Below, in pieces: positions 1-64,000 of a DNA stretch of 64,000 nt. Both the position numbers and the translations under genes were made by a program. The notes below the pieces were generated by a model that worked only from the letters and a program-made list of their open reading frames with translations, searched no databases and was not told the DNA's origin. Position 1 is the first letter of the stretch. Each line of letters begins with the position of its first letter. Origin of the DNA: Bremerella sp. P1 (GTDB lineage Bacteria; Planctomycetota; Planctomycetia; Pirellulales; Pirellulaceae); the NCBI RefSeq assembly GCF_028748185.1, contig NZ_CP118164.1, positions 1,302,001 through 1,366,000 on the forward strand, written 5' to 3'.

Positions 1-1
1 T

Positions 2-2521
2 CTCTTGCTGATTGCTCCGGTACGGACCGAAGACGGAACGCTGAAGGGGGCAATCGCGCTTGCAATTCTCGATAGCCAGCTGATCGCTTTTGTACGCAGC
101 ATGGAAGTCAATCGCGGCGGCTTTCTTGCACTTGTCGACGACTCGGATCGGATGATCGCGGTATCAAGTAAGGCAGAATTTGTACGCCAGCAAGACCTAG
201 ACGTTAGCAACACAACCGTCGTCGATGATACGGGCACTCGTTTTCTCGTCTCTACAACGCGAGTACCAGACACTTCCTGGGACCTGATTGTTGCGATCCC
301 GGAAATTGAAGTCCAAGGCGTTTATAACCGTATTGGATGGTCGAAAGTTACCGCGGTGGCATGTGGTATTACAGCCGCCGTGATCTTAGCTCTTTTCTTC
401 AGCGAACGAACTCTTCGACCGCTGCAGCAGATCATTCAAACGTTTCGTCAATACGCCAAGGGAGATCAATCGGCTCGTTTTTCCGCGAAAGCCCGCGGTG
501 AATACGCCATTCTAGCCGAGTCTTTTAACCACATGGCTGACGAACTCGACGAGGCTCGCATCCAGCAAGAGGAACACCTACGGAGAATCGAATCGAGCGA
601 GGATCGATTCCGACGTCTTTTCGATGGTGCGGCCGATGCGATCTTCTTGCGCGACCTCAACGGGATCATTATCGACGCAAACCAGGAAGCCTGTCGCAGC
701 CTTGGCTATGAGCGAGACGAGATTCGAGGCATGTCGGTTTCTCGCATCGACACCGACTGGAAGCTCGAAGATGCGCAACGCCTGTGGAATAAATTGGCTC
801 GTGAAGGTGGCCGGTATCATCCTCTGGTCGAGCGAGTTCACCGCCGAAAAGACGGTAGTACCTTTCCGGTGGAAATACGCTTGACGCTGATCGAACGCGA
901 GGGCGAAACCATGGTCATGTCCTCCGCGCGCGATGCGACGCTACGCAAGGCGGCGGAAAAGCAGACGAAACAGGCCAAGGAATTTGCGGAAAAGGTGATC
1001 AATGCTTCTCCTGGCGTCATTTACATTTTTGACCTCACCACGCAATCGATCGTATTTATCAATCAAAACATCGAAAAGGAACTCGGACACACCAAGGAGC
1101 ACCTGGAAGAACTAGGACCACGTTTCTATACCGAGATCATCCACCCTGACGACGTTGCCCGCGTGCGACAGGCATCCAACAAGTGGTATGAGGAAGGTGA
1201 GCCTGAAATTCACGTCGATACCTTCCGCTTGCGACATGCCAACGGGCAATGGGCATGGTTCGAATTCCATCGGGTGATCTTCCAAAAAGATGCCAATGGA
1301 AAACCCACGCAGATCTTAGGTGTTGCCACCAATACGACGGATCGAGTTCTTGCCCAGCAACAGCTTGTTTGGGAAAAGGCCCTTCTCGACCAGGTGATGG
1401 AAACCAGCGTGGCCGCGGTGATGGTGGTCGATACCGAAGGCAATATTCAGTTTCTCAATGCGGCTTTGGAAAAGACATTGCGAGTCGGTCGTGAAGAGGT
1501 TCAAGGGAAAAACATTTACGTCTTTCCTTGGGAAGTCTACGACATGGCAGGCAAGCCACTGCCTGTCGAAAATCGTCCGTTTGCGCGGGTCAAAAGCACG
1601 CTTAAGCCCGTCAACGATGTACGGTATCGAATTCAATTCGATCCAGAATCGTACGTCATCGTCTCGGCGAATGGTGCTCCATTGTTCGATGAAGAAAGAG
1701 AGTTTGCCGGAGCCGTTTTCGCCCTGGCGGACATCACCGAACGCATCGAATCAGAAAAGGTTCGCGAATCTTTGATCCGCAACCTCGAAGCCACCAATAC
1801 CGAACTGAAGCAATTCACCTACACGGTTTCGCACGACCTCAAATCACCGCTGATTACCATCAAAGGCTTCCTGGGAATTCTGGGCGAGGACATTGAAAGC
1901 GATGACAAGCCCGCGATTGAAGAAGATCTCGCGATCATCGGATCAGCCGCCGATGGCATGAAGCAATTGCTGGATGATCTTTTGGAATTGTCGCGCATTG
2001 GTCGCAATGTCAAATCACGTACCATGATTTCGCTGGATGAAGTGATCTCAGAAGCGATCACTTTGCTGGCAGGGCAAATCGAGAACCAGAATGCGACCGT
2101 CCGCAGCGATATCGAAGACGTGCACGTATATGGCGACGCCGTTCAAATTCGCCAACTGATGCAGAACCTGATCGACAATGGGATCAAGCACAATCGCGAT
2201 GCCAACCCACAAGTTACGATCAAGGCGCACGACGAAGATGATTTCGTTTTGGTCGAAGTGATTGACAACGGCCCCGGGGTCGCCCTCGAGTACCAGGATC
2301 GCATCTTTCAGCTGTTTGACAAACTTGATCCCGACTCAGAGGGAACTGGGATCGGCTTGGCGATTGTCAAAAGAATTGTCGACTTCCATGGTGGTACGGT
2401 CGAACTCGTTTCGGATGGCCAAGGACACGGCTGCACTTTCCGATTACGACTGCCTGCGGTCATGCCATCCCATGATGCTGCCTATGACCTGCCCAACCAC
2501 AACGAGTCAACAATGTCCTAG
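2..2521 (+). CDS. Multi-PAS sensor histidine kinase (5' end outside window)
   Basis: Membrane sensor kinase cut by the window edge: the frame is open to base 2, and the TTG at 5 is only the first possible start inside the window. Counting from that TTG, the order is: end of an extracytoplasmic Cache-like sensor (1-105), one membrane helix (about 114-133), HAMP (134-190), three PAS domains (about 200-310, 330-450, 455-585), HisKA with phosphoacceptor His610 in SHDLKSP, and a HATPase domain with an N box near 721, DNGPG near 755 and GTGIGLAI near 780. There is no receiver domain, so a separate response regulator is needed; none is encoded next to it. The ligand cannot be inferred. The C-terminal 25 residues after the ATPase fold are unstructured. 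The family assignment is secure; the role is unknown. Confidence 0.93.
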   Translation, partial: LLLIAPVRTEDGTLKGAIALAILDSQLIAFVRSMEVNRGGFLALVDDSDRMIAVSSKAEFVRQQDLDVSNTTVVDDTGTRFLVSTTRVPDTSWDLIVAIPEIEVQGVYNRIGWSKVTAVACGITAAVILALFFSERTLRPLQQIIQTFRQYAKGDQSARFSAKARGEYAILAESFNHMADELDEARIQQEEHLRRIESSEDRFRRLFDGAADAIFLRDLNGIIIDANQEACRSLGYERDEIRGMSVSRIDTDWKLEDAQRLWNKLAREGGRYHPLVERVHRRKDGSTFPVEIRLTLIEREGETMVMSSARDATLRKAAEKQTKQAKEFAEKVINASPGVIYIFDLTTQSIVFINQNIEKELGHTKEHLEELGPRFYTEIIHPDDVARVRQASNKWYEEGEPEIHVDTFRLRHANGQWAWFEFHRVIFQKDANGKPTQILGVATNTTDRVLAQQQLVWEKALLDQVMETSVAAVMVVDTEGNIQFLNAALEKTLRVGREEVQGKNIYVFPWEVYDMAGKPLPVENRPFARVKSTLKPVNDVRYRIQFDPESYVIVSANGAPLFDEEREFAGAVFALADITERIESEKVRESLIRNLEATNTELKQFTYTVSHDLKSPLITIKGFLGILGEDIESDDKPAIEEDLAIIGSAADGMKQLLDDLLELSRIGRNVKSRTMISLDEVISEAITLLAGQIENQNATVRSDIEDVHVYGDAVQIRQLMQNLIDNGIKHNRDANPQVTIKAHDEDDFVLVEVIDNGPGVALEYQDRIFQLFDKLDPDSEGTGIGLAIVKRIVDFHGGTVELVSDGQGHGCTFRLRLPAVMPSHDAAYDLPNHNESTMS

Positions 2522-2533
2522 AGGTTTCGTGAG

Positions 2534-3364
2534 TTACGATTCACCACCGAGAGTCGCTTTACGAATCTCAGCCGGCTTATCCGTGGTGATCGAATCAAAC
2601 CCCAGTTCGGCATAACGTTTCGCCTGGGCGGGATCGTTGACCGTCCACACGTGGCACTCGACGCCAGCTTTGCGAATCTCGCGAACAAACTCGGCGGTCA
2701 CAACTTCATCCCGTCCCTGCGTTCCCAGTCCCGTCGCGCCGGTACTGCCGAGCGTCTTCAAGACCTTACCAAGATCAGGCGACCACTTCCCAGTGAGCTT
2801 GTTCTGCTTGTAGCTGGTTAACCAATTCGCTTTAAACTGTGGCATTTTTTCGCGGCACTGCTTCACGACCTCGTCGTTAAAACAAATGATCACGATTTGC
2901 TCTGCTTGCAAGCTCGTCTTTTCCAGCGCGACTCGAAGCGGCTCGACAATTTCGGGGCCGCACTTGATTTCGATCAGAATCTTTCCTGTTTGCGGTACCG
3001 TCGCCAGCACTTCCTCTAACAGCGGAATGCGTTCGCCGGCGTACTTTTCATGTTTCCAGGCCCCCACATCCAGGTCTCGCAGTTGGTCGAGGGTCGATTC
3101 CGCTGGATTCAACTTGGCAGCTCCGGCTGTGGTTCGCTCGGTGGTCTTATCGTGCAGGCAAACGATATGGCCATCCTTCGTCAGGTAGAAGTCACCTTCG
3201 ATCGCGTCGGCCTTCTGCTTCCAGGCTTCCTGAAATGCAGCCAATGTATTTTCCGGTGCGTCAAACGAAGCCCCTCGATGCCCCACGATCATCTGCGCTT
3301 CCCCTGTTTCAACGACACCTGCCCAACATGCCGCTACCAAAAACAAATAAACAATCGTTCGCAT
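2534..3364 (-). CDS. Exported glycerophosphodiester phosphodiesterase (GDPD family)
   Basis: Hydrolyses glycerophosphodiesters to glycerol-3-phosphate and an alcohol (family knowledge). The mature protein opens with the family signature VGHRGA...PENT (catalytic His-Arg and Glu), then EGDFYLTKDGHIVCLHD with the metal-binding Glu/Asp and second catalytic His, and ends with the TIM-barrel element HVWTVND...GFDSITTDKP. I chose ATG 3364 because it puts a clean signal peptide (MRTIVYLFLVAACWAGVVETGEA) at the N-terminus and has AAGGGAA upstream; an in-frame ATG at 3403 would add 13 residues ahead of the signal peptide. Length is 276 aa, normal for the family. It converges on the kinase gene with a 12-nt gap. 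The likely location is periplasmic. Substrate specificity is unknown. Confidence 0.93.
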   Translation of the reverse strand: MRTIVYLFLVAACWAGVVETGEAQMIVGHRGASFDAPENTLAAFQEAWKQKADAIEGDFYLTKDGHIVCLHDKTTERTTAGAAKLNPAESTLDQLRDLDVGAWKHEKYAGERIPLLEEVLATVPQTGKILIEIKCGPEIVEPLRVALEKTSLQAEQIVIICFNDEVVKQCREKMPQFKANWLTSYKQNKLTGKWSPDLGKVLKTLGSTGATGLGTQGRDEVVTAEFVREIRKAGVECHVWTVNDPAQAKRYAELGFDSITTDKPAEIRKATLGGES

Positions 3365-3417
3365 CGTCAAAGTTCCCTTGGCCATCGAATTAAGCCGCCT
3401 CAAAAATTCATGCCTGA

Positions 3418-3423
3418 ATTATA
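3418..3423 (-). promoter_or_regulatory. Candidate -10 box for the GDPD gene
   Basis: Exact TATAAT on the minus strand, about 54 nt upstream of ATG 3364. The hexamer 17 nt further upstream (TGAATG) is a poor -35 match, so this is only a candidate. Confidence 0.3.
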
Positions 3424-3461
3424 GTCCACGGTACGTCGTCCATTCACGCCCCCACGATGGA

Positions 3462-3480
3462 CGGAAGTAGCCGACTTCCG
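3462..3480. repeat. Short dyad CGGAAGT-AGCCG-ACTTCCG (REP-like)
   Basis: Perfect 7-bp inverted repeat with a 5-nt loop and no T-run. The GTAGCCG...CTTCC wording recurs in the dyad at 17594-17619, which suggests a small family of intergenic palindromes. Confidence 0.5.
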
Positions 3481-3687
3481 GTGTACGTTCCCTGGGATCT
3501 GCTTGGAAGGTCGAACAGATGATTCCTGCAATCATTTTGACCTGGCGGTGAACCTCTTTTGCCTGATGTTTGTCGTAGCATCGACGGCAGCGTCATTTTT
3601 TTATTAACTTCTTGAAAGAAATGGCAAGGTGTCCCATGAGTCACAAGAATCGAAAAAACTTCGACGAACAACCATCCTTTCGAGTCC

Positions 3688-3855
3688 ATGAGCAAACGCC
3701 GCCACGGCTATCCCTCGGAGACGAACGTTAAACGGGGAGTCAGGATTGTTCGCGGCAATAAGCTACTGGAAGAAAAGCTCGGCCGAAACGATCTCTGTCC
3801 TTGTGGATCGATGAAACGCTTCAAAAAATGCTGCTTGAAAAAGGGCCGTTTTTGA
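3688..3855 (+). CDS. Small SEC-C zinc-motif protein (55 aa)
   Basis: Starts at ATG 3688 and stops at TGA 3853-3855. The C-terminal half, [19 protein letters not shown] (residues 32-50), is a full SEC-C motif: CxC then CC. This is the zinc-binding tail seen at the end of SecA and in many otherwise unrelated proteins. The N-terminal 30 residues are basic ([10 protein letters not shown]..., [10 protein letters not shown]). In this family the motif binds zinc and often contacts protein or ribosome partners; the role of the free-standing version is unknown. No strong Shine-Dalgarno sequence precedes the ATG; the frame is open upstream to 3640 but has no better start. It lies 117 nt upstream of the RNA ligase gene on the same strand and could be cotranscribed with it. 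Confidence 0.82.
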
Positions 3856-3972
3856 TGGCACGAATCGGGACGACTACTTTTAGGGAGTAAGCCACTATAT
3901 TCGTAAGCAGGAATCGGTTTCGCGCAATAACAGCATCCGCGGATCGCCTGACTCAAGCCTAGGAACCTGATC

Positions 3973-4713
3973 ATGGGTACCTCCCACGGAAATTTCACCA
4001 AGTATCCGCGTACGCCGCATCTCTTCGGTTCCCGAGGCACCGACGACGATAAGCATATGGGCGAGGCGGATTCTCTGGCGTTTATCCAGGACGAATCCCT
4101 GATCGTCGAGGAGAAGATCGATGGCACGAATGTCGGCATTCACTTTTCTGAGGATGGCCAGTTGATTCTGCAGTGCCGAGGGCATCTCATCACCGAAGGA
4201 ATGCACCCGCAGTACGATCTTTTCAAACAGTGGGCTACCGTCAAACGGCATGAATTGGAATCCCGTTTGACGACCCGATACCTGCTCTTTGGAGAGTGGG
4301 TCTACGCGCGGCACTCGGTCGCCTATCGAAAGTTACCGCACTACTTCTTCGAGTTTGATGTTTTCGACAAACAGGCAGACGTGTTTCTCGACCTGGCCGC
4401 CAGGATCAAGCTTCTTGAAGGAAGTGGTATTCATACCGTTCCGGTCATCCACCAAGGTCCTGTTACGCGAAAGCAACTCACCGACTTGATTGGCCCTTCG
4501 CAGTACGACAGCCATTTTGACAATCCACTTTCCGGCCAGGCCGACAATCTGATGGAAGGCATCTACCTTCGCACGGAAGCCGCTGGCCAAGTCACCGGCC
4601 GAGCCAAGTTCGTCCGACCGGAGTTCGTCGAAAAGATCAAGCTAAGTACACACTGGCAACATCAGACAATGGTCCCCAATCAACTGGCCGACAACGTCGA
4701 TATTTGGTCATGA
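3973..4713 (+). CDS. ATP-dependent RNA ligase, Rnl-type nucleotidyltransferase
   Basis: 246-aa polynucleotide ligase with the covalent nucleotidyltransferase motifs in order: motif I K48-I-D-G (Lys48 would take AMP), motif III LFGEW (105-109), motif IIIa FFEFD (125-129), motif IV EG (195-196) and motif V AKF (211-213). The compact size and motif spacing fit the RNA ligase family (PF09414, Rnl2-like) better than DNA ligases. Expected reaction: sealing 3'-OH to 5'-phosphate RNA ends with ATP. AGGA sits 8 nt before ATG 3973. Its stop overlaps the next gene's ATG as ATGA (4710-4713). That neighbour makes exactly the ends this enzyme needs, so the pair reads as a two-gene RNA-repair operon. The subfamily is not settled. 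Confidence 0.88.
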
Positions 4714-5837
4714 ACTGGACGCAGCTCAAAACAGCATCGATTAAAGAGCTCATCGCCTGGGCCCAGCCCCAACCGTGGTGTCAGGCGATGGCAGCCTGCG
4801 ATCAAGATGCGCAGTGGCACAGCGAAGGCGACGTCTGGACACACACCAAGCTCGTACTGCACGAGCTACAATCTCTCGACCAATGGTCCGACCTGTCTTC
4901 TCATGATCAAACCGTGTTGAAATTCACGGCCTTGTTCCACGACATAGCCAAGCCGCTGACGACCGCAGTCGATTCGATTACAGGCCGCGTCACGTCTCCT
5001 AAACATGCCGTCAAAGGCGAACACCTCGCCCGAAACATCCTCCGTGACTTGACCTGTGACCTGAAAACGCGAGAAGAGATTGCCCGCATGGTTCGCTACC
5101 ATGGGCGACCAGCTTTCCTTTTGGAAAGACCCGATCCAGTGCACGAAGTGATTCGTCACTCGTGGCTACTTACCAACCGACTGCTTTACTTGTTTGCACT
5201 GGCCGATACACGCGGTCGCGATACCGATTCGATGACGCGACCAGAGGAAAACCTTCACTTCTGGAAAGTCGCATCGGAAGAGGCCAACTGCTTCGATCGC
5301 CCCTACGCGTTTGCTTCGGACCATGGCCGCTTCACGTTCTTTCACTCACCGCAGCCCAATCAACACTACTCACCGCACGAAAACTTCAAATGCCAGGCAA
5401 CCCTAATATGCGGCCTACCAGGTGCTGGCAAAGATACGTGGCTCGCGCGGCACCGGAGTGAACTACCAATCGTCTCTTTGGATGACATCCGCGAGGAGAT
5501 TGATGTCCATCCCACCGACAACCAAGGACAGGTAGCTCAGCTTGCCCAAGAGCGTTGCCGAGAATTCTTACGAAGCGGCACCTCCTTCGCGCTGAATGCA
5601 ACCAACACAATGCAACAGACGCGTTCTCGCTGGCTCAATCTCTTTGCTGACTATGACGCACGAATCGAGATCATCTATCTGGAACCTAACCTGGAAGATC
5701 TGTTTCGGCGAAACAAGAAGCGAGAAGAACGCGTTCCTGAGGCTGTTATCCAGAAACTGGCTTCCCGCTGCCAAGTGCCCACCTGGCTGGAATGCCACGC
5801 CTTGATTTCTGAAGCCGAGCCCATCCGCACCGGATGA
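4710..5837 (+). CDS. HD phosphohydrolase-polynucleotide kinase fusion (HD-Pnk-like)
   Basis: Bifunctional RNA end-healing enzyme by architecture. The N-terminal half is an HD domain: His45, the HD pair His77-Asp78 in FHDIAKP, His99/His105, and His131 in RYHGRP. The C-terminal half is a P-loop kinase with Walker [11 protein letters not shown] (235-244), a catalytic-type Asp in SLDDIREE and a downstream arginine-rich lid (RRNKKREER). This matches the HD-Pnk family characterised from Runella slithyformis, where the HD part removes 2',3'-cyclic or 3'-phosphates and the kinase phosphorylates 5'-OH ends. ATG 4710 is preferred to the TTG at 4704 because it makes the classic ATGA overlap with the ligase stop. 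Length is 375 aa. Function in this organism is inferred from family and context. Confidence 0.87.
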
Positions 5838-5975
5838 ATTGAACCGGCTAGGTGCTGATTCTCTCTAAGGCTCTGAACGAAGAGAAATGAATGCAAATTG
5901 TGGAGACGATGCCGCGTTGGAAAAACACTCCCCTCGACACAACTTCAAAACGAAGACGATGCGTTGTGGACTTGG

Positions 5976-5981
5976 TAGAAT
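5976..5981 (+). promoter_or_regulatory. TAGAAT, candidate -10 box for the EEP gene
   Basis: TAGAAT in the context GGTAGAATAAG, 41 nt before ATG 6023. The same hexamer recurs upstream of four other plus-strand genes in the window. No clear -35 box is seen. Confidence 0.3.
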
Positions 5982-6022
5982 AAGTCGGAACCAACCTAAA
6001 AAGCGGAATAGGATTCGACACC

Positions 6023-6913
6023 ATGACCACACCTTCCTCGAACGAATCACTCACCCGACGAGACGTGTTGAAACGAGCAGCAGTTGGCAGCCTTGCCATT
6101 GCCGCCAGTAGCGTGAACAGCGTGCTTGCCGCCCAAGACAAGAGCCAACCACTGCGAGTGATTGCTTACAACGTCTACAACTGCACCGGCTGGCCAAAGG
6201 ATCGGGCGTTGGGGAAGAAAGCGACGGCCTTGGGCCAGATGCCTGACCGCTTTGCCCACGAACTTGCCCTCTACGATCCTGATATCATTAACTTCTCTGA
6301 GTCACCCAGCGAAGAAGTGGTGAAGCAGATCGCCGAGCGGCTTGGCATGAACTACGTCCGCTTCCCAAGCGGAGGCAACTGGCCTGGAACGCTGCTTAGC
6401 CGATTCGAGATTGTCGATCCGAAGAATGCACCGCTTCTCAAAGGCGAACGCCCCAAAGACCTATTCACTCGACACTGGGGGCAAGCCACCGTGAAATTAC
6501 CAAACGGAGAGTCGCTCGTTGTCCATTCCGCTCATCTGCACCCCAGCCCGGAACCAGACACCCGTCTGCGAGAGATTCCACTCATGTTGGAGTCCATGAA
6601 GAAAGACCTCGACGCCGATCGCTCCATGCTTCTGATCGGTGATCTTAATCACACTCCCGATACGAACGAGTACAAGCTCTGGATCGATGCTGGCTGGACC
6701 GACACCTTCACCCAGGTCGGCAAAGGAGATGGGCTGACCATCAAGGCCGACACACCAGATCGACGAATCGACTACGTAATGGCCGCTGGTCCAATCGGCC
6801 AGAAGGTCGTAGAGTCGAGACCATTATTCGAGGGTGCGTTTCGCACCAACACCGCCGACGCTGCGTCATTTGCCCTCAGCGATCATTTGCCGCAGCTCGC
6901 CATATTTGAGTAA
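6023..6913 (+). CDS. Tat-exported endonuclease/exonuclease/phosphatase family protein
   Basis: EEP-fold metal-dependent phosphohydrolase (the DNase I, sphingomyelinase and inositol phosphatase superfamily). The N-terminus has a twin-arginine signal (TRRDVLKR at 11-18, then a hydrophobic stretch ending in VLAAQ), so it should be exported folded. Catalytic landmarks are AYNVYN (48-53), the Glu in INFSES, the His in HSAHLHPS, the Asp-Asn pair in GDLNHTP and the terminal SDHLP. Length is 296 aa, normal. AGGA lies 9 nt before ATG 6023. It stands alone on this strand, 185 nt after the RNA-repair pair. The substrate may be a nucleic acid, a phospholipid or a sugar phosphate; the sequence does not decide. 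Confidence 0.9.
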   Translation: MTTPSSNESLTRRDVLKRAAVGSLAIAASSVNSVLAAQDKSQPLRVIAYNVYNCTGWPKDRALGKKATALGQMPDRFAHELALYDPDIINFSESPSEEVVKQIAERLGMNYVRFPSGGNWPGTLLSRFEIVDPKNAPLLKGERPKDLFTRHWGQATVKLPNGESLVVHSAHLHPSPEPDTRLREIPLMLESMKKDLDADRSMLLIGDLNHTPDTNEYKLWIDAGWTDTFTQVGKGDGLTIKADTPDRRIDYVMAAGPIGQKVVESRPLFEGAFRTNTADAASFALSDHLPQLAIFE

Positions 6914-6997
6914 GCGGAACCATTGGTAGGCCGCTAGTCGACATCTGGACAAGAGGCCGAAATCCCTGAAAGCGCCAGAATCGTAGCATTCAGCGCA

Positions 6998-7025
6998 TAA
7001 AAAAAGCCGCAACAAGTGCGGCTTT
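6998..7025 (-). terminator. Rho-independent terminator of tRNA-Glu
   Basis: Minus-strand hairpin with a perfect 9-bp stem (AAAGCCGCA / TGCGGCTTT, loop CTTGT) followed by seven T residues, three bases after the tRNA 3' end. Confidence 0.9.
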
Positions 7026-7028
7026 AGG

Positions 7029-7101
7029 CACCCCCTAGGGGAGTCGAACCCCTGTTTTCGGGCTGAGAACCCGACGTCCTGGGCCACTAGACGAAGGGGG
7101 C
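7029..7101 (-). tRNA. tRNA-Glu (anticodon CUC)
   Basis: 73-nt cloverleaf on the minus strand. The acceptor arm is GCCCCCT/AGGGGGT, with a G1-U72 wobble at the first pair. The D arm GTCTAGTGG...GGAC follows. The anticodon stem is TCGGG/CCCGA with loop TTCTCAG, so positions 34-36 are CTC, which reads GAG (Glu). The T arm is AGGGG-TTCGACT-CCCCT and the discriminator is G. The 3' CCA is not fully encoded (CC then T). A terminator follows directly. Glu-tRNA is also the precursor charged on tRNA-Gln in organisms using GatCAB, which this window encodes. Confidence 0.95.
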
Positions 7102-7202
7102 ATGGTGGGTGCTGTCTTGGGAGAAGTATCGGCTTGGGATGAGCGTATTCATCAGCCAAGGGTGATCTTCAAAGACTTAATCAAGTTATAACGGTTTTTC
7201 GT

Positions 7203-7268
7203 CCGTGTCTAGGCCCTGCCGCTCGGCAAAATCGTCCGTCGCGCAGGGCCGCTAGGGTTTGGACACGG
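7203..7268. repeat. Nested inverted repeat, two stems
   Basis: Outer arms CCGTGTC (7203-7209) and GACACGG (7262-7268) enclose inner arms GGCCCTGC (7212-7219) and GCAGGGCC (7243-7250) around a 23-nt loop. It lies just past the stop of the SBF-like gene and before the tRNA. The minus-strand exit has no T-run, so it is not a standard terminator. Confidence 0.6.
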
Positions 7269-7296
7269 CTGAGCATGCGAGGTTCGTTGGGGCGAG

Positions 7297-8352
7297 TCAG
7301 TCTCCTTCGATCAGAGGTTCCTCTGGATGGGCTTTGTCGAATTCGGCGGCCATGTATCGGTCGGCTACCGCGGTGTCTAGAAAGAGCTGCCCGACGTGGA
7401 ACGCGACCATGGGCAGGATCGCCAATGGGTTCGCCGTGTAAAACTCGGTCGCGATGGCCAGGCCAATCATCAGGGTCTTCTGGCTACCGGCGAAGGCGAT
7501 TGCGATCTCTTCACTGCGAGGGAAATGGAGCTGCTTGGCAATTCCGACCCCCAGCAGCAACGCCGTTATATGGACAGCCAAAACCAAGCCAATCATGACT
7601 GCAAACGACAGGAATGTCGGCATTTGATCGGTCGGCAGACTTCGCAGCTTGAGGCCACAGCTGATACAGCCGAGCAGGACCATGCAAAGTACTCCTATCT
7701 GGGCCACGATTCCTAGCTGGAATTTATTTTGCGTCGCCCAGGTACCTGCCTTGGGGATAAGTCGAGCAAGCTGGCCGAATGCCATCGGTAGCACAACCAA
7801 AAGGAAGAGTTTCGTCATCATGTCGGCCAGGGAAAGGCCTTTGCCGCCGGGATCTGCCCAAATGGTGATCGTAATGTGACTTCCGGTGGTCCAGAGCAGC
7901 CAGAACGGGGTGATCAAAAAGCAGAGCGAGTTGGTCACGATCGTGACAATCAAGGCAATCGAATCGTTCCCCCCTGCCCTACGTGTCCAGACGGCAGCGG
8001 ACGCCAACGTACAGGGAATCGCTGCCATGAGGTTGATTCCAATGGCGAAGTCCCCTGAAGAGAGCAGCGACGCCGCCCAGGCCAACAGGGGCACGATGCC
8101 TGCGTTGATGATTGTTGCCAAGATAGCCGCGGCCGGACGGCGGATGGCACCGTGCAGATCGCCAAACGCCAGCGGAAAGGCCATCAGAAAGAGGACCGTC
8201 ACGACGATCCCATTTCGCAAGATTTTCATGTCCGGAAGCTGCCGCAGCGGCTCGGAAAAGGCAAATCCGACGATCACCACCGCTAGCAGGCCTGCAAGGA
8301 ACCAATGTCGTCTGAGGAGTGATCGCACGAAAGTCTCGCTTTCCGGTTCCAA
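7297..8352 (-). CDS. SBF-like (bile acid:sodium symporter superfamily) membrane transporter
   Basis: Integral membrane protein of the SBF/BASS group within the CPA-type fold, about ten hydrophobic helices over 351 aa. Landmarks are the pair of broken helices: INLMAAIPCTLASAAVWTRRAGGNDSIA near residues 105-130 and the second core helix IAFAGSQKTLMIGLAIA near 290-305, both typical of SBF-like proteins where two Na+ and an organic anion bind. The first in-frame start is TTG 8352 with no Shine-Dalgarno; GTG at 8328 has a purine-rich stretch upstream and may be the true start. It is divergent from aroC. The substrate is unknown; the paralogues transport bile acids, pyruvate or arsenite. Confidence 0.85.
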   Translation of the reverse strand: MEPESETFVRSLLRRHWFLAGLLAVVIVGFAFSEPLRQLPDMKILRNGIVVTVLFLMAFPLAFGDLHGAIRRPAAAILATIINAGIVPLLAWAASLLSSGDFAIGINLMAAIPCTLASAAVWTRRAGGNDSIALIVTIVTNSLCFLITPFWLLWTTGSHITITIWADPGGKGLSLADMMTKLFLLVVLPMAFGQLARLIPKAGTWATQNKFQLGIVAQIGVLCMVLLGCISCGLKLRSLPTDQMPTFLSFAVMIGLVLAVHITALLLGVGIAKQLHFPRSEEIAIAFAGSQKTLMIGLAIATEFYTANPLAILPMVAFHVGQLFLDTAVADRYMAAEFDKAHPEEPLIEGD

Positions 8353-8414
8353 TGTGGGGGTTGGTGGCCAGACTCTTTTACCTAACCGATCTATCTGCCG
8401 ATCGGGGTTGCGGT

Positions 8415-8420
8415 TAGAAT
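8415..8420 (+). promoter_or_regulatory. TAGAAT, candidate -10 box for aroC
   Basis: TAGAAT in GGTTAGAATCG, 114 nt before aroC, in the divergent spacer. It is the same hexamer as at 5976, 39233, 46791 and 59065. Position and identity are suggestive only. Confidence 0.25.
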
Positions 8421-8533
8421 CGAAGATCGGTTTGCACTTAACCTCGGTACCTGGGGAAGTTTACCTGATAGCGGCGCTAAAATCGAAGCGATCGCCGGGC
8501 ACTGGCTCAGGACCAAAGTCTTTATTTTGCATA

Positions 8534-9679
8534 ATGTTGCGTTATTGGACAGCGGGCGAATCCCACGGTAAAACCCTTCTTGCCATGATCGACGGCTTTC
8601 CGGCCGGACTGGCAATCGACGAAGAACCCATCAATCGCGAGCTTGCTCGTCGCCAGGGAGGGTATGGCCGTGGCGGACGACAGCGAATTGAGACCGACAA
8701 GGTCGAAGTGATGACCGGCATCTGGAAAGGTCTCACGCTCGGCAGCCCGATCGCTCTGCAAGTGATCAATCGCGACTACAAGCTGGAACGCCTGGAAGAC
8801 CTTCCGCGACCTCGTCCTGGGCATGGCGACCTGACCGGTGCGATTAAGTTCCTCGGTCCGATCCGAGCCATCCTTGAACGAGCCAGTGCTCGCGAGACGG
8901 CTGTTCGTGTTGCTGCTGGGGCCTTGGCCAAGCAGCTCCTGGCTGAGTTTGGCATTCAGGTTTACGGTTTCGTCGACGAGCTAGGTGGCGTGGCCATCGA
9001 TCGTCCTGAAAACGTGGACGATGTTGATGCCATGATTGCCAAACGTGACGAGAGCATCATCTACTCGCTTAATCCCGAACAAGATCCCCAGTTCAAAGAG
9101 CTGATCGACAAGACCGGCAAGGCAGGCGACACACTCGGCGGAATCGTCGAAGTCCGTGTCGTTGGTGCTCCGTTCGGGCTGGGCACCCATGCTCAATGGG
9201 AACGCAAGCTCGATGGCAAGCTGGCTCAAGCCGTTATGGCCGTCCAAGCGATCAAAGGGGTCGAGATCGGAATGGGCTTTGAGGCCGCTCGCTTGCCGGG
9301 CTCTCAGGTTCATGACCCGATTCATTACGACCCGATGGAACAAGAATCGACCAACCTCGGCTATACCCGCCCAACCAACAATGCTGGTGGGCTGGAAGCG
9401 GGGATGACCAACGGTCAGACGATTGTCGTGCGTGCCGCGAAGAAGCCGATCAGTACGCTTCGCAAGCCGCTGGAATCCGTCAACCTGGAAACCAAAGAAT
9501 CAGACACCGCTTCCTACGAGCGGAGCGACGTCTGTGCCGTTTCGGCGGCCAGTGTGATTGTGGAGAGTGTTGTGGCGTTTGAAATCGCCACGGCCCTGGT
9601 CGACAAATTCGGTGGCGATAGCCTAGAGGAAATGAAGGCTCGCTACCAACTGTTTATGGATATGGCTCGGAAGCGTTAA
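8534..9679 (+). CDS. aroC: Chorismate synthase
   Basis: Last step of the shikimate pathway: 5-enolpyruvylshikimate-3-phosphate to chorismate, using reduced FMN without net redox change. The protein begins MLRYWTAGESHGK, the family's signature start (GESHG binds substrate and FMN). It continues with RRQGGYGRGGRQ, then RPGHGDL, RASARETAVRVAAGA and near the end SYERSDVCAVSAAS. Length is 381 aa, as expected. The frame runs open a further 650 bases upstream, but that part is antisense to the transporter and has no aroC similarity, so ATG 8534 is the real start. It is divergent from the SBF-like gene and 36 nt or more upstream of the AsmA-like gene, which may share its transcript. Confidence 0.97.
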   Translation: MLRYWTAGESHGKTLLAMIDGFPAGLAIDEEPINRELARRQGGYGRGGRQRIETDKVEVMTGIWKGLTLGSPIALQVINRDYKLERLEDLPRPRPGHGDLTGAIKFLGPIRAILERASARETAVRVAAGALAKQLLAEFGIQVYGFVDELGGVAIDRPENVDDVDAMIAKRDESIIYSLNPEQDPQFKELIDKTGKAGDTLGGIVEVRVVGAPFGLGTHAQWERKLDGKLAQAVMAVQAIKGVEIGMGFEAARLPGSQVHDPIHYDPMEQESTNLGYTRPTNNAGGLEAGMTNGQTIVVRAAKKPISTLRKPLESVNLETKESDTASYERSDVCAVSAASVIVESVVAFEIATALVDKFGGDSLEEMKARYQLFMDMARKR

Positions 9680-9724
9680 TCCGCGGCCACCACTTACCAG
9701 GCACGCCAAGCAAGGATGTTCGGC

Positions 9725-10951
9725 ATGCATGAATCTACGAGACGCCTGCTCTGTCGGGTCGCATTCCTGCTGGGATGCGTCATACCGACGATCTGCACCC
9801 TCTCGTGGATTACGTACCGGCAGTCTTCCTGGTCGATCGCCGCGGTCGAAGACCAACTCTCGGAAACGATCGGTCTCAAGTGCCACATCTCAAGGTACTA
9901 CAACCCGAAGCCAACCAAGTGGGTCTTCGAAGACGTTCGCCTTGAACGAGCCGGCAGCGATGCAGTCGTCTTTCCTGCTCTGAAAGCAGAACTGATCGAC
10001 AATACCTGGCAGCTCTCAGCGGATGAAGTGGAAGTAGACTGGGCTTCGCGACATCGCCTGTGGGAAACCCTTCAGGAAGGCGTGCTTCTGAAGCGTACCG
10101 ATGGCAAATGCCTACAACTAAACGTCGCTCATGTTCGCTTTCGTGACGAAGTACTTCCTTCGCTCCAGAAACTGGAAGTGAAACATGACCCGCAGCAGCA
10201 GCCTGCTTTATCCAGTTCTTTGCTGGTCGGCGACTCACTCATTCCACCTCCACTGATGGCTAGTGTCGACACCTCGAACCCTGAGCATTGGCAGGTTCAA
10301 TTAGCGACCACCGAGCAGCCGATTCCCACACATCCATTGCGTGCTGCCCTGCCACAATTGGCCGGACTGGGTGTCGATGCCAACTTCATGGGGCAGATTA
10401 CGTTTGACCTGAATTACGCTTCGACCAATGTAGAAATGGCAGGCGTGTTTCGGCAAATCAATTTGCAGTCGGCTCTTGCGACAAACTACCAGCACGGCGC
10501 CGGCGGAGCGGAACTGCATGTCAAACAGCTTGTCGTACGCGACGATACCTTGCAGGAAGCATTTGGCGGAATCTTCTCCCGCAACGGGCAACTCTCGCGA
10601 AGCCTTCTGGATCGTGCTGCCCAACACCTGAACGTTCAAGTCATTCCACCCAGTCGCAATCAAGACCTGATCGCCTATCACGAGATGGCGATCGGCTTTC
10701 GCTTCGATCATGGGCGGATGACCCTAACTGGCCTGTGCGATAACATGCCAGCTGGAACCATGCTCGCCGGCCTGGAGCATCCTTTAGTCTACGAGAGCCC
10801 GGTGAGTATTCTACCGGCTACCAATCTGGCGAGCGTCTTCTACGACAATTACTCGTCGACCGTGCCGGCCTCGCAGCCTTCGGTAGATCTGGCACGATGG
10901 CTGACCGCTCCGATGATTGCGGAACGTCCAGGCAATCCGATACAGCGGTAG
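9725..10951 (+). CDS. Membrane-anchored AsmA-like protein
   Basis: Unrecognised at gene level. One N-terminal membrane anchor (LLCRVAFLLGCVIPTICTLSWITY) is followed by a long exoplasmic part with alternating beta-strand character. The stretch EDQLSETIGLKCHIS...KWVFEDVRLERAG resembles the opening of AsmA/TamB-type proteins (groove-shaped lipid-transfer proteins of the envelope). No catalytic motif is visible. An ATG also occurs at 9716, but the only ribosome site (AAGGA at 9712-9716) overlaps it and is spaced correctly, 8 nt, for ATG 9725. Length is 408 aa. It follows aroC by 45 nt and ends at a strong dyad before ccsA. The role in envelope biogenesis is a guess. Confidence 0.75.
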   Translation: MHESTRRLLCRVAFLLGCVIPTICTLSWITYRQSSWSIAAVEDQLSETIGLKCHISRYYNPKPTKWVFEDVRLERAGSDAVVFPALKAELIDNTWQLSADEVEVDWASRHRLWETLQEGVLLKRTDGKCLQLNVAHVRFRDEVLPSLQKLEVKHDPQQQPALSSSLLVGDSLIPPPLMASVDTSNPEHWQVQLATTEQPIPTHPLRAALPQLAGLGVDANFMGQITFDLNYASTNVEMAGVFRQINLQSALATNYQHGAGGAELHVKQLVVRDDTLQEAFGGIFSRNGQLSRSLLDRAAQHLNVQVIPPSRNQDLIAYHEMAIGFRFDHGRMTLTGLCDNMPAGTMLAGLEHPLVYESPVSILPATNLASVFYDNYSSTVPASQPSVDLARWLTAPMIAERPGNPIQR

Positions 10952-10954
10952 TAC

Positions 10955-10990
10955 TCAACGAGTGCGAGCGGAAACACCCGCACTCGTTGA
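10955..10990. terminator. 12-bp perfect dyad between convergent genes
   Basis: TCAACGAGTGCG (10955-10966) and CGCACTCGTTGA (10979-10990) pair perfectly around a 12-nt loop. It lies between the stops of the AsmA-like gene and ccsA, so it can serve both strands. Neither exit has a T-run, which weakens the intrinsic-terminator call. Confidence 0.6.
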
Positions 10991-11006
10991 ATGCATTGGA
11001 AAAGCT

Positions 11007-14000
11007 CTAGTTGTTGTCAACGAGCTTTGCTTCTTCCGGAGCATCGTTGTTGTCCGGAAGTTCCGCTTTGATTACGACTTCTTCCACCTCGTTCTCGTCA
11101 ACGACCGAAAGCTTCGAGAGTTGGAACCGCAGGGCAACAAAGCCTAATGCGATCCAGTTGGCGGCAACGAAGCCCATCACCATGATTTCGCTCCCCTTAC
11201 CACCACTTCCGTAGGAGTGCAGGCCGACGGCATCGCCACCTTTAAACAGCGGCAACAAGAAGTTCACTCCGTACCAACTGCCGACGATTGCTGAGAAGCC
11301 AATAATTGTTCCCACAACCAGGCCGAAGTTATTGAACCAACCGGCAAAGCGAGCGTGCAGGATGGCCACATAAATCAAGAGCGTCACCAACGCCCAGACC
11401 TCTTTCGGATCCCACCCCCAGAAACGGCCCCAAGAAACGTCGGCCCAAATACCACCCAGGATCGTCCCAGTTGCCAGTAGCAACACGGCGACCTGGATAG
11501 CGCGATAGCAATGCTGACCGAGCGTAAAGCACTCTTCTGGCGGACGATAGCTCATCTGTGGGCTGTGTCCCTGAGCCGGAGCGAGCCCAGCGTTCAGCGG
11601 ACTGGCGACCACAGGGGCACGGTAACGCCCGAACATGTAGTAACCCAGCGCCAGCCAACCCAAGCCCCAAGCCAGGATACCTGCTCCGTAACTAGCGACA
11701 ATCGTAAGCACGTGAATCGTGAGCCAGACGTTGGAACGCAGAACTGGCTGCAGCGGCGAGAACTCGGTATTCAGCACGCGTGACGAACCGGTATCCACAA
11801 TCGGAGCGATCGAAGCCACGCACAACAGAAACGTTCCACAGGCAGATGCCGCCAAGCCGTAGTAGTTACGGTGGTACGTCTTCTGAAACTTATCCTTCAG
11901 CTGGGCGTCAATCGACCAGTCGTAAACGCAGAAGATCGGCAGTGCGATGGTGGCAATCAAGAGCCGAGGGATGTACCAGACGCTCAGTCCCAGCACCAAC
12001 AATTTGACGAACAAAAAGATCGAAGCGTAGATAACGCCGTGAGCTGCCATCTGCTCGCCGAAGTCGGTCAGATTGATGATCGGGCGGTTACCGTCATACA
12101 CGGGACGCATCGTCATGAACTGAATCATGGCGAGCATCAGCGGAACACGAATTAAAACCGAAACCCAATTCATCACATTCCACACACCGGCCGAGAACAT
12201 TTCGCGTTGGCTCGGCTCCAGTTCAGACTGTTCCCAGGTGAAAGGAGCAGCCGTCGCACGCCACGCAGCCAATCGACCTCGATCGATCAGAGGAAGCACC
12301 AGGAACATCAGCCCCAGGCTACACACGACCCATGGAACGAATATCACCGTTTCGTACATGTTGGTCACAGGGGCCCAGCCGGTCACGACCACTCGCATGT
12401 AGAAGCCGTAGGTCGACCAGATCAAACCAAACACTAAGAACACCATGCCCATCCAAAACATCGGTTTCCGCATGACGGCAAAAGCCAACCCGAATCCCAT
12501 AGTGGCGATGAACGTGAAGATCCAAGCGTACATGAATGGGTCCATCGTGTTGTAACGGACCTCGGTTGCAATGCGATAGCTGTTCGCGGCTGGGTAAGCG
12601 GTGTACGCCAGGATACCTGAATCCTTTTCGTTGTTACCGATCGTGTCTTCGATCACCGCGATACGTTGCTGAGTATCCTGTTCCCCCAAACGCTGAAGGC
12701 TTTCGGCCAGCTTCTCCATCGCAGGGCGAGCATCGCCGCCGCTCAGGTAAGCATCCTTAGCAGCCTTCCAATTGGAACGCACGGCGTTGATCAAGCCCAT
12801 GTCGTAGTTGGCAAGCACAGCGTCCGAACCATAGAGAACGGTCGTCAAACCAAGCCAAGGCTGTGAAAGGTCACTTGGATCACGCGACTTGCTAAGGGCG
12901 TAAGGATTGAGGGAAGGAACAATCTGCAAGTGATTGCCGCTGCGATCCATCGAAGTCGATGCTGTTAAAGCGCCCGCATTGGCGTTCTCGTACAACGCCA
13001 GGTGGATCTCCATCGCGGTGTGTTCGAGCTGACGAACACGAACCAGCATCGACTGAAACATCGGCTTGATGTTGTTGTACTCTTCGTCGGTAAGCGTGGT
13101 GCTGTCGTTGACGTTATCCCGTTGCTCTTCCAGGATGTCACCCATCGCTTTGGCGGCAGCCTGAAACTCTTGAACTAGCGGTTCAGTCTCTGCCGGGGTC
13201 GGGGCAAACTCTGGTTTGAGTGGTTCATCGGCTGGCGAATTGAGCACCGACATCGGATCCATATAGGCCGCTGACGACAATTCGTGTAGATCTCGATACG
13301 AATCGATCAGGCGTTTCGAGGCAACGCTCAGGGGATGCTCTCCGCCAAACTGCTGTAGCGTCTGCAACTGGCTGTTCAACGTGCGTTCTTCGCCCGAGTT
13401 CGGATCACCAAAGAGGATTTTCCCGGCAGCATAAACCTGACCGATAAATCGATCACGCTCACCCGGCGAAGGAAGCGGATTGGTAGAAACGACATCCTTG
13501 CGTGGATCGAGTGAAACTTCCCGGAAGACGGCGTACCGGAACAACAGTTCCCGCCAGATGTGTGCGTCCATCGCGGTCTCTTCCAAATCACCACTGGCAG
13601 CCTGTTCCTGGCGGCGTTTTTCCATCCCCTTCAGGTACTCGCGCAGCTTCTCGGACGTCGCAATGTCGTGTGGCGAGACGAAGTTCAGCTTCATGCTGTT
13701 GTGGCCGTTGATCGGTAGCCCGAGCTCTTTGCGTACGTCTTCGCGGCCAAGGTAGATAAACGGAACGCGTTCCCACTTTTCAGGACGAACGGTCCATTCG
13801 TAGACCAGCTCGCTTGGAGTGAATTTACGTAGTTCGCCACCCGGGAAGATCTCGAGGGCATCCTTAAACTCCGGCTTCTGAAGTTCCTCTTCGGTGTAAT
13901 AGTCGACCAGATTGAACTTAGGCTTCGACTTGTTGAAGTCGGTAATCTTCTGTACCACCTGCCGAGCGTAGCCATCGATTGGCTTAACGCGACCGTGATG

Positions 14001-14150
14001 ATAGACCGGGATCTCGCGCCAGATATCGTCGGGAAAAGCCTCGTCGGCACGGCCGCTACCCGAAGCGATGAGCACACCGCACATTACCAGTGCAAGGGTC
14101 CAAGTCGTGCGAATCATTCCGCTGTTCATTTTGTACCTAGTCATTATCAC
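11007..14150 (-). CDS. ccsA: CcsA-type cytochrome c haem lyase, long form
   Basis: System II cytochrome c maturation subunit that handles haem at the outer face of the membrane and attaches it to CxxCH of apocytochromes, with ResB. The haem-handling 'WWD' motif is clear: WGRFWGWDPKEVW (907-919), with His residues in flanking helices (for example LHSYG after it). A signal peptide or first helix (MIRTTWTLALVMCGVLIASGSGRA) precedes a roughly 500-residue extracytoplasmic segment. That segment begins IPVYHHGRVKPIDGYA, a wording also known from the long CcsA proteins of Bacteroidetes. About ten membrane helices follow. The start GTG 14150 overlaps the resB stop as GTGA; ATG 14144, 14129 or 14117 are alternatives. 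At 1047 aa it is about three times a minimal CcsA. Confidence 0.92.
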   Translation of the reverse strand: MIMTRYKMNSGMIRTTWTLALVMCGVLIASGSGRADEAFPDDIWREIPVYHHGRVKPIDGYARQVVQKITDFNKSKPKFNLVDYYTEEELQKPEFKDALEIFPGGELRKFTPSELVYEWTVRPEKWERVPFIYLGREDVRKELGLPINGHNSMKLNFVSPHDIATSEKLREYLKGMEKRRQEQAASGDLEETAMDAHIWRELLFRYAVFREVSLDPRKDVVSTNPLPSPGERDRFIGQVYAAGKILFGDPNSGEERTLNSQLQTLQQFGGEHPLSVASKRLIDSYRDLHELSSAAYMDPMSVLNSPADEPLKPEFAPTPAETEPLVQEFQAAAKAMGDILEEQRDNVNDSTTLTDEEYNNIKPMFQSMLVRVRQLEHTAMEIHLALYENANAGALTASTSMDRSGNHLQIVPSLNPYALSKSRDPSDLSQPWLGLTTVLYGSDAVLANYDMGLINAVRSNWKAAKDAYLSGGDARPAMEKLAESLQRLGEQDTQQRIAVIEDTIGNNEKDSGILAYTAYPAANSYRIATEVRYNTMDPFMYAWIFTFIATMGFGLAFAVMRKPMFWMGMVFLVFGLIWSTYGFYMRVVVTGWAPVTNMYETVIFVPWVVCSLGLMFLVLPLIDRGRLAAWRATAAPFTWEQSELEPSQREMFSAGVWNVMNWVSVLIRVPLMLAMIQFMTMRPVYDGNRPIINLTDFGEQMAAHGVIYASIFLFVKLLVLGLSVWYIPRLLIATIALPIFCVYDWSIDAQLKDKFQKTYHRNYYGLAASACGTFLLCVASIAPIVDTGSSRVLNTEFSPLQPVLRSNVWLTIHVLTIVASYGAGILAWGLGWLALGYYMFGRYRAPVVASPLNAGLAPAQGHSPQMSYRPPEECFTLGQHCYRAIQVAVLLLATGTILGGIWADVSWGRFWGWDPKEVWALVTLLIYVAILHARFAGWFNNFGLVVGTIIGFSAIVGSWYGVNFLLPLFKGGDAVGLHSYGSGGKGSEIMVMGFVAANWIALGFVALRFQLSKLSVVDENEVEEVVIKAELPDNNDAPEEAKLVDNN

Positions 14151-17100
14151 GAAACCACTTCTGTCTGAATCTTCGCCGGGTGAGCCTTGGCTCGGGCCTG
14201 CGGGTCAGACGATCGTTTAGTTTTGAAGAAATAGGCCCGCATGTAGAACATGCAAGCGATGCCCCCGATCACGAACAAGCAACCCCAATAACGAAGGGCC
14301 GTTCCTGGATCGTAGTTGACCGAGAACACCGATTTGTAGACTTCCGAATCGTTGCTACGCTCGGGAACGAACTCGCGATACTGCGGTGTCCCGGCGAGGT
14401 ATGGCCCTTCGAATGATTCCTGGAAGATACGCAGGTCGCGACCACCAGCTGGTTCGGTAAAATCATCCGGAGCGTTCATCGTAATCCAGACATCTCGCTT
14501 CAAGAGAGCCGTCTGGCTAAAGAGCAAGTCGCCTGAGGCTGGATCAATCGCTAATCCGTCCGGCTTGGCCATCAAGTCGGCATGGAGCATCTTGGGTTCT
14601 TTGTCTTTGCCTTGCAGATCGATCACGCGGATCACCGTGTTGATCTCCTGCGGCTTGCTCCGGTCGAGAGAAGGATCGCCCAGGTGCTTTCGGGCATTCG
14701 GATCGAGACCATTGGGCGTATCATCGCTCCAATACAACAGTCCCTTGTCACTCACGACCAGACTGTTGGGGTGCCCGTCCTTCGAGTAGGTGTAAACATA
14801 CGAAACACGTGGCTCGTCGAGTGACGATTGGCCGATCGCATTATTCAGCACATCGGTGAAGAACAACTTATTCTTGCCTGGATAAAGTGCCACATCGGTT
14901 ACCAGTCCCGCACCGGTAAGCCAGCTGGCTTCCATCTCGCTTCCATCGGTCTTCACACGACCGACCGACTTGCCGGCCGGGTTGCCGAAATAAACCCAGC
15001 CATTGGCGGAATCCACAGCCAGACCGCGTGGGGCTCGATCGAACATGGCAACAGCTTTCGGACTTCCACCGACCAGGTCGGCTTGCATCAAGACATCGAC
15101 GTCCGAACGTGCCAATCGGCTCGACTGCTTGGCCAGCCACCACAGCTTGTTGCCTGAGGTATCGATCACCAGGTTTCGCGGACTCTTACCGGCCCGTGTA
15201 ACGATTTCGGAGGCAGGCTCATCAGGCTTGCTCAGATCTTTCACCAGGATCTTTTGACCGTCATCGGTATCATCGATCCAGTAGAGCATCGTGCCAGCCA
15301 TACCCAGCGAACTGGGATTACGGGCCTCGGCAATTTCGAGGTGGCTGATTTCGTCGCTACCGACCAACGAAGCCATGATATATCGGTCTTGCTGCCGATC
15401 GATATATTGCACGTCGCTTGAGTAGTGCGACGGCTGCGAGGTGCCTGGGTCGAGGCGGCGTTCGAATTGGTCGAGGTGAATGCGGAAACCAATCGGATAC
15501 GACTTAATGGGCATCGAAAGCTTTACTTCACGATCACCCACCTTTAGCGTGTGCAGCGTCGAACCGTCATCGAGACCGACATCTGGTTCGTTCATGTGGG
15601 CTCGCAGCCAGAAATCTTCTGACTTATCGTCGAGCGTCAGACGGACTTTTACCGCCGGCGTATTGCCCATAGGACCGGACACACCGAAGGCAACTGGAAT
15701 AGGTTGAGCCTTAGGCTCGCTGGCAGCGACTAAGCTCTTCACATACATGCGAAGGGTCGCAAATGGCATCTTGAACGCTTCAACCGCATCGACTTCGGTT
15801 GCGTTATCCTTCAGTTCACCAGACGCAACAACCGTCTTGCGATTCCAATAGCGATAGAAAACCCGTTTTGATTCGGGTGCGTCCGGATCTTTCGCTCCTT
15901 CGGCAACCCCTTGTATGAGGTCGATACGAGAACCGCCTTCTCCACCACGCATCAGCTCAGCCGTTGACTTCTCGCCGAAGTCGTACCAGAAGTGACCATA
16001 GACATCGGACGCGAAGCCTTGCATGTTCATCTGCGGCATATTCGCCAGCAGCGTGAGTTGGTCAACTTTCTCATCCCCATCCAGAACATCGATCACCACA
16101 GTCGGGTTACGCGGCTCGGCTCCTTCTTCTTCCGGAACTTCAACCCAGGAGAACTCCTGGCCGTTAACCTGATCGAGCTGCGCGGTCGGGTAATAGGCTT
16201 TCACCTGGTACTTGAGCTCCGAACCTTCAATCGGCTGAGGCTCTTGTTCCAGCTGATCTTTCACATCAATAACGGTTGTCTTGCCATCGACGTAAAGAAT
16301 GGCCTGACCGTTCTCACCGATCGTTCCTTCTTCCGGCACGCATTTGAGAAATGCCTCGGTGGCGGCACGGCTGCCGGCCATATGGAACGTCATGTTACCA
16401 CCACCACTGCGTTGGCTATCGCCAATGCCGAACTTATACTTCGGCTGCTGCGAAGCCTTGAAAACCGACAGACGAATCGGCACCCACTGCTCGCCAACGG
16501 CTTTCATAGTGCCATCTGCAGCTCGCTCGGTCGTCTTGGGCATACTCATCATCAACTGAACCGTAGGCGTATTGTCCCACCAATTGCAGTCGGCATAGTA
16601 ATCGAGCACTTCCAACTTCACGCCGTCGTGGTTGTACATCACATTGCCAGCGCGATTTCGCATCGAGATGTAGAATACGGGCGTGAACCACCTGGCTAGA
16701 TCAGGCTCGGCCACCTTCCACTTCGAGAAGCCTTCCCCGTATGCCGACCAATTGAACATGCCTGGCTGAAAGTCGATCATGTGCCGCTGTATTTCGCCGG
16801 CCTCGGCAAGCGCCATGGGAATGGCCTTCGCGTCATTGTCGACGCGCAGATCAAAGTAGTACGAATTATCGAACGCAAGCTCGGATGAGTCGTGCTCCCA
16901 AACATGAACCTGGGCATCGATCCCCTTCGAGCGGCTGATTGCGCCACTCAACAGCAGCATCAACAAGCCGATATGCGTGATGACAAAGCCGGTCTGATAA
17001 CGTTTCCAGGGGTAACGAATGGCGGCAGCACAGAAAATATTGACGGCCAACAAGCCATAGATCAAACCGAACCACCACGATTGATAGACGTAGAACTGCA

Positions 17101-17269
17101 CCACGTCGGTGTTGAAGGTGGCTTCGACGAATGTCGCGAAGATCAACGAAATCGCCATCAAACTGATTAGCACAACGGCCAAGCTCAGTGAGGCGGCGAA
17201 TTCGTAGATATGCAGCAGTAGCCGTACCGGTAGGGGCTGGTCGGGGGAGACAAGTTTCGGTCTTGCCAC
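14147..17269 (-). CDS. resB: ResB-like cytochrome c maturation protein with YWTD-type propeller
   Basis: Partner of CcsA in System II: thought to pass haem and keep apocytochrome reduced. The N-terminus has three membrane helices in the ResB pattern (LSLAVVLISLMAISLIFATFVE; WWFGLIYGLLAVNIFCAA; TGFVITHIGLLMLLLSG), then a very long exoplasmic part, and one last helix near 991-1010. Between the ResB core and that helix there are six evenly spaced blade motifs: LYWID 662, LWWLA 709, VYFGN 759, LFFTD 802, LYWSD 845, LLFSQ 915. This is the pattern of a six-bladed YWTD/NHL propeller. Usual ResB proteins are 450-600 aa; this one is 1040. It is the first gene of the operon, coupled to ccsA by a 4-nt overlap. 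Confidence 0.88.
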   Translation of the reverse strand: MARPKLVSPDQPLPVRLLLHIYEFAASLSLAVVLISLMAISLIFATFVEATFNTDVVQFYVYQSWWFGLIYGLLAVNIFCAAAIRYPWKRYQTGFVITHIGLLMLLLSGAISRSKGIDAQVHVWEHDSSELAFDNSYYFDLRVDNDAKAIPMALAEAGEIQRHMIDFQPGMFNWSAYGEGFSKWKVAEPDLARWFTPVFYISMRNRAGNVMYNHDGVKLEVLDYYADCNWWDNTPTVQLMMSMPKTTERAADGTMKAVGEQWVPIRLSVFKASQQPKYKFGIGDSQRSGGGNMTFHMAGSRAATEAFLKCVPEEGTIGENGQAILYVDGKTTVIDVKDQLEQEPQPIEGSELKYQVKAYYPTAQLDQVNGQEFSWVEVPEEEGAEPRNPTVVIDVLDGDEKVDQLTLLANMPQMNMQGFASDVYGHFWYDFGEKSTAELMRGGEGGSRIDLIQGVAEGAKDPDAPESKRVFYRYWNRKTVVASGELKDNATEVDAVEAFKMPFATLRMYVKSLVAASEPKAQPIPVAFGVSGPMGNTPAVKVRLTLDDKSEDFWLRAHMNEPDVGLDDGSTLHTLKVGDREVKLSMPIKSYPIGFRIHLDQFERRLDPGTSQPSHYSSDVQYIDRQQDRYIMASLVGSDEISHLEIAEARNPSSLGMAGTMLYWIDDTDDGQKILVKDLSKPDEPASEIVTRAGKSPRNLVIDTSGNKLWWLAKQSSRLARSDVDVLMQADLVGGSPKAVAMFDRAPRGLAVDSANGWVYFGNPAGKSVGRVKTDGSEMEASWLTGAGLVTDVALYPGKNKLFFTDVLNNAIGQSSLDEPRVSYVYTYSKDGHPNSLVVSDKGLLYWSDDTPNGLDPNARKHLGDPSLDRSKPQEINTVIRVIDLQGKDKEPKMLHADLMAKPDGLAIDPASGDLLFSQTALLKRDVWITMNAPDDFTEPAGGRDLRIFQESFEGPYLAGTPQYREFVPERSNDSEVYKSVFSVNYDPGTALRYWGCLFVIGGIACMFYMRAYFFKTKRSSDPQARAKAHPAKIQTEVVS

Positions 17270-17512
17270 GAGTTATTCCATAAAGTCAGGAAGCTCGGAT
17301 TGCGGGGTGAGCAAGGCGGGGTGGAATTAAAACCGAATAGGAAGGATTTCGGTCCTGAGCCACGCCTTAGACACCACGATCGCGGCTTCGTAGTTCTTGC
17401 GGATTTGGGGAATTGGAAAGCGGGGCCCAACTCCTGTCGCCAATTGGCTTAATGGTCTAATACAGCAACGACTTACGACTAGGCAGCCGCCTACTGTAAC
17501 AACACTATCCTT

Positions 17513-17518
17513 ATTATA
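17513..17518 (-). promoter_or_regulatory. Candidate -10 box for the resB-ccsA operon
   Basis: Exact TATAAT on the minus strand, about 245 nt before the resB start. The -35 position (GTATCC) is a poor match. Confidence 0.3.
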
Positions 17519-17593
17519 GCGCCGAAGCCCCGAACGGATACATGGTCTTTGGGAACCCGCAGCCAGAAGTCGCGATAATTGGTGACGATTTTA

Positions 17594-17619
17594 GGGAGTA
17601 GCCGCTCAAGCGGCTTCCC
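17594..17619. repeat. REP-like dyad GGGA-gt-AGCCGCT-ca-AGCGGCT-TCCC
   Basis: Seven perfect base pairs around a CA centre, extended by four more after a 2-nt bulge. The preceding TTTTAGGGAGTA is also present at 3881-3892, and GTAGCCG...TTCC recurs at 3467-3479. No T-run. Confidence 0.5.
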
Positions 17620-17637
17620 GGCAGCGGTCCCCATCAC

Positions 17638-17680
17638 AAAAAAAGAACCGCGTCTCTCTGGGGGAGGAAACGCGGCTCTT
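17638..17680 (-). terminator. Rho-independent terminator of the HTH gene
   Basis: Minus-strand hairpin with a 10-of-11-bp stem (AAGAGCCGCGT / ACGCGGTTCTT, one mismatch) followed by seven T residues, 27 nt after the stop of the HTH protein gene. Confidence 0.9.
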
Positions 17681-17706
17681 TCGTTATCAAGCTTAGTAAT
17701 GAATCA

Positions 17707-19083
17707 CTACGAAGGTAGCAGACCCAGAATACCGTCCATCAGCGTGCTTGTGAGGGAATAGGGCTCGCTGAAGCTCCACATATTCCACATCAAGTCCGTC
17801 ACCATCAGGCCACACACCAAGAGCAGCAGTGCGGTGACGCCAAGACTGAGGACATTCATGAACGAGTAAGGCACTTCGGAAGGAGCTGCTGCCACTGGGG
17901 CCGCTGCAGCCATCGTTCCCGTACCGGCCATGACCGAGTCGTCGGCTTCCAGGCCATCGCTTTCACCCAACCCACCGAAATCGCCTCCTTCCAGAGTCGC
18001 GCTTCCGAATAGGCCAGATTCCGAGGACATCGAATCCGAGTCCAACGCAATCACTTGCGAGCCGCTATCGTCATCTTCCAGATCGCCTTCGACTGGTGTC
18101 AAAAGGAAGTCATCTTCCGCAGCACCACCGGTAAGTGCCTCACCAATCTCGTCATTGTCCGTGCTATCGGCAACGACTTCTTCCGCTTCTTCAGCACTGA
18201 TCAGTTCGAGGCCACTGTCTCCGGTCGAGAGGGAAAAATCATCGTCATCGGCCTCGGCAATCAAACCTAGCCCGCTGTCGCCGCCGTCATCATCAATCAG
18301 GCTAATTTCGCTATCGTCCTTTGACTTGGCCGCGGGTTCTTCGGCCAGACCAAGATCGTCTTCCGAGGCCAACAGATCCATGCTGCTGTCTTCGTCATCT
18401 TCGATATCGAGCGTCAGTTCACCGCTGCTATCGTTGTCGTCCATGCCGATGCCGCTGGTACCAAGATCCAGCGACTCATCTTCAAGCCCCAGGCTCAAAC
18501 CACTGCCGGTTCCTTCCGGATCCGATGGTTCGCCGCCCAAATCGATGTTGGCATCACTGCCTTCTTCGCTAAGCGTCAGTTCATCGTCTTCGAGGCTGAA
18601 GCCATCGTCGTCGAGGGGCTTGTTGATCGAAGAACCTTCGAGAATGTCCGAGCCTTCACCCAGGCTCAAGCTGCTCAGACTGGACTCACCAGCAGGATCG
18701 ACGCTACTGCTCGAAGCGTCGTCTATGCCAATATCGCTATCAAGGCTGAGCGAACTGTCCGAGTCTTGTCCGATGATATGGGACGAACCACTATCGCCAC
18801 CTTCACCGGTATCGGAAATCAGAATGCTGTCCATCGAACCGGACGAACCTTCATCCGAATCGGTGATACCGCTAAGTTCGAATTCCTGGCTCTCGCTGTC
18901 ACCTCCACCGAGTCCTTCCTCGGCCAAGATGCCGCGGGCCTTTTCGAGTTCGTCTTCCTTGAACTTCCAGCTCGATCCATCGCGGAATGCACGAACCTTG
19001 CCGCGCTCGCGCAGATCTTGAATCGTGTCTTCAGATACGCCTAACTTGGCAGCGAATTCAGAAAGCGGAAGATAGTCGGCCAT
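17707..19083 (-). CDS. HTH protein with acidic Ser/Asp-rich tether and C-terminal membrane helix
   Basis: Residues 1-55 form an excisionase/MerR-like winged-helix DNA-binding domain (LPLSEFAAKLGVSEDTIQDLRE, then VRAFRDGSSWKFKEDEL). The next 330 residues are low-complexity and very acidic, with imperfect repeats built on SLxLGDxxSxLELDD. A single hydrophobic helix near 405-428 (VLSLGVTALLLLVCGLMVTDLMW) and a short amphipathic tail end the protein. So it appears to hold a DNA-binding head on a long charged tether fixed in the membrane. ATG 19083 was chosen because GGGAG lies 7 nt upstream; a longer start at 19104 has none. Length is 458 aa. It follows the small exported protein on the same strand. 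The function is unknown. Confidence 0.82.
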   Translation of the reverse strand: MADYLPLSEFAAKLGVSEDTIQDLRERGKVRAFRDGSSWKFKEDELEKARGILAEEGLGGGDSESQEFELSGITDSDEGSSGSMDSILISDTGEGGDSGSSHIIGQDSDSSLSLDSDIGIDDASSSSVDPAGESSLSSLSLGEGSDILEGSSINKPLDDDGFSLEDDELTLSEEGSDANIDLGGEPSDPEGTGSGLSLGLEDESLDLGTSGIGMDDNDSSGELTLDIEDDEDSSMDLLASEDDLGLAEEPAAKSKDDSEISLIDDDGGDSGLGLIAEADDDDFSLSTGDSGLELISAEEAEEVVADSTDNDEIGEALTGGAAEDDFLLTPVEGDLEDDDSGSQVIALDSDSMSSESGLFGSATLEGGDFGGLGESDGLEADDSVMAGTGTMAAAAPVAAAPSEVPYSFMNVLSLGVTALLLLVCGLMVTDLMWNMWSFSEPYSLTSTLMDGILGLLPS

Positions 19084-19138
19084 GATGGCTCCCAAAAGGT
19101 TCAACCTAGCGGGAAGCCTAAGACCTCAGACTTCGTCG

Positions 19139-19477
19139 CTACGATTGGTTGAGCAGTGTACGAATCTCACGTGGGCTTGGCGTGCCCCCGTTGAATTCCT
19201 CGATGAGTAAATCCCATTGTAAGTTGCGAACGCTTTTCAGGGAAACTTTCCCCGTACTTCCGTCCACGTGATAAACGGCCATAACCCGGGCTTCCGGATC
19301 TACCATGATCACGTGCTGTCCGCCGTCCTCTGTCTTGGCCGCATGGACAATCAGGCCATTGGAGACCGGTAGCCCAACATGCTTCTGGGCCATTGCAGAC
19401 GGAGTACTGCGGAAAAGTTCAACGCTCAGCGTTACAGCGACCAATACAACGATCGCCGAGAGAAGCGGCTTCCACAT
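19139..19477 (-). CDS. Small exported protein of unknown function (112 aa)
   Basis: Not recognised. The N-terminus is a signal peptide or single anchor (MWKPLLSAIVVLVAVTLSVELF...SAMAQ). The mature part has a beta-rich look (GLIVHAAKTEDGGQHVIMVDPEARVMAVYHVD) that resembles a half propeller blade or a small beta-meander. The end PSPREIRTLLNQS is helical. AGGTG is 7 nt before ATG 19477. It is 55 nt upstream of the HTH gene, same strand, with no terminator between them, so the two are probably one operon. The pair may act together at the membrane. Confidence 0.75.
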   Translation of the reverse strand: MWKPLLSAIVVLVAVTLSVELFRSTPSAMAQKHVGLPVSNGLIVHAAKTEDGGQHVIMVDPEARVMAVYHVDGSTGKVSLKSVRNLQWDLLIEEFNGGTPSPREIRTLLNQS

Positions 19478-20032
19478 AAATCACCTAGATTACGCGATTT
19501 ACGGAATCGTTCCTCCAAGATTTATTCTAGAAGCCCAATTCCGAGATGCAACTATTTATCTGATGGTTAGTTAGGGAGATTTAACGGGCTGCGACCACCA
19601 CTTCGGGGGAAGGGATGGAATGAATTACCTGTTTTCGCCCAGCATTCGGGTAGTTTATCAGTGCCTAGAGAACCAACAAACATCGATTTTGCCGCGGGAG
19701 AAGCGTGTTGGCGGCTACCCGAAAATTTTTTGGTCAAGAAAGAACATCGGCCGACGGACAAGTCCGTCGGCCGAACATTCATTTCCCCCCCGGGATTTAA
19801 TTCGACGCGCTATTGCGCGATTGCATTTCAGCAAGTCCGCCTGTGGGCGGTAGTTATCGAAAGCGTTGATTGCCTCGACGGATAAAGTTATCGGCACGCA
19901 AGGCATCCCTATTGAAGCTCTTTTGGGGCGAAATTCGAAAAATCTATCGCATTATCGCAACCCTCCGTATCTCCCCAGACTAACAGCCTTCGAAATCGAG
20001 TTGCGATTTTGTCTGATTAGTTAGGGGTCGAA
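19478..20032. other. Intergenic region, 555 bases, with strong palindromes
   Basis: Divergent spacer between the small exported protein and the ExbB-like operon. It holds a perfect 13-bp palindrome (19747-19774) and a small CGCGC-TATT-GCGCG hairpin (19806-19819). Short frames in the region are by-products of these palindromes, with no ribosome sites. No promoter was identified. Confidence 0.5.
19747..19774. repeat. Perfect 13-bp palindrome (two-base centre)
   Basis: TCGGCCGACGGAC (19747-19759), AA, GTCCGTCGGCCGA (19762-19774). It folds as a 12-bp hairpin with a CAAG loop on either strand. It has no T-run and is about 260 nt upstream of the ExbB-like gene. It resembles REP-type intergenic repeats rather than an operator. 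Confidence 0.7.
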
Positions 20033-21448
20033 ATGTCGATTCTAACGATTAACGCGAGTTTCCCTTTTGTTCCGCCCCCTACCCCGGGAAGTGCGGTGCC
20101 ATCGAGAAGGAGTTCGATTGTGCAAGAGACGGACGCCCCCAAAATTTCTCAGTCCATCGCCGCCAAGCTGGGTTGGCCGATTCTTATCGGTTCGGCTCTG
20201 ACGGTCTTGTTTTACGGTGCTATCCATTTTGGCATCATCCCCCACCATCCCCTGCTTCGCTACGTCACCGCACACCCGGTCGAGTATGTCGAAGTTGGCA
20301 TGTTTATGGTGGGTGTCGCTGCCTTGTTATTGAAGGCCGGCCAGTTGATCGGCGAGTTCCGCTCGCTGAGTCACGTCGATTTGCCGCCGCAAGAGAATGG
20401 CCGCGATAAGATCGAACAGGCCCCGCTGCTGCTCAATGCCTTACAACAATTGCCGGAGTCATTTCACCCGACACTTTTGTTTCAGCGGCTCTCCAAAGGC
20501 TTGCAACATGTTCATGCCAGCCAGACAGCCTCGAATCTACAGGATGAACTGAAATACCTGGCCGATATCGATCAAGAGAAGTGTGAACACGACTATTCAA
20601 TGGTTCGCATCGTGATCTGGGCCACACCGATGCTGGGCTTCTTGGGTACCGTTATTGGTATCACGCTGGCACTGGGCAACCTATCGCCAGAAGCGCTGGT
20701 GAATGAACCCAAGGTCGCGATGGAGAGCCTGCTTCAGGGACTCAGCGTGGCGTTTGATACCACCGCGCTTGCATTAACCCTTTCCATTGGACTGATGTTC
20801 GCTCAGTTCGTCCTTGGCCGTGTCGAATCGGAACTGCTGAGCAACGTCGATTCCATGGCGGCTGACGAGTTGACCGCACGATTTGAAACCGAAGGCAGCG
20901 CCACCGATCCAAGTGTTCTCGCGGTTAAGAAGATGGCCGAACGAACCATCCAGACCACGCAAGACCTTGTCGTGCGTCAGACAGAGCTCTGGCGAGACAC
21001 GGTCTCCTCCGCTCATCAACATTGGCAGCGGTTGATCTCCGCCAGCAGCGAACAAATGGAAACGGCACTGCACAATGCCATGACCGAATCGCTCAAAACG
21101 CACGCCGACGCCTTCGCGGCTGCCCAGCAGCATACGATTCAGCGTTCGGCCGAACAGCTCAACGGCGTTGTCGATGCTTTGTACCAAGTCAGTTCTTCCA
21201 TCCATGCTCAGCATGAACAACTGACGGAGCAAGGGACGATCCTACTGAAAGTGGTCGAAGCAACCGGCGAAGTCGCCAACTTGGAACACTCCCTCAATCG
21301 CAATCTGGAAACGCTGGCCGGTAAGCAGCACTTTGAAGAGACCGTCCAGAGCCTGGCCGCGACGATTCACCTGCTTAACTCGCGGATGTCCGGCAGCGGA
21401 CATACTTCGGTTCAACTCGATCGCAAGGACAAAGGTCAAGCCGCGTGA
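20033..21448 (+). CDS. MotA/TolQ/ExbB-type proton channel protein
   Basis: Inner-membrane channel subunit of the ExbB/TolQ/MotA group, which uses proton flow to move an ExbD/TolR/MotB partner. Four helices are visible: about 47-66, 86-102, 192-212 and 236-261. The last two carry the family's core wording WATPMLGFLGTVIGITLALG and VAFDTTALALTLSIG, with the pore threonines (Thr206; Thr243/244/249). After helix 4 there is a long soluble tail (about 265-471), largely helical, probably coiled coil. ATG 20033 is preceded by AGGGG. Length is 471 aa, about twice TolQ. It is the first of three genes joined by GTGA overlaps, so a fixed-ratio complex with the next two products is likely. Confidence 0.9.
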   Translation: MSILTINASFPFVPPPTPGSAVPSRRSSIVQETDAPKISQSIAAKLGWPILIGSALTVLFYGAIHFGIIPHHPLLRYVTAHPVEYVEVGMFMVGVAALLLKAGQLIGEFRSLSHVDLPPQENGRDKIEQAPLLLNALQQLPESFHPTLLFQRLSKGLQHVHASQTASNLQDELKYLADIDQEKCEHDYSMVRIVIWATPMLGFLGTVIGITLALGNLSPEALVNEPKVAMESLLQGLSVAFDTTALALTLSIGLMFAQFVLGRVESELLSNVDSMAADELTARFETEGSATDPSVLAVKKMAERTIQTTQDLVVRQTELWRDTVSSAHQHWQRLISASSEQMETALHNAMTESLKTHADAFAAAQQHTIQRSAEQLNGVVDALYQVSSSIHAQHEQLTEQGTILLKVVEATGEVANLEHSLNRNLETLAGKQHFEETVQSLAATIHLLNSRMSGSGHTSVQLDRKDKGQAA

Positions 21449-23106
21449 GTCGACGTCGTTCAGCACGACATACGGTCGAGATCTCGCTATTCCCCTTCCT
21501 GGCCGTGTTGATCTGCACCATGGGAGCCTTGATTGTGCTCTTCGTGGTGATGGTCCTCCAGGCTCGTACGGAAGCGGTGGCGGTCGATCTACCGGCGCTC
21601 TCGGTGCCTGCTCCGGCAGAGCCAGAGCCTCCTGCTCCTGCGCCAGAACCGCAGCCGGTCGAAGACTACACCGAGAAGATGCAGGAGCTCGAGCAACTGC
21701 GTCTCACACGACTCAAGCAGTTGGAAGATGCTCGCCTACAGCTTTCTGGCCTGGAAGACCATAGTCACCGCCTGACCGAAAAGATCCGCAAGCTCCGCGG
21801 CGACATTGCGGTGCTGGAAGGGGAAACCGAGAACGTCACCGGTAGTGCCGATGACTTTGAGACACAAAAGCAGCGATTGAATCAACAGATTGCTGAGGCT
21901 CAGGCAGAACTCGACAAGGTTCGCAAAGAAATCAAGGGACGCAAACCAGCCTATGCTTTGGTTCCTTACGACGGACAGAGCGGAACACGCCGCCAGCCTA
22001 TCTACATCGAATGCACAGCCGATCGCGTGATCATCCAACCAGAAGGGATCGGTTTGACAGGTACCGATTTCCAGGAACCTCTCGGACCCGGCAATCCATT
22101 GGCAGCATCCCTGCGGACCATTCGTGAGTACCGTCAATCGCAAGGCGTGCCAGGACAAGGCAATCCTTACCCGCTGTTGATTGTTCGCCCCGGTGGTGCC
22201 GAGTCGTATGCAGCCGCGCGGGAAGCCCTGAACGGCTGGGACGACGAATTCGGCTATGAGCTGGTCGACGAAGATACCGAACTAGCCTATCCGCCTGCCG
22301 ATCGCTTCTTGGCCAAACGTTTGATTGAAACGGTTGAACTGGCTCGACGTCGCAAGATCGCTCTGATCATGGCTGCTCCGAAGAAGTACGGCCGCGTCGA
22401 AGATCAATACCTCGCGGCAACACGCAACGGTGGCTTCCAAGCTGTCGGTAGCGGGGGTGACGAAGAGGCATTTCTCGAGAACCGATTCGTAGAACGTGGC
22501 AACGGTACCGGCGAAATGCCGGCCGAAACCTATGGTGGTTCCGGTCAAATGGGAACCGGCCGAGCGACCACTCCGGTTAATGACGCCCAGCAGAGGGCAC
22601 CTAATCAACAATCGGGTCAAGGCTTTTATCCTCAGCAGGCTCCTCCAGAACAACGTACCGGTGAAGGCAAGCACGGCGCTCAGTATGCTCAGCCAAATGG
22701 TCCCGACATGAAGGATGCTTCCGGCGGAACAGGTGGTAACCGCTCGTCTGCCAAGCCGATCGCAGCCACACGAGGCGGCAACTGGGCTTTACCGACGGCA
22801 GGACCTCGAAACACGGCGATTACACGGCCGGTCACGCTGGTAGTAAGCGGAGCACAGATGACCTTGGTGCAAGAGCGTGGCGTACTTGGTCCCGCTGAAA
22901 CGGTCCCTGTAAACGGAGACATGGAAGCGGCGGTCGACAAGCTCGTTCGCTTGATTCATACACGCATCGACAGCTGGGGCATGGCTGGTCGCAACTTCTA
23001 CTGGAAGCCCATCTTGCAAGTCACCGTCGAGCAAGGCGGCGAGCCTGTGGTAAGCCAGTTGGAAACGCTCTTGTACGGTTCCGGGATCGAGGTGAATCGC
23101 AAGTGA
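21445..23106 (+). CDS. ExbD-like protein without the transmembrane Asp, large periplasmic part
   Basis: One N-terminal membrane helix (13-38) in the ExbD/TolR position: EISLFPFLAVLICTMGALIV. In ExbD the consensus is PFxDV, and that Asp carries the proton; here it is Ala20. Then come a Pro-rich stretch (PAPAEPEPPAPAPEPQP), a coiled coil (about 75-170), a folded domain (about 175-330, YALVPYDGQS...IYIECTADRVIIQPEG...LLIVRPGG), a Gly/Gln-rich linker and a C-terminal domain. GTG 21445 overlaps the previous stop (GTGA). Length is 553 aa, far beyond ExbD (about 140). The role is structural or regulatory by inference; peptidoglycan or outer-membrane contact is possible but no OmpA motif is clear. 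Confidence 0.82.
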   Translation: MSRRRSARHTVEISLFPFLAVLICTMGALIVLFVVMVLQARTEAVAVDLPALSVPAPAEPEPPAPAPEPQPVEDYTEKMQELEQLRLTRLKQLEDARLQLSGLEDHSHRLTEKIRKLRGDIAVLEGETENVTGSADDFETQKQRLNQQIAEAQAELDKVRKEIKGRKPAYALVPYDGQSGTRRQPIYIECTADRVIIQPEGIGLTGTDFQEPLGPGNPLAASLRTIREYRQSQGVPGQGNPYPLLIVRPGGAESYAAAREALNGWDDEFGYELVDEDTELAYPPADRFLAKRLIETVELARRRKIALIMAAPKKYGRVEDQYLAATRNGGFQAVGSGGDEEAFLENRFVERGNGTGEMPAETYGGSGQMGTGRATTPVNDAQQRAPNQQSGQGFYPQQAPPEQRTGEGKHGAQYAQPNGPDMKDASGGTGGNRSSAKPIAATRGGNWALPTAGPRNTAITRPVTLVVSGAQMTLVQERGVLGPAETVPVNGDMEAAVDKLVRLIHTRIDSWGMAGRNFYWKPILQVTVEQGGEPVVSQLETLLYGSGIEVNRK

Positions 23107-24176
23107 GACGTCCGGCCAAAACAACCAGTGCAGACAAGAACGCACCGTCGCTTGATTCATTTCTTGACGTGGTGACTAACCTTGTCGGGATCCTGATCAT
23201 CCTGATCATGGTGGTCGGTATCACGGCTCGAGATGCGATCGTGGATGCGGCGATCGGCAAAACGGACGAGCCTGTCAAACCTCCGACGCTATCGATTCCT
23301 GCACCGGAGCCGGAACTACCCAAGGCACCGCCCAAGCCGCAGGGACCAACGCTGGCCGAAGTGAACAGCATGGCCCAAGATGTGGCCTCGATCCAGCATG
23401 AGATCCTCGACGTGCAAGAGCAGGCAAAACTTGCATTCGAAGAACGCAATCAACTGCAATTGTTTTTGACATCCGCGGAAACCACGCTCAACCAAAAGCA
23501 GCAAGAGCTTTCCAGCAGTAAACAAGAAGAAGTCGCCCAGCAGCGGGAGCTACTACACACGACTTCACAGCTGGAAGAGTTATACGATCAAATCGAGAGC
23601 CTGCGTGACTACCGGCCCGAGGTGAAAGAACTGGCCCACTACCCCACTCCGCTGGCCAAGACCGTCTTTGGTCAGGAAGAACACTTCCGCCTCCGCCATG
23701 GACGAATCTCTTACGTTCCGATGGAGCGATTGGTCGAGGCCATGAAGAACGATGCCCGCAGCCACTTGGACCGTGCTCGACGCGATGGAAAAGCGGTCGC
23801 TCGCATCGGTCCAATGAACGGCTATGTCATGCAGTACACGCTCGTCAGTCGTTCGTACGAAATGGAAACTTCTCTCGGCACGGCCACGCGTGGCGGTATC
23901 GAACTTCAGAGTTTTACCCTGGAACCGGAGACCGAACAGATCGGCTTTCCCATTGACGAAGCTTTGCAACCGGGGTCGCGTTTCCGCGATATTATCGCCT
24001 CGCTCGATCCATCGCGGACGACGATCACGATCTGGACCTACCCTGATAGTTATGGCGACTTCCGCAAAGTTCGTGATGATCTGTACGAGATCGGGTTCAC
24101 GACGGCAGCACGCCCACTGCCGGAAGACTACCCAATCGGTGGGAGCCCGCAAGGTTCTCGCTCGTCTTCGCAATAG
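23103..24176 (+). CDS. ExbD-like protein with conserved transmembrane Asp
   Basis: Single N-terminal membrane helix (about 19-42) with SFLDVVTNLVGILIILIMVV: Asp22 sits where ExbD/TolR/MotB keep their proton-carrying Asp. A Pro-rich segment, a coiled coil (about 80-165) and a periplasmic domain (about 190-345) follow. It is similar in plan to the previous gene's product, so the two are probably paralogues that pair with each other. GTG 23103 overlaps the previous stop as GTGA. Length is 357 aa. Being the only Asp-bearing partner in the operon, it is the likely force-generating subunit. No TonB, Tol-Pal or gliding genes adjoin it, so the load it drives is unknown. Confidence 0.85.
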   Translation: MRRPAKTTSADKNAPSLDSFLDVVTNLVGILIILIMVVGITARDAIVDAAIGKTDEPVKPPTLSIPAPEPELPKAPPKPQGPTLAEVNSMAQDVASIQHEILDVQEQAKLAFEERNQLQLFLTSAETTLNQKQQELSSSKQEEVAQQRELLHTTSQLEELYDQIESLRDYRPEVKELAHYPTPLAKTVFGQEEHFRLRHGRISYVPMERLVEAMKNDARSHLDRARRDGKAVARIGPMNGYVMQYTLVSRSYEMETSLGTATRGGIELQSFTLEPETEQIGFPIDEALQPGSRFRDIIASLDPSRTTITIWTYPDSYGDFRKVRDDLYEIGFTTAARPLPEDYPIGGSPQGSRSSSQ

Positions 24177-24260
24177 CCAGAGACCGATCCGAGCCTGACC
24201 TCGCTTGTGTCATGCTCTACAATGAAGTCTTTGCATTGAGACCTCATTTCCTTTTCGCAT

Positions 24261-25616
24261 ATGACTCCGACCACGCAGCAACTAAACGACTGGGACAAGC
24301 ACTACGTCTGGCATGCCTTCACCCAAATGGCCTGCTACGAGCCACTGATCATCGAATCGGCGGAAGGGTGCGAATTAATCGATACTGAGGGGCGCCGCCT
24401 GATCGATGGGGTCAGCAGCATGTGGTGCAATGTCCACGGCCATCGGCACCCGACGATTGATGCCGCGATTCAACAGCAACTAGGCAAGGTGGCACATGTC
24501 ACCAATCTGGGATGCTCGAACAGCACGACCATCCAGTTGGCCAAGCGACTGGCCGACCTGTCGCCGGGAGATTTGGATCACACCTTTTTCTGCAGTGATG
24601 GAGCTTCCGCTCTAGAGGTGGCCATCAAGCTGGCCTTTCAATATTGGCATCAGTGTGAGAACCCCAAACCCCAGAAGACATCGTACATTGGGTTTGAGGA
24701 CGCCTATCATGGCGACACCATCGGTACGATTAGCGTGGGGGGCGTTGATCGCTTCAACGCGGTGTTCAAGCCATTGATGTTTCCCGTTCACCGGCTTCCG
24801 ATTCCTGATCGTCGTACGCCAACATTCGCGACCAGTTGTCAGCATCATTTGCAGACACTCGAGGAGACGCTGGCAAAACATCACGAATCGATTGCTGCGG
24901 TCGTGATCGAACCATTGGTCCTCGGAGCAGCCGGTATGATCATGCAGCCGGAAGGTTACCTCCGAGGCGTACGTCAGCTGACGCGAAAGTACGATGTCCT
25001 GATGATTGCCGATGAGGTGGCCGTGGGCATGGGGCGTACTGGTACGATGTTTGCCTGTCAGCAAGAGGATGTCGTTCCGGACATTCTGTGTCTTGGCAAA
25101 GGTCTCTCTGGCGGCTACCTTCCCATGAGTGCGGCGATCGCAACCACCGAGATTTGGAATGCCTACCTGGGTGACTATGACGAAGCGAAACAGCTATGCC
25201 ATGGCCATACGTTTGGTGGCAACCCGTTAAGCGCCGCCGCGGCAATGGCCACACTGGATGTCTTCGAGCAGGAAGATACGCTGGCTCAACTCCCTGATAA
25301 GATTCAACGAATTGCTGAGCACCTGAGTCGCCTGATCGAACATCCTCATGTGGGCAACGTCCGACAAATTGGTATGATCGCCGCCATCGAGTTGGTCAAG
25401 AACCGAGAGACAGGTGAGCATTTTCCCTGGACGGAGAGACATGGGCACCAGGTTTGTCAATTTGCACTGGATCATGGTCTGTGGATCCGCCCGCTAGGTG
25501 ACGTGATTGTCATCATGCCTCCCCTGGCTGTTTCCATGGACCAAATTGATACCATGTGCGAAGTGATTGCCCAGGGAATCGACCACGTCACTTTGAATAG
25601 AGCGTGTCAGTCATGA
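24261..25616 (+). CDS. bioA: Adenosylmethionine-8-amino-7-oxononanoate aminotransferase
   Basis: Biotin pathway: transfers the amino group of SAM to KAPA, giving DAPA, with PLP. It is a class III aminotransferase: MWCNVHGHRHP substrate loop, FCSDGASALEVAIKLA for the phosphate-binding turn, IADEVAVGMGRTGTMFAC with the Asp that holds the PLP ring, and LGKGLSGGYLP with the Schiff-base Lys. The N-terminal YVWHAFTQM matches BioA's substrate-recognition segment and separates it from other class III enzymes. Length is 451 aa. No Shine-Dalgarno is evident before ATG 24261. The stop overlaps the next gene as ATGA. No other bio gene lies nearby. Confidence 0.94.
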   Translation: MTPTTQQLNDWDKHYVWHAFTQMACYEPLIIESAEGCELIDTEGRRLIDGVSSMWCNVHGHRHPTIDAAIQQQLGKVAHVTNLGCSNSTTIQLAKRLADLSPGDLDHTFFCSDGASALEVAIKLAFQYWHQCENPKPQKTSYIGFEDAYHGDTIGTISVGGVDRFNAVFKPLMFPVHRLPIPDRRTPTFATSCQHHLQTLEETLAKHHESIAAVVIEPLVLGAAGMIMQPEGYLRGVRQLTRKYDVLMIADEVAVGMGRTGTMFACQQEDVVPDILCLGKGLSGGYLPMSAAIATTEIWNAYLGDYDEAKQLCHGHTFGGNPLSAAAAMATLDVFEQEDTLAQLPDKIQRIAEHLSRLIEHPHVGNVRQIGMIAAIELVKNRETGEHFPWTERHGHQVCQFALDHGLWIRPLGDVIVIMPPLAVSMDQIDTMCEVIAQGIDHVTLNRACQS

Positions 25617-26335
25617 ATAACTATCGCTACCTTCTGATTCAGATTCGCGATTTTGAAGATCCCATTCGCCGGCAAGAGATTGGCTGTTTTGCCGACGCAT
25701 TACGTTGCCCCCAAGAGTCGATTACCATCTTCGATCTGCTGTCTACCAGTCTCGACGCTTCGCACCTCGCGGAAGTCGACATGGTAATGATTGGTGGCTC
25801 GGGACGTTACAGCGTCACCAGTGACGCCCCGTGGATGCAACGGGCACTCGTCAGTTTGCAGCGACTTCTAGATAGCGGAAAACCTACGTTCGCCTCGTGC
25901 TGGGGTTTTCAATCCTTGGCCAGGGCTGCCGGGGGCAAGGTCATTCACGATCTCGAGCACGCCGAACTGGGAACCAGCCTGGTCACATTGACCGAGGCCG
26001 GCATGCTTGATCCGATATTCTCGCATCTGCCAGAGAGCTTCGAGGCCTACATGGGGCACGAAGATCGCGTGATTGAGTTGCCGCCCGGAACGACGCTATT
26101 GGCCTCGACCGAAAGGGTTGCTCAGCAGGCATTTCGATTTGACGGTCGCCCGATCTACTGCACGCAGTTCCATCCAGAACTCACCCTTCCAACGCTGGTT
26201 AGCCGTGTGGAGGCCTACCCGGAGTACTGCGAACGCATCGCTAAAGTTCCTTACCATGTGTTTCGTGGCCAATGCCAAGCGGCCCCTCAATGCGAAACAC
26301 TTCTGCGACTGTTCCGGGATCATTTTCTTGGTTAG
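25613..26335 (+). CDS. Class I glutamine amidotransferase-like protein
   Basis: Triad-type GATase1 domain, 240 aa, covering the whole protein. The nucleophile Cys lies in FASCWGFQSLARAAGG and the His-Glu pair in CTQFHPE. This is the layout of GMP-synthase-like stand-alone amidotransferases such as those that modify or hydrolyse gamma-glutamyl compounds. ATG 25613 is used because it forms ATGA with the bioA stop; the in-frame GTG at 25604 is less likely. There is no synthetase partner next to it. Tight coupling to bioA suggests joint expression, but a link to biotin synthesis is not established. It may act on a gamma-glutamyl metabolite or provide ammonia to a distant partner. Confidence 0.88.
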   Translation: MNNYRYLLIQIRDFEDPIRRQEIGCFADALRCPQESITIFDLLSTSLDASHLAEVDMVMIGGSGRYSVTSDAPWMQRALVSLQRLLDSGKPTFASCWGFQSLARAAGGKVIHDLEHAELGTSLVTLTEAGMLDPIFSHLPESFEAYMGHEDRVIELPPGTTLLASTERVAQQAFRFDGRPIYCTQFHPELTLPTLVSRVEAYPEYCERIAKVPYHVFRGQCQAAPQCETLLRLFRDHFLG

Positions 26336-26569
26336 GCCATCGGCCAGGGAAATTAACCAAGTCGCAGGGATCTCTGCATAGACGCATTCTTGGCGTCATC
26401 GGATACCGGAATAACGGGCACAACCGTTACTATCGCTGTAGCCTACCTACGGTTAGCCTCAACCCGAATCCGGAATCGCGTGTTGCGTGTTCTCCTGACC
26501 TAAGCTTTTGCTCAGACCGGAGTCCGCGTTGAATCCGGTTGGGGCAGGTTTTGATCGGAATTTCATACC

Positions 26570-27253
26570 ATGAACGACAACTCACAACAGGCAGTGAAGG
26601 AAGGCACCGAACCGGGCGAAGTATCGCGTCCAGGTCGATCCATTCTTCCCGTGGTTGTCAGTATTTGGGTAGCGTTAATCGCATCTGCATTTATCTCTCT
26701 GCTGGCGTACCATAACATGCCGGGCGAAAGGAGCGACCACTCGCTAATCTGGCCGGTCAACGATTCCATCAAGCTCGATACCCAGCGTGCCAATCTCCTG
26801 GTATTTATTCATCCGCAATGCCCGTGCTCGGTCGCGACCCTCAACGAACTTACCCGCATTCAATCGATCTGCGGTGCTCGCCTGAATACTCAGATTGTGT
26901 TTTATTCGCCGCTGGGAATGCAGTGGGAAGACACGAGTAAAGTTCGCCAGGCGTTGGCTATCCCCAACGTGCATATCACCAATGACGCCAATGGACAACT
27001 TGCACAGCGTTTCGGCGCGCTCACGTCCGGACATGCACTACTATATTCACCCGACGGAAGAAGGATCTTCAGCGGCGGCATTACACCTGCGCGAGGGCAC
27101 GAAGGAGAAAACCTCGGCCGTAGTTCGATCATTCGATACATCCTTAATGGAGAATCCACCTGCGATAAGACGAACGTTTTTGGGTGCCCAATATTCGATT
27201 CGCCATCCGAGGTAGCGGTCAACAGCGGAGGGTCAGAATATGACGCTAAGTGA
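26570..27253 (+). CDS. Membrane-anchored thioredoxin-like protein with CPCS motif
   Basis: A single anchor helix (about 26-47) places the rest outside the cytoplasm. The domain begins LLVFIHPQCPCSVATLNELTRI: beta strand, then Cys84-Pro-Cys86-Ser at the N-terminus of a helix, as in thioredoxin/peroxiredoxin folds, but with CPC in place of CxxC. A cis-Pro-like TSGHALLYSPDG and FSGGITPARGHEG follow. The pattern matches proteins sometimes labelled RedB, whose function is not well known. Two further Cys (TCDKTNVFGC) lie near the C-terminus. Length is 227 aa. It overlaps the sensor kinase gene by 14 nt, which points to a signal-input or redox-reporter role for that kinase. Confidence 0.8.
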   Translation: MNDNSQQAVKEGTEPGEVSRPGRSILPVVVSIWVALIASAFISLLAYHNMPGERSDHSLIWPVNDSIKLDTQRANLLVFIHPQCPCSVATLNELTRIQSICGARLNTQIVFYSPLGMQWEDTSKVRQALAIPNVHITNDANGQLAQRFGALTSGHALLYSPDGRRIFSGGITPARGHEGENLGRSSIIRYILNGESTCDKTNVFGCPIFDSPSEVAVNSGGSEYDAK

Positions 27254-29183
27254 AGATCGCCCCATTAATGACCGCGCCCGAGAGCTGCTAGACGAACATC
27301 GCGATTCGATCTATCGACGCACTGATCATATGTTTGCGTGGCTCATGTTTTTCCAGTGGATCGCAGGAATCGGGATCGCGATGTGGGTCTCGCCATACGC
27401 CTGGGCTGGTCGTACGCAGTATGTTCATCCGCACATCTGGTCAGCCCTTATCGTTGGTGGATTGATTTGTAGCTTGCCGATTCTGTTGGCAAAGTACTAC
27501 CCTGGCAGGGCCATTACCCGGCAGACCATCGCCGTCGGCCAAGCGCTTGCATCCGCGCTACTGATTCACCTGATGGGTGGGCGGATCGAAGCCCACTTCC
27601 ATATTTTTGGTTCGTTGGCTTTCCTGGCTTTCTATCGTGATTGGAAAGTCTTGGTGACCGCGTCGCTTGTTATCGCTGTGGATCACGTGGCACGTGGTTT
27701 ACTGTGGCCTGAATCGATCTACGGCATCTCGATCTTTGGCTGGCAACGCTCAGTAGAGCACGCTGGCTGGGTGATCTTCGAAGACATCTTCCTGATTTAC
27801 TCGACCTGGATCAGTCGCCGCGAAATGACCGTCATCGCCAATCGTCGCGCTGAAATGGAGAAAATGCAGGCCGAAGTCGAACGAGAAGTGACGGAACGAA
27901 CACGCGAGATTGAACTGCAACGCTTGGTCCTGCAAGAGTCACACGAGCGACTTGAACGTCAGACAGAAGAGCTCCGTAAGGCCATCGAAGCCAGCGAAGG
28001 CGCGAACCACGCCAAGAGCGCTTTCCTAGCCAATATGAGCCACGAAATCCGCACACCACTCACGGCAATCCTTGGGTTCGCCGATGTGCTGTTGGAAACG
28101 GGCGATATTTACAAGGCCCCCGTCGAACGAGTCGAAGCCATCGAAACGATTCGCCGAAACGGATCGCACCTGATCTCGCTCATCAATGACTTGCTGGACT
28201 TCTCGAAAATTGAAGCCGGTAAGTTCCAGGTCGAAAATCTGCCTTGCTCGCTGCACCGTCTGATCGCGGACATTCGCCAGTTGATGCAAGTTCGTGCTGA
28301 AGAGAAGAAGCTGAATATTCAAGTCGAGTACGACGGTCCTATCCCCGAAATGATTTTGACCGACCCGACACGTCTGCGGCAGATCCTGATGAACCTACTG
28401 AGCAACGCGATCAAGTTTACGCACGAAGGTAGCGTGAACATGAAAGTCGCTCTGGTCGGCAAGGCCGCCAATCGTAAAATCCAGATCGATGTGAGCGACA
28501 CCGGCATCGGTATCTCGGATGAAATGTGCGACAAGCTGTTCCAACCGTTCACCCAAGGCGATGGATCAATGTCGCGTCGTTTCGGTGGAACAGGCCTGGG
28601 GCTTACCATCAGCAAGCGATTCGCAGGGCTGCTGGGTGGTGACCTGACGATTCTCGAAACATCCCATAAAGGGACGACCTTTCGACTCGTTATCGACCCA
28701 GGCCCGCTGCACAACGTCAACTTTCAAGAGCCAGAAACGACGGCTTCGGTCCCTGATCTGGAAAAGAGCAAACCAAGCGATACCAAGAACGTACTGCGTG
28801 ACCTGAAGATTTTGCTCGTCGAAGATGGTCCTGATAATCAACGATTGATCTCGTTCCTGCTGAAAAAGGCAGGGGCAGAAGTCGACATGGCTGAGAACGG
28901 CGAACTTGGCTATCAAAAGGCCACTGCTGCCAGCGGAGCGGGAAGCCCGTTCGATGTCATCCTGATGGACATGCAGATGCCGATTATGGATGGCTATACG
29001 GCCTCGACGAAATTGCGATCCGACGGTTATAACGGCCCGATCATTGCTTTGACTGCTCATGCGATGGCCGAAGATCGCAACCGCTGTATCGAAGCTGGCT
29101 GCACCGACTATACGACGAAGCCGGTCGATCGTGCCAAGCTCATCGAGCTGATCCGCTTCCATGCCGAAGCGGCATCCGTCTAG
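27240..29183 (+). CDS. Hybrid histidine kinase with histidine-rich membrane sensor
   Basis: Five or six N-terminal membrane helices (about 30-190) form the sensor. They carry conserved-looking histidines: His110, His119 and His121 in RIEAHFHIFGSLAF, His149 in VDHVARG and His174 in VEHAGW. A coiled coil (195-255) leads to HisKA with His268 in MSHEIRTPL, then HATPase (N box LMNLLSNAIKF; DTGIGI; GTGLGLTIS) and a receiver domain (about 525-640) with phospho-Asp in VILMDMQMP and Lys in TTKPVD. GGAGGG precedes ATG 27240, inside the end of the CPCS gene. Membrane His clusters of this kind suggest haem, copper or quinone sensing (inference). The stop shares a CTAG with the convergent permease gene. 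Confidence 0.93.
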   Translation: MTLSEDRPINDRARELLDEHRDSIYRRTDHMFAWLMFFQWIAGIGIAMWVSPYAWAGRTQYVHPHIWSALIVGGLICSLPILLAKYYPGRAITRQTIAVGQALASALLIHLMGGRIEAHFHIFGSLAFLAFYRDWKVLVTASLVIAVDHVARGLLWPESIYGISIFGWQRSVEHAGWVIFEDIFLIYSTWISRREMTVIANRRAEMEKMQAEVEREVTERTREIELQRLVLQESHERLERQTEELRKAIEASEGANHAKSAFLANMSHEIRTPLTAILGFADVLLETGDIYKAPVERVEAIETIRRNGSHLISLINDLLDFSKIEAGKFQVENLPCSLHRLIADIRQLMQVRAEEKKLNIQVEYDGPIPEMILTDPTRLRQILMNLLSNAIKFTHEGSVNMKVALVGKAANRKIQIDVSDTGIGISDEMCDKLFQPFTQGDGSMSRRFGGTGLGLTISKRFAGLLGGDLTILETSHKGTTFRLVIDPGPLHNVNFQEPETTASVPDLEKSKPSDTKNVLRDLKILLVEDGPDNQRLISFLLKKAGAEVDMAENGELGYQKATAASGAGSPFDVILMDMQMPIMDGYTASTKLRSDGYNGPIIALTAHAMAEDRNRCIEAGCTDYTTKPVDRAKLIELIRFHAEAASV

Positions 29184-30628
29184 CTCGCACGATTTCGCCG
29201 AGCCAGGAAGTAGGCGACCGGCAAACCGAGCAGGATCGTCAACAGGCTGAGTATCGTTGTTGGCAGCCTAGGTTCGTCGAGCTGAAGTCCTTGCACGTCT
29301 TGCATCAGCCCGGACGCAACGATCCATCCCATCAGGACCAGGTACAAAATCGGCGGTAACGGATACAGCGGCAAACGATACGGATGCGGGAGGTTCTCTC
29401 GATTTCTCAGCGGGAAGATACTCGCGACCACGAGTCCTGAAATCACCGCCAGCCCGATCGCCGTATAGTTCAGAATGTCTAAGAAGGGACCGGACCAAAC
29501 CATTCCGATCGCGATCAAACCTTGAACGACAATTGCGGCGATAGGTGTCTGGCGACGGTCGTGCAGCTTGGCAGCGAAACGCGGAAATGCCCCATCGTTG
29601 GCCATCGCAAACGCGATGCGTGGCCCAGAGAGCATGTAGGCACTGACCGATGCCAACATTCCGAGACCGAGCAAAATGGAAACGACGTCGGCGACCTGGG
29701 TACCGAAAAGCTTTTTCGCCGCCAACTGAGCCACCGGGATGACCTCGGGAATACTCAACTGTGTCATCTCCTGAGGATCCAGGGCAAACACATACGTCAG
29801 GTTCACCAGCAGATAAAGCCCCATCACCGATGCACACCCCGCGATCAAGCTGCGCGGCAAGAGTCGCTCCGGATCACGGACTTCGCCAGCAACATAGGCA
29901 GCCGCATTCCAGCCTGTGTACGCGTAACTGACATAGATCAAACCAATCCCCAGGGTAAAAAACTCTTGAGAATCCGGCACATGGCTGTCCGCAAAGTGCC
30001 CCCAGTCTCCATCGCCGAAACTCAAACCAATCACGACCAAGCCCACCAACAGGCAGATCTTCACCAGCGTTGAGAGAACCTGTAGGCCACTGCTCTCGCG
30101 ATGACCTAGGCAATGAATCGTCATCAATACGCCGACGAAAAGCGTAGCCAGCATCGGTTCCAGATAGGGCTGTGTTGATCCAAACTCGAAATACTCCGTC
30201 ATCGGAATCGACAGGTAGTTTGCCGATAGACGTGCCACGACCGCTGTCGGAGCAGCAAAGCCTAAGACGAACGTTGCCCAGCCAACGACAATACCTGCCT
30301 CACGGCCGAAGGCTTCTCGAACGAAAAGGTAATCACTACCTGCCCTGGGAAGCATGGTGGCCAGTTCTGCGATGGTTACTGTTCCACACAAGGCGAGAAT
30401 CCCGCCGAGCGTCCAGATCACCATCAGCCCGCCGGGGTTGGCCGTATCATGAAGGGTGAACCCGGAGGAAGTAAGAATCCCGGCTCCAACCATACTAGCG
30501 ACCACTAGAAAGTACGCCGCCCAGAAACCAAATTTCCGAGGCTGATGGTCGGGACCAGCAAGCTCATTGGACGAGGACGAATCGGACGCCCCTTGCGACT
30601 CAGGCGGTTCGACAGGGTTGTGCGTCAT
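29180..30628 (-). CDS. APC superfamily amino acid/polyamine permease
   Basis: Twelve-helix secondary transporter of the APC fold, 482 aa. The first helix has the substrate-binding break VVASMVGAGILTSSGF, and helix 6 has YVSYAYTGWNAAAYVAGEVRDPERLLPRSL, both signatures of the amino acid-polyamine-organocation family. The N-terminal 30 residues are polar and cytoplasmic. Start ATG 30628. The stop is TAG at 29182-29180, interlocked with the kinase stop in a single CTAG, so no terminator can separate the two convergent genes. The substrate is an amino acid by family; which one is not clear. It stands alone or is read through from the DUF62 genes upstream. Confidence 0.92.
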   Translation of the reverse strand: MTHNPVEPPESQGASDSSSSNELAGPDHQPRKFGFWAAYFLVVASMVGAGILTSSGFTLHDTANPGGLMVIWTLGGILALCGTVTIAELATMLPRAGSDYLFVREAFGREAGIVVGWATFVLGFAAPTAVVARLSANYLSIPMTEYFEFGSTQPYLEPMLATLFVGVLMTIHCLGHRESSGLQVLSTLVKICLLVGLVVIGLSFGDGDWGHFADSHVPDSQEFFTLGIGLIYVSYAYTGWNAAAYVAGEVRDPERLLPRSLIAGCASVMGLYLLVNLTYVFALDPQEMTQLSIPEVIPVAQLAAKKLFGTQVADVVSILLGLGMLASVSAYMLSGPRIAFAMANDGAFPRFAAKLHDRRQTPIAAIVVQGLIAIGMVWSGPFLDILNYTAIGLAVISGLVVASIFPLRNRENLPHPYRLPLYPLPPILYLVLMGWIVASGLMQDVQGLQLDEPRLPTTILSLLTILLGLPVAYFLARRNRAS

Positions 30629-30673
30629 ACGTAGAACTCTTTGACACTTGAGAAAGGACGCACCTTGGCCTGA

Positions 30674-30961
30674 CTACCACTTGATGGTGACTTCGTCGTT
30701 AACTTTCAGCCCGAGGAACTTCGCGGCACTGTCACCAATGAGCGATAACTCCAGGCAACCACTCCCGCCAAGAATCGCGACGTATGTCATCTCAGGCTGG
30801 TCGTGATCGGCCGGATAGATACCCAGTGTCGTGTGACCACCACACTCGATGGAAGTCCGATCATCTTGAGGGACATCGGCCAATTGATCATGAGCCAAGT
30901 CGGTAATGGCGTCTCCCGTTTCCGAGATGGATACGACTTTTCCGGAGATGCGACTCGGCAC
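30674..30961 (-). CDS. Stand-alone DUF62 C-terminal-domain protein
   Basis: A 95-aa protein that matches only the small C-terminal beta-barrel of SAM hydrolases/halogenases. The wording ISGKVVSISETGDAITDL corresponds to the family's 'G.V...D.FGN.ITNI', and VAILGGSGCLELSLIGDSAAKFLGL lines up with VALMGSSGQLECAVVQGNAAQKYGI of the full-length gene just upstream. There is no N-terminal catalytic domain. The first usable start is GTG 30961; the frame is open another 16 codons to a stop at 31010. It probably shares a transcript with the full-length gene (110-nt spacing). It could bind adenosine or modulate the neighbour. The role is unknown. Confidence 0.8.
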   Translation of the reverse strand: MPSRISGKVVSISETGDAITDLAHDQLADVPQDDRTSIECGGHTTLGIYPADHDQPEMTYVAILGGSGCLELSLIGDSAAKFLGLKVNDEVTIKW

Positions 30962-31071
30962 GTTGACCTGTTCCTGGTGCGGGGATGAGAAGGAATCTTG
31001 CGAGCGATTCTAGCTATCTTAGCCCTTTTCGCCAAGCATCTTGTGATTCCTAAGGGTAGATAACCATCCAA

Positions 31072-31887
31072 TCAAGTGTTTACACGCACGATCTTAACCG
31101 CATTTCCCGCCTCAATCCCATACTTTTGGGCGGCATTGCCCTGGACGACCGCGCACTCGAGTTGGCCAGAAGAGCCCATCAGTGCCACCGGGGTTCCTGG
31201 CTCACGCTCACCATACGTCGAGACGATACCGTCCGCCGAAAACGAATCTGACTCGATTCGCAACTGCCACCGATCCCAGTCTTCCGGGATGTCGTCAGCA
31301 AAGATGTTTGTCACGTAGTTGCCGAATGAATCGGCGTAGATGAACTGCCCGTGGATCTCGTTCCCTTTTCTTTGGGCAAAGATCCTGGCTTTCGCTTCCT
31401 CAGGGACCGATGGTGGGTCAACGGCATCGCCGAGACTTTCCAGAGGAATACCGCGAACCAAGTGTGCGGCCACCGGGACCATGATGTCGCGGCCGTGGAA
31501 AGTGTGGGAACGACGCGGCCCGAAATAGACTTCGTTGTTCAGTTCAATGGCAGCCGCGACATGATACCGGGACGCGATGACATCGAACAACCCATTGTCA
31601 GGCCCAATCACAGCCTGACCATGAATGATCGCGGCAAGAATCTTGCGCTGGGTGCCGACTCCGGGATCGACCACGCAAACATGCACCGTCCCTTCTGGGA
31701 ACGCTTCCAAGGCGCGAAGCAAGGTCCAACTGGCCTGCTTCACATCTTGCGGAGGGATGGCATGCGTAACGTCAACGATCATCGCATCGCGAGCAATCTG
31801 GTGCGCCGCGACTTTCATTTCAGCGACATAGAACGAGTCGGCCTGAAAGTCGGTCGTGAGAGCGATGATTCCGCCAGGAGTGAACAT
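31072..31887 (-). CDS. SAM hydroxide adenosyltransferase (DUF62 family)
   Basis: Splits S-adenosylmethionine into adenosine and methionine using water (hydroxide), the activity shown for most bacterial members of the fluorinase/chlorinase family. Landmarks: TTDFQADSFYVAEMK (substrate Asp), VDVTHAIPPQDV, VCVVDPGVGTQRK, GPDNGLFD and TFHGRDIMVPVAAHL (hydroxide-binding Arg/His region), then the C-terminal barrel from about 180 (ADSFGNYVTNI; ALMGSSGQLE). The halogenase-specific extra loop is absent as far as can be seen, so hydrolysis is the expected reaction. Length is 271 aa, normal. It is followed by a stand-alone copy of its own C-terminal domain. Confidence 0.92.
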   Translation of the reverse strand: MFTPGGIIALTTDFQADSFYVAEMKVAAHQIARDAMIVDVTHAIPPQDVKQASWTLLRALEAFPEGTVHVCVVDPGVGTQRKILAAIIHGQAVIGPDNGLFDVIASRYHVAAAIELNNEVYFGPRRSHTFHGRDIMVPVAAHLVRGIPLESLGDAVDPPSVPEEAKARIFAQRKGNEIHGQFIYADSFGNYVTNIFADDIPEDWDRWQLRIESDSFSADGIVSTYGEREPGTPVALMGSSGQLECAVVQGNAAQKYGIEAGNAVKIVRVNT

Positions 31888-31909
31888 GGTGCAGCCTGAA
31901 ACGAATCTA

Positions 31910-31928
31910 AGCGTCTCAAGTAGACGCT
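31910..31928. repeat. Dyad AGCGTCT-CAAGT-AGACGCT after gatB
   Basis: Perfect 7-bp stem with a 5-nt CAAGT loop overlapping the gatB stop. No T-run on either strand, so a weak terminator at best. The CAAG centre is shared with the palindromes at 17607 and 19759. Confidence 0.5.
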
Positions 31929-33399
31929 ACATATGCTTCACCAACTCCAAGCACTTCGCGCGGAACGTGCCGGGGTCGATGTTGGGGTTCTTCTTCTTGG
32001 CCTGACCGATAAGCGCGCCAACCGCCTTTTGCACGCCGTTCTTCAGGTCTTCGACGGCCTTGGGATTAGCTTCCAGGATCTCTTTGGCCAGGTCATCGAT
32101 CTCGGAGTCATCGACCTTTTCGATGCCCATCTCCTTCATGATCGCCGAGGCGTCTTTGTCGCTGTCGAGCATCTGGGTAAAGACATCCTTCGCCCGGGTC
32201 GTATCGATCTCTTTGTTCATGATCGCTTTGAGCAAGCCGGCGAGCCGTTCGACCGAGATCGGGAACTGTTCGAATTCTAGATCACGTTCTTTCAGTACCC
32301 GCAGCACATCCTGCTGAACCCAGTTGCTGGACATCTTGGCGTCGCCCGTTTTGAGGGCCAACTCCTCGAAGTACTTCACAGCCACGATGCCCTGATTGAC
32401 GATCACGTCGGCATCGTAGGAGGGAATACCAAAGCCATCATGCAGACGCTCGCGGATCGCCATTGGAAGCTCGCACAGCGACTGCTGAACGGCTTCAACC
32501 TCTTCCTCTGTGGTAATTACCGGGGCAAGGTCGGGATCGGGGAAGTAGCGGTAATCGCTCGAATCTTCCTTCTCTCGTTGGGGCCGTGTCACCTGGGCCT
32601 GATCGTCCCAGCCACGGGTAGTCTTTGCGGCGTCCTTGATGGTCTTGCCGGTTTCCTTCCACACTTCGTACTGTCGAGTCACCTCGTACGCGAGGGCACG
32701 CTCGACAGCGCGGAAGCTGTTCATGTTCTTGATTTCGACGATCGGCGTTGCGATCTTGTGCGGGTCGTCAGACTTGATATGCAAGTTGACGTTGGCATCG
32801 ACGCGGAGGCTGCCTTCCTGCATGTTACAGTCCGAAACGCCGAGGTAGGTCAGAATCAGCTTTAGCTCGTTCAGGTAGGCCTTCGCTTCCAAGGGCGAAC
32901 GCATGTCAGGCTCGCTCACGATTTCCAACAGCGGAGTGCCCGTACGATTCAAGTCGATCCGCGTGTCGGCCTTACCGGCGGCTTCGTCGTGCATCGACTT
33001 GCCGGCGTCTTCTTCCAAGTGAGCCCGAATGATACCGACCTTCTTGGCTTCAAACTGCTCTTTCGGATCACTAATCCAGAGGTAACCATCCTCCGACATC
33101 GGCAGATCGAACTGGCTGATCTGGTACCCCTTGGGAAGGTCGGGGTAGTAATAGTTCTTGCGGTCCCACTTCGTGAAGCGAGGTACGTTCAGATTCAACG
33201 CACAGGCCGTCTTCAGACCCAGCTGAAACGCATCACGGTTCATCACTGGCAGCGACCCTGGCATGCCGAGACAAACGGGGCAAGTCTGCGTGTTGGGCGA
33301 AGCCCCAAACTTTGTGCTACAGCGACAGAACAGCTTGGTCTCGGTTGCCAGCTGCACGTGAACTTCCAGCCCGATAATGATTTCGTAATCGTCGCTCAT
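31927..33399 (-). CDS. gatB: Asp/Glu-tRNA(Asn/Gln) amidotransferase subunit B
   Basis: Transamidosome subunit: binds misacylated Glu-tRNA(Gln), activates the glutamate with ATP and adds ammonia delivered from GatA. The N-terminus YEIIIGLEVHVQLATETKLFCRC is the family signature. The zinc cysteines are C-R-C and CPVC (NTQTCPVCLGMPG). The catalytic cradle ends near 290 and the C-terminal YqeY-like tRNA-binding domain covers about 330-490 (VVKYFEELA..., LVGQAKKKNPNIDPG). ATG 33399 is preceded by AGGA. The frame is open 71 codons further upstream, but that part is not GatB-like. Length is 490 aa. It is the third gene of gatC-gatA-gatB. Confidence 0.97.
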   Translation of the reverse strand: MSDDYEIIIGLEVHVQLATETKLFCRCSTKFGASPNTQTCPVCLGMPGSLPVMNRDAFQLGLKTACALNLNVPRFTKWDRKNYYYPDLPKGYQISQFDLPMSEDGYLWISDPKEQFEAKKVGIIRAHLEEDAGKSMHDEAAGKADTRIDLNRTGTPLLEIVSEPDMRSPLEAKAYLNELKLILTYLGVSDCNMQEGSLRVDANVNLHIKSDDPHKIATPIVEIKNMNSFRAVERALAYEVTRQYEVWKETGKTIKDAAKTTRGWDDQAQVTRPQREKEDSSDYRYFPDPDLAPVITTEEEVEAVQQSLCELPMAIRERLHDGFGIPSYDADVIVNQGIVAVKYFEELALKTGDAKMSSNWVQQDVLRVLKERDLEFEQFPISVERLAGLLKAIMNKEIDTTRAKDVFTQMLDSDKDASAIMKEMGIEKVDDSEIDDLAKEILEANPKAVEDLKNGVQKAVGALIGQAKKKNPNIDPGTFRAKCLELVKHM

Positions 33400-33505
33400 G
33401 ACTTTTCCTGGTCGGTCTATCCATGGGTTCGCCAAGCAAACCCAGTCCTTCCTATATCCCCGTCGAGAGTCTTCATTCAGGGCATAAGCCCTTTGTTGTT
33501 GCGTC

Positions 33506-35044
33506 CTACAAGCTTGGCGTCTTCGCGTGCCAGTCGGTTTCCTTCTGGAACATGTAGGCGGCTCGCAGTAGGCGATCTTCTTCCAAGGCCGGAGCCTGCA
33601 TGTGCAGACCAACTGGGAGTCCGCCGCTGGTCATTCCACACGGAATCGACATCGCCGGAATGCCCGCGAGGTTGGCGGTCACCGTGTACAAGTCTTCCAG
33701 GTACATGGCCAGCGGGTCGTTGGTCTTGGAGCCGGCAGCAAACGCCGGATTCGGCGCCGTTGGGCCCACGATCAAGTCGACGGCCTTGAATGCCTTGTCG
33801 TAGTCTTCACGAATCAAACGACGAACCTTCAATGCCTTGAGGTAGAAAGCGTCGTAATACCCGGCACTGAGCGTGTAGGTACCCAGCATGATTCGCCGCT
33901 TTACTTCCGGCCCGAACCCTTCAGCCCGACTCTGGCGATACATCCGAATCAACGGCGTATCCATCTTCCGGAGGCCCTCTTTATCATTAGCGGCCTCTAA
34001 GGCTTCTGCTTCCTTTTGCAACTCTTCCAGCATCGTCGCTTCATCGCAACGATGGCCGTAATGGGCACCGTCGAAGCGGGCCAGGTTACTCGAGGCTTCA
34101 CTCGGGGCAATGATGTAGTAAGTCGCGATACCGTACTTGTTATGCGGCAGCGAAATATCGACGACCTTGGCGCCAAGCTTTTCATAAACAGCGACGGCTT
34201 CGCGTACAGCTTTCTCGACTTCACCATCGAGACCTTCGCCGAAGTGTTCTTTCACCAAGCCAATGCGAAGACCTTCCAGAGGCTGATCGACCGACTTGCT
34301 GAACAACGGACAGGCAACAGCCGCTGAAGTCGAATCCTGCGGATCATGACCACTGATCGCTTCGAGGAACAATGCGGTATCTTCCGCCGTGCGTGCCATC
34401 GGACCGATCTGGTCCAAGCTACTGGTAAAAGCGATCAGGCCAAAACGGCTAACGCGGCCGTAGGTTGGCTTCAGCCCGACAACACCGCAGAACGACGCTG
34501 GCTGGCGAATCGAGCCACCCGTATCGGTACCGATTGAAAGGGGGACCATCTGAGCTGCCAGGCAGGCAGCCGCGCCACCGGACGAACCACCAGGCACCAG
34601 ATCAGTATTCCACGGATTGCGTGTCTTACCGAGGGCCGAGTTTTCGGTGGAACCACCCATGGCGAACTCATCCATGTTGGTCTTACCGATGATCACGGCG
34701 TCGGCCGCTTCCAGCTTCTTGATGACCGTGCTGCTGTACGGCGGAACGAAGTTCTCGAGCATCTTGGAAGCGCACGTGGTGACTTCTCCCTCGGTGCACA
34801 GCAGGTCCTTTACCGCGACCGGAACACCAGCGAGCACGCCCAGTTCTTCACCGGCCTTACGCTTGCGGTCGACTTCGGCAGCTTTGGCCAACGCCTTTTC
34901 GTCCATCACCTTCAGAAACGCACCCACGGAGCCATCATGCTCACGAATTCGATCGAGACAGGCCTGGGTTACCTCGACCGAGGTCAGTTCGCCTGATTCA
35001 AGCTGAGACAACAACTGGGTGGCGGACGCTTCGTACAAAGCCAT
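33506..35044 (-). CDS. gatA: Asp/Glu-tRNA(Asn/Gln) amidotransferase subunit A
   Basis: Amidase-signature subunit that frees ammonia from glutamine and channels it to GatB. The Ser-cisSer-Lys triad is complete: VAVKDLLCTEG (Lys), GGSSGGAAACLAA (cis-Ser) and GTDTGGSIRQPASFCG (nucleophile Ser). The amidase glycine-rich core PGGSSGG is intact, and the C-terminus has GLPVGLHMQAPALEEDRLLRAAYMFQ, typical of GatA. Length is 512 aa. Start ATG 35044 with AAAGG upstream. It lies 276 nt downstream of gatC and 106 nt upstream of gatB; no terminator is seen in either gap, so one transcript is likely. Confidence 0.97.
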   Translation of the reverse strand: MALYEASATQLLSQLESGELTSVEVTQACLDRIREHDGSVGAFLKVMDEKALAKAAEVDRKRKAGEELGVLAGVPVAVKDLLCTEGEVTTCASKMLENFVPPYSSTVIKKLEAADAVIIGKTNMDEFAMGGSTENSALGKTRNPWNTDLVPGGSSGGAAACLAAQMVPLSIGTDTGGSIRQPASFCGVVGLKPTYGRVSRFGLIAFTSSLDQIGPMARTAEDTALFLEAISGHDPQDSTSAAVACPLFSKSVDQPLEGLRIGLVKEHFGEGLDGEVEKAVREAVAVYEKLGAKVVDISLPHNKYGIATYYIIAPSEASSNLARFDGAHYGHRCDEATMLEELQKEAEALEAANDKEGLRKMDTPLIRMYRQSRAEGFGPEVKRRIMLGTYTLSAGYYDAFYLKALKVRRLIREDYDKAFKAVDLIVGPTAPNPAFAAGSKTNDPLAMYLEDLYTVTANLAGIPAMSIPCGMTSGGLPVGLHMQAPALEEDRLLRAAYMFQKETDWHAKTPSL

Positions 35045-35320
35045 CGTGCGTTTTGCCTTTTCTTTCCGTCAGTGGTGCGGACGAGCCGCGTTATCCAAGC
35101 GGGCCACTGGCTAGACCAGTGCCGCATAAGCAGTTAAGTCTGCAAACAGCCTATGATGCCGGAATTCGCGGCAGTTGACTAGTCGTCGTAAGGGGCAATC
35201 AAGCAGAGAAGTTGGACCGAATATCCAACAAGAAGGTGACCATTCGATCAGACGCAGCACCGAGGTGCACACCGATATCGAGGGCCATAATTTAGGCACA
35301 GTCAATTTCGTTACAGTTGC

Positions 35321-35614
35321 CTAGTCGCCCAAAACAGCAGGAACACGGAAGCATTCGTCGTCCCGCTTGGGGGCGTTGGCCAAGGCAGCTTCGCGTGGCA
35401 GCGACTGGTGCACGGCGTCTTCGGCAAAGATATTGTGCTGCTCGACCGCGTGAGCCATCGGCTCGACGTCGTCGGTATTGACCTCTTCAAGAAGCTCGAC
35501 GTAGCTGACGATCTGGCTCATCTGCTCGGTCATTGTCGAGAGTTCTTCCTCCGACAGACGCAAACGAGCCAGCAGCGAAACCTTTTCGACTTCTTCACGG
35601 GTCAGCGAGGACAT
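35321..35614 (-). CDS. gatC: Asp/Glu-tRNA(Asn/Gln) amidotransferase subunit C
   Basis: Small strap-like subunit that holds GatA and GatB together. At 97 aa it has the usual size and opening: LTREEVEKVSLLARLRLSEEELSTMTEQMSQIV, followed by LLEEVNTDDVEPMAH and a C-terminal PREAALANAPKRDDECFRVPAVLG that wraps over GatA. TGGAGAAG lies before ATG 35614. The gene order C-A-B with all three present means the organism makes Gln-tRNA(Gln), and possibly Asn-tRNA(Asn), by transamidation. Confidence 0.96.
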   Translation of the reverse strand: MSSLTREEVEKVSLLARLRLSEEELSTMTEQMSQIVSYVELLEEVNTDDVEPMAHAVEQHNIFAEDAVHQSLPREAALANAPKRDDECFRVPAVLGD

Positions 35615-35645
35615 CGAACTTCTCCAGAGTTAGCTCTTAAGAGAA

Positions 35646-35682
35646 CCCCTCGCTTCAGCACTTTCCGCTCGGGAGCGAAGGG
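35646..35682 (-). terminator. Possible terminator hairpin after rpmB
   Basis: CCCTTCGCTC and AAGCGAGGGG (minus strand) pair at 9 of 10 positions around a 17-nt loop, followed by TTCTCTT. It lies between rpmB and gatC. The T-tract is interrupted, so termination strength is doubtful. Confidence 0.35.
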
Positions 35683-35709
35683 CAGCTAAAAGCGAGGACA
35701 CAGCAGGCC

Positions 35710-35985
35710 TTAGCGGCCGCGTTCTTCCGAAGGCAGCTTGAAGGGGCGGTGACGCACAACCTTCTTGACGTACCCGCTACGGATGCACTGGGTGCAAACC
35801 TTCAGCTTCTTGTGTTCGCCGTTGGGCATAACAGCTTTGGCGGTCTGCAAGTTCGGCTTGAACTTACGACGCGTGATGCCCGTGATCTTGGTACCGACAC
35901 CGCCCAGGTACTTCGCCTTACCGCGGAGGGTAACCTTATTGCCCATGCTGTGGCCCTTGCCACAAATTTCACACACGTTGGCCAT
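35710..35985 (-). CDS. rpmB: 50S ribosomal protein L28
   Basis: Large-subunit ribosomal protein. It begins MANVCEICGKGHSMGNKVT and contains RRKFKPNLQ, the L28 signature, then CTQCIRSG. Both CxxC pairs (Cys5/Cys8 and the later CTQC) are kept, so this is a zinc-binding form of L28, which is relevant because many bacteria lack it. Length is 91 aa. GGAG lies 9 nt before ATG 35985. It is followed by gatC on the same strand with a possible hairpin between them. Confidence 0.97.
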   Translation of the reverse strand: MANVCEICGKGHSMGNKVTLRGKAKYLGGVGTKITGITRRKFKPNLQTAKAVMPNGEHKKLKVCTQCIRSGYVKKVVRHRPFKLPSEERGR

Positions 35986-36085
35986 TGCCAGCGACTCCTA
36001 GACGGTCGTCCAATGCTTGATACGAAACGGACCAGTTTACCGAGATGTGATCTGGCCCGCAAGGTGCTGAGAAAAATGAACCGAG

Positions 36086-36904
36086 CTATTCTGGCATCGG
36101 ATATTTACGGCAAACTTCCAGGATTTCCTCGAGTACCAGGCCGTTGGTACCAATGCCGTCACCGCTGTAGATGGTCGATTCGCCAGTCCAACTGGTGAAC
36201 GTACCGCCAGCTTCTTCCATGATCGGCTGCAGAGCGGCCGCGTCCCAGATACTCATCATGGGGTCGATCATGCAGACAGCACGCCCCGTGGCGACCAGCA
36301 TGTAGCCATAACAATCGCCCCAAGTCCTGGTCACGAAAGACCTTTCCTCGAGTTCAAGGAAGCCTTGCGTAGCGTTACGCTTGTTGAACGTACTCACCTG
36401 ACTGGTCACCATGACCCCGTCGGCAAGCTTAGGGGTTTTGTTGACCTGGGCACGAATCGGGTCGTGATGAGGACGTTCGTACCACGACCCCTGACCCTCG
36501 GCGGCCGAGATCATTTCGTCCAGCCCGGGAATATAAACAACGCCCAGGCGGGACTTTCCGTCCTTTTCGACACCGATCATGGTCCCAAAAAGCGGGACCC
36601 CAGCGATGAAAGCTTTGGTACCGTCGATGGGATCGACGATCCAGTTGTATCCGGTCGAGCCTTCCTCGCTGCCGAATTCCTCACCAATGATTCCATCGTC
36701 CGGGAATTCTTCCTTAAGCCCTTTGCGGATAATCTTTTCCGCATTCTGGTCGGCTACCGTGACCGGGGAAGCATCTTCCTTCTTTTCAAAAGAAAGATCC
36801 GCACGCTGGAAGTGCTCCAACGTGCTTTTCCCGGCCAGTCGAGCCAAACGACGTGCTGTTTCCAAACGCTTTTCGAGATCGTTGTGTGAGTTGTTCATGG
36901 ACAT
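36086..36904 (-). CDS. Inositol monophosphatase-family phosphatase (HisN/CysQ-like)
   Basis: Mg2+-dependent, Li+-sensitive phosphomonoesterase fold, 272 aa. The metal sites are GEEFGSEEG (Glu), WIVDPIDGTKAFI (Asp, Ile, Asp) and IWDAAALQPIMEEAGG (Asp). The overall wording, including SPVTVADQNAEKIIR and SGDGIGTNG near the end, fits the plant/actinobacterial HisN-type histidinol-phosphate phosphatase better than SuhB, but substrate use within this family overlaps. Start ATG 36904 or 36898; the frame is open to 36934. No strong ribosome site is seen. It stands alone between rpmB and the Rrf2 gene. Confidence 0.88.
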   Translation of the reverse strand: MSMNNSHNDLEKRLETARRLARLAGKSTLEHFQRADLSFEKKEDASPVTVADQNAEKIIRKGLKEEFPDDGIIGEEFGSEEGSTGYNWIVDPIDGTKAFIAGVPLFGTMIGVEKDGKSRLGVVYIPGLDEMISAAEGQGSWYERPHHDPIRAQVNKTPKLADGVMVTSQVSTFNKRNATQGFLELEERSFVTRTWGDCYGYMLVATGRAVCMIDPMMSIWDAAALQPIMEEAGGTFTSWTGESTIYSGDGIGTNGLVLEEILEVCRKYPMPE

Positions 36905-36989
36905 GAGAATAGAATGGTAAAGCACAGGGAACAAGCCCCCGAAACAGCTTCACCAAACGATAACATCCCTGGACCGCTCACACGCAATA

Positions 36990-37502
36990 TCAAGCCGAAT
37001 GGACACGTGTCGCCGCTTCAGGCACGGCTCCGCTCAATGCTCGCGTATGACTCGGCGTGAGCGACGCTTCAGCATCGGATGAATCTTCATCCGCTGCTTC
37101 GGAAGCTGGTGCCTGAATCAGCTGCGAGATCTTGATCGATTCCAACTGCTTGCGTGCAGTCGCGGTGACCTCTTGAAGAGCCTTTTGCAGGTTTTGCTGC
37201 GTGAAGTCCTCTGGGTCAGCCGGAAGCGGCAACTTCGAGTCCAACGGGCCTTCAATCGCCTCGATGACATCGAGGAGTGAGATCTCGTCAGGGGATCGAA
37301 TCAACATGTATCCCCCATCGACACCACGTGTGCTACGCAGCACTCCGTGATTCACCAAACTGCGGAGGACCTGAAGCAAAAAGCGTTCTGGCATGTCCCC
37401 TTTGGATGCAATTTGACTGCATGGAACTGGTGTGTCTGAATCGGACACGGCTAACTGCATGGTCGCCTGTAAAGCATAGGCGACAGTTCGCGAAAGTTTC
37501 AT
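36990..37502 (-). CDS. Rrf2-family transcriptional regulator without Fe-S cysteines
   Basis: Winged-helix DNA-binding protein. Residues 1-85 match Rrf2: MKLSRTVAYALQATMQLA, then PERFLLQVLRSLVNHGVLRSTRGVDGGYMLIRSPDEISLLDVIEAIEG. The three cysteines that hold an iron-sulphur cluster in IscR, NsrR and RirA are absent; the only Cys is Cys28, in the HTH. The C-terminal 45 residues are low complexity (ASEAADEDSSDAEAS...). GAGGG precedes ATG 37502. A 530-base non-coding stretch lies upstream. It could respond to a protein partner or an unclustered ligand, as CymR does. Confidence 0.9.
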   Translation of the reverse strand: MKLSRTVAYALQATMQLAVSDSDTPVPCSQIASKGDMPERFLLQVLRSLVNHGVLRSTRGVDGGYMLIRSPDEISLLDVIEAIEGPLDSKLPLPADPEDFTQQNLQKALQEVTATARKQLESIKISQLIQAPASEAADEDSSDAEASLTPSHTRALSGAVPEAATRVHSA

Positions 37503-38032
37503 TCCACTGCCCTCTTGAAAGATGGAACGACTTTAGTTCGGACGCATCGTGAATTATCGCTTCGATCGAAGCTGGCCGAAGTTCACCTTGTGCGTCATTA
37601 ATTTCCCCGATAACCAACGAACTAACGCGACGCGACGTGCTCTGAGATCTCCTTCCCCACTAGCAGCTCAGATAAATGGATGAAAACGATGAAGCTTGTG
37701 CAACTGGCAGAGGCGAATAAGCCCCAAACACAAAAATTCATCAGTTCGTCAATGTTATTGCTTACACCCCACATGCGGTAAAAATCGAAGATACACCCAA
37801 ATCATAGGGGTTTCAATAGAAAAGGCAGATTAAAGGAGTAATTTCAATAGAATTCCTGGCGACTCCCCCAAGCAACTGCTATTCATGCCCCCCTGGGATC
37901 GCGTTAAGGGACGTCACATCAACATTGCTGCACTTTTTCGACATCGCTCGCTGAGCGGAGTCTCAGCAGGACGCATAGGAATCGGCAGTTTTCGCTAAGT
38001 AAACAGAAGAAAGCGTGCGTCTTACGTGGTAA
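37503..38032. other. Intergenic region upstream of the Rrf2 gene
   Basis: 530 bases, AT-richer than the surroundings. The only structure noticed is an 11-base direct repeat TTTCAATAGAA at 37811-37821 and 37842-37852 (31-base spacing). No gene, RNA or terminator was recognised. Confidence 0.45.
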
Positions 38033-38635
38033 TTAAGCAGGATCACTAGTCGCTTCATCGTCTTTGGATGCAGTACTAGCGAAAACGGAGTGCCATAGCA
38101 TTAAGATTGCGCCACAGACCAACAGGGCATCCGCGATATTGAAGTTTGGCCAAACGTATTGTTCGTTGTAACGAAACAGAATGAAGTCACGCACCGCCGG
38201 CTGGCCCCAGATGCCCAGGCGGTCGTAGAGATTTCCGAAGATACCGCCGGTGATTAATCCCAGGGCTGTCGTCAGGATCGCGTCATGGGCAGCTTTGGCA
38301 ATGAAAAGCCAATAGAGAATCCCCAGAGCAGCAACGACCGAGAAAACGGCAAATACCGAGGTATACCCTTGTCCCAGCCCAAACAGTGCCCCTTCATTGA
38401 GTGATGTTTGAAACCCGACATAGGGTTCGATGAACCAGTAGTAGCGGTTCTGCCCTGGCATGCCCAACCAAGCAAAGACAGCCGACTTGCTCCACAAGTC
38501 GATGCCGCATCCCAAAACGGCCAACGTAAAGAAAAGTACGTAACGGCTAACGGGAACAGCACCCTGGCTATCCGCGGCTTTCTTTGTCTCGCTCGCTGGC
38601 ACAGTCGATACAGTAGTGGGTGAAGGGGATGGCAT
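38033..38635 (-). CDS. lspA: Lipoprotein signal peptidase (signal peptidase II)
   Basis: Aspartyl protease that cuts lipoprotein signal peptides before the lipidated Cys; the window encodes lipoproteins at 45077 and 59115. Four membrane helices; the two catalytic Asp lie in GGIFGNLYDRLG and NFNIADALLVCG, and Asn/Gly of the family motif are kept. An N-terminal extension of about 30 polar residues precedes the first helix. ATG 38635 is the first good start, which makes the gene overlap the upstream TraR/DksA gene by 68 nt in another frame. A longer in-frame start at 38698 would lie even deeper in that gene. Length is 200 aa. Confidence 0.9.
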   Translation of the reverse strand: MPSPSPTTVSTVPASETKKAADSQGAVPVSRYVLFFTLAVLGCGIDLWSKSAVFAWLGMPGQNRYYWFIEPYVGFQTSLNEGALFGLGQGYTSVFAVFSVVAALGILYWLFIAKAAHDAILTTALGLITGGIFGNLYDRLGIWGQPAVRDFILFRYNEQYVWPNFNIADALLVCGAILMLWHSVFASTASKDDEATSDPA

Positions 38636-38978
38636 TGAGTCGCGACTTTTTAATGCGTTGTCCACACTCGACGCAAGCACCATACTCGCCTGATTCAATT
38701 CTGGCCAGGGCAGAATCGATCTCCGCCAAGGTCACCTGCTCCGCCGCCAAAAGATTTAACGAGAACTCCTGCTCGTAATTGTCCGACCCAATATCTGCCA
38801 TGTGAATCGGCATTTTCGAGAGATCGCCGGCAGCATCACTTCGGGTGCGTTTCAGAGCGGAATCGGCAAGATAATTCGTGTCGCCGACCATGCGGGCGCG
38901 CAATAGCTTTAGCTTCTCGTGATAAGGTTCAGCCTCACTCCTGGAGTAGGCTCCTTTGCTACTGCGTGTACTTCCCAT
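38568..38978 (-). CDS. TraR/DksA-type zinc-finger protein
   Basis: C4 zinc finger CVECGQRIKKSRLNAIPFTHYCIDC preceded by the DksA-like coil TLAEIDSALARIESGEYG. DksA relatives insert into the RNA polymerase secondary channel and, with ppGpp, shift transcription; short relatives such as TraR or YocK act similarly. The N-terminal coiled coil (about 20-100) is shorter than in E. coli DksA, and the tip Asp-Asp pair is not evident. Length is 136 aa. GAGG is 8 nt before ATG 38978. A perfect 14-bp palindrome lies 37-50 nt upstream of the start. Its 3' end overlaps lspA. Confidence 0.9.
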   Translation of the reverse strand: MGSTRSSKGAYSRSEAEPYHEKLKLLRARMVGDTNYLADSALKRTRSDAAGDLSKMPIHMADIGSDNYEQEFSLNLLAAEQVTLAEIDSALARIESGEYGACVECGQRIKKSRLNAIPFTHYCIDCASERDKESRG

Positions 38979-38994
38979 GATTCGCCTCGCTTTA

Positions 38995-39032
38995 ATGGGC
39001 CCATCGTCGCCAAAATTGCCTAGGCAATGGGC
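38995..39032 (-). promoter_or_regulatory. Candidate operator: two perfect palindromes
   Basis: ATGGGCCCAT (38995-39004, 10 bp) and ATTGCCTAGGCAAT (39015-39028, 14 bp) are both perfect palindromes; GCCCAT/ATGGGC (38999-39004 and 39027-39032) also pair across them. They lie 17-54 nt upstream of the TraR/DksA start, where a regulator would bind. Confidence 0.5.
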
Positions 39033-39229
39033 AGAATCTCTAGTTTACGGGTTCCATTCCAAAATGGTCAAACTTAATCCCCTGAATTTATGGGTTTCAC
39101 GCTCACTTTGAGTGGCATGCTAACGCTGGCAGTCGTGATTTGACAGACATTTTGGCAGTAGCGAATGCCTGATTGATTGCTTTGCGAAGTTTTCCACGCG
39201 AACCGTTCTTTTCTAATGACACTCCCCTC

Positions 39230-39246
39230 CGGTAGAATCGCTACCG
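39230..39246 (+). promoter_or_regulatory. TAGAAT within dyad CGGTAG-AATCG-CTACCG upstream of thrC
   Basis: A 6-bp inverted repeat overlaps a TAGAAT hexamer (39233-39238) 111 nt before thrC. It is either a -10 box with an overlapping operator or chance; the hexamer recurs before other plus-strand genes. Confidence 0.3.
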
Positions 39247-39348
39247 TGTTCTAAACTCAAGGGAGCACAAACAATTCGGGCAAACTGCGGCGCGGCGACG
39301 CGTCTCCCGTGACCACCTAAAACCCTTTGACAACAAGCAATTCAAAGC

Positions 39349-40749
39349 GTGACCACGACTCCTGCTGCCTTTCAGCGCTGCATCTCGCCCGAGTGCGGCC
39401 AGACGTACGATTTATCCCAAGTTCTCGTTGCCTGTCCTGAGTGCGGCGATTTACTCGATATCGCCTACGATTGGGATCGTTGCGCTCCCCCACAAACGTG
39501 GAAAGATATCGAAGCGAACTGGGCCAAGCGAATCAATCCGCTTAACTTCAGCGGCGTCTGGCGTTTTCGTTCACTCTTCCCTTACGCCGCCGACGAGCAG
39601 ATCGTCACCCTCGGCGAAGGTCAAACGCTGCTGCAACAGACCGACCACGTCGGCAAATTCGTCGGGCTCGATCCTGGCAAGCTGCATCTGCAGTACGAAG
39701 GGATGAACCCCAGCGGTAGCTTCAAAGACAACGGCATGACCGCCGCGTTCACGCATGCTCGGATGGTCGGTGCCAAGCGTGCTGCCTGTGCTTCGACCGG
39801 TAACACCAGCGCATCGCTGGCCATGTACTGTAGCGTGACCCGCTTGATGAAGGCCGTCATCTTCATCGGTAGTGGAAAGATCTCGTACGGCAAGCTTTCC
39901 CAGGCACTCGACTATGGTGCGCTGACGCTGCAAATTGCTGGCGACTTCGACGACGCAATGGCCCGCGTAAAGGAAGTCAGCAAAGACATGGGCATCTACC
40001 TGGTCAACAGCGTGAACCCCTTCCGTCTGGAAGGTCAGAAGTCGGTCATGTTCCGCGTGCTGGAAGCTCTGCAATGGGAACCGCCAGATTGGATCGTCGT
40101 CCCCGGTGGTAACCTCGGCAACAGCAGCGCGTTTGGCAAAGCCTTTGCTGAACTAAAAGAGCTGGGACTGATCAGCCGCATCCCACGCTTGGCCGTCATT
40201 AACGCCAGCGGAGCCGATACGCTCGATCAACTGTATAACAATCACGACGTTCGCTGGAACGAGGGCCACTACCCACGCGAGATTATCGGCGACTATTACA
40301 AGAAGATGGACGAAGAACAGCGTAAAGCTTCGACGCTGGCTAGTGCTATCGAGATCAATCGCCCGGTCAACTTGCACAAATGCCTGCGGGCACTCAACGA
40401 TTGCGACGGTGTCGTGCGTCAAGTTTCTGATCAAGAGATCATGGACGCTAAGAGCCAGGTCGGTGCAGGTGGCATGGGCTGCGAACCAGCCAGTGCCGCG
40501 AGTGTTGCCGGCGCGAAGATCCTCCGTGAACAAGGGATCATCGCCCCCAGCGACCGCGTCGTCTGCATCCTGACCGGTCACTTGCTGAAAGACCCCACCG
40601 CCACGGTCGCTTATCACACGACCGACCAGGAGAATTTCAACAAAGTTCTCGGCAGCCGTGGCGTCAAACGAGCCACGTTCGCCAACCGAGCTGTCGCCGT
40701 GAAGAACGACATGGACGACATCGTTCAGGCCATTCAGCTTTACGGCTAA
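39349..40749 (+). CDS. thrC: Threonine synthase
   Basis: Last step of threonine synthesis: O-phosphohomoserine plus water to threonine, with PLP. An N-terminal zinc ribbon ([12 protein letters not shown]...ACPECGD) precedes the fold type II core, as in many bacterial and archaeal ThrC proteins. The PLP Lys lies in [11 protein letters not shown], and the phosphate cup in [11 protein letters not shown] and [28 protein letters not shown] near the end is typical. Length is 466 aa. The start is GTG 39349 (GTGACCACG), with no ATG in range and no clear Shine-Dalgarno. Together with dapB downstream it is an aspartate-family amino acid gene, though the spacing of 135 nt leaves cotranscription open. 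Confidence 0.96.
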
Positions 40750-40884
40750 GCCAACAGAACGACAAAGGTGCCATGCCCACGTCTGAGTGGGCATGTGTTC
40801 GATAGAGTTCCTCGATCATGCTCACACTAACGAGAGCATGACGCATTTCTACCGCTAATCGACAACCAAGCGAAAGTTATCATC

Positions 40885-41679
40885 ATGGCCACACGAATCG
40901 CCATCAACGGAGCCGCAGGTCGCATGGGGCAACGCCTGGTCGCCTTGGGGCATGCAGACAAGGACCTCGATATCGTGGCCTGCTTCGAGTACAGCGGCCA
41001 TGCGAAGTTCGGCCAAGATGCCGGTGTTGTCGCCGGTATTGGCGAGCTCGATGTTGTCCTGGCAGAGGAAACATCGGCTGAGTACGAAGCGATCATCGAC
41101 TTCTCGGTTCCGGCAGGTGCTCATGCCGCCGTCGAGCGAGCTGTCAACGCGAAGGCTGCGCTCGTGATGGCAACCACCGGATTGGAAGAAGAGCACCAAG
41201 CCAAGATTCGAGAAGCGGCTAATGTAATCCCGGTCGTCTGGGCACCCAGCATGAGCACGACGGTCAACCTGACCATGAAGCTGTGCGAAATCGCCGCGGA
41301 AGCCTTGAAAGATATCCCAGGCGGAGCCGATGTCGAAGTCCTCGAGCGTCATCATCGCTTCAAGGAAGACAGCCCCAGCGGTACGGCTCTGCGTTTCGGG
41401 GAACTGATCGCCAACAAGATGGGCATCACCAACCACGTTCATGGTCGCGAAGGTCGTCCTGGTGCCCGTCCGCATGATGAAATCGCCTACCACGCGATCC
41501 GCACCGGCGACAACCCAGGCGAACATACGATCATCTTCGGCCTGCTTGGTGAAACCATCGAAATGACCGTCCGAGCCAGCAACCGCGACTGCTACGCCAC
41601 TGGTGCCCTGCAAGCTGCCAAATTTGCTGCCGGAAAGAAGCCAGGGCTGTACAACATGAATGACGTCTTGGGCCTGTAA
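40885..41679 (+). CDS. dapB: 4-hydroxy-tetrahydrodipicolinate reductase
   Basis: Lysine/diaminopimelate pathway: reduces hydroxy-tetrahydrodipicolinate with NAD(P)H. NAD(P) is bound by INGAAGRMGQRL (7-18). The catalytic segment ERHHRFKEDSPSGTAL (His and Lys) is complete, and TTGLEEE and APSMSTTVNL mark the central sheet. Length is 264 aa. Diaminopimelate supply points to a peptidoglycan-containing wall, as now accepted for planctomycetes. ATG 40885 is the only sensible start. Downstream spacing to the HhH gene is 74 nt with no terminator. Confidence 0.96.
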   Translation: MATRIAINGAAGRMGQRLVALGHADKDLDIVACFEYSGHAKFGQDAGVVAGIGELDVVLAEETSAEYEAIIDFSVPAGAHAAVERAVNAKAALVMATTGLEEEHQAKIREAANVIPVVWAPSMSTTVNLTMKLCEIAAEALKDIPGGADVEVLERHHRFKEDSPSGTALRFGELIANKMGITNHVHGREGRPGARPHDEIAYHAIRTGDNPGEHTIIFGLLGETIEMTVRASNRDCYATGALQAAKFAAGKKPGLYNMNDVLGL

Positions 41680-41753
41680 TCGCCGGGGCAAATCAATTGG
41701 CATAGACGTTGCAGTGTTCTTCTCTTGAACAAAGAAACAAGAGGAGAACAATC

Positions 41754-42404
41754 ATGACCAAGCCCACATCAAAAGCGATCGCGAAGACAATTCTCAATAC
41801 GCACGGCGAAACATATGCCCATCAGGCAGGCATTCGCTTGCGTGATGCTCCGGCACCATTGTTTCAGCTACTCTGTGAATCGCTACTGCTGAGTTCTCGG
41901 ATTGAAGCCGATCAGGCTGTCCAGGCGACAACGGCACTTAAGCAGGCCGATCTCACCACGCCTCGTAAAATGGTCGAAGCATCGTGGCAGAAGCGAGTCG
42001 ACGTGATCGCCAAACATGGCCACCGGCGTTTCGATAGCCGAGGCTCAAAGCAACTGGGACAGACGGCCGATCTCGTGCTTAAACGTTATTATGGCGACCT
42101 CCGCCAACTACGCGCTGAAGCTCATCATGATGTGGCCCAAGAGAGACGACTGCTCGAGCAATTCAAAGGGGTCGGATCGACCGGGGCTGAGATCTTCCTA
42201 CGCGAAGTCCAAGGCCTCTGGGGTGAACTCTACCCATTCGCCGATGCGAAAGTGACCAGTGCGGCCAAGAAGCTCGAACTACCCAGCGATCCCCAGCGAC
42301 TTGCACGACTCGTGCCTCGTAGCGACTTTCCGCGACTGGTCACAGGGATCCTTCGCATCGACCTGACAAAACAGCATGGCGAAGTCTTAGCCCAGGCTGT
42401 CTAG
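41754..42404 (+). CDS. Endonuclease III-like HhH protein without catalytic Lys or Fe-S loop
   Basis: All-alpha HhH-GPD-type fold, 216 aa. The helix-hairpin-helix is FKGVGSTGAEIFLREVQG, at the place of GVGRKTA in Nth, so the catalytic Lys is replaced. The later Asp is kept (YPFADAKV, compare AVDTHI). The C-terminal Cys-x6-Cys-x2-Cys-x5-Cys cluster of Nth/MutY is absent. It may bind DNA or be a monofunctional base-excision glycosylase; no activity can be assigned. GAGGAGAA lies 9 nt before ATG 41754, a very strong ribosome site, so this start is secure. A hairpin terminator follows. Confidence 0.8.
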   Translation: MTKPTSKAIAKTILNTHGETYAHQAGIRLRDAPAPLFQLLCESLLLSSRIEADQAVQATTALKQADLTTPRKMVEASWQKRVDVIAKHGHRRFDSRGSKQLGQTADLVLKRYYGDLRQLRAEAHHDVAQERRLLEQFKGVGSTGAEIFLREVQGLWGELYPFADAKVTSAAKKLELPSDPQRLARLVPRSDFPRLVTGILRIDLTKQHGEVLAQAV

Positions 42405-42417
42405 CACAAATGGCACG

Positions 42418-42445
42418 CTGGGCTTGTCAGAAAAAAAGCCCAGCT
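42418..42445 (+). terminator. Terminator hairpin after the HhH gene
   Basis: Perfect 9-bp stem GCTGGGCTT / AAGCCCAGC with a 10-nt loop, 14 nt after the stop, followed by TTGCCCCTCGTTTT, so the T-tract is delayed and imperfect. Confidence 0.65.
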
Positions 42446-42574
42446 TGCCCCTCGTTTTAATAATTCGCCCCCAAAGGAAAGGGGACCATTTCCCCTTCCT
42501 TTCGTCTATACTTGTGCTCCTACCTCATCCACAAACCCTCACCCAATCCCCCTACCGTTATCTGGGAGCACACC

Positions 42575-43330
42575 ATGAAACGTCTCTTTCACCGCGCTGC
42601 ATTTTTGAGCCTGGCCTTGGCCGGAGCCCTGTTTGTTGTCTCAGCTCACGCTGCCAAACCCAAGCCGCCAGAAGGCTTCAAAGCCTTGTTCAATGGCAAA
42701 GATCTTAAGGGTTGGCATGGCTTGAACCCTCACCAGTCGGCTAAGCTGACCGGCGAACAGAAAGAAGAGAACCACAAGAAGCAGCGTGCTGAATTCGCGG
42801 ATCACTGGTCGGTCGAAAATGGGGAACTGGTCAACGATGGTCACGGCCCCTACGCCACCACCGACAAAGACTACGGCGACATCGAACTTCTGATCGACTA
42901 CAAGACCGTGCCGAAGGCGGATAGCGGCATCTACCTGCGAGGCACGCCTCAGGTGCAAATCTGGGACGTCACGACGCCTTACAATCCCAAGCAGCCCCAC
43001 ATTAAACGCCATCTAGGCTCGGGTAGCTTGTGGAACAACGCCGTCGATGCCCCGGGACGCGATCCATTGGTGCTGGCCGATCGCCCGTTTGGCGAGTGGA
43101 ACGAAGTACGCATTCGTCAAATCGAAGACGTTACCTGGGTTTGGTTGAACGATAAGTTGGTCGTTGACGGCGCCGTGATGGAAAACTACTGGGATCGCAG
43201 CAAGCCACTGCCGGCCACTGGCCCAATCATGCTGCAAACGCATGGTGGCGAGATTCGTTGGCGAAACATCTTCATCCGCGAGATTGGTCCCGAAGAAGGG
43301 AAAAAGATCCTCGCTGAAGCGAAGAAGTAA
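42575..43330 (+). CDS. Exported DUF1080 (3-keto-disaccharide hydrolase-type) protein
   Basis: Secreted single-domain protein of the DUF1080 family, a concanavalin-like jelly roll abundant in planctomycetes; some members cleave 3-keto-glycosides. The signal peptide is clear (MKRLFHRAAFLSLALAGALFVVSAHA). The domain starts with the hallmark GFKALFNGKDLKGWHGLN and includes SGIYLRGTPQVQIWD, WNEVRIRQIEDVTWVWLNDKLVVDGAVMENYWDR and GPIMLQTHGGEIRWRNIFIREI. GGGAG lies before ATG 42575; upstream codons in frame are not protein-like. Length is 251 aa. A strong terminator follows, so it is probably monocistronic. It may take part in polysaccharide breakdown with the nearby sulfatases. Confidence 0.93.
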   Translation: MKRLFHRAAFLSLALAGALFVVSAHAAKPKPPEGFKALFNGKDLKGWHGLNPHQSAKLTGEQKEENHKKQRAEFADHWSVENGELVNDGHGPYATTDKDYGDIELLIDYKTVPKADSGIYLRGTPQVQIWDVTTPYNPKQPHIKRHLGSGSLWNNAVDAPGRDPLVLADRPFGEWNEVRIRQIEDVTWVWLNDKLVVDGAVMENYWDRSKPLPATGPIMLQTHGGEIRWRNIFIREIGPEEGKKILAEAKK

Positions 43331-43369
43331 GCCTCGCTTCGCTTGATCCAATTCTAAGATTTGACCATT

Positions 43370-43396
43370 CATTGCCCCGCATCTGCCGGGGCAATG
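43370..43396 (+). terminator. Terminator hairpin between convergent genes
   Basis: Perfect 10-bp stem CATTGCCCCG / CGGGGCAATG with loop CATCTGC, followed by TTGTTTC. It sits between the DUF1080 gene and the convergent sulfatase and could act on both strands. Confidence 0.75.
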
Positions 43397-43429
43397 TTGT
43401 TTCGAAGATAACCTTGGGCACAGGCGGCG

Positions 43430-44902
43430 TTATTTCACCCAGCCAGCCTCACGCACGCCGGTCCCTTCGACACCAGTCAGCGAGTCACCCAGATCCTTAC
43501 GCACCGGCTCGGCCAGCTTCGAAAGGCGTTCGACCACATCGGGATGTTGGCTGGCCAGATTCTTGGTTTCGCCGGGGTCGCTATCCAGGTCGAACAGGCT
43601 CAGTTCGATATGTTCGACACGGCCACCATGTCGGCTGGCAATCCCCTCAATACCACTTTGAGTGATCGACTGGGCAGGGTTCTTACCCCAGTTCGATGGT
43701 TTCCCACCTTTGCCAGGCTCACCGGCCACGGTGATATAAGGATGGGGGAAATGCAGCTTCCACTTCCCACTGCGAACGGCCTGAAGACCGGTGCCGCCGA
43801 AGAAGAAGTAGGCATCGTGCGGCGTCTTGCCATCTTGGGTGAACAGTACATCCGCGATGTTAAGTCCGTCGATCTTTTTTGTGGGCATCTTGCCGCCGGC
43901 AACTTTGGTCAAAGTGGGCAGCAAATCGATCGACATGACAGGCTCGTCACATACGCGATCGGCAGGAATATGCCCTGGCCATCGCATGATGCATGGCACA
44001 CGAACGCCTCCTTCAAAGGTGGTTAGCTTGCCTTCGCGGAATGGGCCTGCGTCGCCGGCGTGTTCGCCGTAGCTGGGCCATGGTCCGTTGTCGCTGAAGA
44101 AGATGACAATTGTATTGTCCGCTAGTTTCAAGCGATCGAGAGTTCGCATTAGTTCGCCGACCGACCAATCGAGTTCTTCGATCACGTCGCCATACAAGCC
44201 ATGTTCGGTCTTCCCTTTAAACTGCTCGGAGGCAAAGATCGGCACGTGCGGCATGATTTGCGGAAGGTACAAAAAGAAAGGTCGATCCTTGTTGCGTTCG
44301 ATGAAGGATACCGCCTTTTCGGTGATTCGCTTGGTGAACTGGCTTTGATCGGGATCAAGTTCGACGACCGTTTCACCCTCGTACAAGGGATACGGAGGCA
44401 TCTCGGCGGCCAATACGGGATGGTACTTGGTGTTGTCGTTGGAATACGGAGTGCCAAACCACTCGTCGAACCCGTTTCGCGTCGGCCAGAACTCCATCAC
44501 CGTCCCCAGGTGCCACTTCCCCATACCGGCCGTCGCATAGCCCAAGTCTTTGAACATCTCGGGAAGCAGGTATTCGTCAGGGTGAATCCCATTCTTACTG
44601 GTGTGGTTGAGAGCCCCCTGCAGACTCACACGATTCGGGTAGCAGCCACTCATGAAAGCCGCACGACTAGCTGTACAAACAGGCTGGGCCACATAGAAGC
44701 TTGTAAATCGAGTCCCCTGCCCCGCCAGCTTATCGAGGTTCGGCGTACTAAACCCTTTCGCTCCCTGGCTGCTCATGTCACCGTATCCCATGTCGTCGGT
44801 TACGATCATGAGGACGTTGGGCAACTTATCCAAGGTGCCTTGGGCGACAGCGTCCGCGGCAAAGAGCAATAGAAAAGAGAAAACTAGGCAGGCAGGTTTC
44901 AT
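43430..44902 (-). CDS. Exported sulfatase (arylsulfatase A-like)
   Basis: Formylglycine-dependent sulfatase that removes sulfate esters, in planctomycetes mostly from algal polysaccharides. A signal peptide (MKPACLVFSFLLLFAADAVA) is followed by the metal Asp pair in MIVTDDMGYGD and the maturation motif C-T-A-S-R in PVCTASRAAFMSG, where Cys becomes formylglycine. MGKWHLG and FFSDNGPW carry further active-site Lys/His and Asp/Asn. The C-terminal subdomain ends near GVREAGWVK. ATG 44902 starts the signal peptide; an in-frame ATG at 44935 has no ribosome site. Length is 490 aa. No sulfatase-maturing enzyme gene is nearby. The substrate class cannot be read from the sequence alone. Confidence 0.95.
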   Translation of the reverse strand: MKPACLVFSFLLLFAADAVAQGTLDKLPNVLMIVTDDMGYGDMSSQGAKGFSTPNLDKLAGQGTRFTSFYVAQPVCTASRAAFMSGCYPNRVSLQGALNHTSKNGIHPDEYLLPEMFKDLGYATAGMGKWHLGTVMEFWPTRNGFDEWFGTPYSNDNTKYHPVLAAEMPPYPLYEGETVVELDPDQSQFTKRITEKAVSFIERNKDRPFFLYLPQIMPHVPIFASEQFKGKTEHGLYGDVIEELDWSVGELMRTLDRLKLADNTIVIFFSDNGPWPSYGEHAGDAGPFREGKLTTFEGGVRVPCIMRWPGHIPADRVCDEPVMSIDLLPTLTKVAGGKMPTKKIDGLNIADVLFTQDGKTPHDAYFFFGGTGLQAVRSGKWKLHFPHPYITVAGEPGKGGKPSNWGKNPAQSITQSGIEGIASRHGGRVEHIELSLFDLDSDPGETKNLASQHPDVVERLSKLAEPVRKDLGDSLTGVEGTGVREAGWVK

Positions 44903-44976
44903 GATGGAATCTCTTGGGAATAGTTCCAGGGGCAAAGAGGCCTCCCATTGTGAAATCCCGAACGCAGTGCGTCAAC

Positions 44977-45042
44977 AAAAAAGCGGGTCGAGAAGTCTCC
45001 CACGATGCTGCCTGCTCGTGGTTAAACTCTCGAACCCGCTTG
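44977..45042 (-). terminator. Rho-independent terminator of the DUF1559/lipoprotein unit
   Basis: Minus strand: AAGCGGGTTCGAGAG pairs with CTTCTCGACCCGCTT around an inner CCACGA/TCGTGG hairpin, followed by six T residues. It lies downstream of the lipoprotein gene and upstream of the sulfatase. Confidence 0.85.
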
Positions 45043-45076
45043 CTTAGGTTCCATCGGTCGCCGTAGCGACAGAAGT

Positions 45077-45553
45077 CTAGCGACGTCCGCCTGTTTGCAG
45101 AGTCATTCGCCGTTTCTCGTCAGCCGTGAGGCCGTTTCGGGGCTGCAGTTCATCCCCTTCCAGAGTCACATCCAAAGTCGGATTAGAAGCAGCGATATCC
45201 ATCTCGAGCGTCGACTCCGAATTGAACTTGGGTGGAACAAACTGGAACATGATTGGCTGTGCTTCCGGAATTCGATCGGAAGGTGGAGTTTCGCCAATCT
45301 TCTTCTCGGCGGTAATTTTCACCAAACGTTTGCCAGGCGTCGTCTGCAGTTTGAACTTACCGTCGACGATTTCGGCACTGGCAAAATGACCTTCGCCAAC
45401 CGGCTGCAGTTCGATATAGCCTTTCTGGATTGGTTGCCCGTTCCAGGTGGCTGTACCATCGACCGTCATTTTGCCATCTCCGTTGCACCCAACGAGTGCA
45501 ACGAGGACCAATAAAGCTGAGCACATCAGGCTGCGAGATGAGGTGATCGCCAT
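45077..45553 (-). CDS. Planctomycete-type lipoprotein with Ig/transthyretin-like domain
   Basis: Small exported lipoprotein: signal peptide ending LVLVALVGC, with Cys23 as the lipidation site. The mature part opens MTVDGTATWNGQPIQKGYIELQPVGEG and continues FKLQTTPGKRLVKITAEKK, the pattern of the carboxypeptidase-regulatory (transthyretin-like) beta-sandwich found in hundreds of copies in planctomycete genomes, nearly always beside a DUF1559 gene as here. Length is 158 aa. It follows the DUF1559 gene by 56 nt on the same strand and ends at a strong terminator, so the two form one unit. Its function is not known. Confidence 0.9.
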   Translation of the reverse strand: MAITSSRSLMCSALLVLVALVGCNGDGKMTVDGTATWNGQPIQKGYIELQPVGEGHFASAEIVDGKFKLQTTPGKRLVKITAEKKIGETPPSDRIPEAQPIMFQFVPPKFNSESTLEMDIAASNPTLDVTLEGDELQPRNGLTADEKRRMTLQTGGRR

Positions 45554-45609
45554 GATGTCATATCTCCAGTTCGATAAGGACGTTGTTGGGAACGAAGTGC
45601 CAGGGCCGA

Positions 45610-46566
45610 TTAGTATTCGGCCAGGACTTCACCGCCACTGCGAGTACCCAATCCACGCCACACCGTCAGGTTGACCGTTTCAGCGACGAAGCGAACCGAA
45701 CCATCGGTCAGGGCCACGTTCACGCCACCTGGATGCCAGCTACGTGGAGCAACGACGTTGGCACCCCAGTCCCAGTCGGCATGCTGGGTACACTTCTGTC
45801 CCAACGCACCACCCAGGTTCAAGTGGCAGCGATTGGTACGATCATTCGCATCAGCATTTGGGGTCAGGAAGGTCGTGAAGCCGGCCCCCATGGCCACTTG
45901 CGTACGACCCATGCTGCTCCAGTAGTCTTCTTCTGAAGGGGTGATGATTTCCGAGAACAACAGCGTGTTGGAAAGACCGTCGGTACAATCACGCAGTCCG
46001 GCTGCCTTCTCAGGAATGAACATACCGGCCTTACCAGCGTAGCCGTCGACCACGTTCCAAGGCGTACCCGAGTTGAAATTCGAGTCGCCATAACAAACGA
46101 CGTAGTTATGCAACGCGCTCTGCCAGTCGTCGACACCTTGTTCCTGAATCTTGGAGTCGTCGGAAGGACAAAGCATCGCATCGAGAAGTTGCATCCGAGC
46201 GTAGCTGCGAACCGAAGCACCACCATTGATTTTTTCGTTTAGGTTCAGCTCTTCGTACATCGCGTTTTCTTCGATGAACGGCAGGATGTAACAGTACCAC
46301 GAGTAGGAATCGCGTCCCCAAGCGGCATTGTTGTAGCTACCCGCTGGAAGCTTACCGTAGGTATCGTGATGATTGTGCATCGCCAAAGCGAGCTGCTTTT
46401 GTTGGTTGGTGCACTGCATGCGGCGAGCGGCTTCGCGAGCCTGTTGAACGGCAGGCAACAACAAAGCAATCAAAACGCCTATGATGGCGATCACCACCAG
46501 AAGTTCGACCAGAGTAAAACCACGCCGAGGAAGACGTCCCAACGAATTGCAAGAGGCTTTGCACAT
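45610..46566 (-). CDS. DUF1559 protein with type IV pilin-like N-terminus
   Basis: Pseudopilin-like protein. The N-terminus has a prepilin peptidase site and pilin helix: RRGFTLVELLVVIAIIGVLIALLLPAVQQAREAARR, with the family's conserved follow-on MQCTNQQKQLALAMHNHHDTYGKLP. The C-terminal DUF1559 part ends with VALTDGSVRFVAETV (the 'H...DG' end motif). These are the most amplified proteins in planctomycetes and are thought to be surface or secretion-system pilins. ATG 46566 is used; the frame extends three codons further upstream. Length is 318 aa. It is first in the unit with the lipoprotein gene. Confidence 0.94.
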   Translation of the reverse strand: MCKASCNSLGRLPRRGFTLVELLVVIAIIGVLIALLLPAVQQAREAARRMQCTNQQKQLALAMHNHHDTYGKLPAGSYNNAAWGRDSYSWYCYILPFIEENAMYEELNLNEKINGGASVRSYARMQLLDAMLCPSDDSKIQEQGVDDWQSALHNYVVCYGDSNFNSGTPWNVVDGYAGKAGMFIPEKAAGLRDCTDGLSNTLLFSEIITPSEEDYWSSMGRTQVAMGAGFTTFLTPNADANDRTNRCHLNLGGALGQKCTQHADWDWGANVVAPRSWHPGGVNVALTDGSVRFVAETVNLTVWRGLGTRSGGEVLAEY

Positions 46567-47017
46567 GACTAACAACCTTTGAAAAAAGAGGAGGCAGATT
46601 GGCGGCTAAGTTATGAGGCGCTTAGCACGTGTTTTATTAGGACTCGTAATAAGCCCTGAGCGAGAAATGTAAAAAAGGAAAACGCGCCGAAAAGACGGCA
46701 AATCGATCAGCGGCGAGAAAGTCGAGATAAAACATAGACAAGGAGGCTGACCTGTCCTTTATCTTCGCTTACCGCGCCAAGCGATTTCTTTAGAATAGCA
46801 CCGGTAACGAGATCTCCCAATGAAACATTATTCATACATGCCTCACTAATTTACATGTACAATTACAGGGTGTTTTGTTGCAAAAGCTCCGATGGTCGCT
46901 AAGCAATTTGCCACGATTCTTTCCAGAAAAGTTGCAAAGTTTTGCCTCTCATGGGAAGAATGAGAGGTAAATCACCACTCACCGTATCGCTCGCCCCCTT
47001 AACGGAATTTCCCCCTC
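46567..47017. other. Divergent intergenic region, DUF1559 gene and sulfatase
   Basis: 451 bases, AT-rich in parts. It contains TAGAAT (46791-46796) facing the sulfatase and a TACATGTA palindrome near 46852. No gene, RNA or terminator was recognised. Confidence 0.45.
46791..46796 (+). promoter_or_regulatory. TAGAAT, candidate -10 box for the sulfatase at 47018
   Basis: TAGAAT in TTTAGAATAGC, 222 nt before the start codon, so a long leader would result. Weak evidence; listed because the hexamer recurs. Confidence 0.2.
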
Positions 47018-48397
47018 ATGTATCGTTCGCTTGTCCCCCTCCTGTTGTCACTCTTGTTTATCACGGCACTCCAGGCAGCTGACCGTCCCAACGTGCTGTT
47101 CATCGCGGTAGACGACCTTCGTCCCGAGTTGGGCTGTTACGGCAAGCCGCACATCCATTCGCCTAATATTGATCGCTTAGCGTCGCAGGGAACGGTCTTC
47201 GAACGTGCTTACTGCATGGTTCCAACTTGCGGAGCCTCGCGTGCTGCGCTGATGACGAGCATTCGGCCTGCCCCTAAACGATTCGTGACGCATCTCGCCT
47301 CGGCCGAGAAAGAAGTACCGAACATCACCACGCTGAATACTCACTTCAAGAATGCAGGCTACACGACGATCTCCAACGGAAAGATCTTTCATCACCCCAG
47401 CGACAATGCAAAAGGATGGACGGAAGAACCGTGGCGACCAAAGGCACCGGCATATAAATTGCCCGAGAGCATTGCTGCATCGAAGACAACTCCCAAGGGT
47501 CGCGGCCCTGCCTACGAATCGGCCAACGTGAAAGATGATTTCTATGCCGATGGAAAGCTGGCCAACAAGGCAGTCAACGACCTGCAAAGACTGAAGGAAA
47601 AGAACGAACCGTTCTTTCTGGCAGTCGGCTTCTTCAAACCTCACCTCCCATTTGTGGCTCCGAAGAAGTACTGGGATCTTTACGACCCGGATACGATCTC
47701 ACTACCAGAAACTTATCACCGTCCGAAGAATGCTCCAGATGCCGCTATTCACAACTCTGGCGAACTCCGCGCATACGCTGGCATTCCGAAAAAGGGTCCC
47801 GTCAGTGACGAAACGGCGCTGAACATGATTCGCGGATACTACGCATGCGTCAGCTACACCGATGCTAACATCGGCAAGCTACTAGATGAACTCGATCGTC
47901 TGGAACTAGCAGACAACACGATCGTGGTCCTTTGGGGCGATCACGGCTGGAACCTGGGCGAGCACACTCTCTGGTGTAAGCATTCCTGTTTTGAAACGTC
48001 GATGCACGCTCCGTTGATCGTAAAGGTCCCAGGCAAGTACGCCGGACAGAAGACCGCTGCATTGACTGAATTCGTGGACATCTATCCTTCGTTGTGCCAG
48101 TTGTGCGGACTCGAAACTCCGCAGCATTGCCAAGGCGAAAGCTTCGTGCCGCTGTTGGAAGATCCGACCGCTGCCGGCAAACCATTTGCCATCGGCCGTT
48201 TCGGAGCTGGTGATACGATTCGCACCGACAAGTTTCGCTACACGGAATACTCATCGAAGCAACAAGACGTGCACGCCAAGATGCTGTACGACCATGAAGC
48301 AGATCCTCAAGAGGACACCAATATTGTTGGTCGTCCCAAGCTTACCGGTGCGGTCGAAGGGTTGTCTCAGCAACTCAATGCCAACAAAGGCAAATAG
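47018..48397 (+). CDS. Exported sulfatase (iduronate-2-sulfatase type)
   Basis: Formylglycine sulfatase of the iduronate-2-sulfatase-like group. A signal peptide (MYRSLVPLLLSLLFITALQAA) precedes LFIAVDDLRPELGCYG (metal Asp pair) and PTCGASRAALMTS, where Cys in C-G-A-S-R is converted to formylglycine. The C-terminal half has WGDHGWNLGEHTLWCKHS, the hallmark that sets this group apart from arylsulfatase A types such as the one at 43430. SNGKIFHH and FVDIYPSLCQLCGL are also typical. Length is 459 aa. It is transcribed alone and followed by a hairpin. The substrate is probably a sulfated uronic acid or related sugar, by family. Confidence 0.94.
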   Translation: MYRSLVPLLLSLLFITALQAADRPNVLFIAVDDLRPELGCYGKPHIHSPNIDRLASQGTVFERAYCMVPTCGASRAALMTSIRPAPKRFVTHLASAEKEVPNITTLNTHFKNAGYTTISNGKIFHHPSDNAKGWTEEPWRPKAPAYKLPESIAASKTTPKGRGPAYESANVKDDFYADGKLANKAVNDLQRLKEKNEPFFLAVGFFKPHLPFVAPKKYWDLYDPDTISLPETYHRPKNAPDAAIHNSGELRAYAGIPKKGPVSDETALNMIRGYYACVSYTDANIGKLLDELDRLELADNTIVVLWGDHGWNLGEHTLWCKHSCFETSMHAPLIVKVPGKYAGQKTAALTEFVDIYPSLCQLCGLETPQHCQGESFVPLLEDPTAAGKPFAIGRFGAGDTIRTDKFRYTEYSSKQQDVHAKMLYDHEADPQEDTNIVGRPKLTGAVEGLSQQLNANKGK

Positions 48398-48428
48398 TCT
48401 CTACGCGGTAAACGCTCAGAAATCAAGA

Positions 48429-48459
48429 TATGCCCGCTTGTAACGATTGTGCGGGCATA
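48429..48459 (+). terminator. Hairpin after the sulfatase gene
   Basis: Perfect 9-bp stem TATGCCCGC / GCGGGCATA with a 13-nt loop, 32 nt after the stop. There is no T-run, so it may be only a 3'-end stabilising structure. Confidence 0.5.
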
Positions 48460-48601
48460 GAACGTGGCTCGTCTGCGCCATGCCGCAATCGCCTTCAAAG
48501 CCAGCGAAAAGATCCTCAATTCAAATCTATCTTTCCCCGTCACCGGAAGACATTCCGAAGGGATAGACATCCAACAACGATTTGAATGTGGGCAGAAACT
48601 A

Positions 48602-49969
48602 ATGTTTGGACTTATTTCCACCCAGTTTGCGAACTGGTTCCGTGGTACGAAATCATCTTTGCGCGCCGTTGATGCGGAAACGACCACCAACGAAGTCTCA
48701 GCACTTGAGACAGCGATTGACCGTTCGATGCTGGTCATCGAATTCAACTTGGATGAAACCGTTCGCACGGCCAATGACCGATTCTTAAGCACGTTCGGTT
48801 TCACGCGTGAAGAACTAGCAGGCAAGCATCACCGGGAGCTGGTCGATCCCCACGAAGCAGCAAGCGACGCCTACCGTGCTTTCTGGACCAAGCTAAACGC
48901 AGGGGAATACGTAGCTGGCCGGTTCCTCCGGTTCAACAAGAGCGGCCAACCCGTTTTGCTGGAAGCTAGGTACAACCCCATCTTTGACAAAAACGGCAAG
49001 CCATCGAAGGTCGTCAAAATCGCCATCGACATCACGAGCCGCCTAGAGGAGCAGCAAGAGCAAACTCGCCTGAAGAACATGATCGAGAACCTTCCGCTGA
49101 ACATCATGTTCGCGGATCGAGACCTGATCATTCGCTATGTGAACCCTGCTTCGCGCGAGACGTTCAAGAAGATTGCACACCTGCTCCCGGTTCCTATCGA
49201 GGAAGTTATTGGCTCGCCGCTGGGCATCTTCCACGCAAACCCACAGCACCAGGAACAAATCCTGAACGACCCGGCCAACCTGCCGATGAAGGCCCAGTTT
49301 CACCTCGGGTCGGAAGTCATCCAGCTGAACGTCAGTGCCATCTACGACAACGCTGGCAACTACACCGGCCCGATGGCATGCTGGAGCATTGAAACCGAGC
49401 GGCACGAGATTCGAGGCCAAGTCAACAACCTGGCAAACGTGGGTAACTCGGTTGCCGGTAGCGTGAACGAGATGGCGGCCGCCATGGATGAGATCAGCAG
49501 CCGCATCGTACGTAATGCCGAATTGGCGGAAGATACCAATCACCAGGTCTCCGACGCTGGCTCATGGATTCATCAGTTATCGGAAAGCAGCCAAGAGATT
49601 GGCGGTATCGTGAACACGATCCAGGACCTTGCCGAGCAGACCAATCTGCTGGCCCTTAACGCCACCATCGAATCGGCCAGAGCCGGAGAAGCCGGACGTG
49701 GATTCGCCGTGGTTGCCAACGAAGTAAAATCGCTGGCCAACAGCACATCGGAAGCGACGAAGAACATCGGCGAGCGAATCCGTATCATTCGCGATAATAT
49801 TCAGCGCGTGGTTGATACCAATAAGAACATCACCACCAGCGTGGCCGAAGTTAATCAGAACAGCAATGCGGTCGCTGCCGCCGTCGAAGAGCAGAGCGCC
49901 ATCGTGCAGGGCATGAAGCAGACTTCCGATCACCTGGTCGAACTGGCCGACGAACTCAAAAAGCTTTAA
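48602..49969 (+). CDS. Soluble PAS-PAS methyl-accepting chemotaxis protein
   Basis: Cytoplasmic chemoreceptor: no membrane helix. Two PAS domains (about 40-160, [20 protein letters not shown]; and about 165-295, with the PAS-like [16 protein letters not shown]) lead into the signalling domain (about 305-455). The receptor tip is well kept: [40 protein letters not shown], the CheA/CheW contact region. ATG 48602 was chosen because the codons upstream (frame open to 48464) are not domain-like, although no strong Shine-Dalgarno is present. Length is 455 aa. No che or flagellar gene is near. PAS input suggests redox, light or small-ligand sensing; a cofactor cannot be named. Confidence 0.93.
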
Positions 49970-50018
49970 GGCGTACGCCTGAGTTCGCAACCTCGTAAAA
50001 ACAGGCAAGGCTTGGTAT

Positions 50019-50051
50019 CTTAACGGTTAAGAGTTCCTCTTAACCGTTAAG
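50019..50051. repeat. Perfect 15-bp hairpin with nested TTAACSGTTAA
   Basis: CTTAACGGTTAAGAG (50019-50033), TTC, CTCTTAACCGTTAAG (50037-50051). Each arm contains the palindrome-like TTAACSGTTAA. It lies 50 nt after the chemoreceptor stop and 26 nt before the next start, so it could be a terminator (poor T-tract: CCATTTCTT), an operator or an RNA switch. Confidence 0.7.
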
Positions 50052-50077
50052 CCATTTCTTGCCCCTCGAGATCGCCC

Positions 50078-50401
50078 TTGAAATACTTCTACTTCGACAG
50101 TGTCACGCAAGAAGGCATCGAATCGAATGCGACGATCGATGGCCAGGAAGCCGACATCCTGAACAAGTGGCAAACTCTCTCGCCGCAGCACGGCTCTTTC
50201 CTGGGCGTCTACTGCGAGGATGGCCAGATCATCCAGTTCATGTGGGAAGAGAATTACCTTCAACTCGACATTCCTGATGCCGACCGCGGCGGCTCGATGC
50301 AAAAACCGGTGACCCCCGACGAAGCGAGTGATTTGCTCGTCCAAGCGATTCGCGGTGCCTGCCCGAGCGATATTCCTGGCCTCGAATTTTTTCAGTGGTA
50401 A
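50078..50401 (+). CDS. Small conserved-looking protein of unknown function (107 aa)
   Basis: Not recognised. The protein is soluble, acidic and mixed alpha/beta: MKYFYFDSVTQEGIESNATIDGQ then QHGSFLGVYCEDGQIIQFMWEENYLQLDIPDADRGGSMQKPVTPDEASDLLVQAIRG. The pattern (strand, strand, edge strand with Trp, then helix) resembles small SMI1/immunity-type or ankyrin-free stress proteins, but no family can be named. The start is TTG 50078; there is no ATG and no good ribosome site, so the start is uncertain. The stop TAA overlaps the ribosome site of the next gene (8-nt gap), which suggests coupling. It sits directly behind the 15-bp hairpin. Confidence 0.65.
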   Translation: MKYFYFDSVTQEGIESNATIDGQEADILNKWQTLSPQHGSFLGVYCEDGQIIQFMWEENYLQLDIPDADRGGSMQKPVTPDEASDLLVQAIRGACPSDIPGLEFFQW

Positions 50402-50409
50402 GGGAAGCG

Positions 50410-50769
50410 ATGGCCAAATGCGACGAAGGTTATCTTTGCGACGTCTGTGGACAACCGGTCGAACGTCTCTTTGAAAGTGACCTGTACCTGCGATTTGTGA
50501 TCGGGATGCTCGATCCTGAGGTCCTGCACACCACACCTGAGCGGCATACTAAGTGCAATCCGGCACTGGCGCAGTTTATCGTGCACGAAAAATTTACACC
50601 GGTTGAGTGTCCCGGCGACTTTGATAAGCGAAATCTCGATCCTGATTTCGTCCGTCAACGTGAAGAACTGGTCAGCCGCGGCTACGATCGCCTCCGTGAA
50701 TTGGCCCGCTTGGACCTGCCGATCGTCGACTACCCACTGCCCGAGTTTCGCGGGAAGTTCGCGAAGTAG
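50410..50769 (+). CDS. Small protein of unknown function with N-terminal CxxC (119 aa)
   Basis: Not recognised. The N-terminus MAKCDEGYLCDVCGQPVERLFESDLYLRFVIG has a CDVC pair and a nearby Cys, which could bind zinc with Cys4 or the later Cys near 44. The remainder is helical (FVRQREELVSRGYDRLRELARLD). AAGGGA lies 5 nt before ATG 50410; an in-frame GTG at 50395 overlaps the previous gene and is less likely. It forms a two-gene unit with the 107-aa protein. The stop TAG abuts the convergent ROK gene's stop with no spacer. Confidence 0.72.
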   Translation: MAKCDEGYLCDVCGQPVERLFESDLYLRFVIGMLDPEVLHTTPERHTKCNPALAQFIVHEKFTPVECPGDFDKRNLDPDFVRQREELVSRGYDRLRELARLDLPIVDYPLPEFRGKFAK

Positions 50770-51732
50770 CTACTTTTCTAATGACTGCCTGGCCAGCAGA
50801 AGCGCCCCTTGCACAACGACGGCCTCCCCCAATTCGGCCCGGACGATTTCGTAGCTATTGGCCAGGGGCGGAAAGACATACGTCGCGACGTTTTCTTTCA
50901 GCGGCTTCAGGAAAAGTTCTTCTGGCATCAGGGATACGCCGCCGCCGATGATGACAACCTCTGGTGCCATCAGGGTAATCATCTGACCGATGGCCCAACC
51001 CAGCGTTTCGACCGCATCGTTCAAGACCGCACGGGCAATGCTGTTTCCCCGAGCCGCGGCCTCGGCAATGTTTTGCGTGGTAAGCATCTCGATATTGCCA
51101 TCGCAGCAGTTCATTAGTTCCCAGTAGTCGTCCCCTTGATCCTCTGAAGTGATGCTTTTCAGAATGTGACGAACTTCCGTCATGATGCCAAAGCCGGACG
51201 ATTCCGCTTCGACTGTGTTCGCCGCTTCCGAGTGCAGCACGCCGGGACGCAGGTGACCAATCTCAGCAAACGCCGGCCTGCTGGTCCCCATGAGCTTTCC
51301 ATCGATGACATACCCGCCACCGATTCCACTCCCCACGGTCACGTAGAACGAGCTTTGCTTCCCCTTGCCTGCACCGAGGGTCGCCTCGGCGAGTGCTGCC
51401 GTATCACAATCATTGCGGATTACGGTCGGAACACCAAACTGATCACGGCACCAGTGAGCCAGCGGGAATTGATCCCAACCTTCGACCTGGTGGCTTCTGG
51501 TGATGATCCCGGTCTTCGCGTCCAAGGGGCCGCCAAACCCGATACCCATCGCGTCGACGTCATGCTGAGATTGAAGCGAACGGATCATCGCTTCTAACTG
51601 GTGACGAATCCCTTCGGCGCCCTTGGCCGGTACGATCGTTTCACGAAGCGAACATACCGCTTCCAGCGAATCCGCAGCGGCCAAGGTCACTTGTAATTTG
51701 GTTCCGCCAATTTCGACGCCAACGACGTTCAT
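50770..51732 (-). CDS. ROK-family sugar kinase-like protein lacking the zinc motif
   Basis: Actin-like ATPase fold of the ROK family: N-terminal phosphate loop GVEIGGTKLQV (5-15), catalytic Asp108 in RNDCDTAALAE, second loop VTVGSGIGGGYVIDG (131-145) and EIGH (157-160). In sugar-kinase ROKs EIGH is followed by a CxCGxxGCxE zinc site; here the stretch is LRPGVLHSEAANTVEAESSG with no Cys. So sugar binding may differ, or zinc is not needed. Length is 320 aa. ATG 51732 overlaps the SIS gene stop as ATGA, so both are coupled. A sugar or sugar-phosphate kinase acting with the isomerase is a fair guess. Confidence 0.88.
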   Translation of the reverse strand: MNVVGVEIGGTKLQVTLAAADSLEAVCSLRETIVPAKGAEGIRHQLEAMIRSLQSQHDVDAMGIGFGGPLDAKTGIITRSHQVEGWDQFPLAHWCRDQFGVPTVIRNDCDTAALAEATLGAGKGKQSSFYVTVGSGIGGGYVIDGKLMGTSRPAFAEIGHLRPGVLHSEAANTVEAESSGFGIMTEVRHILKSITSEDQGDDYWELMNCCDGNIEMLTTQNIAEAAARGNSIARAVLNDAVETLGWAIGQMITLMAPEVVIIGGGVSLMPEELFLKPLKENVATYVFPPLANSYEIVRAELGEAVVVQGALLLARQSLEK

Positions 51733-52337
51733 TTTGCGTAGCGGCCTTCATCGTTGATGCGGGCAAAGACGTCATTCAGCACCCAGTGAAAAATGGCCAG
51801 GTGAATGCTTTCGACCATGCCCATGTCATCCAACGGAACGTGGAAGCTATGGTGCGCCAGATCACGGAGTTGACCGCCGCCGTAGCCCGTCAGGCCCAAG
51901 GTCTTGAGCCCATGTCGATTGGCCCAGTCGACTGCCTTCAAGACATTGTCGCTGTTACCGCTGCCGCTGATCGCCAGCACGACATCCCCTTCCTGTCCAT
52001 AGTTCATCACCTGCTGCAGGAAGATCTGGTCGTAACCGATGTCGTTACCCACGGCCATGATCCAGCCGGCGTTGTCGGTCAAACTGAGAACCTTCAGGCG
52101 ACGTAGCGATTCGTCTCCCAGGTCTTTCTCACGAAGAGAGCTCTTGCCGAAGTCTTCGGCCATGTGACTGGCGTTACAGCCGCTGCCGCCGTTTCCGAAA
52201 ATGTAAACGAACTTGCCGTTTTCGTAGGCCTCGTAGACCAGGTCGGCCCACTTCTTGATCTGCGCCTGATCCAGCTTGTCGAGTTCGGCCTTGAAGCGAT
52301 CGATATAGGCCGCGATGTCGAGAGATGCTCCGAGCAT
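51729..52337 (-). CDS. SIS-domain isomerase (GmhA/phosphoheptose isomerase-like)
   Basis: Sugar isomerase fold, 202 aa, closest in pattern to sedoheptulose-7-phosphate isomerase. The phosphate loop is FGNGGSGCNASHMAED, with the catalytic-type Glu in MAED. The second loop is LAISGSGNSDNVLKA, and the C-terminal helix GMVESIHLAIFHWVL carries the His of GmhA. The long N-terminal helix (IAAYIDRFKAELDKL) is also shared. The start overlaps the MFS stop by one base (TAATG) and the stop overlaps the ROK start by four. The product could feed heptose or amino-sugar synthesis; no other heptose gene is present. Confidence 0.88.
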   Translation of the reverse strand: MLGASLDIAAYIDRFKAELDKLDQAQIKKWADLVYEAYENGKFVYIFGNGGSGCNASHMAEDFGKSSLREKDLGDESLRRLKVLSLTDNAGWIMAVGNDIGYDQIFLQQVMNYGQEGDVVLAISGSGNSDNVLKAVDWANRHGLKTLGLTGYGGGQLRDLAHHSFHVPLDDMGMVESIHLAIFHWVLNDVFARINDEGRYAK

Positions 52338-53668
52338 TACTGAGTATCCTTATCCGATTCGAGCGATTCCGAGTGGGGGTGATAAAACAACGCCACCGGA
52401 AGCATGATGATGAGGGTGAATCCAAACAAATAACAGCGTGCCAGTCCTCCCCAGATCAGAACCTGATCGAAGACTGAATACAAGAACCCTGAAAGGAAGA
52501 TCGCCAGCCAATTGGCTCGAGACATCTCGGCAATGACTTGGCCCTTCTGATCTTCCGGGGCTTTGGCTTGCAAGTAAACCTGAATTGGGACGGAAAACAT
52601 CCCTGTAAAAATACCCAACAGAACCAGCACCGGCAGGCTTCCCCATAAACCGAGCATGTGACCGTGGTGTCCGCCTGGCGTTGCCATCAGGGCCAAGCAC
52701 AACAGAATGCCCCAAGCACCGATCTGCACCAGGCGAAACTCGATCTTTCCGCTTGAGAGAACACCGGCAAGCATACATCCCAGTCCAATGCCGAGCCCAA
52801 TAGCCCCTCCGAGCCAACTGGTTTCGGTATCGCTCAATTGGAGTTGCACCTTACCCAGCGAGTTGACGGCCTGCTGTACGATTCCCGCACACAACCAGAA
52901 CATGCACGAGGCCAACAACGCCTTCAAGATCGCGTGATCCTGCATGAACAGTTCTCGCGTCTTCTTCGGGATGCCCACGGCCTGCATCGTGAACTTGGCA
53001 TCCGGCGTAGCTCGGCTTGTACGGCGAATGGGAATCGTCGTCAGGGTCCCTACGATAGCCACCAATACGCACACCAGCGAAGCAATCCAGAGATTGCCTG
53101 GTAATGAGTCACGAAGAATGCCGGCCAGCACGGTTCCAAAGATGATCGCCAGGAAGGTCGTCATCAGGAACACGCCGTTCACTTTCGGCAGATCACGCCC
53201 GTGGAATAACTCCGGTAGAATCCCATACTTGGCGGGGGCGAATAGCGTGCTTTGAAAGCCCATGAATGCCAGCACTAGCAGCAGCCCAGCCATGCCCAAC
53301 TGGTCGTACCAATAGAAAGCCGCAACGCCCAGGGCCATCGCGACGATCTCGAGCACCTTCGAGATGCGGATGATCGATGTCTTGCTGTACTTATCGGATA
53401 AGAAACCGGTCGGACCTGCGAACAGAACAAATGGCGCGGCGAAGACTACCATGGCGAGCCCTTGGTAATCGGTCCCACTACTGCCGTTCAGGGCTTGGTT
53501 CACGGCAACCAAAAGTAGTAGTTGCTTGAAGATATTGTCATTGAACGCACCAAAAAACTGGGTGGAGGTCGTCGCCCAGAAGGACGGATCCCCAGCGAGA
53601 CGATCCGGGATCGTATCGGCAACTGCACCACCGGCAGGCGATTCATAGGGATTTGAAGGCGCGTCCAT
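52337..53668 (-). CDS. MFS transporter (LplT-like)
   Basis: Twelve-helix major facilitator protein, 443 aa. The first helix QFFGAFNDNIFKQLLLLVAVNQ and the loop GFLSDKYSKTSIIRISKVLEIVAM match the lysophospholipid transporter (LplT) branch, as does APAKYGILPELF. In E. coli LplT flips lysophospholipids inward. A cytoplasmic N-tail (MDAPSNPYESPAGG) is common in planctomycete membrane proteins. It heads a tightly packed three-gene operon with SIS and ROK genes, so the cargo may instead be a sugar or glycolipid. ATG 53668 is the first good start. Confidence 0.87.
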   Translation of the reverse strand: MDAPSNPYESPAGGAVADTIPDRLAGDPSFWATTSTQFFGAFNDNIFKQLLLLVAVNQALNGSSGTDYQGLAMVVFAAPFVLFAGPTGFLSDKYSKTSIIRISKVLEIVAMALGVAAFYWYDQLGMAGLLLVLAFMGFQSTLFAPAKYGILPELFHGRDLPKVNGVFLMTTFLAIIFGTVLAGILRDSLPGNLWIASLVCVLVAIVGTLTTIPIRRTSRATPDAKFTMQAVGIPKKTRELFMQDHAILKALLASCMFWLCAGIVQQAVNSLGKVQLQLSDTETSWLGGAIGLGIGLGCMLAGVLSSGKIEFRLVQIGAWGILLCLALMATPGGHHGHMLGLWGSLPVLVLLGIFTGMFSVPIQVYLQAKAPEDQKGQVIAEMSRANWLAIFLSGFLYSVFDQVLIWGGLARCYLFGFTLIIMLPVALFYHPHSESLESDKDTQ

Positions 53669-53787
53669 GGGAGCATTATCAACACTATCGGAAAATCGTC
53701 CTAGGCGAGTGCGTATAGAAAACGCGGTGAAATGGGAGCACCTGGGTTAAATTTCTCGAAGTTTTTCCGTGAGATCGAGCTATCAGA

Positions 53788-54564
53788 TTACTTGGTAAGC
53801 AAGGTAATTCCGCCCGCCTCGATCGAATTATCGATCAATCGTCGGATATGTCGCTTGGCTCGCATGCGATGCAAAGTATCGCCCAGGCCGCTCTGAATTC
53901 TTTCCAGCCAACCTCGCATACCCGTCAAACGACGTGCTCTATGCAGTCTCAGGCTTTCGACGACTTCGTTGGCAAATGGGAAGTATTGAGCCGACGAAAA
54001 ACCAATTTCCGTTGCTAGTTCCATGAGGTGGTACGCAGGCATATCCTTTTCCGTAACGCCATACCTCTCGACCGCTTGCATCGATAGTTCTGCCGCCGCG
54101 TGCCCCTTGCCCGGCTCATGCGTCACCAGAACGCCTCCTGGCTTAAGAGCACGAAAGACAGCCTTCAGGGCAAGACGCTCATGCTCTGCATGGTGGAGTG
54201 AATCGTAGAAGCATGCGGCATCGAATTCTTCATCGAAGTCGAGTGACTCGTAGTCACTAACGAAAAAGCTGACCGAGTCGGCGCGAAAGCGTTCTTTGTT
54301 CGCTATGGCAGCCTGAATCATGTTCGGAGCAATATCTTGCCCAACCACGTCGTACCCCATCATGGCAAAAAAGCACGACGTCCATCCGGTACCGCAGCCC
54401 AAATCCAGTAGCCGCGCCGGCGGATCAGGCAACAGATTTCGCATCATGCCGATATCGCACAGATGCCGCCCTTTGTAATCGACTGAAAAAGGCTTGTTCG
54501 CGAGACGAGTTTTTCCCTTTTCGTCCAAATCTCGCAAGTAGGTCAGTTCCCCAGATTTTCCCAT
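53788..54564 (-). CDS. Class I SAM-dependent methyltransferase
   Basis: Rossmann-type methyltransferase, 258 aa. Motif I LLDLGCGTGWTSCFFAMMG binds SAM, followed by motif II VVGQDIAPNMIQAA and motif III/post I DAACFYDSLHHAEHERLALKAVFRALKPGGVLVTHEPG, which places it among small-molecule or lipid methyltransferases of the UbiE type. The C-terminal 90 residues (LRLHRARRLTGMRGWLERI...) are basic and may contact a polar-head or nucleic acid substrate. ATG 54564 has GGAG upstream; a GTG at 54576 is possible. No gene partner indicates a substrate. Substrate unknown. Confidence 0.88.
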   Translation of the reverse strand: MGKSGELTYLRDLDEKGKTRLANKPFSVDYKGRHLCDIGMMRNLLPDPPARLLDLGCGTGWTSCFFAMMGYDVVGQDIAPNMIQAAIANKERFRADSVSFFVSDYESLDFDEEFDAACFYDSLHHAEHERLALKAVFRALKPGGVLVTHEPGKGHAAAELSMQAVERYGVTEKDMPAYHLMELATEIGFSSAQYFPFANEVVESLRLHRARRLTGMRGWLERIQSGLGDTLHRMRAKRHIRRLIDNSIEAGGITLLTK

Positions 54565-54633
54565 TGAGACACCCACTCCGTGATCGCTTCTTGCGAGAAA
54601 ACGTTATGACTTACCCAGCCTGCGAGCCGTAAT

Positions 54634-54665
54634 AAAAAACGCGGCCCATAAACATGGACCGCGTT
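54634..54665 (-). terminator. Rho-independent terminator of thiC
   Basis: Minus strand AACGCGG-T-CCAT / ATGG-G-CCGCGTT, eleven pairs with one internal mismatch, loop GTTT, then TTTTTATT, about 55 nt after the thiC stop. Confidence 0.85.
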
Positions 54666-54720
54666 AAATATCCGCCAGATTCTTTACTGCCAAGGCTCTG
54701 CCGAGACAGAAAGGAAATCG

Positions 54721-56073
<1,353 letters not shown>

Positions 56074-56074
56074 T

Positions 56075-56089
56075 CAGGCCGCCGGCCTG
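56075..56089 (-). repeat. Hairpin CAGGCC-GGC-GGCCTG before thiC
   Basis: Perfect 6-bp stem with a 3-nt loop, 20 nt upstream of the thiC start and just 5' of its ribosome site. It could affect translation initiation; no wider riboswitch structure was recognised. Confidence 0.45.
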
Positions 56090-56229
56090 TTTCGCGTGAC
56101 GCGGTTTTAAGTCGTAACCGCTGATTTTTGAAGGCTTTCGCTGAGAGATTCATGGTATCGAGTCCCCCTAGCGTGTCAATCTGGCAGAGGGGCCAACCTG
56201 GGGGCAAGTACCCTGTTTTCGCCCGAAAA

Positions 56230-57579
56230 TCATAGGGTTTTCAGATACTCAAGGAGGTCCTCTTTTTCCCGCTCACTCAGCACATTGGGGAAGTCGTGCC
56301 CTGCCGCACTTTTACCGAACCGGGACGTATCAAAGACTTCGCGTCGATCAATCGAAGAAAGTCCGCGAGGGACTTCATCGAGTACTTCGACCGAAATGCC
56401 CATGTGCTGGTGATCGTATTCGAGGTTCTTCCACCGCCAAACTTGGGGTCGCTTGTCTGGGTGTAGTAAATGCCACAGCGTGGGAACCGATCCGTTATGC
56501 AGATAAGGAGCCGTGGCCCACAAGCCATCCAGCGGCGGAGCGACATAGCCCTCGGGATCGGCGATTAAGCCCTCTTGCTCCCCATAGGTATTGAACCAGC
56601 TCTTACCGTACCCTTCGCGATGCTCTGGCGTGAGTGAGTCGAGACGGGCTCGGTCGGTCTTCACCACATCAATCGGCACCATGCGTTCTGGGTACTCAGC
56701 CTTTTCGCCGTAGGTGCCATGACATTCACTGCAATGATTATGAAACACCAATCGCCCTTGGTCCGCCTTGGCTTGATCGATAGACCCAGAGTACTTCGGG
56801 GCTTCAAGCGAACTTAGAAAAGCGTATACATCGCGGAAGTCGTCTTCACGATCTCGAAAGGCCTGGGCCTTGTTTTCCTTGACGAGCGTGAATTGAAGCA
56901 GCCCTCGATGTCCTTTGGGTGCAAAGCCATCAAGATAGATGTTTTCCTTCTTGGCAAAGTGCCACCATGGCGGAGGCTCCATATCGTGATGCAACATCTT
57001 AGGAAAGCTGGCCCCAGGCACGATATTCAGATCAGCATCTCGCAGCGACAGCAAGGCCACCCCGAAGTTCACCGCATTTGTCGTTCCCTTGTTATTCCCC
57101 ATCGGAAACACGAGCGAACTGTAGTCGGTCGGCACTAACTTTTTGCCAAGCAGCGCCTTGGTCAGGCGGATCTCGTCGGTGATTCCGGCGAAGTCGAAAC
57201 GGTTGTTAGGCAGGCCCGGAATCGTCTTGCTGTCGACTTGTCCTCCATGGCACGAAAAGCAGTTGAGCGTCCAATTTCCTTTTTTATCGACCACATACTG
57301 GAGTGGCTTGGTTGGGTCCTCCGGCCGCCCCGTCAGCCCATACCGCTCAAACGCCATCTGCCGCCGCACGTCCGCGTCGGCACTTTCTGCCTTTTCGCGA
57401 AGGGCTTTCGGCCAGACCTTCCAGACGTTGTCAAAGGTCTCCTGATCGAAGTAGGGAGGCAAATAGGTCGTATTGATCAGATGATCATATCCGGCCTGCG
57501 GATCGGGCACGCGGTCCTCAGCGTGCACGATGCACGGCAAAAAAATCGCGATCAGAACAGCGAAAAATCGCTCCATCAT
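56230..57579 (-). CDS. Exported di-haem cytochrome c (peroxidase-like)
   Basis: Secreted c-type cytochrome with two haem sites: CFSCH (about residue 107) and CSECH (about 283). A signal peptide (MERFFAVLIAIFLPCIVHAEDR) precedes them. The second domain, ending PPLDGLWATAPYLHNGSVPTLWHLL, has the 'PYLHNGSVPTL' wording of the bacterial di-haem cytochrome c peroxidase/MauG group. The last 40 residues are FGKSAAGHDFPNVLSEREKEDLLEYLKTL, again typical. Length is 449 aa. Haem attachment would need the CcsA/ResB pair found at 11007-17269. Electron donor and substrate are unknown. Translation starts at ATG 57579 or 57576. Confidence 0.9.
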   Translation of the reverse strand: MMERFFAVLIAIFLPCIVHAEDRVPDPQAGYDHLINTTYLPPYFDQETFDNVWKVWPKALREKAESADADVRRQMAFERYGLTGRPEDPTKPLQYVVDKKGNWTLNCFSCHGGQVDSKTIPGLPNNRFDFAGITDEIRLTKALLGKKLVPTDYSSLVFPMGNNKGTTNAVNFGVALLSLRDADLNIVPGASFPKMLHHDMEPPPWWHFAKKENIYLDGFAPKGHRGLLQFTLVKENKAQAFRDREDDFRDVYAFLSSLEAPKYSGSIDQAKADQGRLVFHNHCSECHGTYGEKAEYPERMVPIDVVKTDRARLDSLTPEHREGYGKSWFNTYGEQEGLIADPEGYVAPPLDGLWATAPYLHNGSVPTLWHLLHPDKRPQVWRWKNLEYDHQHMGISVEVLDEVPRGLSSIDRREVFDTSRFGKSAAGHDFPNVLSEREKEDLLEYLKTL

Positions 57580-57779
57580 GAAATCTCAGCAGGGATCAAA
57601 CTAGCAGGACCATACCCGTTGTTTGCACAACATATTACCGGGAACCGCAGACCTTGTAGCTGGGCAACGGTGTCTCTGATTATAGAAAGCCAAGCGATGA
57701 ATCGGCCAGTTTACCAGCCAGCCCCTTGCCATTCCTCTTCCCGACAACCACATTACATGGCTCAAAGGGGATCGCTGAA

Positions 57780-59033
57780 TTGAGTGAAACGAAGACGTCA
57801 TTCCGAGCCGATGTGGCCATTGTTGGTGGTGGTGCGGCCGGACTGTTTGCTGCTATTTGGGCTGCTAGAACCAATCCTAATCGCCGAATCGTCATTCTAG
57901 ACGGGGCGAAAAGGATTGGAGCCAAGATACTCATTGCTGGGGGAGGCCGCTGCAATGTGACCAACGAGAAGGTCACCCCAAGCGACTTTTCCGGGAGCTC
58001 GCCGAACGCGATCAAAAAGATCCTCGGTCGATTCACCCAGCCCCAAACGATCGAGTTCTTTGCCGAATTAGGCGTCAAGTTGAAACGGGAACCAACCGGC
58101 AAGCTGTTTCCCACGACGGACAAAGCTCGAACGGTCCTCGATGCGATGCTGGCCGAGATCGAACGCCTGGGGGTTAAGATTTTCTTGAATCACCGCGTCG
58201 AAAACATTCGTCCCCCCTCCGAAGTCGACAAGCGATCCGAATTCGAGATTACCGGTCCCTGGGGACACTTAGTCGCCCCGAAGGTAATCCTGGCAACCGG
58301 TGGCAAAAGCGTTCCGCAAACCGGCAGCGATGGACACGGTCTGGAAATCGTACGCCGCGTGGGGCATGAGTTGACGCCCAAGATTTTCCCTGCCCTGGTT
58401 CCTTTGCAACTGGCCGATGGCGATCCGCTGAAGCAGCTTTCCGGTATCTCGCTGCCGGCCATGCTTCAGCTAACCGAGACCAGCGGAAAACGAATCGAAA
58501 CAATTCAAGGCGATCTGCTGCTCACCCACAAAGGCTTATCGGGACCGGCCGTGCTGGACATGAGCCGTCACTGGATCGCCGCTTGCGACGAGCGACAGGT
58601 ATGTCTGAGCGTCCGTTGGCTGCCCGAGATCAACGAGGAAGCCTTACAGGCCGATCTCCAGTCGCTCGGACGGCGTTCCATCCGTGGCTATCTACGCGAG
58701 CTTCTGCCTGACCGGCTCGTCGATCATCTACTAAGCTTTGCCGAGATTCCGCCCGAGCAAACAGGCGTTGATCTGGCAAAGACGCAGCGCAAGAGCCTCG
58801 TAACAGCCGTCTGTAACTACCCGCTTGAGGTCACGGGAACGCTGGGCTTCAAGGTCGCTGAAGTCACCGCCGGGGGCGTGCCGTTGTCGCAGATCGAACT
58901 CAAGACAATGCAATCCCGCATCGTGCCTGGACTGCACATGTGCGGTGAGATCTGCGATGTCGACGGACGCATTGGCGGGTTCAATTTTCAATGGGCCTGG
59001 TCGAGCGGCTACGTCGCTGGTGTTTCTGTCTGA
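57780..59033 (+). CDS. HI0933/YhiN-type NAD(P)/FAD-dependent oxidoreductase
   Basis: Flavoprotein with FAD-binding VAIVGGGAAGLFAAIWAAR (N-terminal Rossmann), AGGGRCNVTNEKV and a C-terminal FAD segment GEICDVDGRIGGFNFQWAWSSGYVAG, the three landmarks of the HI0933 family. These proteins contain an inserted swivelling domain (about 190-330), and their physiological role is unknown. The start is probably TTG 57780, which has AAAGGGG (57764-57770) 9 nt upstream; the frame is open to TTG 57726, which has no ribosome site. Length is 417 aa. It is divergent from the cytochrome gene and 81 nt upstream of the LRR gene. Confidence 0.9.
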   Translation: MSETKTSFRADVAIVGGGAAGLFAAIWAARTNPNRRIVILDGAKRIGAKILIAGGGRCNVTNEKVTPSDFSGSSPNAIKKILGRFTQPQTIEFFAELGVKLKREPTGKLFPTTDKARTVLDAMLAEIERLGVKIFLNHRVENIRPPSEVDKRSEFEITGPWGHLVAPKVILATGGKSVPQTGSDGHGLEIVRRVGHELTPKIFPALVPLQLADGDPLKQLSGISLPAMLQLTETSGKRIETIQGDLLLTHKGLSGPAVLDMSRHWIAACDERQVCLSVRWLPEINEEALQADLQSLGRRSIRGYLRELLPDRLVDHLLSFAEIPPEQTGVDLAKTQRKSLVTAVCNYPLEVTGTLGFKVAEVTAGGVPLSQIELKTMQSRIVPGLHMCGEICDVDGRIGGFNFQWAWSSGYVAGVSV

Positions 59034-59064
59034 AATCCCAGTGCCGCGAAAACGGGAAACGCGA

Positions 59065-59070
59065 TAGAAT
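59065..59070 (+). promoter_or_regulatory. TAGAAT, candidate -10 box for the LRR gene
   Basis: TAGAAT in GCGATAGAATAGGGG, 44 nt before ATG 59115, the fifth occurrence of this hexamer in a plus-strand leader of the window. No good -35 box. Confidence 0.3.
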
Positions 59071-59114
59071 AGGGGCTGCCCCGCGCGATTTGCTTCTGCA
59101 GAGGACCCTCGATC

Positions 59115-60188
59115 ATGCGTCTATCCCCCCTTCTCCTACTTTGTACCTTGGTGATTGGCTGCACCTCAGGCAGTACGTCATCGCCTTCCCAGCCCACGGC
59201 CCAAGGCCCCACGCAAGACGAACGTGCCGCCGAGGCGATGCTCGTTAATGCCGGGGCACGCATCGATAAGGACGCCAGCGGCGCGGTTGTTCTCGTCGAC
59301 TTCTCGGGGAAACCGATCGACGAGAACCTCATGAAGCGTATCGGCACACTACCCAAACTGCAAAAGCTGCTTCTGCGAGGCTGCCCTGTCGATAACGCGA
59401 TGCTGAAAGAGGTTGGCTCACCGAAGGACCTACAAGTGCTCGACCTGCGAGAAACACAGGTCACCGGCACCGCCCTGGAACAGATCTGCCAATGCACCCA
59501 GCTGAAGAATCTGCAGTTTCGTGGCAACCCGATCACTGATGCCGATCTCAAGCACGTCGGGCGACTCACGGAACTGAAAGTCTTGGGGTTGGATGAAACG
59601 GCCGTTGAAGGAGCAACCCTTGAGAGCCTGGCCGGACTGAAACAGCTGGAAGAACTGTACTTGTTCGGAGCCCCGTTCAAGGAAGCGAACCTGGCCAAGC
59701 TGGCCCCATTTACAAAACTGAAACGCATTCGCTTGCGAGGTACGAAGATTGACGGGAGTAGCTTCGAGGCACTCGCCGAGCTCACCGCACTGGAAGATCT
59801 CGACGTCAGTGAAACCAATTTCAGCGATGCGGCCGTCGCGCATCTGCTTGAGCACAACGGCCTGAAGAAACTCAATCTCTGGGCAACCAAGATCACCGAC
59901 CAGTCGTTGCCCAACGTGGCCCAGCTGACCTCGCTCGAGTGGCTTAACCTCGACCGAAACTCGATCGGAGATGCGCAGATCGAAGAGCTGACCAAGCTTC
60001 CCAACGTCACCTGGTTGCATCTCGGCTCCACCGCGTTGACGAACGATGGTCTGCAGAAGCTTGCGCCCATGACGCAACTCAAAACGCTGATCGTCACCCG
60101 TACAGGCGTTACCGGTGAAGGAGCTGCCCAGCTGGCTACAAAACTGCCAGAAACTGAAATCCAGCACGTTTACATGCCGGAAAACTAG
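59115..60188 (+). CDS. Leucine-rich-repeat lipoprotein
   Basis: Exported LRR protein: signal peptide ending LLCTLVIGC (Cys16, lipidation site), then a Ser/Thr/Pro linker and about 11 leucine-rich repeats of 22-26 residues from about 60 to 345, for example LQKLLLRGCPVDNAMLKEV, LKVLGLDETAVEGATLESL, LKKLNLWATKITDQSL and LEWLNLDRNSIGDAQIEEL. The repeat style (LxxLxLxxTxITDxxLxxL) is the cysteine-free 'GALA/planctomycete' type used for binding protein partners. Length is 357 aa. The likely place is the periplasm or cell surface, anchored by lipid. The ligand is unknown. LspA at 38033 would process it. Confidence 0.92.
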   Translation: MRLSPLLLLCTLVIGCTSGSTSSPSQPTAQGPTQDERAAEAMLVNAGARIDKDASGAVVLVDFSGKPIDENLMKRIGTLPKLQKLLLRGCPVDNAMLKEVGSPKDLQVLDLRETQVTGTALEQICQCTQLKNLQFRGNPITDADLKHVGRLTELKVLGLDETAVEGATLESLAGLKQLEELYLFGAPFKEANLAKLAPFTKLKRIRLRGTKIDGSSFEALAELTALEDLDVSETNFSDAAVAHLLEHNGLKKLNLWATKITDQSLPNVAQLTSLEWLNLDRNSIGDAQIEELTKLPNVTWLHLGSTALTNDGLQKLAPMTQLKTLIVTRTGVTGEGAAQLATKLPETEIQHVYMPEN

Positions 60189-60506
60189 ACCAATCAAAGC
60201 CATGGCGGGCCACACCTTTTGAGGGAATTCAACCTTCGCTATTCCCTGTGACCGATAGAACCGTTACCAGCGGTCTCTTTCTCTTCCGCACGCCGCTTTT
60301 GGGCTGCTTTGACGTCACTAGTCATTCCCTCCACAAGCACATTTCGATGCTATAGTTTCACCGACCGGCAAGAGGTGAAGCGCAAGTGGAAGTTGCGCAG
60401 GGCAGCCCGTCGGTTCTAATCGCTAGTAATCACGACTATCGAGTCGCTTGGAGAAGACCGCTCGGTCTCCCTCTCGACCGGAAACTTGAGAAGACGCCAG
60501 GGAAGT
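60189..60506. other. Intergenic region with a hairpin-rich leader
   Basis: 318 bases upstream of the CBS gene. It includes hairpin GCGCAA/TTGCGC (60380-60398) nested within arms CCGACCGGC (60361-60369) and GCCCGTCGG (60405-60413, one mismatch), and a TATAGT at about 60351. It may be a structured leader; nothing matches a known riboswitch. Confidence 0.45.
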
Positions 60507-61334
60507 ATGACCGCTATCGAAACGATCTCGAAGCAATTACAGGGGAACGTCAAAGACGTGATGTCGATCAAGGTCCATACTGCGACCGTAGGCACGCACG
60601 TCAATATTGTCGCTGACCTGATGGCTCGTTATTCGTTACGACGCGTGGTGGTCGTCGATAATACCAAGCAAGTCTTGGGCGTCGTTTCCCAACGCGATAT
60701 CGTTCGTGCGCTGATGAGCGCCATGAAGCCGGAGGGTCAGGAAGTCACCCACAAGCGTGTGGAACAACTGATCAGCATCGAGAAGCCAATCACGGTCGGC
60801 CCCGACATTCCACTAGCCCGCGCCGCTTACGTGCTCGCCACCAACAAAATTGGCTGTCTGCCGGTGGTTGATGAACACAATACGCTGGTCGGCGTGCTTT
60901 CGATTTCCGACATCATTCAGTACTTGGCCGAAGATAACGTCGAAGGCATGGAAACAGCCTTCCAGATGTATTCGCCGCGGAATGATGCCAAGACCCGCAG
61001 TCCCGCTTACGTTCGAAAGATGAATGGCGACCTCGTCATTCCGCTGAAGAACATCGAGAACAAGCGAGCCCGGATGGATTACGCCGTGCTCGGCTACGAT
61101 CCACCGACCGGGCGAATCTTGATCAAGTTCGTCCGTGCGACCGCCGATGAAGCGATCGCCACGAAAGTTCAAGACGACAACCTGATCATTCCCGCCAAAG
61201 GCTTCGTTCGTCACTTCAGCTTGATTGGCAAGGTCGCCGCCTTCGACGTGACCGACCACAACCAGAGCAAGTTCCTCGTGCTTTCGCCGAAGAACTCAGG
61301 CTCAGGCAACGTCAACGCAGTTGGCACAACCTAA
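60507..61334 (+). CDS. Two-CBS-domain protein with C-terminal extension
   Basis: Residues about 15-75 and 85-145 are CBS domains, which pair to bind adenine nucleotides: VKDVMSIKVHTATVGTHVNIVADLMARYSLRRVVVVDNTKQVLGVVSQRDIVRALM and the second ending GVLSISDIIQYLAEDN. The C-terminal 120 residues (RNDAKTRSPAYVRKMNGDLVIPLKNIENKRARMDYAVLGYDPPTGRILIKF...) form a separate beta-rich domain I do not recognise. ATG 60507 follows AGGGAA closely; the frame extends seven codons upstream. Length is 275 aa. It probably responds to AMP/ATP level; effector unknown. It ends 3 nt from the convergent metH stop. Confidence 0.88.
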   Translation: MTAIETISKQLQGNVKDVMSIKVHTATVGTHVNIVADLMARYSLRRVVVVDNTKQVLGVVSQRDIVRALMSAMKPEGQEVTHKRVEQLISIEKPITVGPDIPLARAAYVLATNKIGCLPVVDEHNTLVGVLSISDIIQYLAEDNVEGMETAFQMYSPRNDAKTRSPAYVRKMNGDLVIPLKNIENKRARMDYAVLGYDPPTGRILIKFVRATADEAIATKVQDDNLIIPAKGFVRHFSLIGKVAAFDVTDHNQSKFLVLSPKNSGSGNVNAVGTT

Positions 61335-61337
61335 CGG

Positions 61338-64000
<2,663 letters not shown>

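Follow-up and report, generated by a model that had tools for sequence, protein, structure and literature searches.

Bremerella sp. P1 has three adjoining genes, here termed B, A and D, which encode a channel of the MotA/TolQ/ExbB type and two different axle-type chains, and at the site of the proton-carrying Asp of ExbD only D has an Asp; A has an Ala. Judged from sequence comparison, B-A-D would probably be an ExbB/MotA-type motor that is driven by protons and has a heteromeric A:D axle, a reading that we hold with modest confidence. The main new evidence supporting such an axle is the co-variation in length of the A and D spacers that lead from the membrane to the periplasmic domains. We infer the stoichiometry of the ring, the placing of A inside the pore, the use of protons, the step size and the attachment of the assembly. 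If this reading is borne out in the laboratory, motors of this kind can run with a single-sided axle.

The B-A-D locus and its products

The genes were studied in a window of 64,000 nucleotides (contig NZ_CP118164.1, positions 1,302,001 to 1,366,000), in which all three open reading frames lie on the forward strand: B at 20033-21448 (471 aa), A at 21445-23106 (553 aa) and D at 23103-24176 (357 aa), A and D both starting with GTG. Re-reading of the joints bore out the original prediction that neighbouring genes have a GTGA in common, at 21445-21448 (B/A) and at 23103-23106 (A/D); an overlap of B and A by four bases recurs in 68 of the 80 loci of a wide scan described below. Upstream of B, at 19747-19774, is a perfect inverted repeat of 12 pairs, terminator-like on both strands. 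The predicted lack of TonB, Tol-Pal, gliding and Zorya genes held for the part of the window from 7.9 to 35.0 kb, where the scan covered 14 neighbouring proteins, small ORFs excepted, and gave no match. When the genes around 100 loci of the same form (class I, see below) were clustered into families, A appeared in 95, B in 92 and D in 86 loci, and the next commonest neighbour family in 22; a gatB-like family was found at 19 loci and a gatA-like family at 16. No cargo gene or functional partner emerged from this clustering.

The assignment of B to the MotA/TolQ/ExbB channels holds: residues 153-265 match PF01618 (MotA_ExbB) with an E-value of 5.7e-13 and a score of 49.2 bits against a cut-off of 22.9. 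Four transmembrane helices are predicted (42-60, 82-100, 193-211 and 239-257), followed by a tail of approximately 200 residues (about 266-471), which is assumed to lie on the cytoplasmic side. Thr206, Thr243 and Thr244 do not vary among the 20 class I loci of a whole-protein search, and Thr206 and Thr243/244 line up by motif with the ordinary ExbB of the same genome; Thr148 and Thr181 are given as the pore-helix threonines of ExbB in an excerpt of a structural paper (PMC12905483).

The N-terminus of A reads EISLFPFLAVLICTMGALI. Its transmembrane helix, SLFPFLAVLICTMGALIVLF..., is encoded at 21487-21558, and codon 20 (GCC, 21502-21504) places Ala at the ExbD-Asp site. The residue at this site is Ala in 99 and Thr in 1 of 100 class I A chains, so that A does not have the Asp in the transmembrane helix that marks the ExbD/TolR family. 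Another acidic residue in the helix, which the original prediction had named as contrary evidence, was sought in the 100 A chains from -5 to +17 of site 20 and was present in none. The motif LFPFL, Cys24 and Gly27 of this helix are invariant in the 20 class I loci that a whole-protein search recovered, and every one of the 100 class I A chains has Cys four residues after site 20. The periplasmic part of about 500 residues had been described correctly; it comprises a Pro-rich stretch and a coil, a first domain (residues 172-300; 21958-22344), a Gly/Pro/Gln-rich linker (about residues 308-439; 22366-22761) and a second domain that is a copy of the first (residues 440-552; 22762-23100; hhalign E 1.5e-8). 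PF02472, the Pfam ExbD model, matched A neither in a Pfam scan nor in the genome search and is not among the 25 families listed for it.

The N-terminus of D reads PSLDSFLDVVTNLVGILII. Codon 22 (GAC, 23166-23168) encodes the Asp of the ExbD-Asp site, which all 95 resolved class I D chains have, and codon 18 (23154-23156) encodes a second invariant Asp, one turn ahead, present in the same 20 loci and in 75 other resolved D chains. An AlphaFold2 model of D (mean pLDDT 77) has a transmembrane helix at residues 17-51, with Asp18 near its start, a coiled-coil helix at 84-169 (23352-23609) and a confidently predicted alpha/beta domain at 190-347 (23670-24143; pLDDT mostly about 90). D thus combines an N-terminal transmembrane helix with an Asp, as ExbD and TolR do. 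If one inserted strand region is set aside, the modelled domain would run beta-beta-alpha-beta-alpha-beta, which we take to be the order in the periplasmic domains of ExbD and TolR. A search of the genome with PF02472 gave 12 places up to E 10, none of them at the B-A-D locus; a Pfam scan of D gave none up to E 1, and the family is not among the 25 listed for D.

Ala20 of A and Asp22 of D had been predicted to occupy one site, and the profile alignment pairs them with no gap in the helix (E 2.9e-13 over helix and coil; E 9.7e-6 for the helix alone, in global mode). On this comparison, the A and D helices are homologous. The tie to ExbD proved weaker: A20 and D22 both fall on the Asp of an ordinary ExbD of the same genome, but at E-values that are not significant (0.05-0.06; 0.35 for D). 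Since the Pfam ExbD model has no match, the term 'ExbD-like' is based for both chains on three features: the motif in the helix, the neighbouring channel gene and the order of domains. Among the periplasmic domains of class I, a match of 30 columns links domain 2 of A to the D domain (E 6e-4), and the comparison of domain 1 with the D domain gives no match (E 0.12). In class II, a paralogous form described below, the A and D helices match at E 1.6e-5 and the A and D domains at E 1.6e-5.

These alignments bear on an unlikely but sizeable alternative, in which an ordinary B5-D2 proton motor is joined by A as a third component that lies outside the ring, in the manner of TonB or TolA, and shares the periplasmic shaft. 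In the Ton and Tol complexes, the ring is bound from outside by TonB and TolA, and A is a long chain that is Pro-rich after its transmembrane helix, as would suit a transducer. D is Pro-rich after its transmembrane helix as well, however, and the helix of A is homologous to that of D and aligns with it site for site; no TonB or TolA domain was matched in A by Pfam up to E 1.

Conservation and relatives of the split

A whole-protein search with A covered 294 Planctomycetota genomes and gave a match in 33. The class I form, that of the window, is present in 20 of the 21 sampled genomes of the same taxonomic class or closer, Bremerella sp. P1 itself counted; in the one remaining genome, G105, a profile search found none either. 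The original prediction had called for the same three-gene order with the Asp/Ala split across Planctomycetes, and all 20 loci (the window and 19 others) keep the order B-A-D. These loci were found without use of a motif; 19 of them have Ala at the A site and one has Thr, and Asp22 and Asp18 of D are kept in 20 of 20.

A wide scan of named genomes gave 456 stretches encoding a relative, of which 80 loci were taken in, all under planctomycete names except one entered only as 'bacterium'. They extend class I to Blastopirellula marina, Bythopirellula polymerisocia, Mariniblastus and Thermogutta. A has Ala in all 80, a number that cannot measure the frequency of Ala because LFPFLAVL was one of the two scan patterns. 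The unbiased sample for this residue is thus the set of 20 from the whole-protein search, with Asp in 0 of 20 (0 of 100 overall). D has Asp in 75 of 75 resolved chains of the wide scan; the total of 95 makes no use of a motif-picked set of 93 D chains, since that motif demands both Asp residues. Five D chains among the 100 loci were not read: L120, L152 and L156 are cut off by the end of a contig, and in L170 and L176 A is present and no D was found within 2.2 and 2.6 kb, respectively. These last two, out of the 80 wide-scan loci, count against the A:D axle. Weaker matches were left out of the counts, either for want of a readable set (L064, L065, L067-L070, L193-L195, L198 and L199) or because the A site was unreadable (L191 and L192).

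The same genome holds two further B-A-D sets. Class II (L052, G000:C1:2778-2782 kb) was sampled as all non-class-I matches with E < 1e-12, which gave 14 copies from 13 genomes; every one of the 14 has Ser at the A site and Asp at the D site. Five genomes, all from one genus, have their class II D gene far from B-A and keep it all the same. Classes I and II are clearly related, in the helices (A, E 2.5e-16; D, E 1.1e-14) as well as in the domains (A, E 7.5e-11, for domain 1 in global mode; D, E 2.6e-14). Class III (L101, with relatives L186-L190) has the same order of B, an A-type and a D-type gene, and differs from class I in having Asp in both axle chains and a shorter B (321 aa). Its A chain matches class I A at E 3.3e-9 in G121, and a profile built on class II D chains finds a class III D in G181 (E 1.9e-7). 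Outside the taxonomic class, one distant set has Ser and Asp (L071) and another Asp in both chains (L066). Bremerella sp. P1 also has four operons of the ordinary ExbB-ExbD-ExbD kind (L094, L095, L099 and L100), with Asp in 8 of 8 ExbD chains.

Orthologues with Asp in both chains would have spoken against the split. None was found within class I (0 of 20 in the unbiased sample), whereas the paralogous class III, L101 and its five relatives, does have both. Since class III has two different chains with Asp in each, the heteromeric pair is broader than the loss of Asp, and this loss is specific to lineages. In a tree of the B chains, classes I, II and III each form one group and six ordinary ExbB chains another. 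With the root assumed on the branch to ordinary ExbB, class II joins class III with moderate support (92/84) and L066 falls outside. Under this assumed root, the tree would call for two or more losses of Asp, or for a single loss followed by a regain, a history that long branches make uncertain.

The loss might also have no mechanistic meaning, A being a structural relic in which Ala, Thr and Ser drift at a dispensable site. The presence of three different residues at the A site agrees with drift, which we nevertheless regard as hardly credible: none of the 100 class I and 14 class II A chains has an acid at the site, and its neighbours in the helix are invariant.

Asp18 of D was considered as a simple make-up for the Asp lost from A and was set aside, since class III D has Glu there and class III A keeps its Asp. 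Even so, with two conserved acids on D, the axle may still carry two carboxylates, both on one chain.

Spacer lengths and the proposed pairing of A with D

If A and D share one axle, they should form one parallel shaft and their spacers should change length together. The spacer was measured as the alignment-based distance from the membrane site to the periplasmic domain in 93 class I pairs, 91 of which have their B in the tree. The A and D spacers agree closely in length over an A range of 145-233 residues: r is 0.95 (n = 93), and the lengths differ by -3.2 residues on average (SD 6.5). The correlation persists in independent contrasts on the B tree (r 0.83, 90 contrasts), where the signs agree in 78% of the 63 non-zero contrasts. 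Control lengths are flat: 0.10 for the A spacer and -0.004 for the D spacer against the length of B, a control made noisy by taking B as the longest ORF, and -0.05 for the rest of A against D. An earlier, motif-anchored measure gave a Spearman coefficient of 0.80 in 63 pairs. Taking only the length of unbroken coil reversed the sign (Spearman -0.46), probably because one Pro or Gly is enough to divide a coil in two; this crude measure was dropped. In class II the spacers match in a like manner over a smaller span, averaging 154 residues in A and 151 in D (r 0.73, n = 14, relatedness uncorrected).

The width of the periplasm, as a cause common to a whole species, was examined and rejected. In 10 genomes that have both classes, five of them from one genus, the class I A spacers span 148-233 residues and follow those of D (r 0.98), and the class II A spacers are nearly constant at 149-156. 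Spacer matching is thus not simply a matter of periplasm width. A transducer outside the ring that followed D through the periplasm would fit the matching as well, which is a further point for the TonB/TolA-like alternative discussed above.

Another way to account for one B gene with two partners is that B is shared by separate homodimers, an active B5-D2 and an idle B5-A2 that is plug-like or regulatory. In MotB and ExbD the axle is a dimer of one chain type.

Such one-chain dimeric axles are described for both proteins in the consulted portion of a review (PMC9389320). We consider separate homodimers improbable here, since they do not predict that A and D spacers match, or that class II A and D are kept together even when unlinked. 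Matched spacers could also come from A2 and D2 units standing side by side in one assembly. The heteromeric A:D axle, in which the two chains form one shaft, is the arrangement that the co-variation supports.

Comparison with known motors and a possible five-step cycle

The statement that known units use two identical Asp-bearing chains, made in the original prediction, was too strong. AglRQS, the gliding motor of Myxococcus, resembles B-A-D in having one MotA-type gene and two ExbD-type genes. Its two chains are different and both are described with a conserved Asp, in passages that leave open how they pair in AglR-AglQ-AglS (PMC9389320); AglQ and AglS match PF02472 and have 162 and 194 aa, according to an excerpt of another paper (PMC3169522). 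The present system is unlike it in that A has no Asp, both chains are longer and neither matches PF02472, and it does not belong to the type with two Asp-bearing ExbD-type chains. GldL-GldM, of type IX secretion and gliding, has a long multi-domain periplasmic shaft, as here, and an axle helix with no essential acid. In the section of PMC8986121 available to us, the motor carboxylate is Glu49 of GldL, and GldM is a dimer of one chain. B-A-D differs from this one-chain dimer, and from a design with Glu in the second channel helix and no Asp in the axle, since D keeps Asp22. Both two different axle-type chains with one channel (AglRQS) and an axle with no essential acid (GldM) are therefore already known. 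In open-licence papers, preprints excluded, we found no report of an axle pair with Asp on one chain only, and a search for mixed MotB dimers likewise gave no Asp-less axle partner.

GldLM also offers a model for B-A-D in which the working carboxylate sits in the channel, at Asp242 of B, and the Asp of D is secondary. Like the use of Glu49 in GldL, the invariance of Asp242 (in AFDTT) across the 20 B chains of the whole-protein class I set agrees with such a design. Among the class I B chains captured by a motif, however, 1 of 62 has Ala there (36 of 98 were not captured), the class II B of the same genome has Asn, and Asp22 of D is kept in all 95 resolved chains; we therefore consider a GldLM-like design very improbable. 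Asp242 was also rejected as a channel acid that compensates for the lost axle Asp. Four class II B chains have either Asp or Asn at this site, and L187, the one class III B chain in which the site was seen, has Glu; Asp242 does not look like a stand-in, since class III has the acid and yet keeps both axle Asp residues.

The Ton (ExbB-ExbD) and Tol (TolQ-TolR) motors share with B-A-D a MotA_ExbB channel with both Thr positions and a single-pass axle chain with an Asp in its helix. They differ in that two different axle chains, one with no Asp, are found here, with long shafts and no PF02472 match, and no TonB, TolA, TolB or Pal is found among the neighbours scanned. B resembles the channel of the phage-defence system Zorya (ZorA-ZorB) in its long tail, and ZorA profiles match across channel and tail (PADLOC, E 1.2e-8; NCBIfam, E 0.0021 and 17 bits against a cut-off of 500). 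Zorya or another defence system was rejected: the match is confined to the channel and tail and falls below the NCBIfam cut-off, there are no effectors among the neighbours scanned, and class I occurs in 20 of 21 sampled genomes, unlike a patchily distributed defence system.

For the heteromeric axle, we propose that five B subunits probably form the ring and that the pore would hold one A and one D helix side by side. These would continue into a matched A/D shaft of about 150-230 residues in the periplasm, where each chain would end in a related alpha/beta domain. A proton would be taken up and released at Asp22 of D, against two conserved channel threonines of B. A would be the passive half of the axle, and its duplicated domain would make it the likelier partner for periplasmic attachment. 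Because Asp is found on D alone, no alternation between the chains would be expected at the canonical site. With a single protonatable site at this position, the simplest consequence would be a five-step cycle, in which the lone Asp visits each of the five B subunits per turn, giving five 72-degree steps for five protons. Symmetric 5:2 motors, in contrast, have been modelled with ten 36-degree steps; steps of this size, one per ion, are the prediction given in an excerpt of PMC9389320. Asp18 might share the proton work, which would put two carboxylates on D and none on A.

A wider claim, to which we give slightly less than an even chance, is that these form a class of rotary motors that are asymmetric by nature, occur in nearly all sampled genomes of the taxonomic class and have an obligate heterodimer as axle. 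D would be the proton chain and A, lacking the carboxylate, would bear the load through its duplicated domain; the motor would advance by 72 degrees at each step and spend half as many protons on a full turn, and Asp would have been lost in more than one lineage of an already heteromeric family.

Models of 5:2 motors are built on a pair of identical axle Asp residues that alternate. In Ton and Tol structures, the two Asp residues of the ExbD or TolR dimer are in different places, one on the channel Thr and the other towards the cytoplasm, an asymmetry that is considered important for the direction and the power stroke in the excerpt of PMC12905483. An axle with one Asp would be a natural test of the need for alternation, and would bear on the number of protons per turn and on whether proton handling can be split from force transmission. 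Class III, with both Asp residues in the same genome, provides a built-in comparison.

Paralogous and distant B-A-D sets

The window's own genome carries a second set of a channel gene (B) and two axle-type genes (A and D), here called class II, at G000:C1:2778109-2781660 (6218-9889 in the fetched locus L052), in which the site of the ExbD Asp is occupied by Ser in A and by Asp in D. The N-terminal segment of its B protein reads CxxC...CxxC and is zinc-ribbon-like. The class II D gene is separated from B-A in five genomes of one genus (loci L202, L203, L204, L205 and L206), and at L202, L203, L204 and L206, the four inspected for it, a bioD-like gene, called by eye from the motif GTDTxVGKT/S, adjoins the relocated D.

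In the class III B-A-D set of the same genome (L101, 3785-6504) both axle chains have Asp, as they do in its relatives at L186-L190. Some of these class III sets are adjoined by proteins whose GPF/GPY segment resembles a GYF-type domain. A more distant set, L066 (5332-9869), likewise consists of a related channel gene and two axle-type genes with Asp; between its genes lies one for a protein whose fold, judged by eye, is putatively of the Hsp70/actin type.

C-terminus of class I D

The final ~25 residues of the class I D protein (window 23103-24176, forward strand) are among the most conserved of the chain, almost to the last residue, with the pattern RPLP..PI.GSP.GS.S..Q.

Genes and repeat upstream of B

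A perfect 12-pair inverted repeat (19747-19774), terminator-like on both strands, lies between divergent genes. On the reverse strand are encoded a small exported-looking protein (19139-19477) without convincing family and an excisionase-type HTH protein (17707-19104; PF12728, E 1.1e-7), the latter having a long acidic Asp/Ser-rich stretch and a hydrophobic segment close to its C-terminus. Neighbourhood clustering over 100 class I loci places their families at 11 and 15 loci, respectively, both counts including the window. Two neighbouring reverse-strand genes (11007-17269) encode proteins of ~1040 amino acids, in which a cytochrome c assembly domain is found alongside a ResB-like match; this length seems to exceed the usual one for such proteins.
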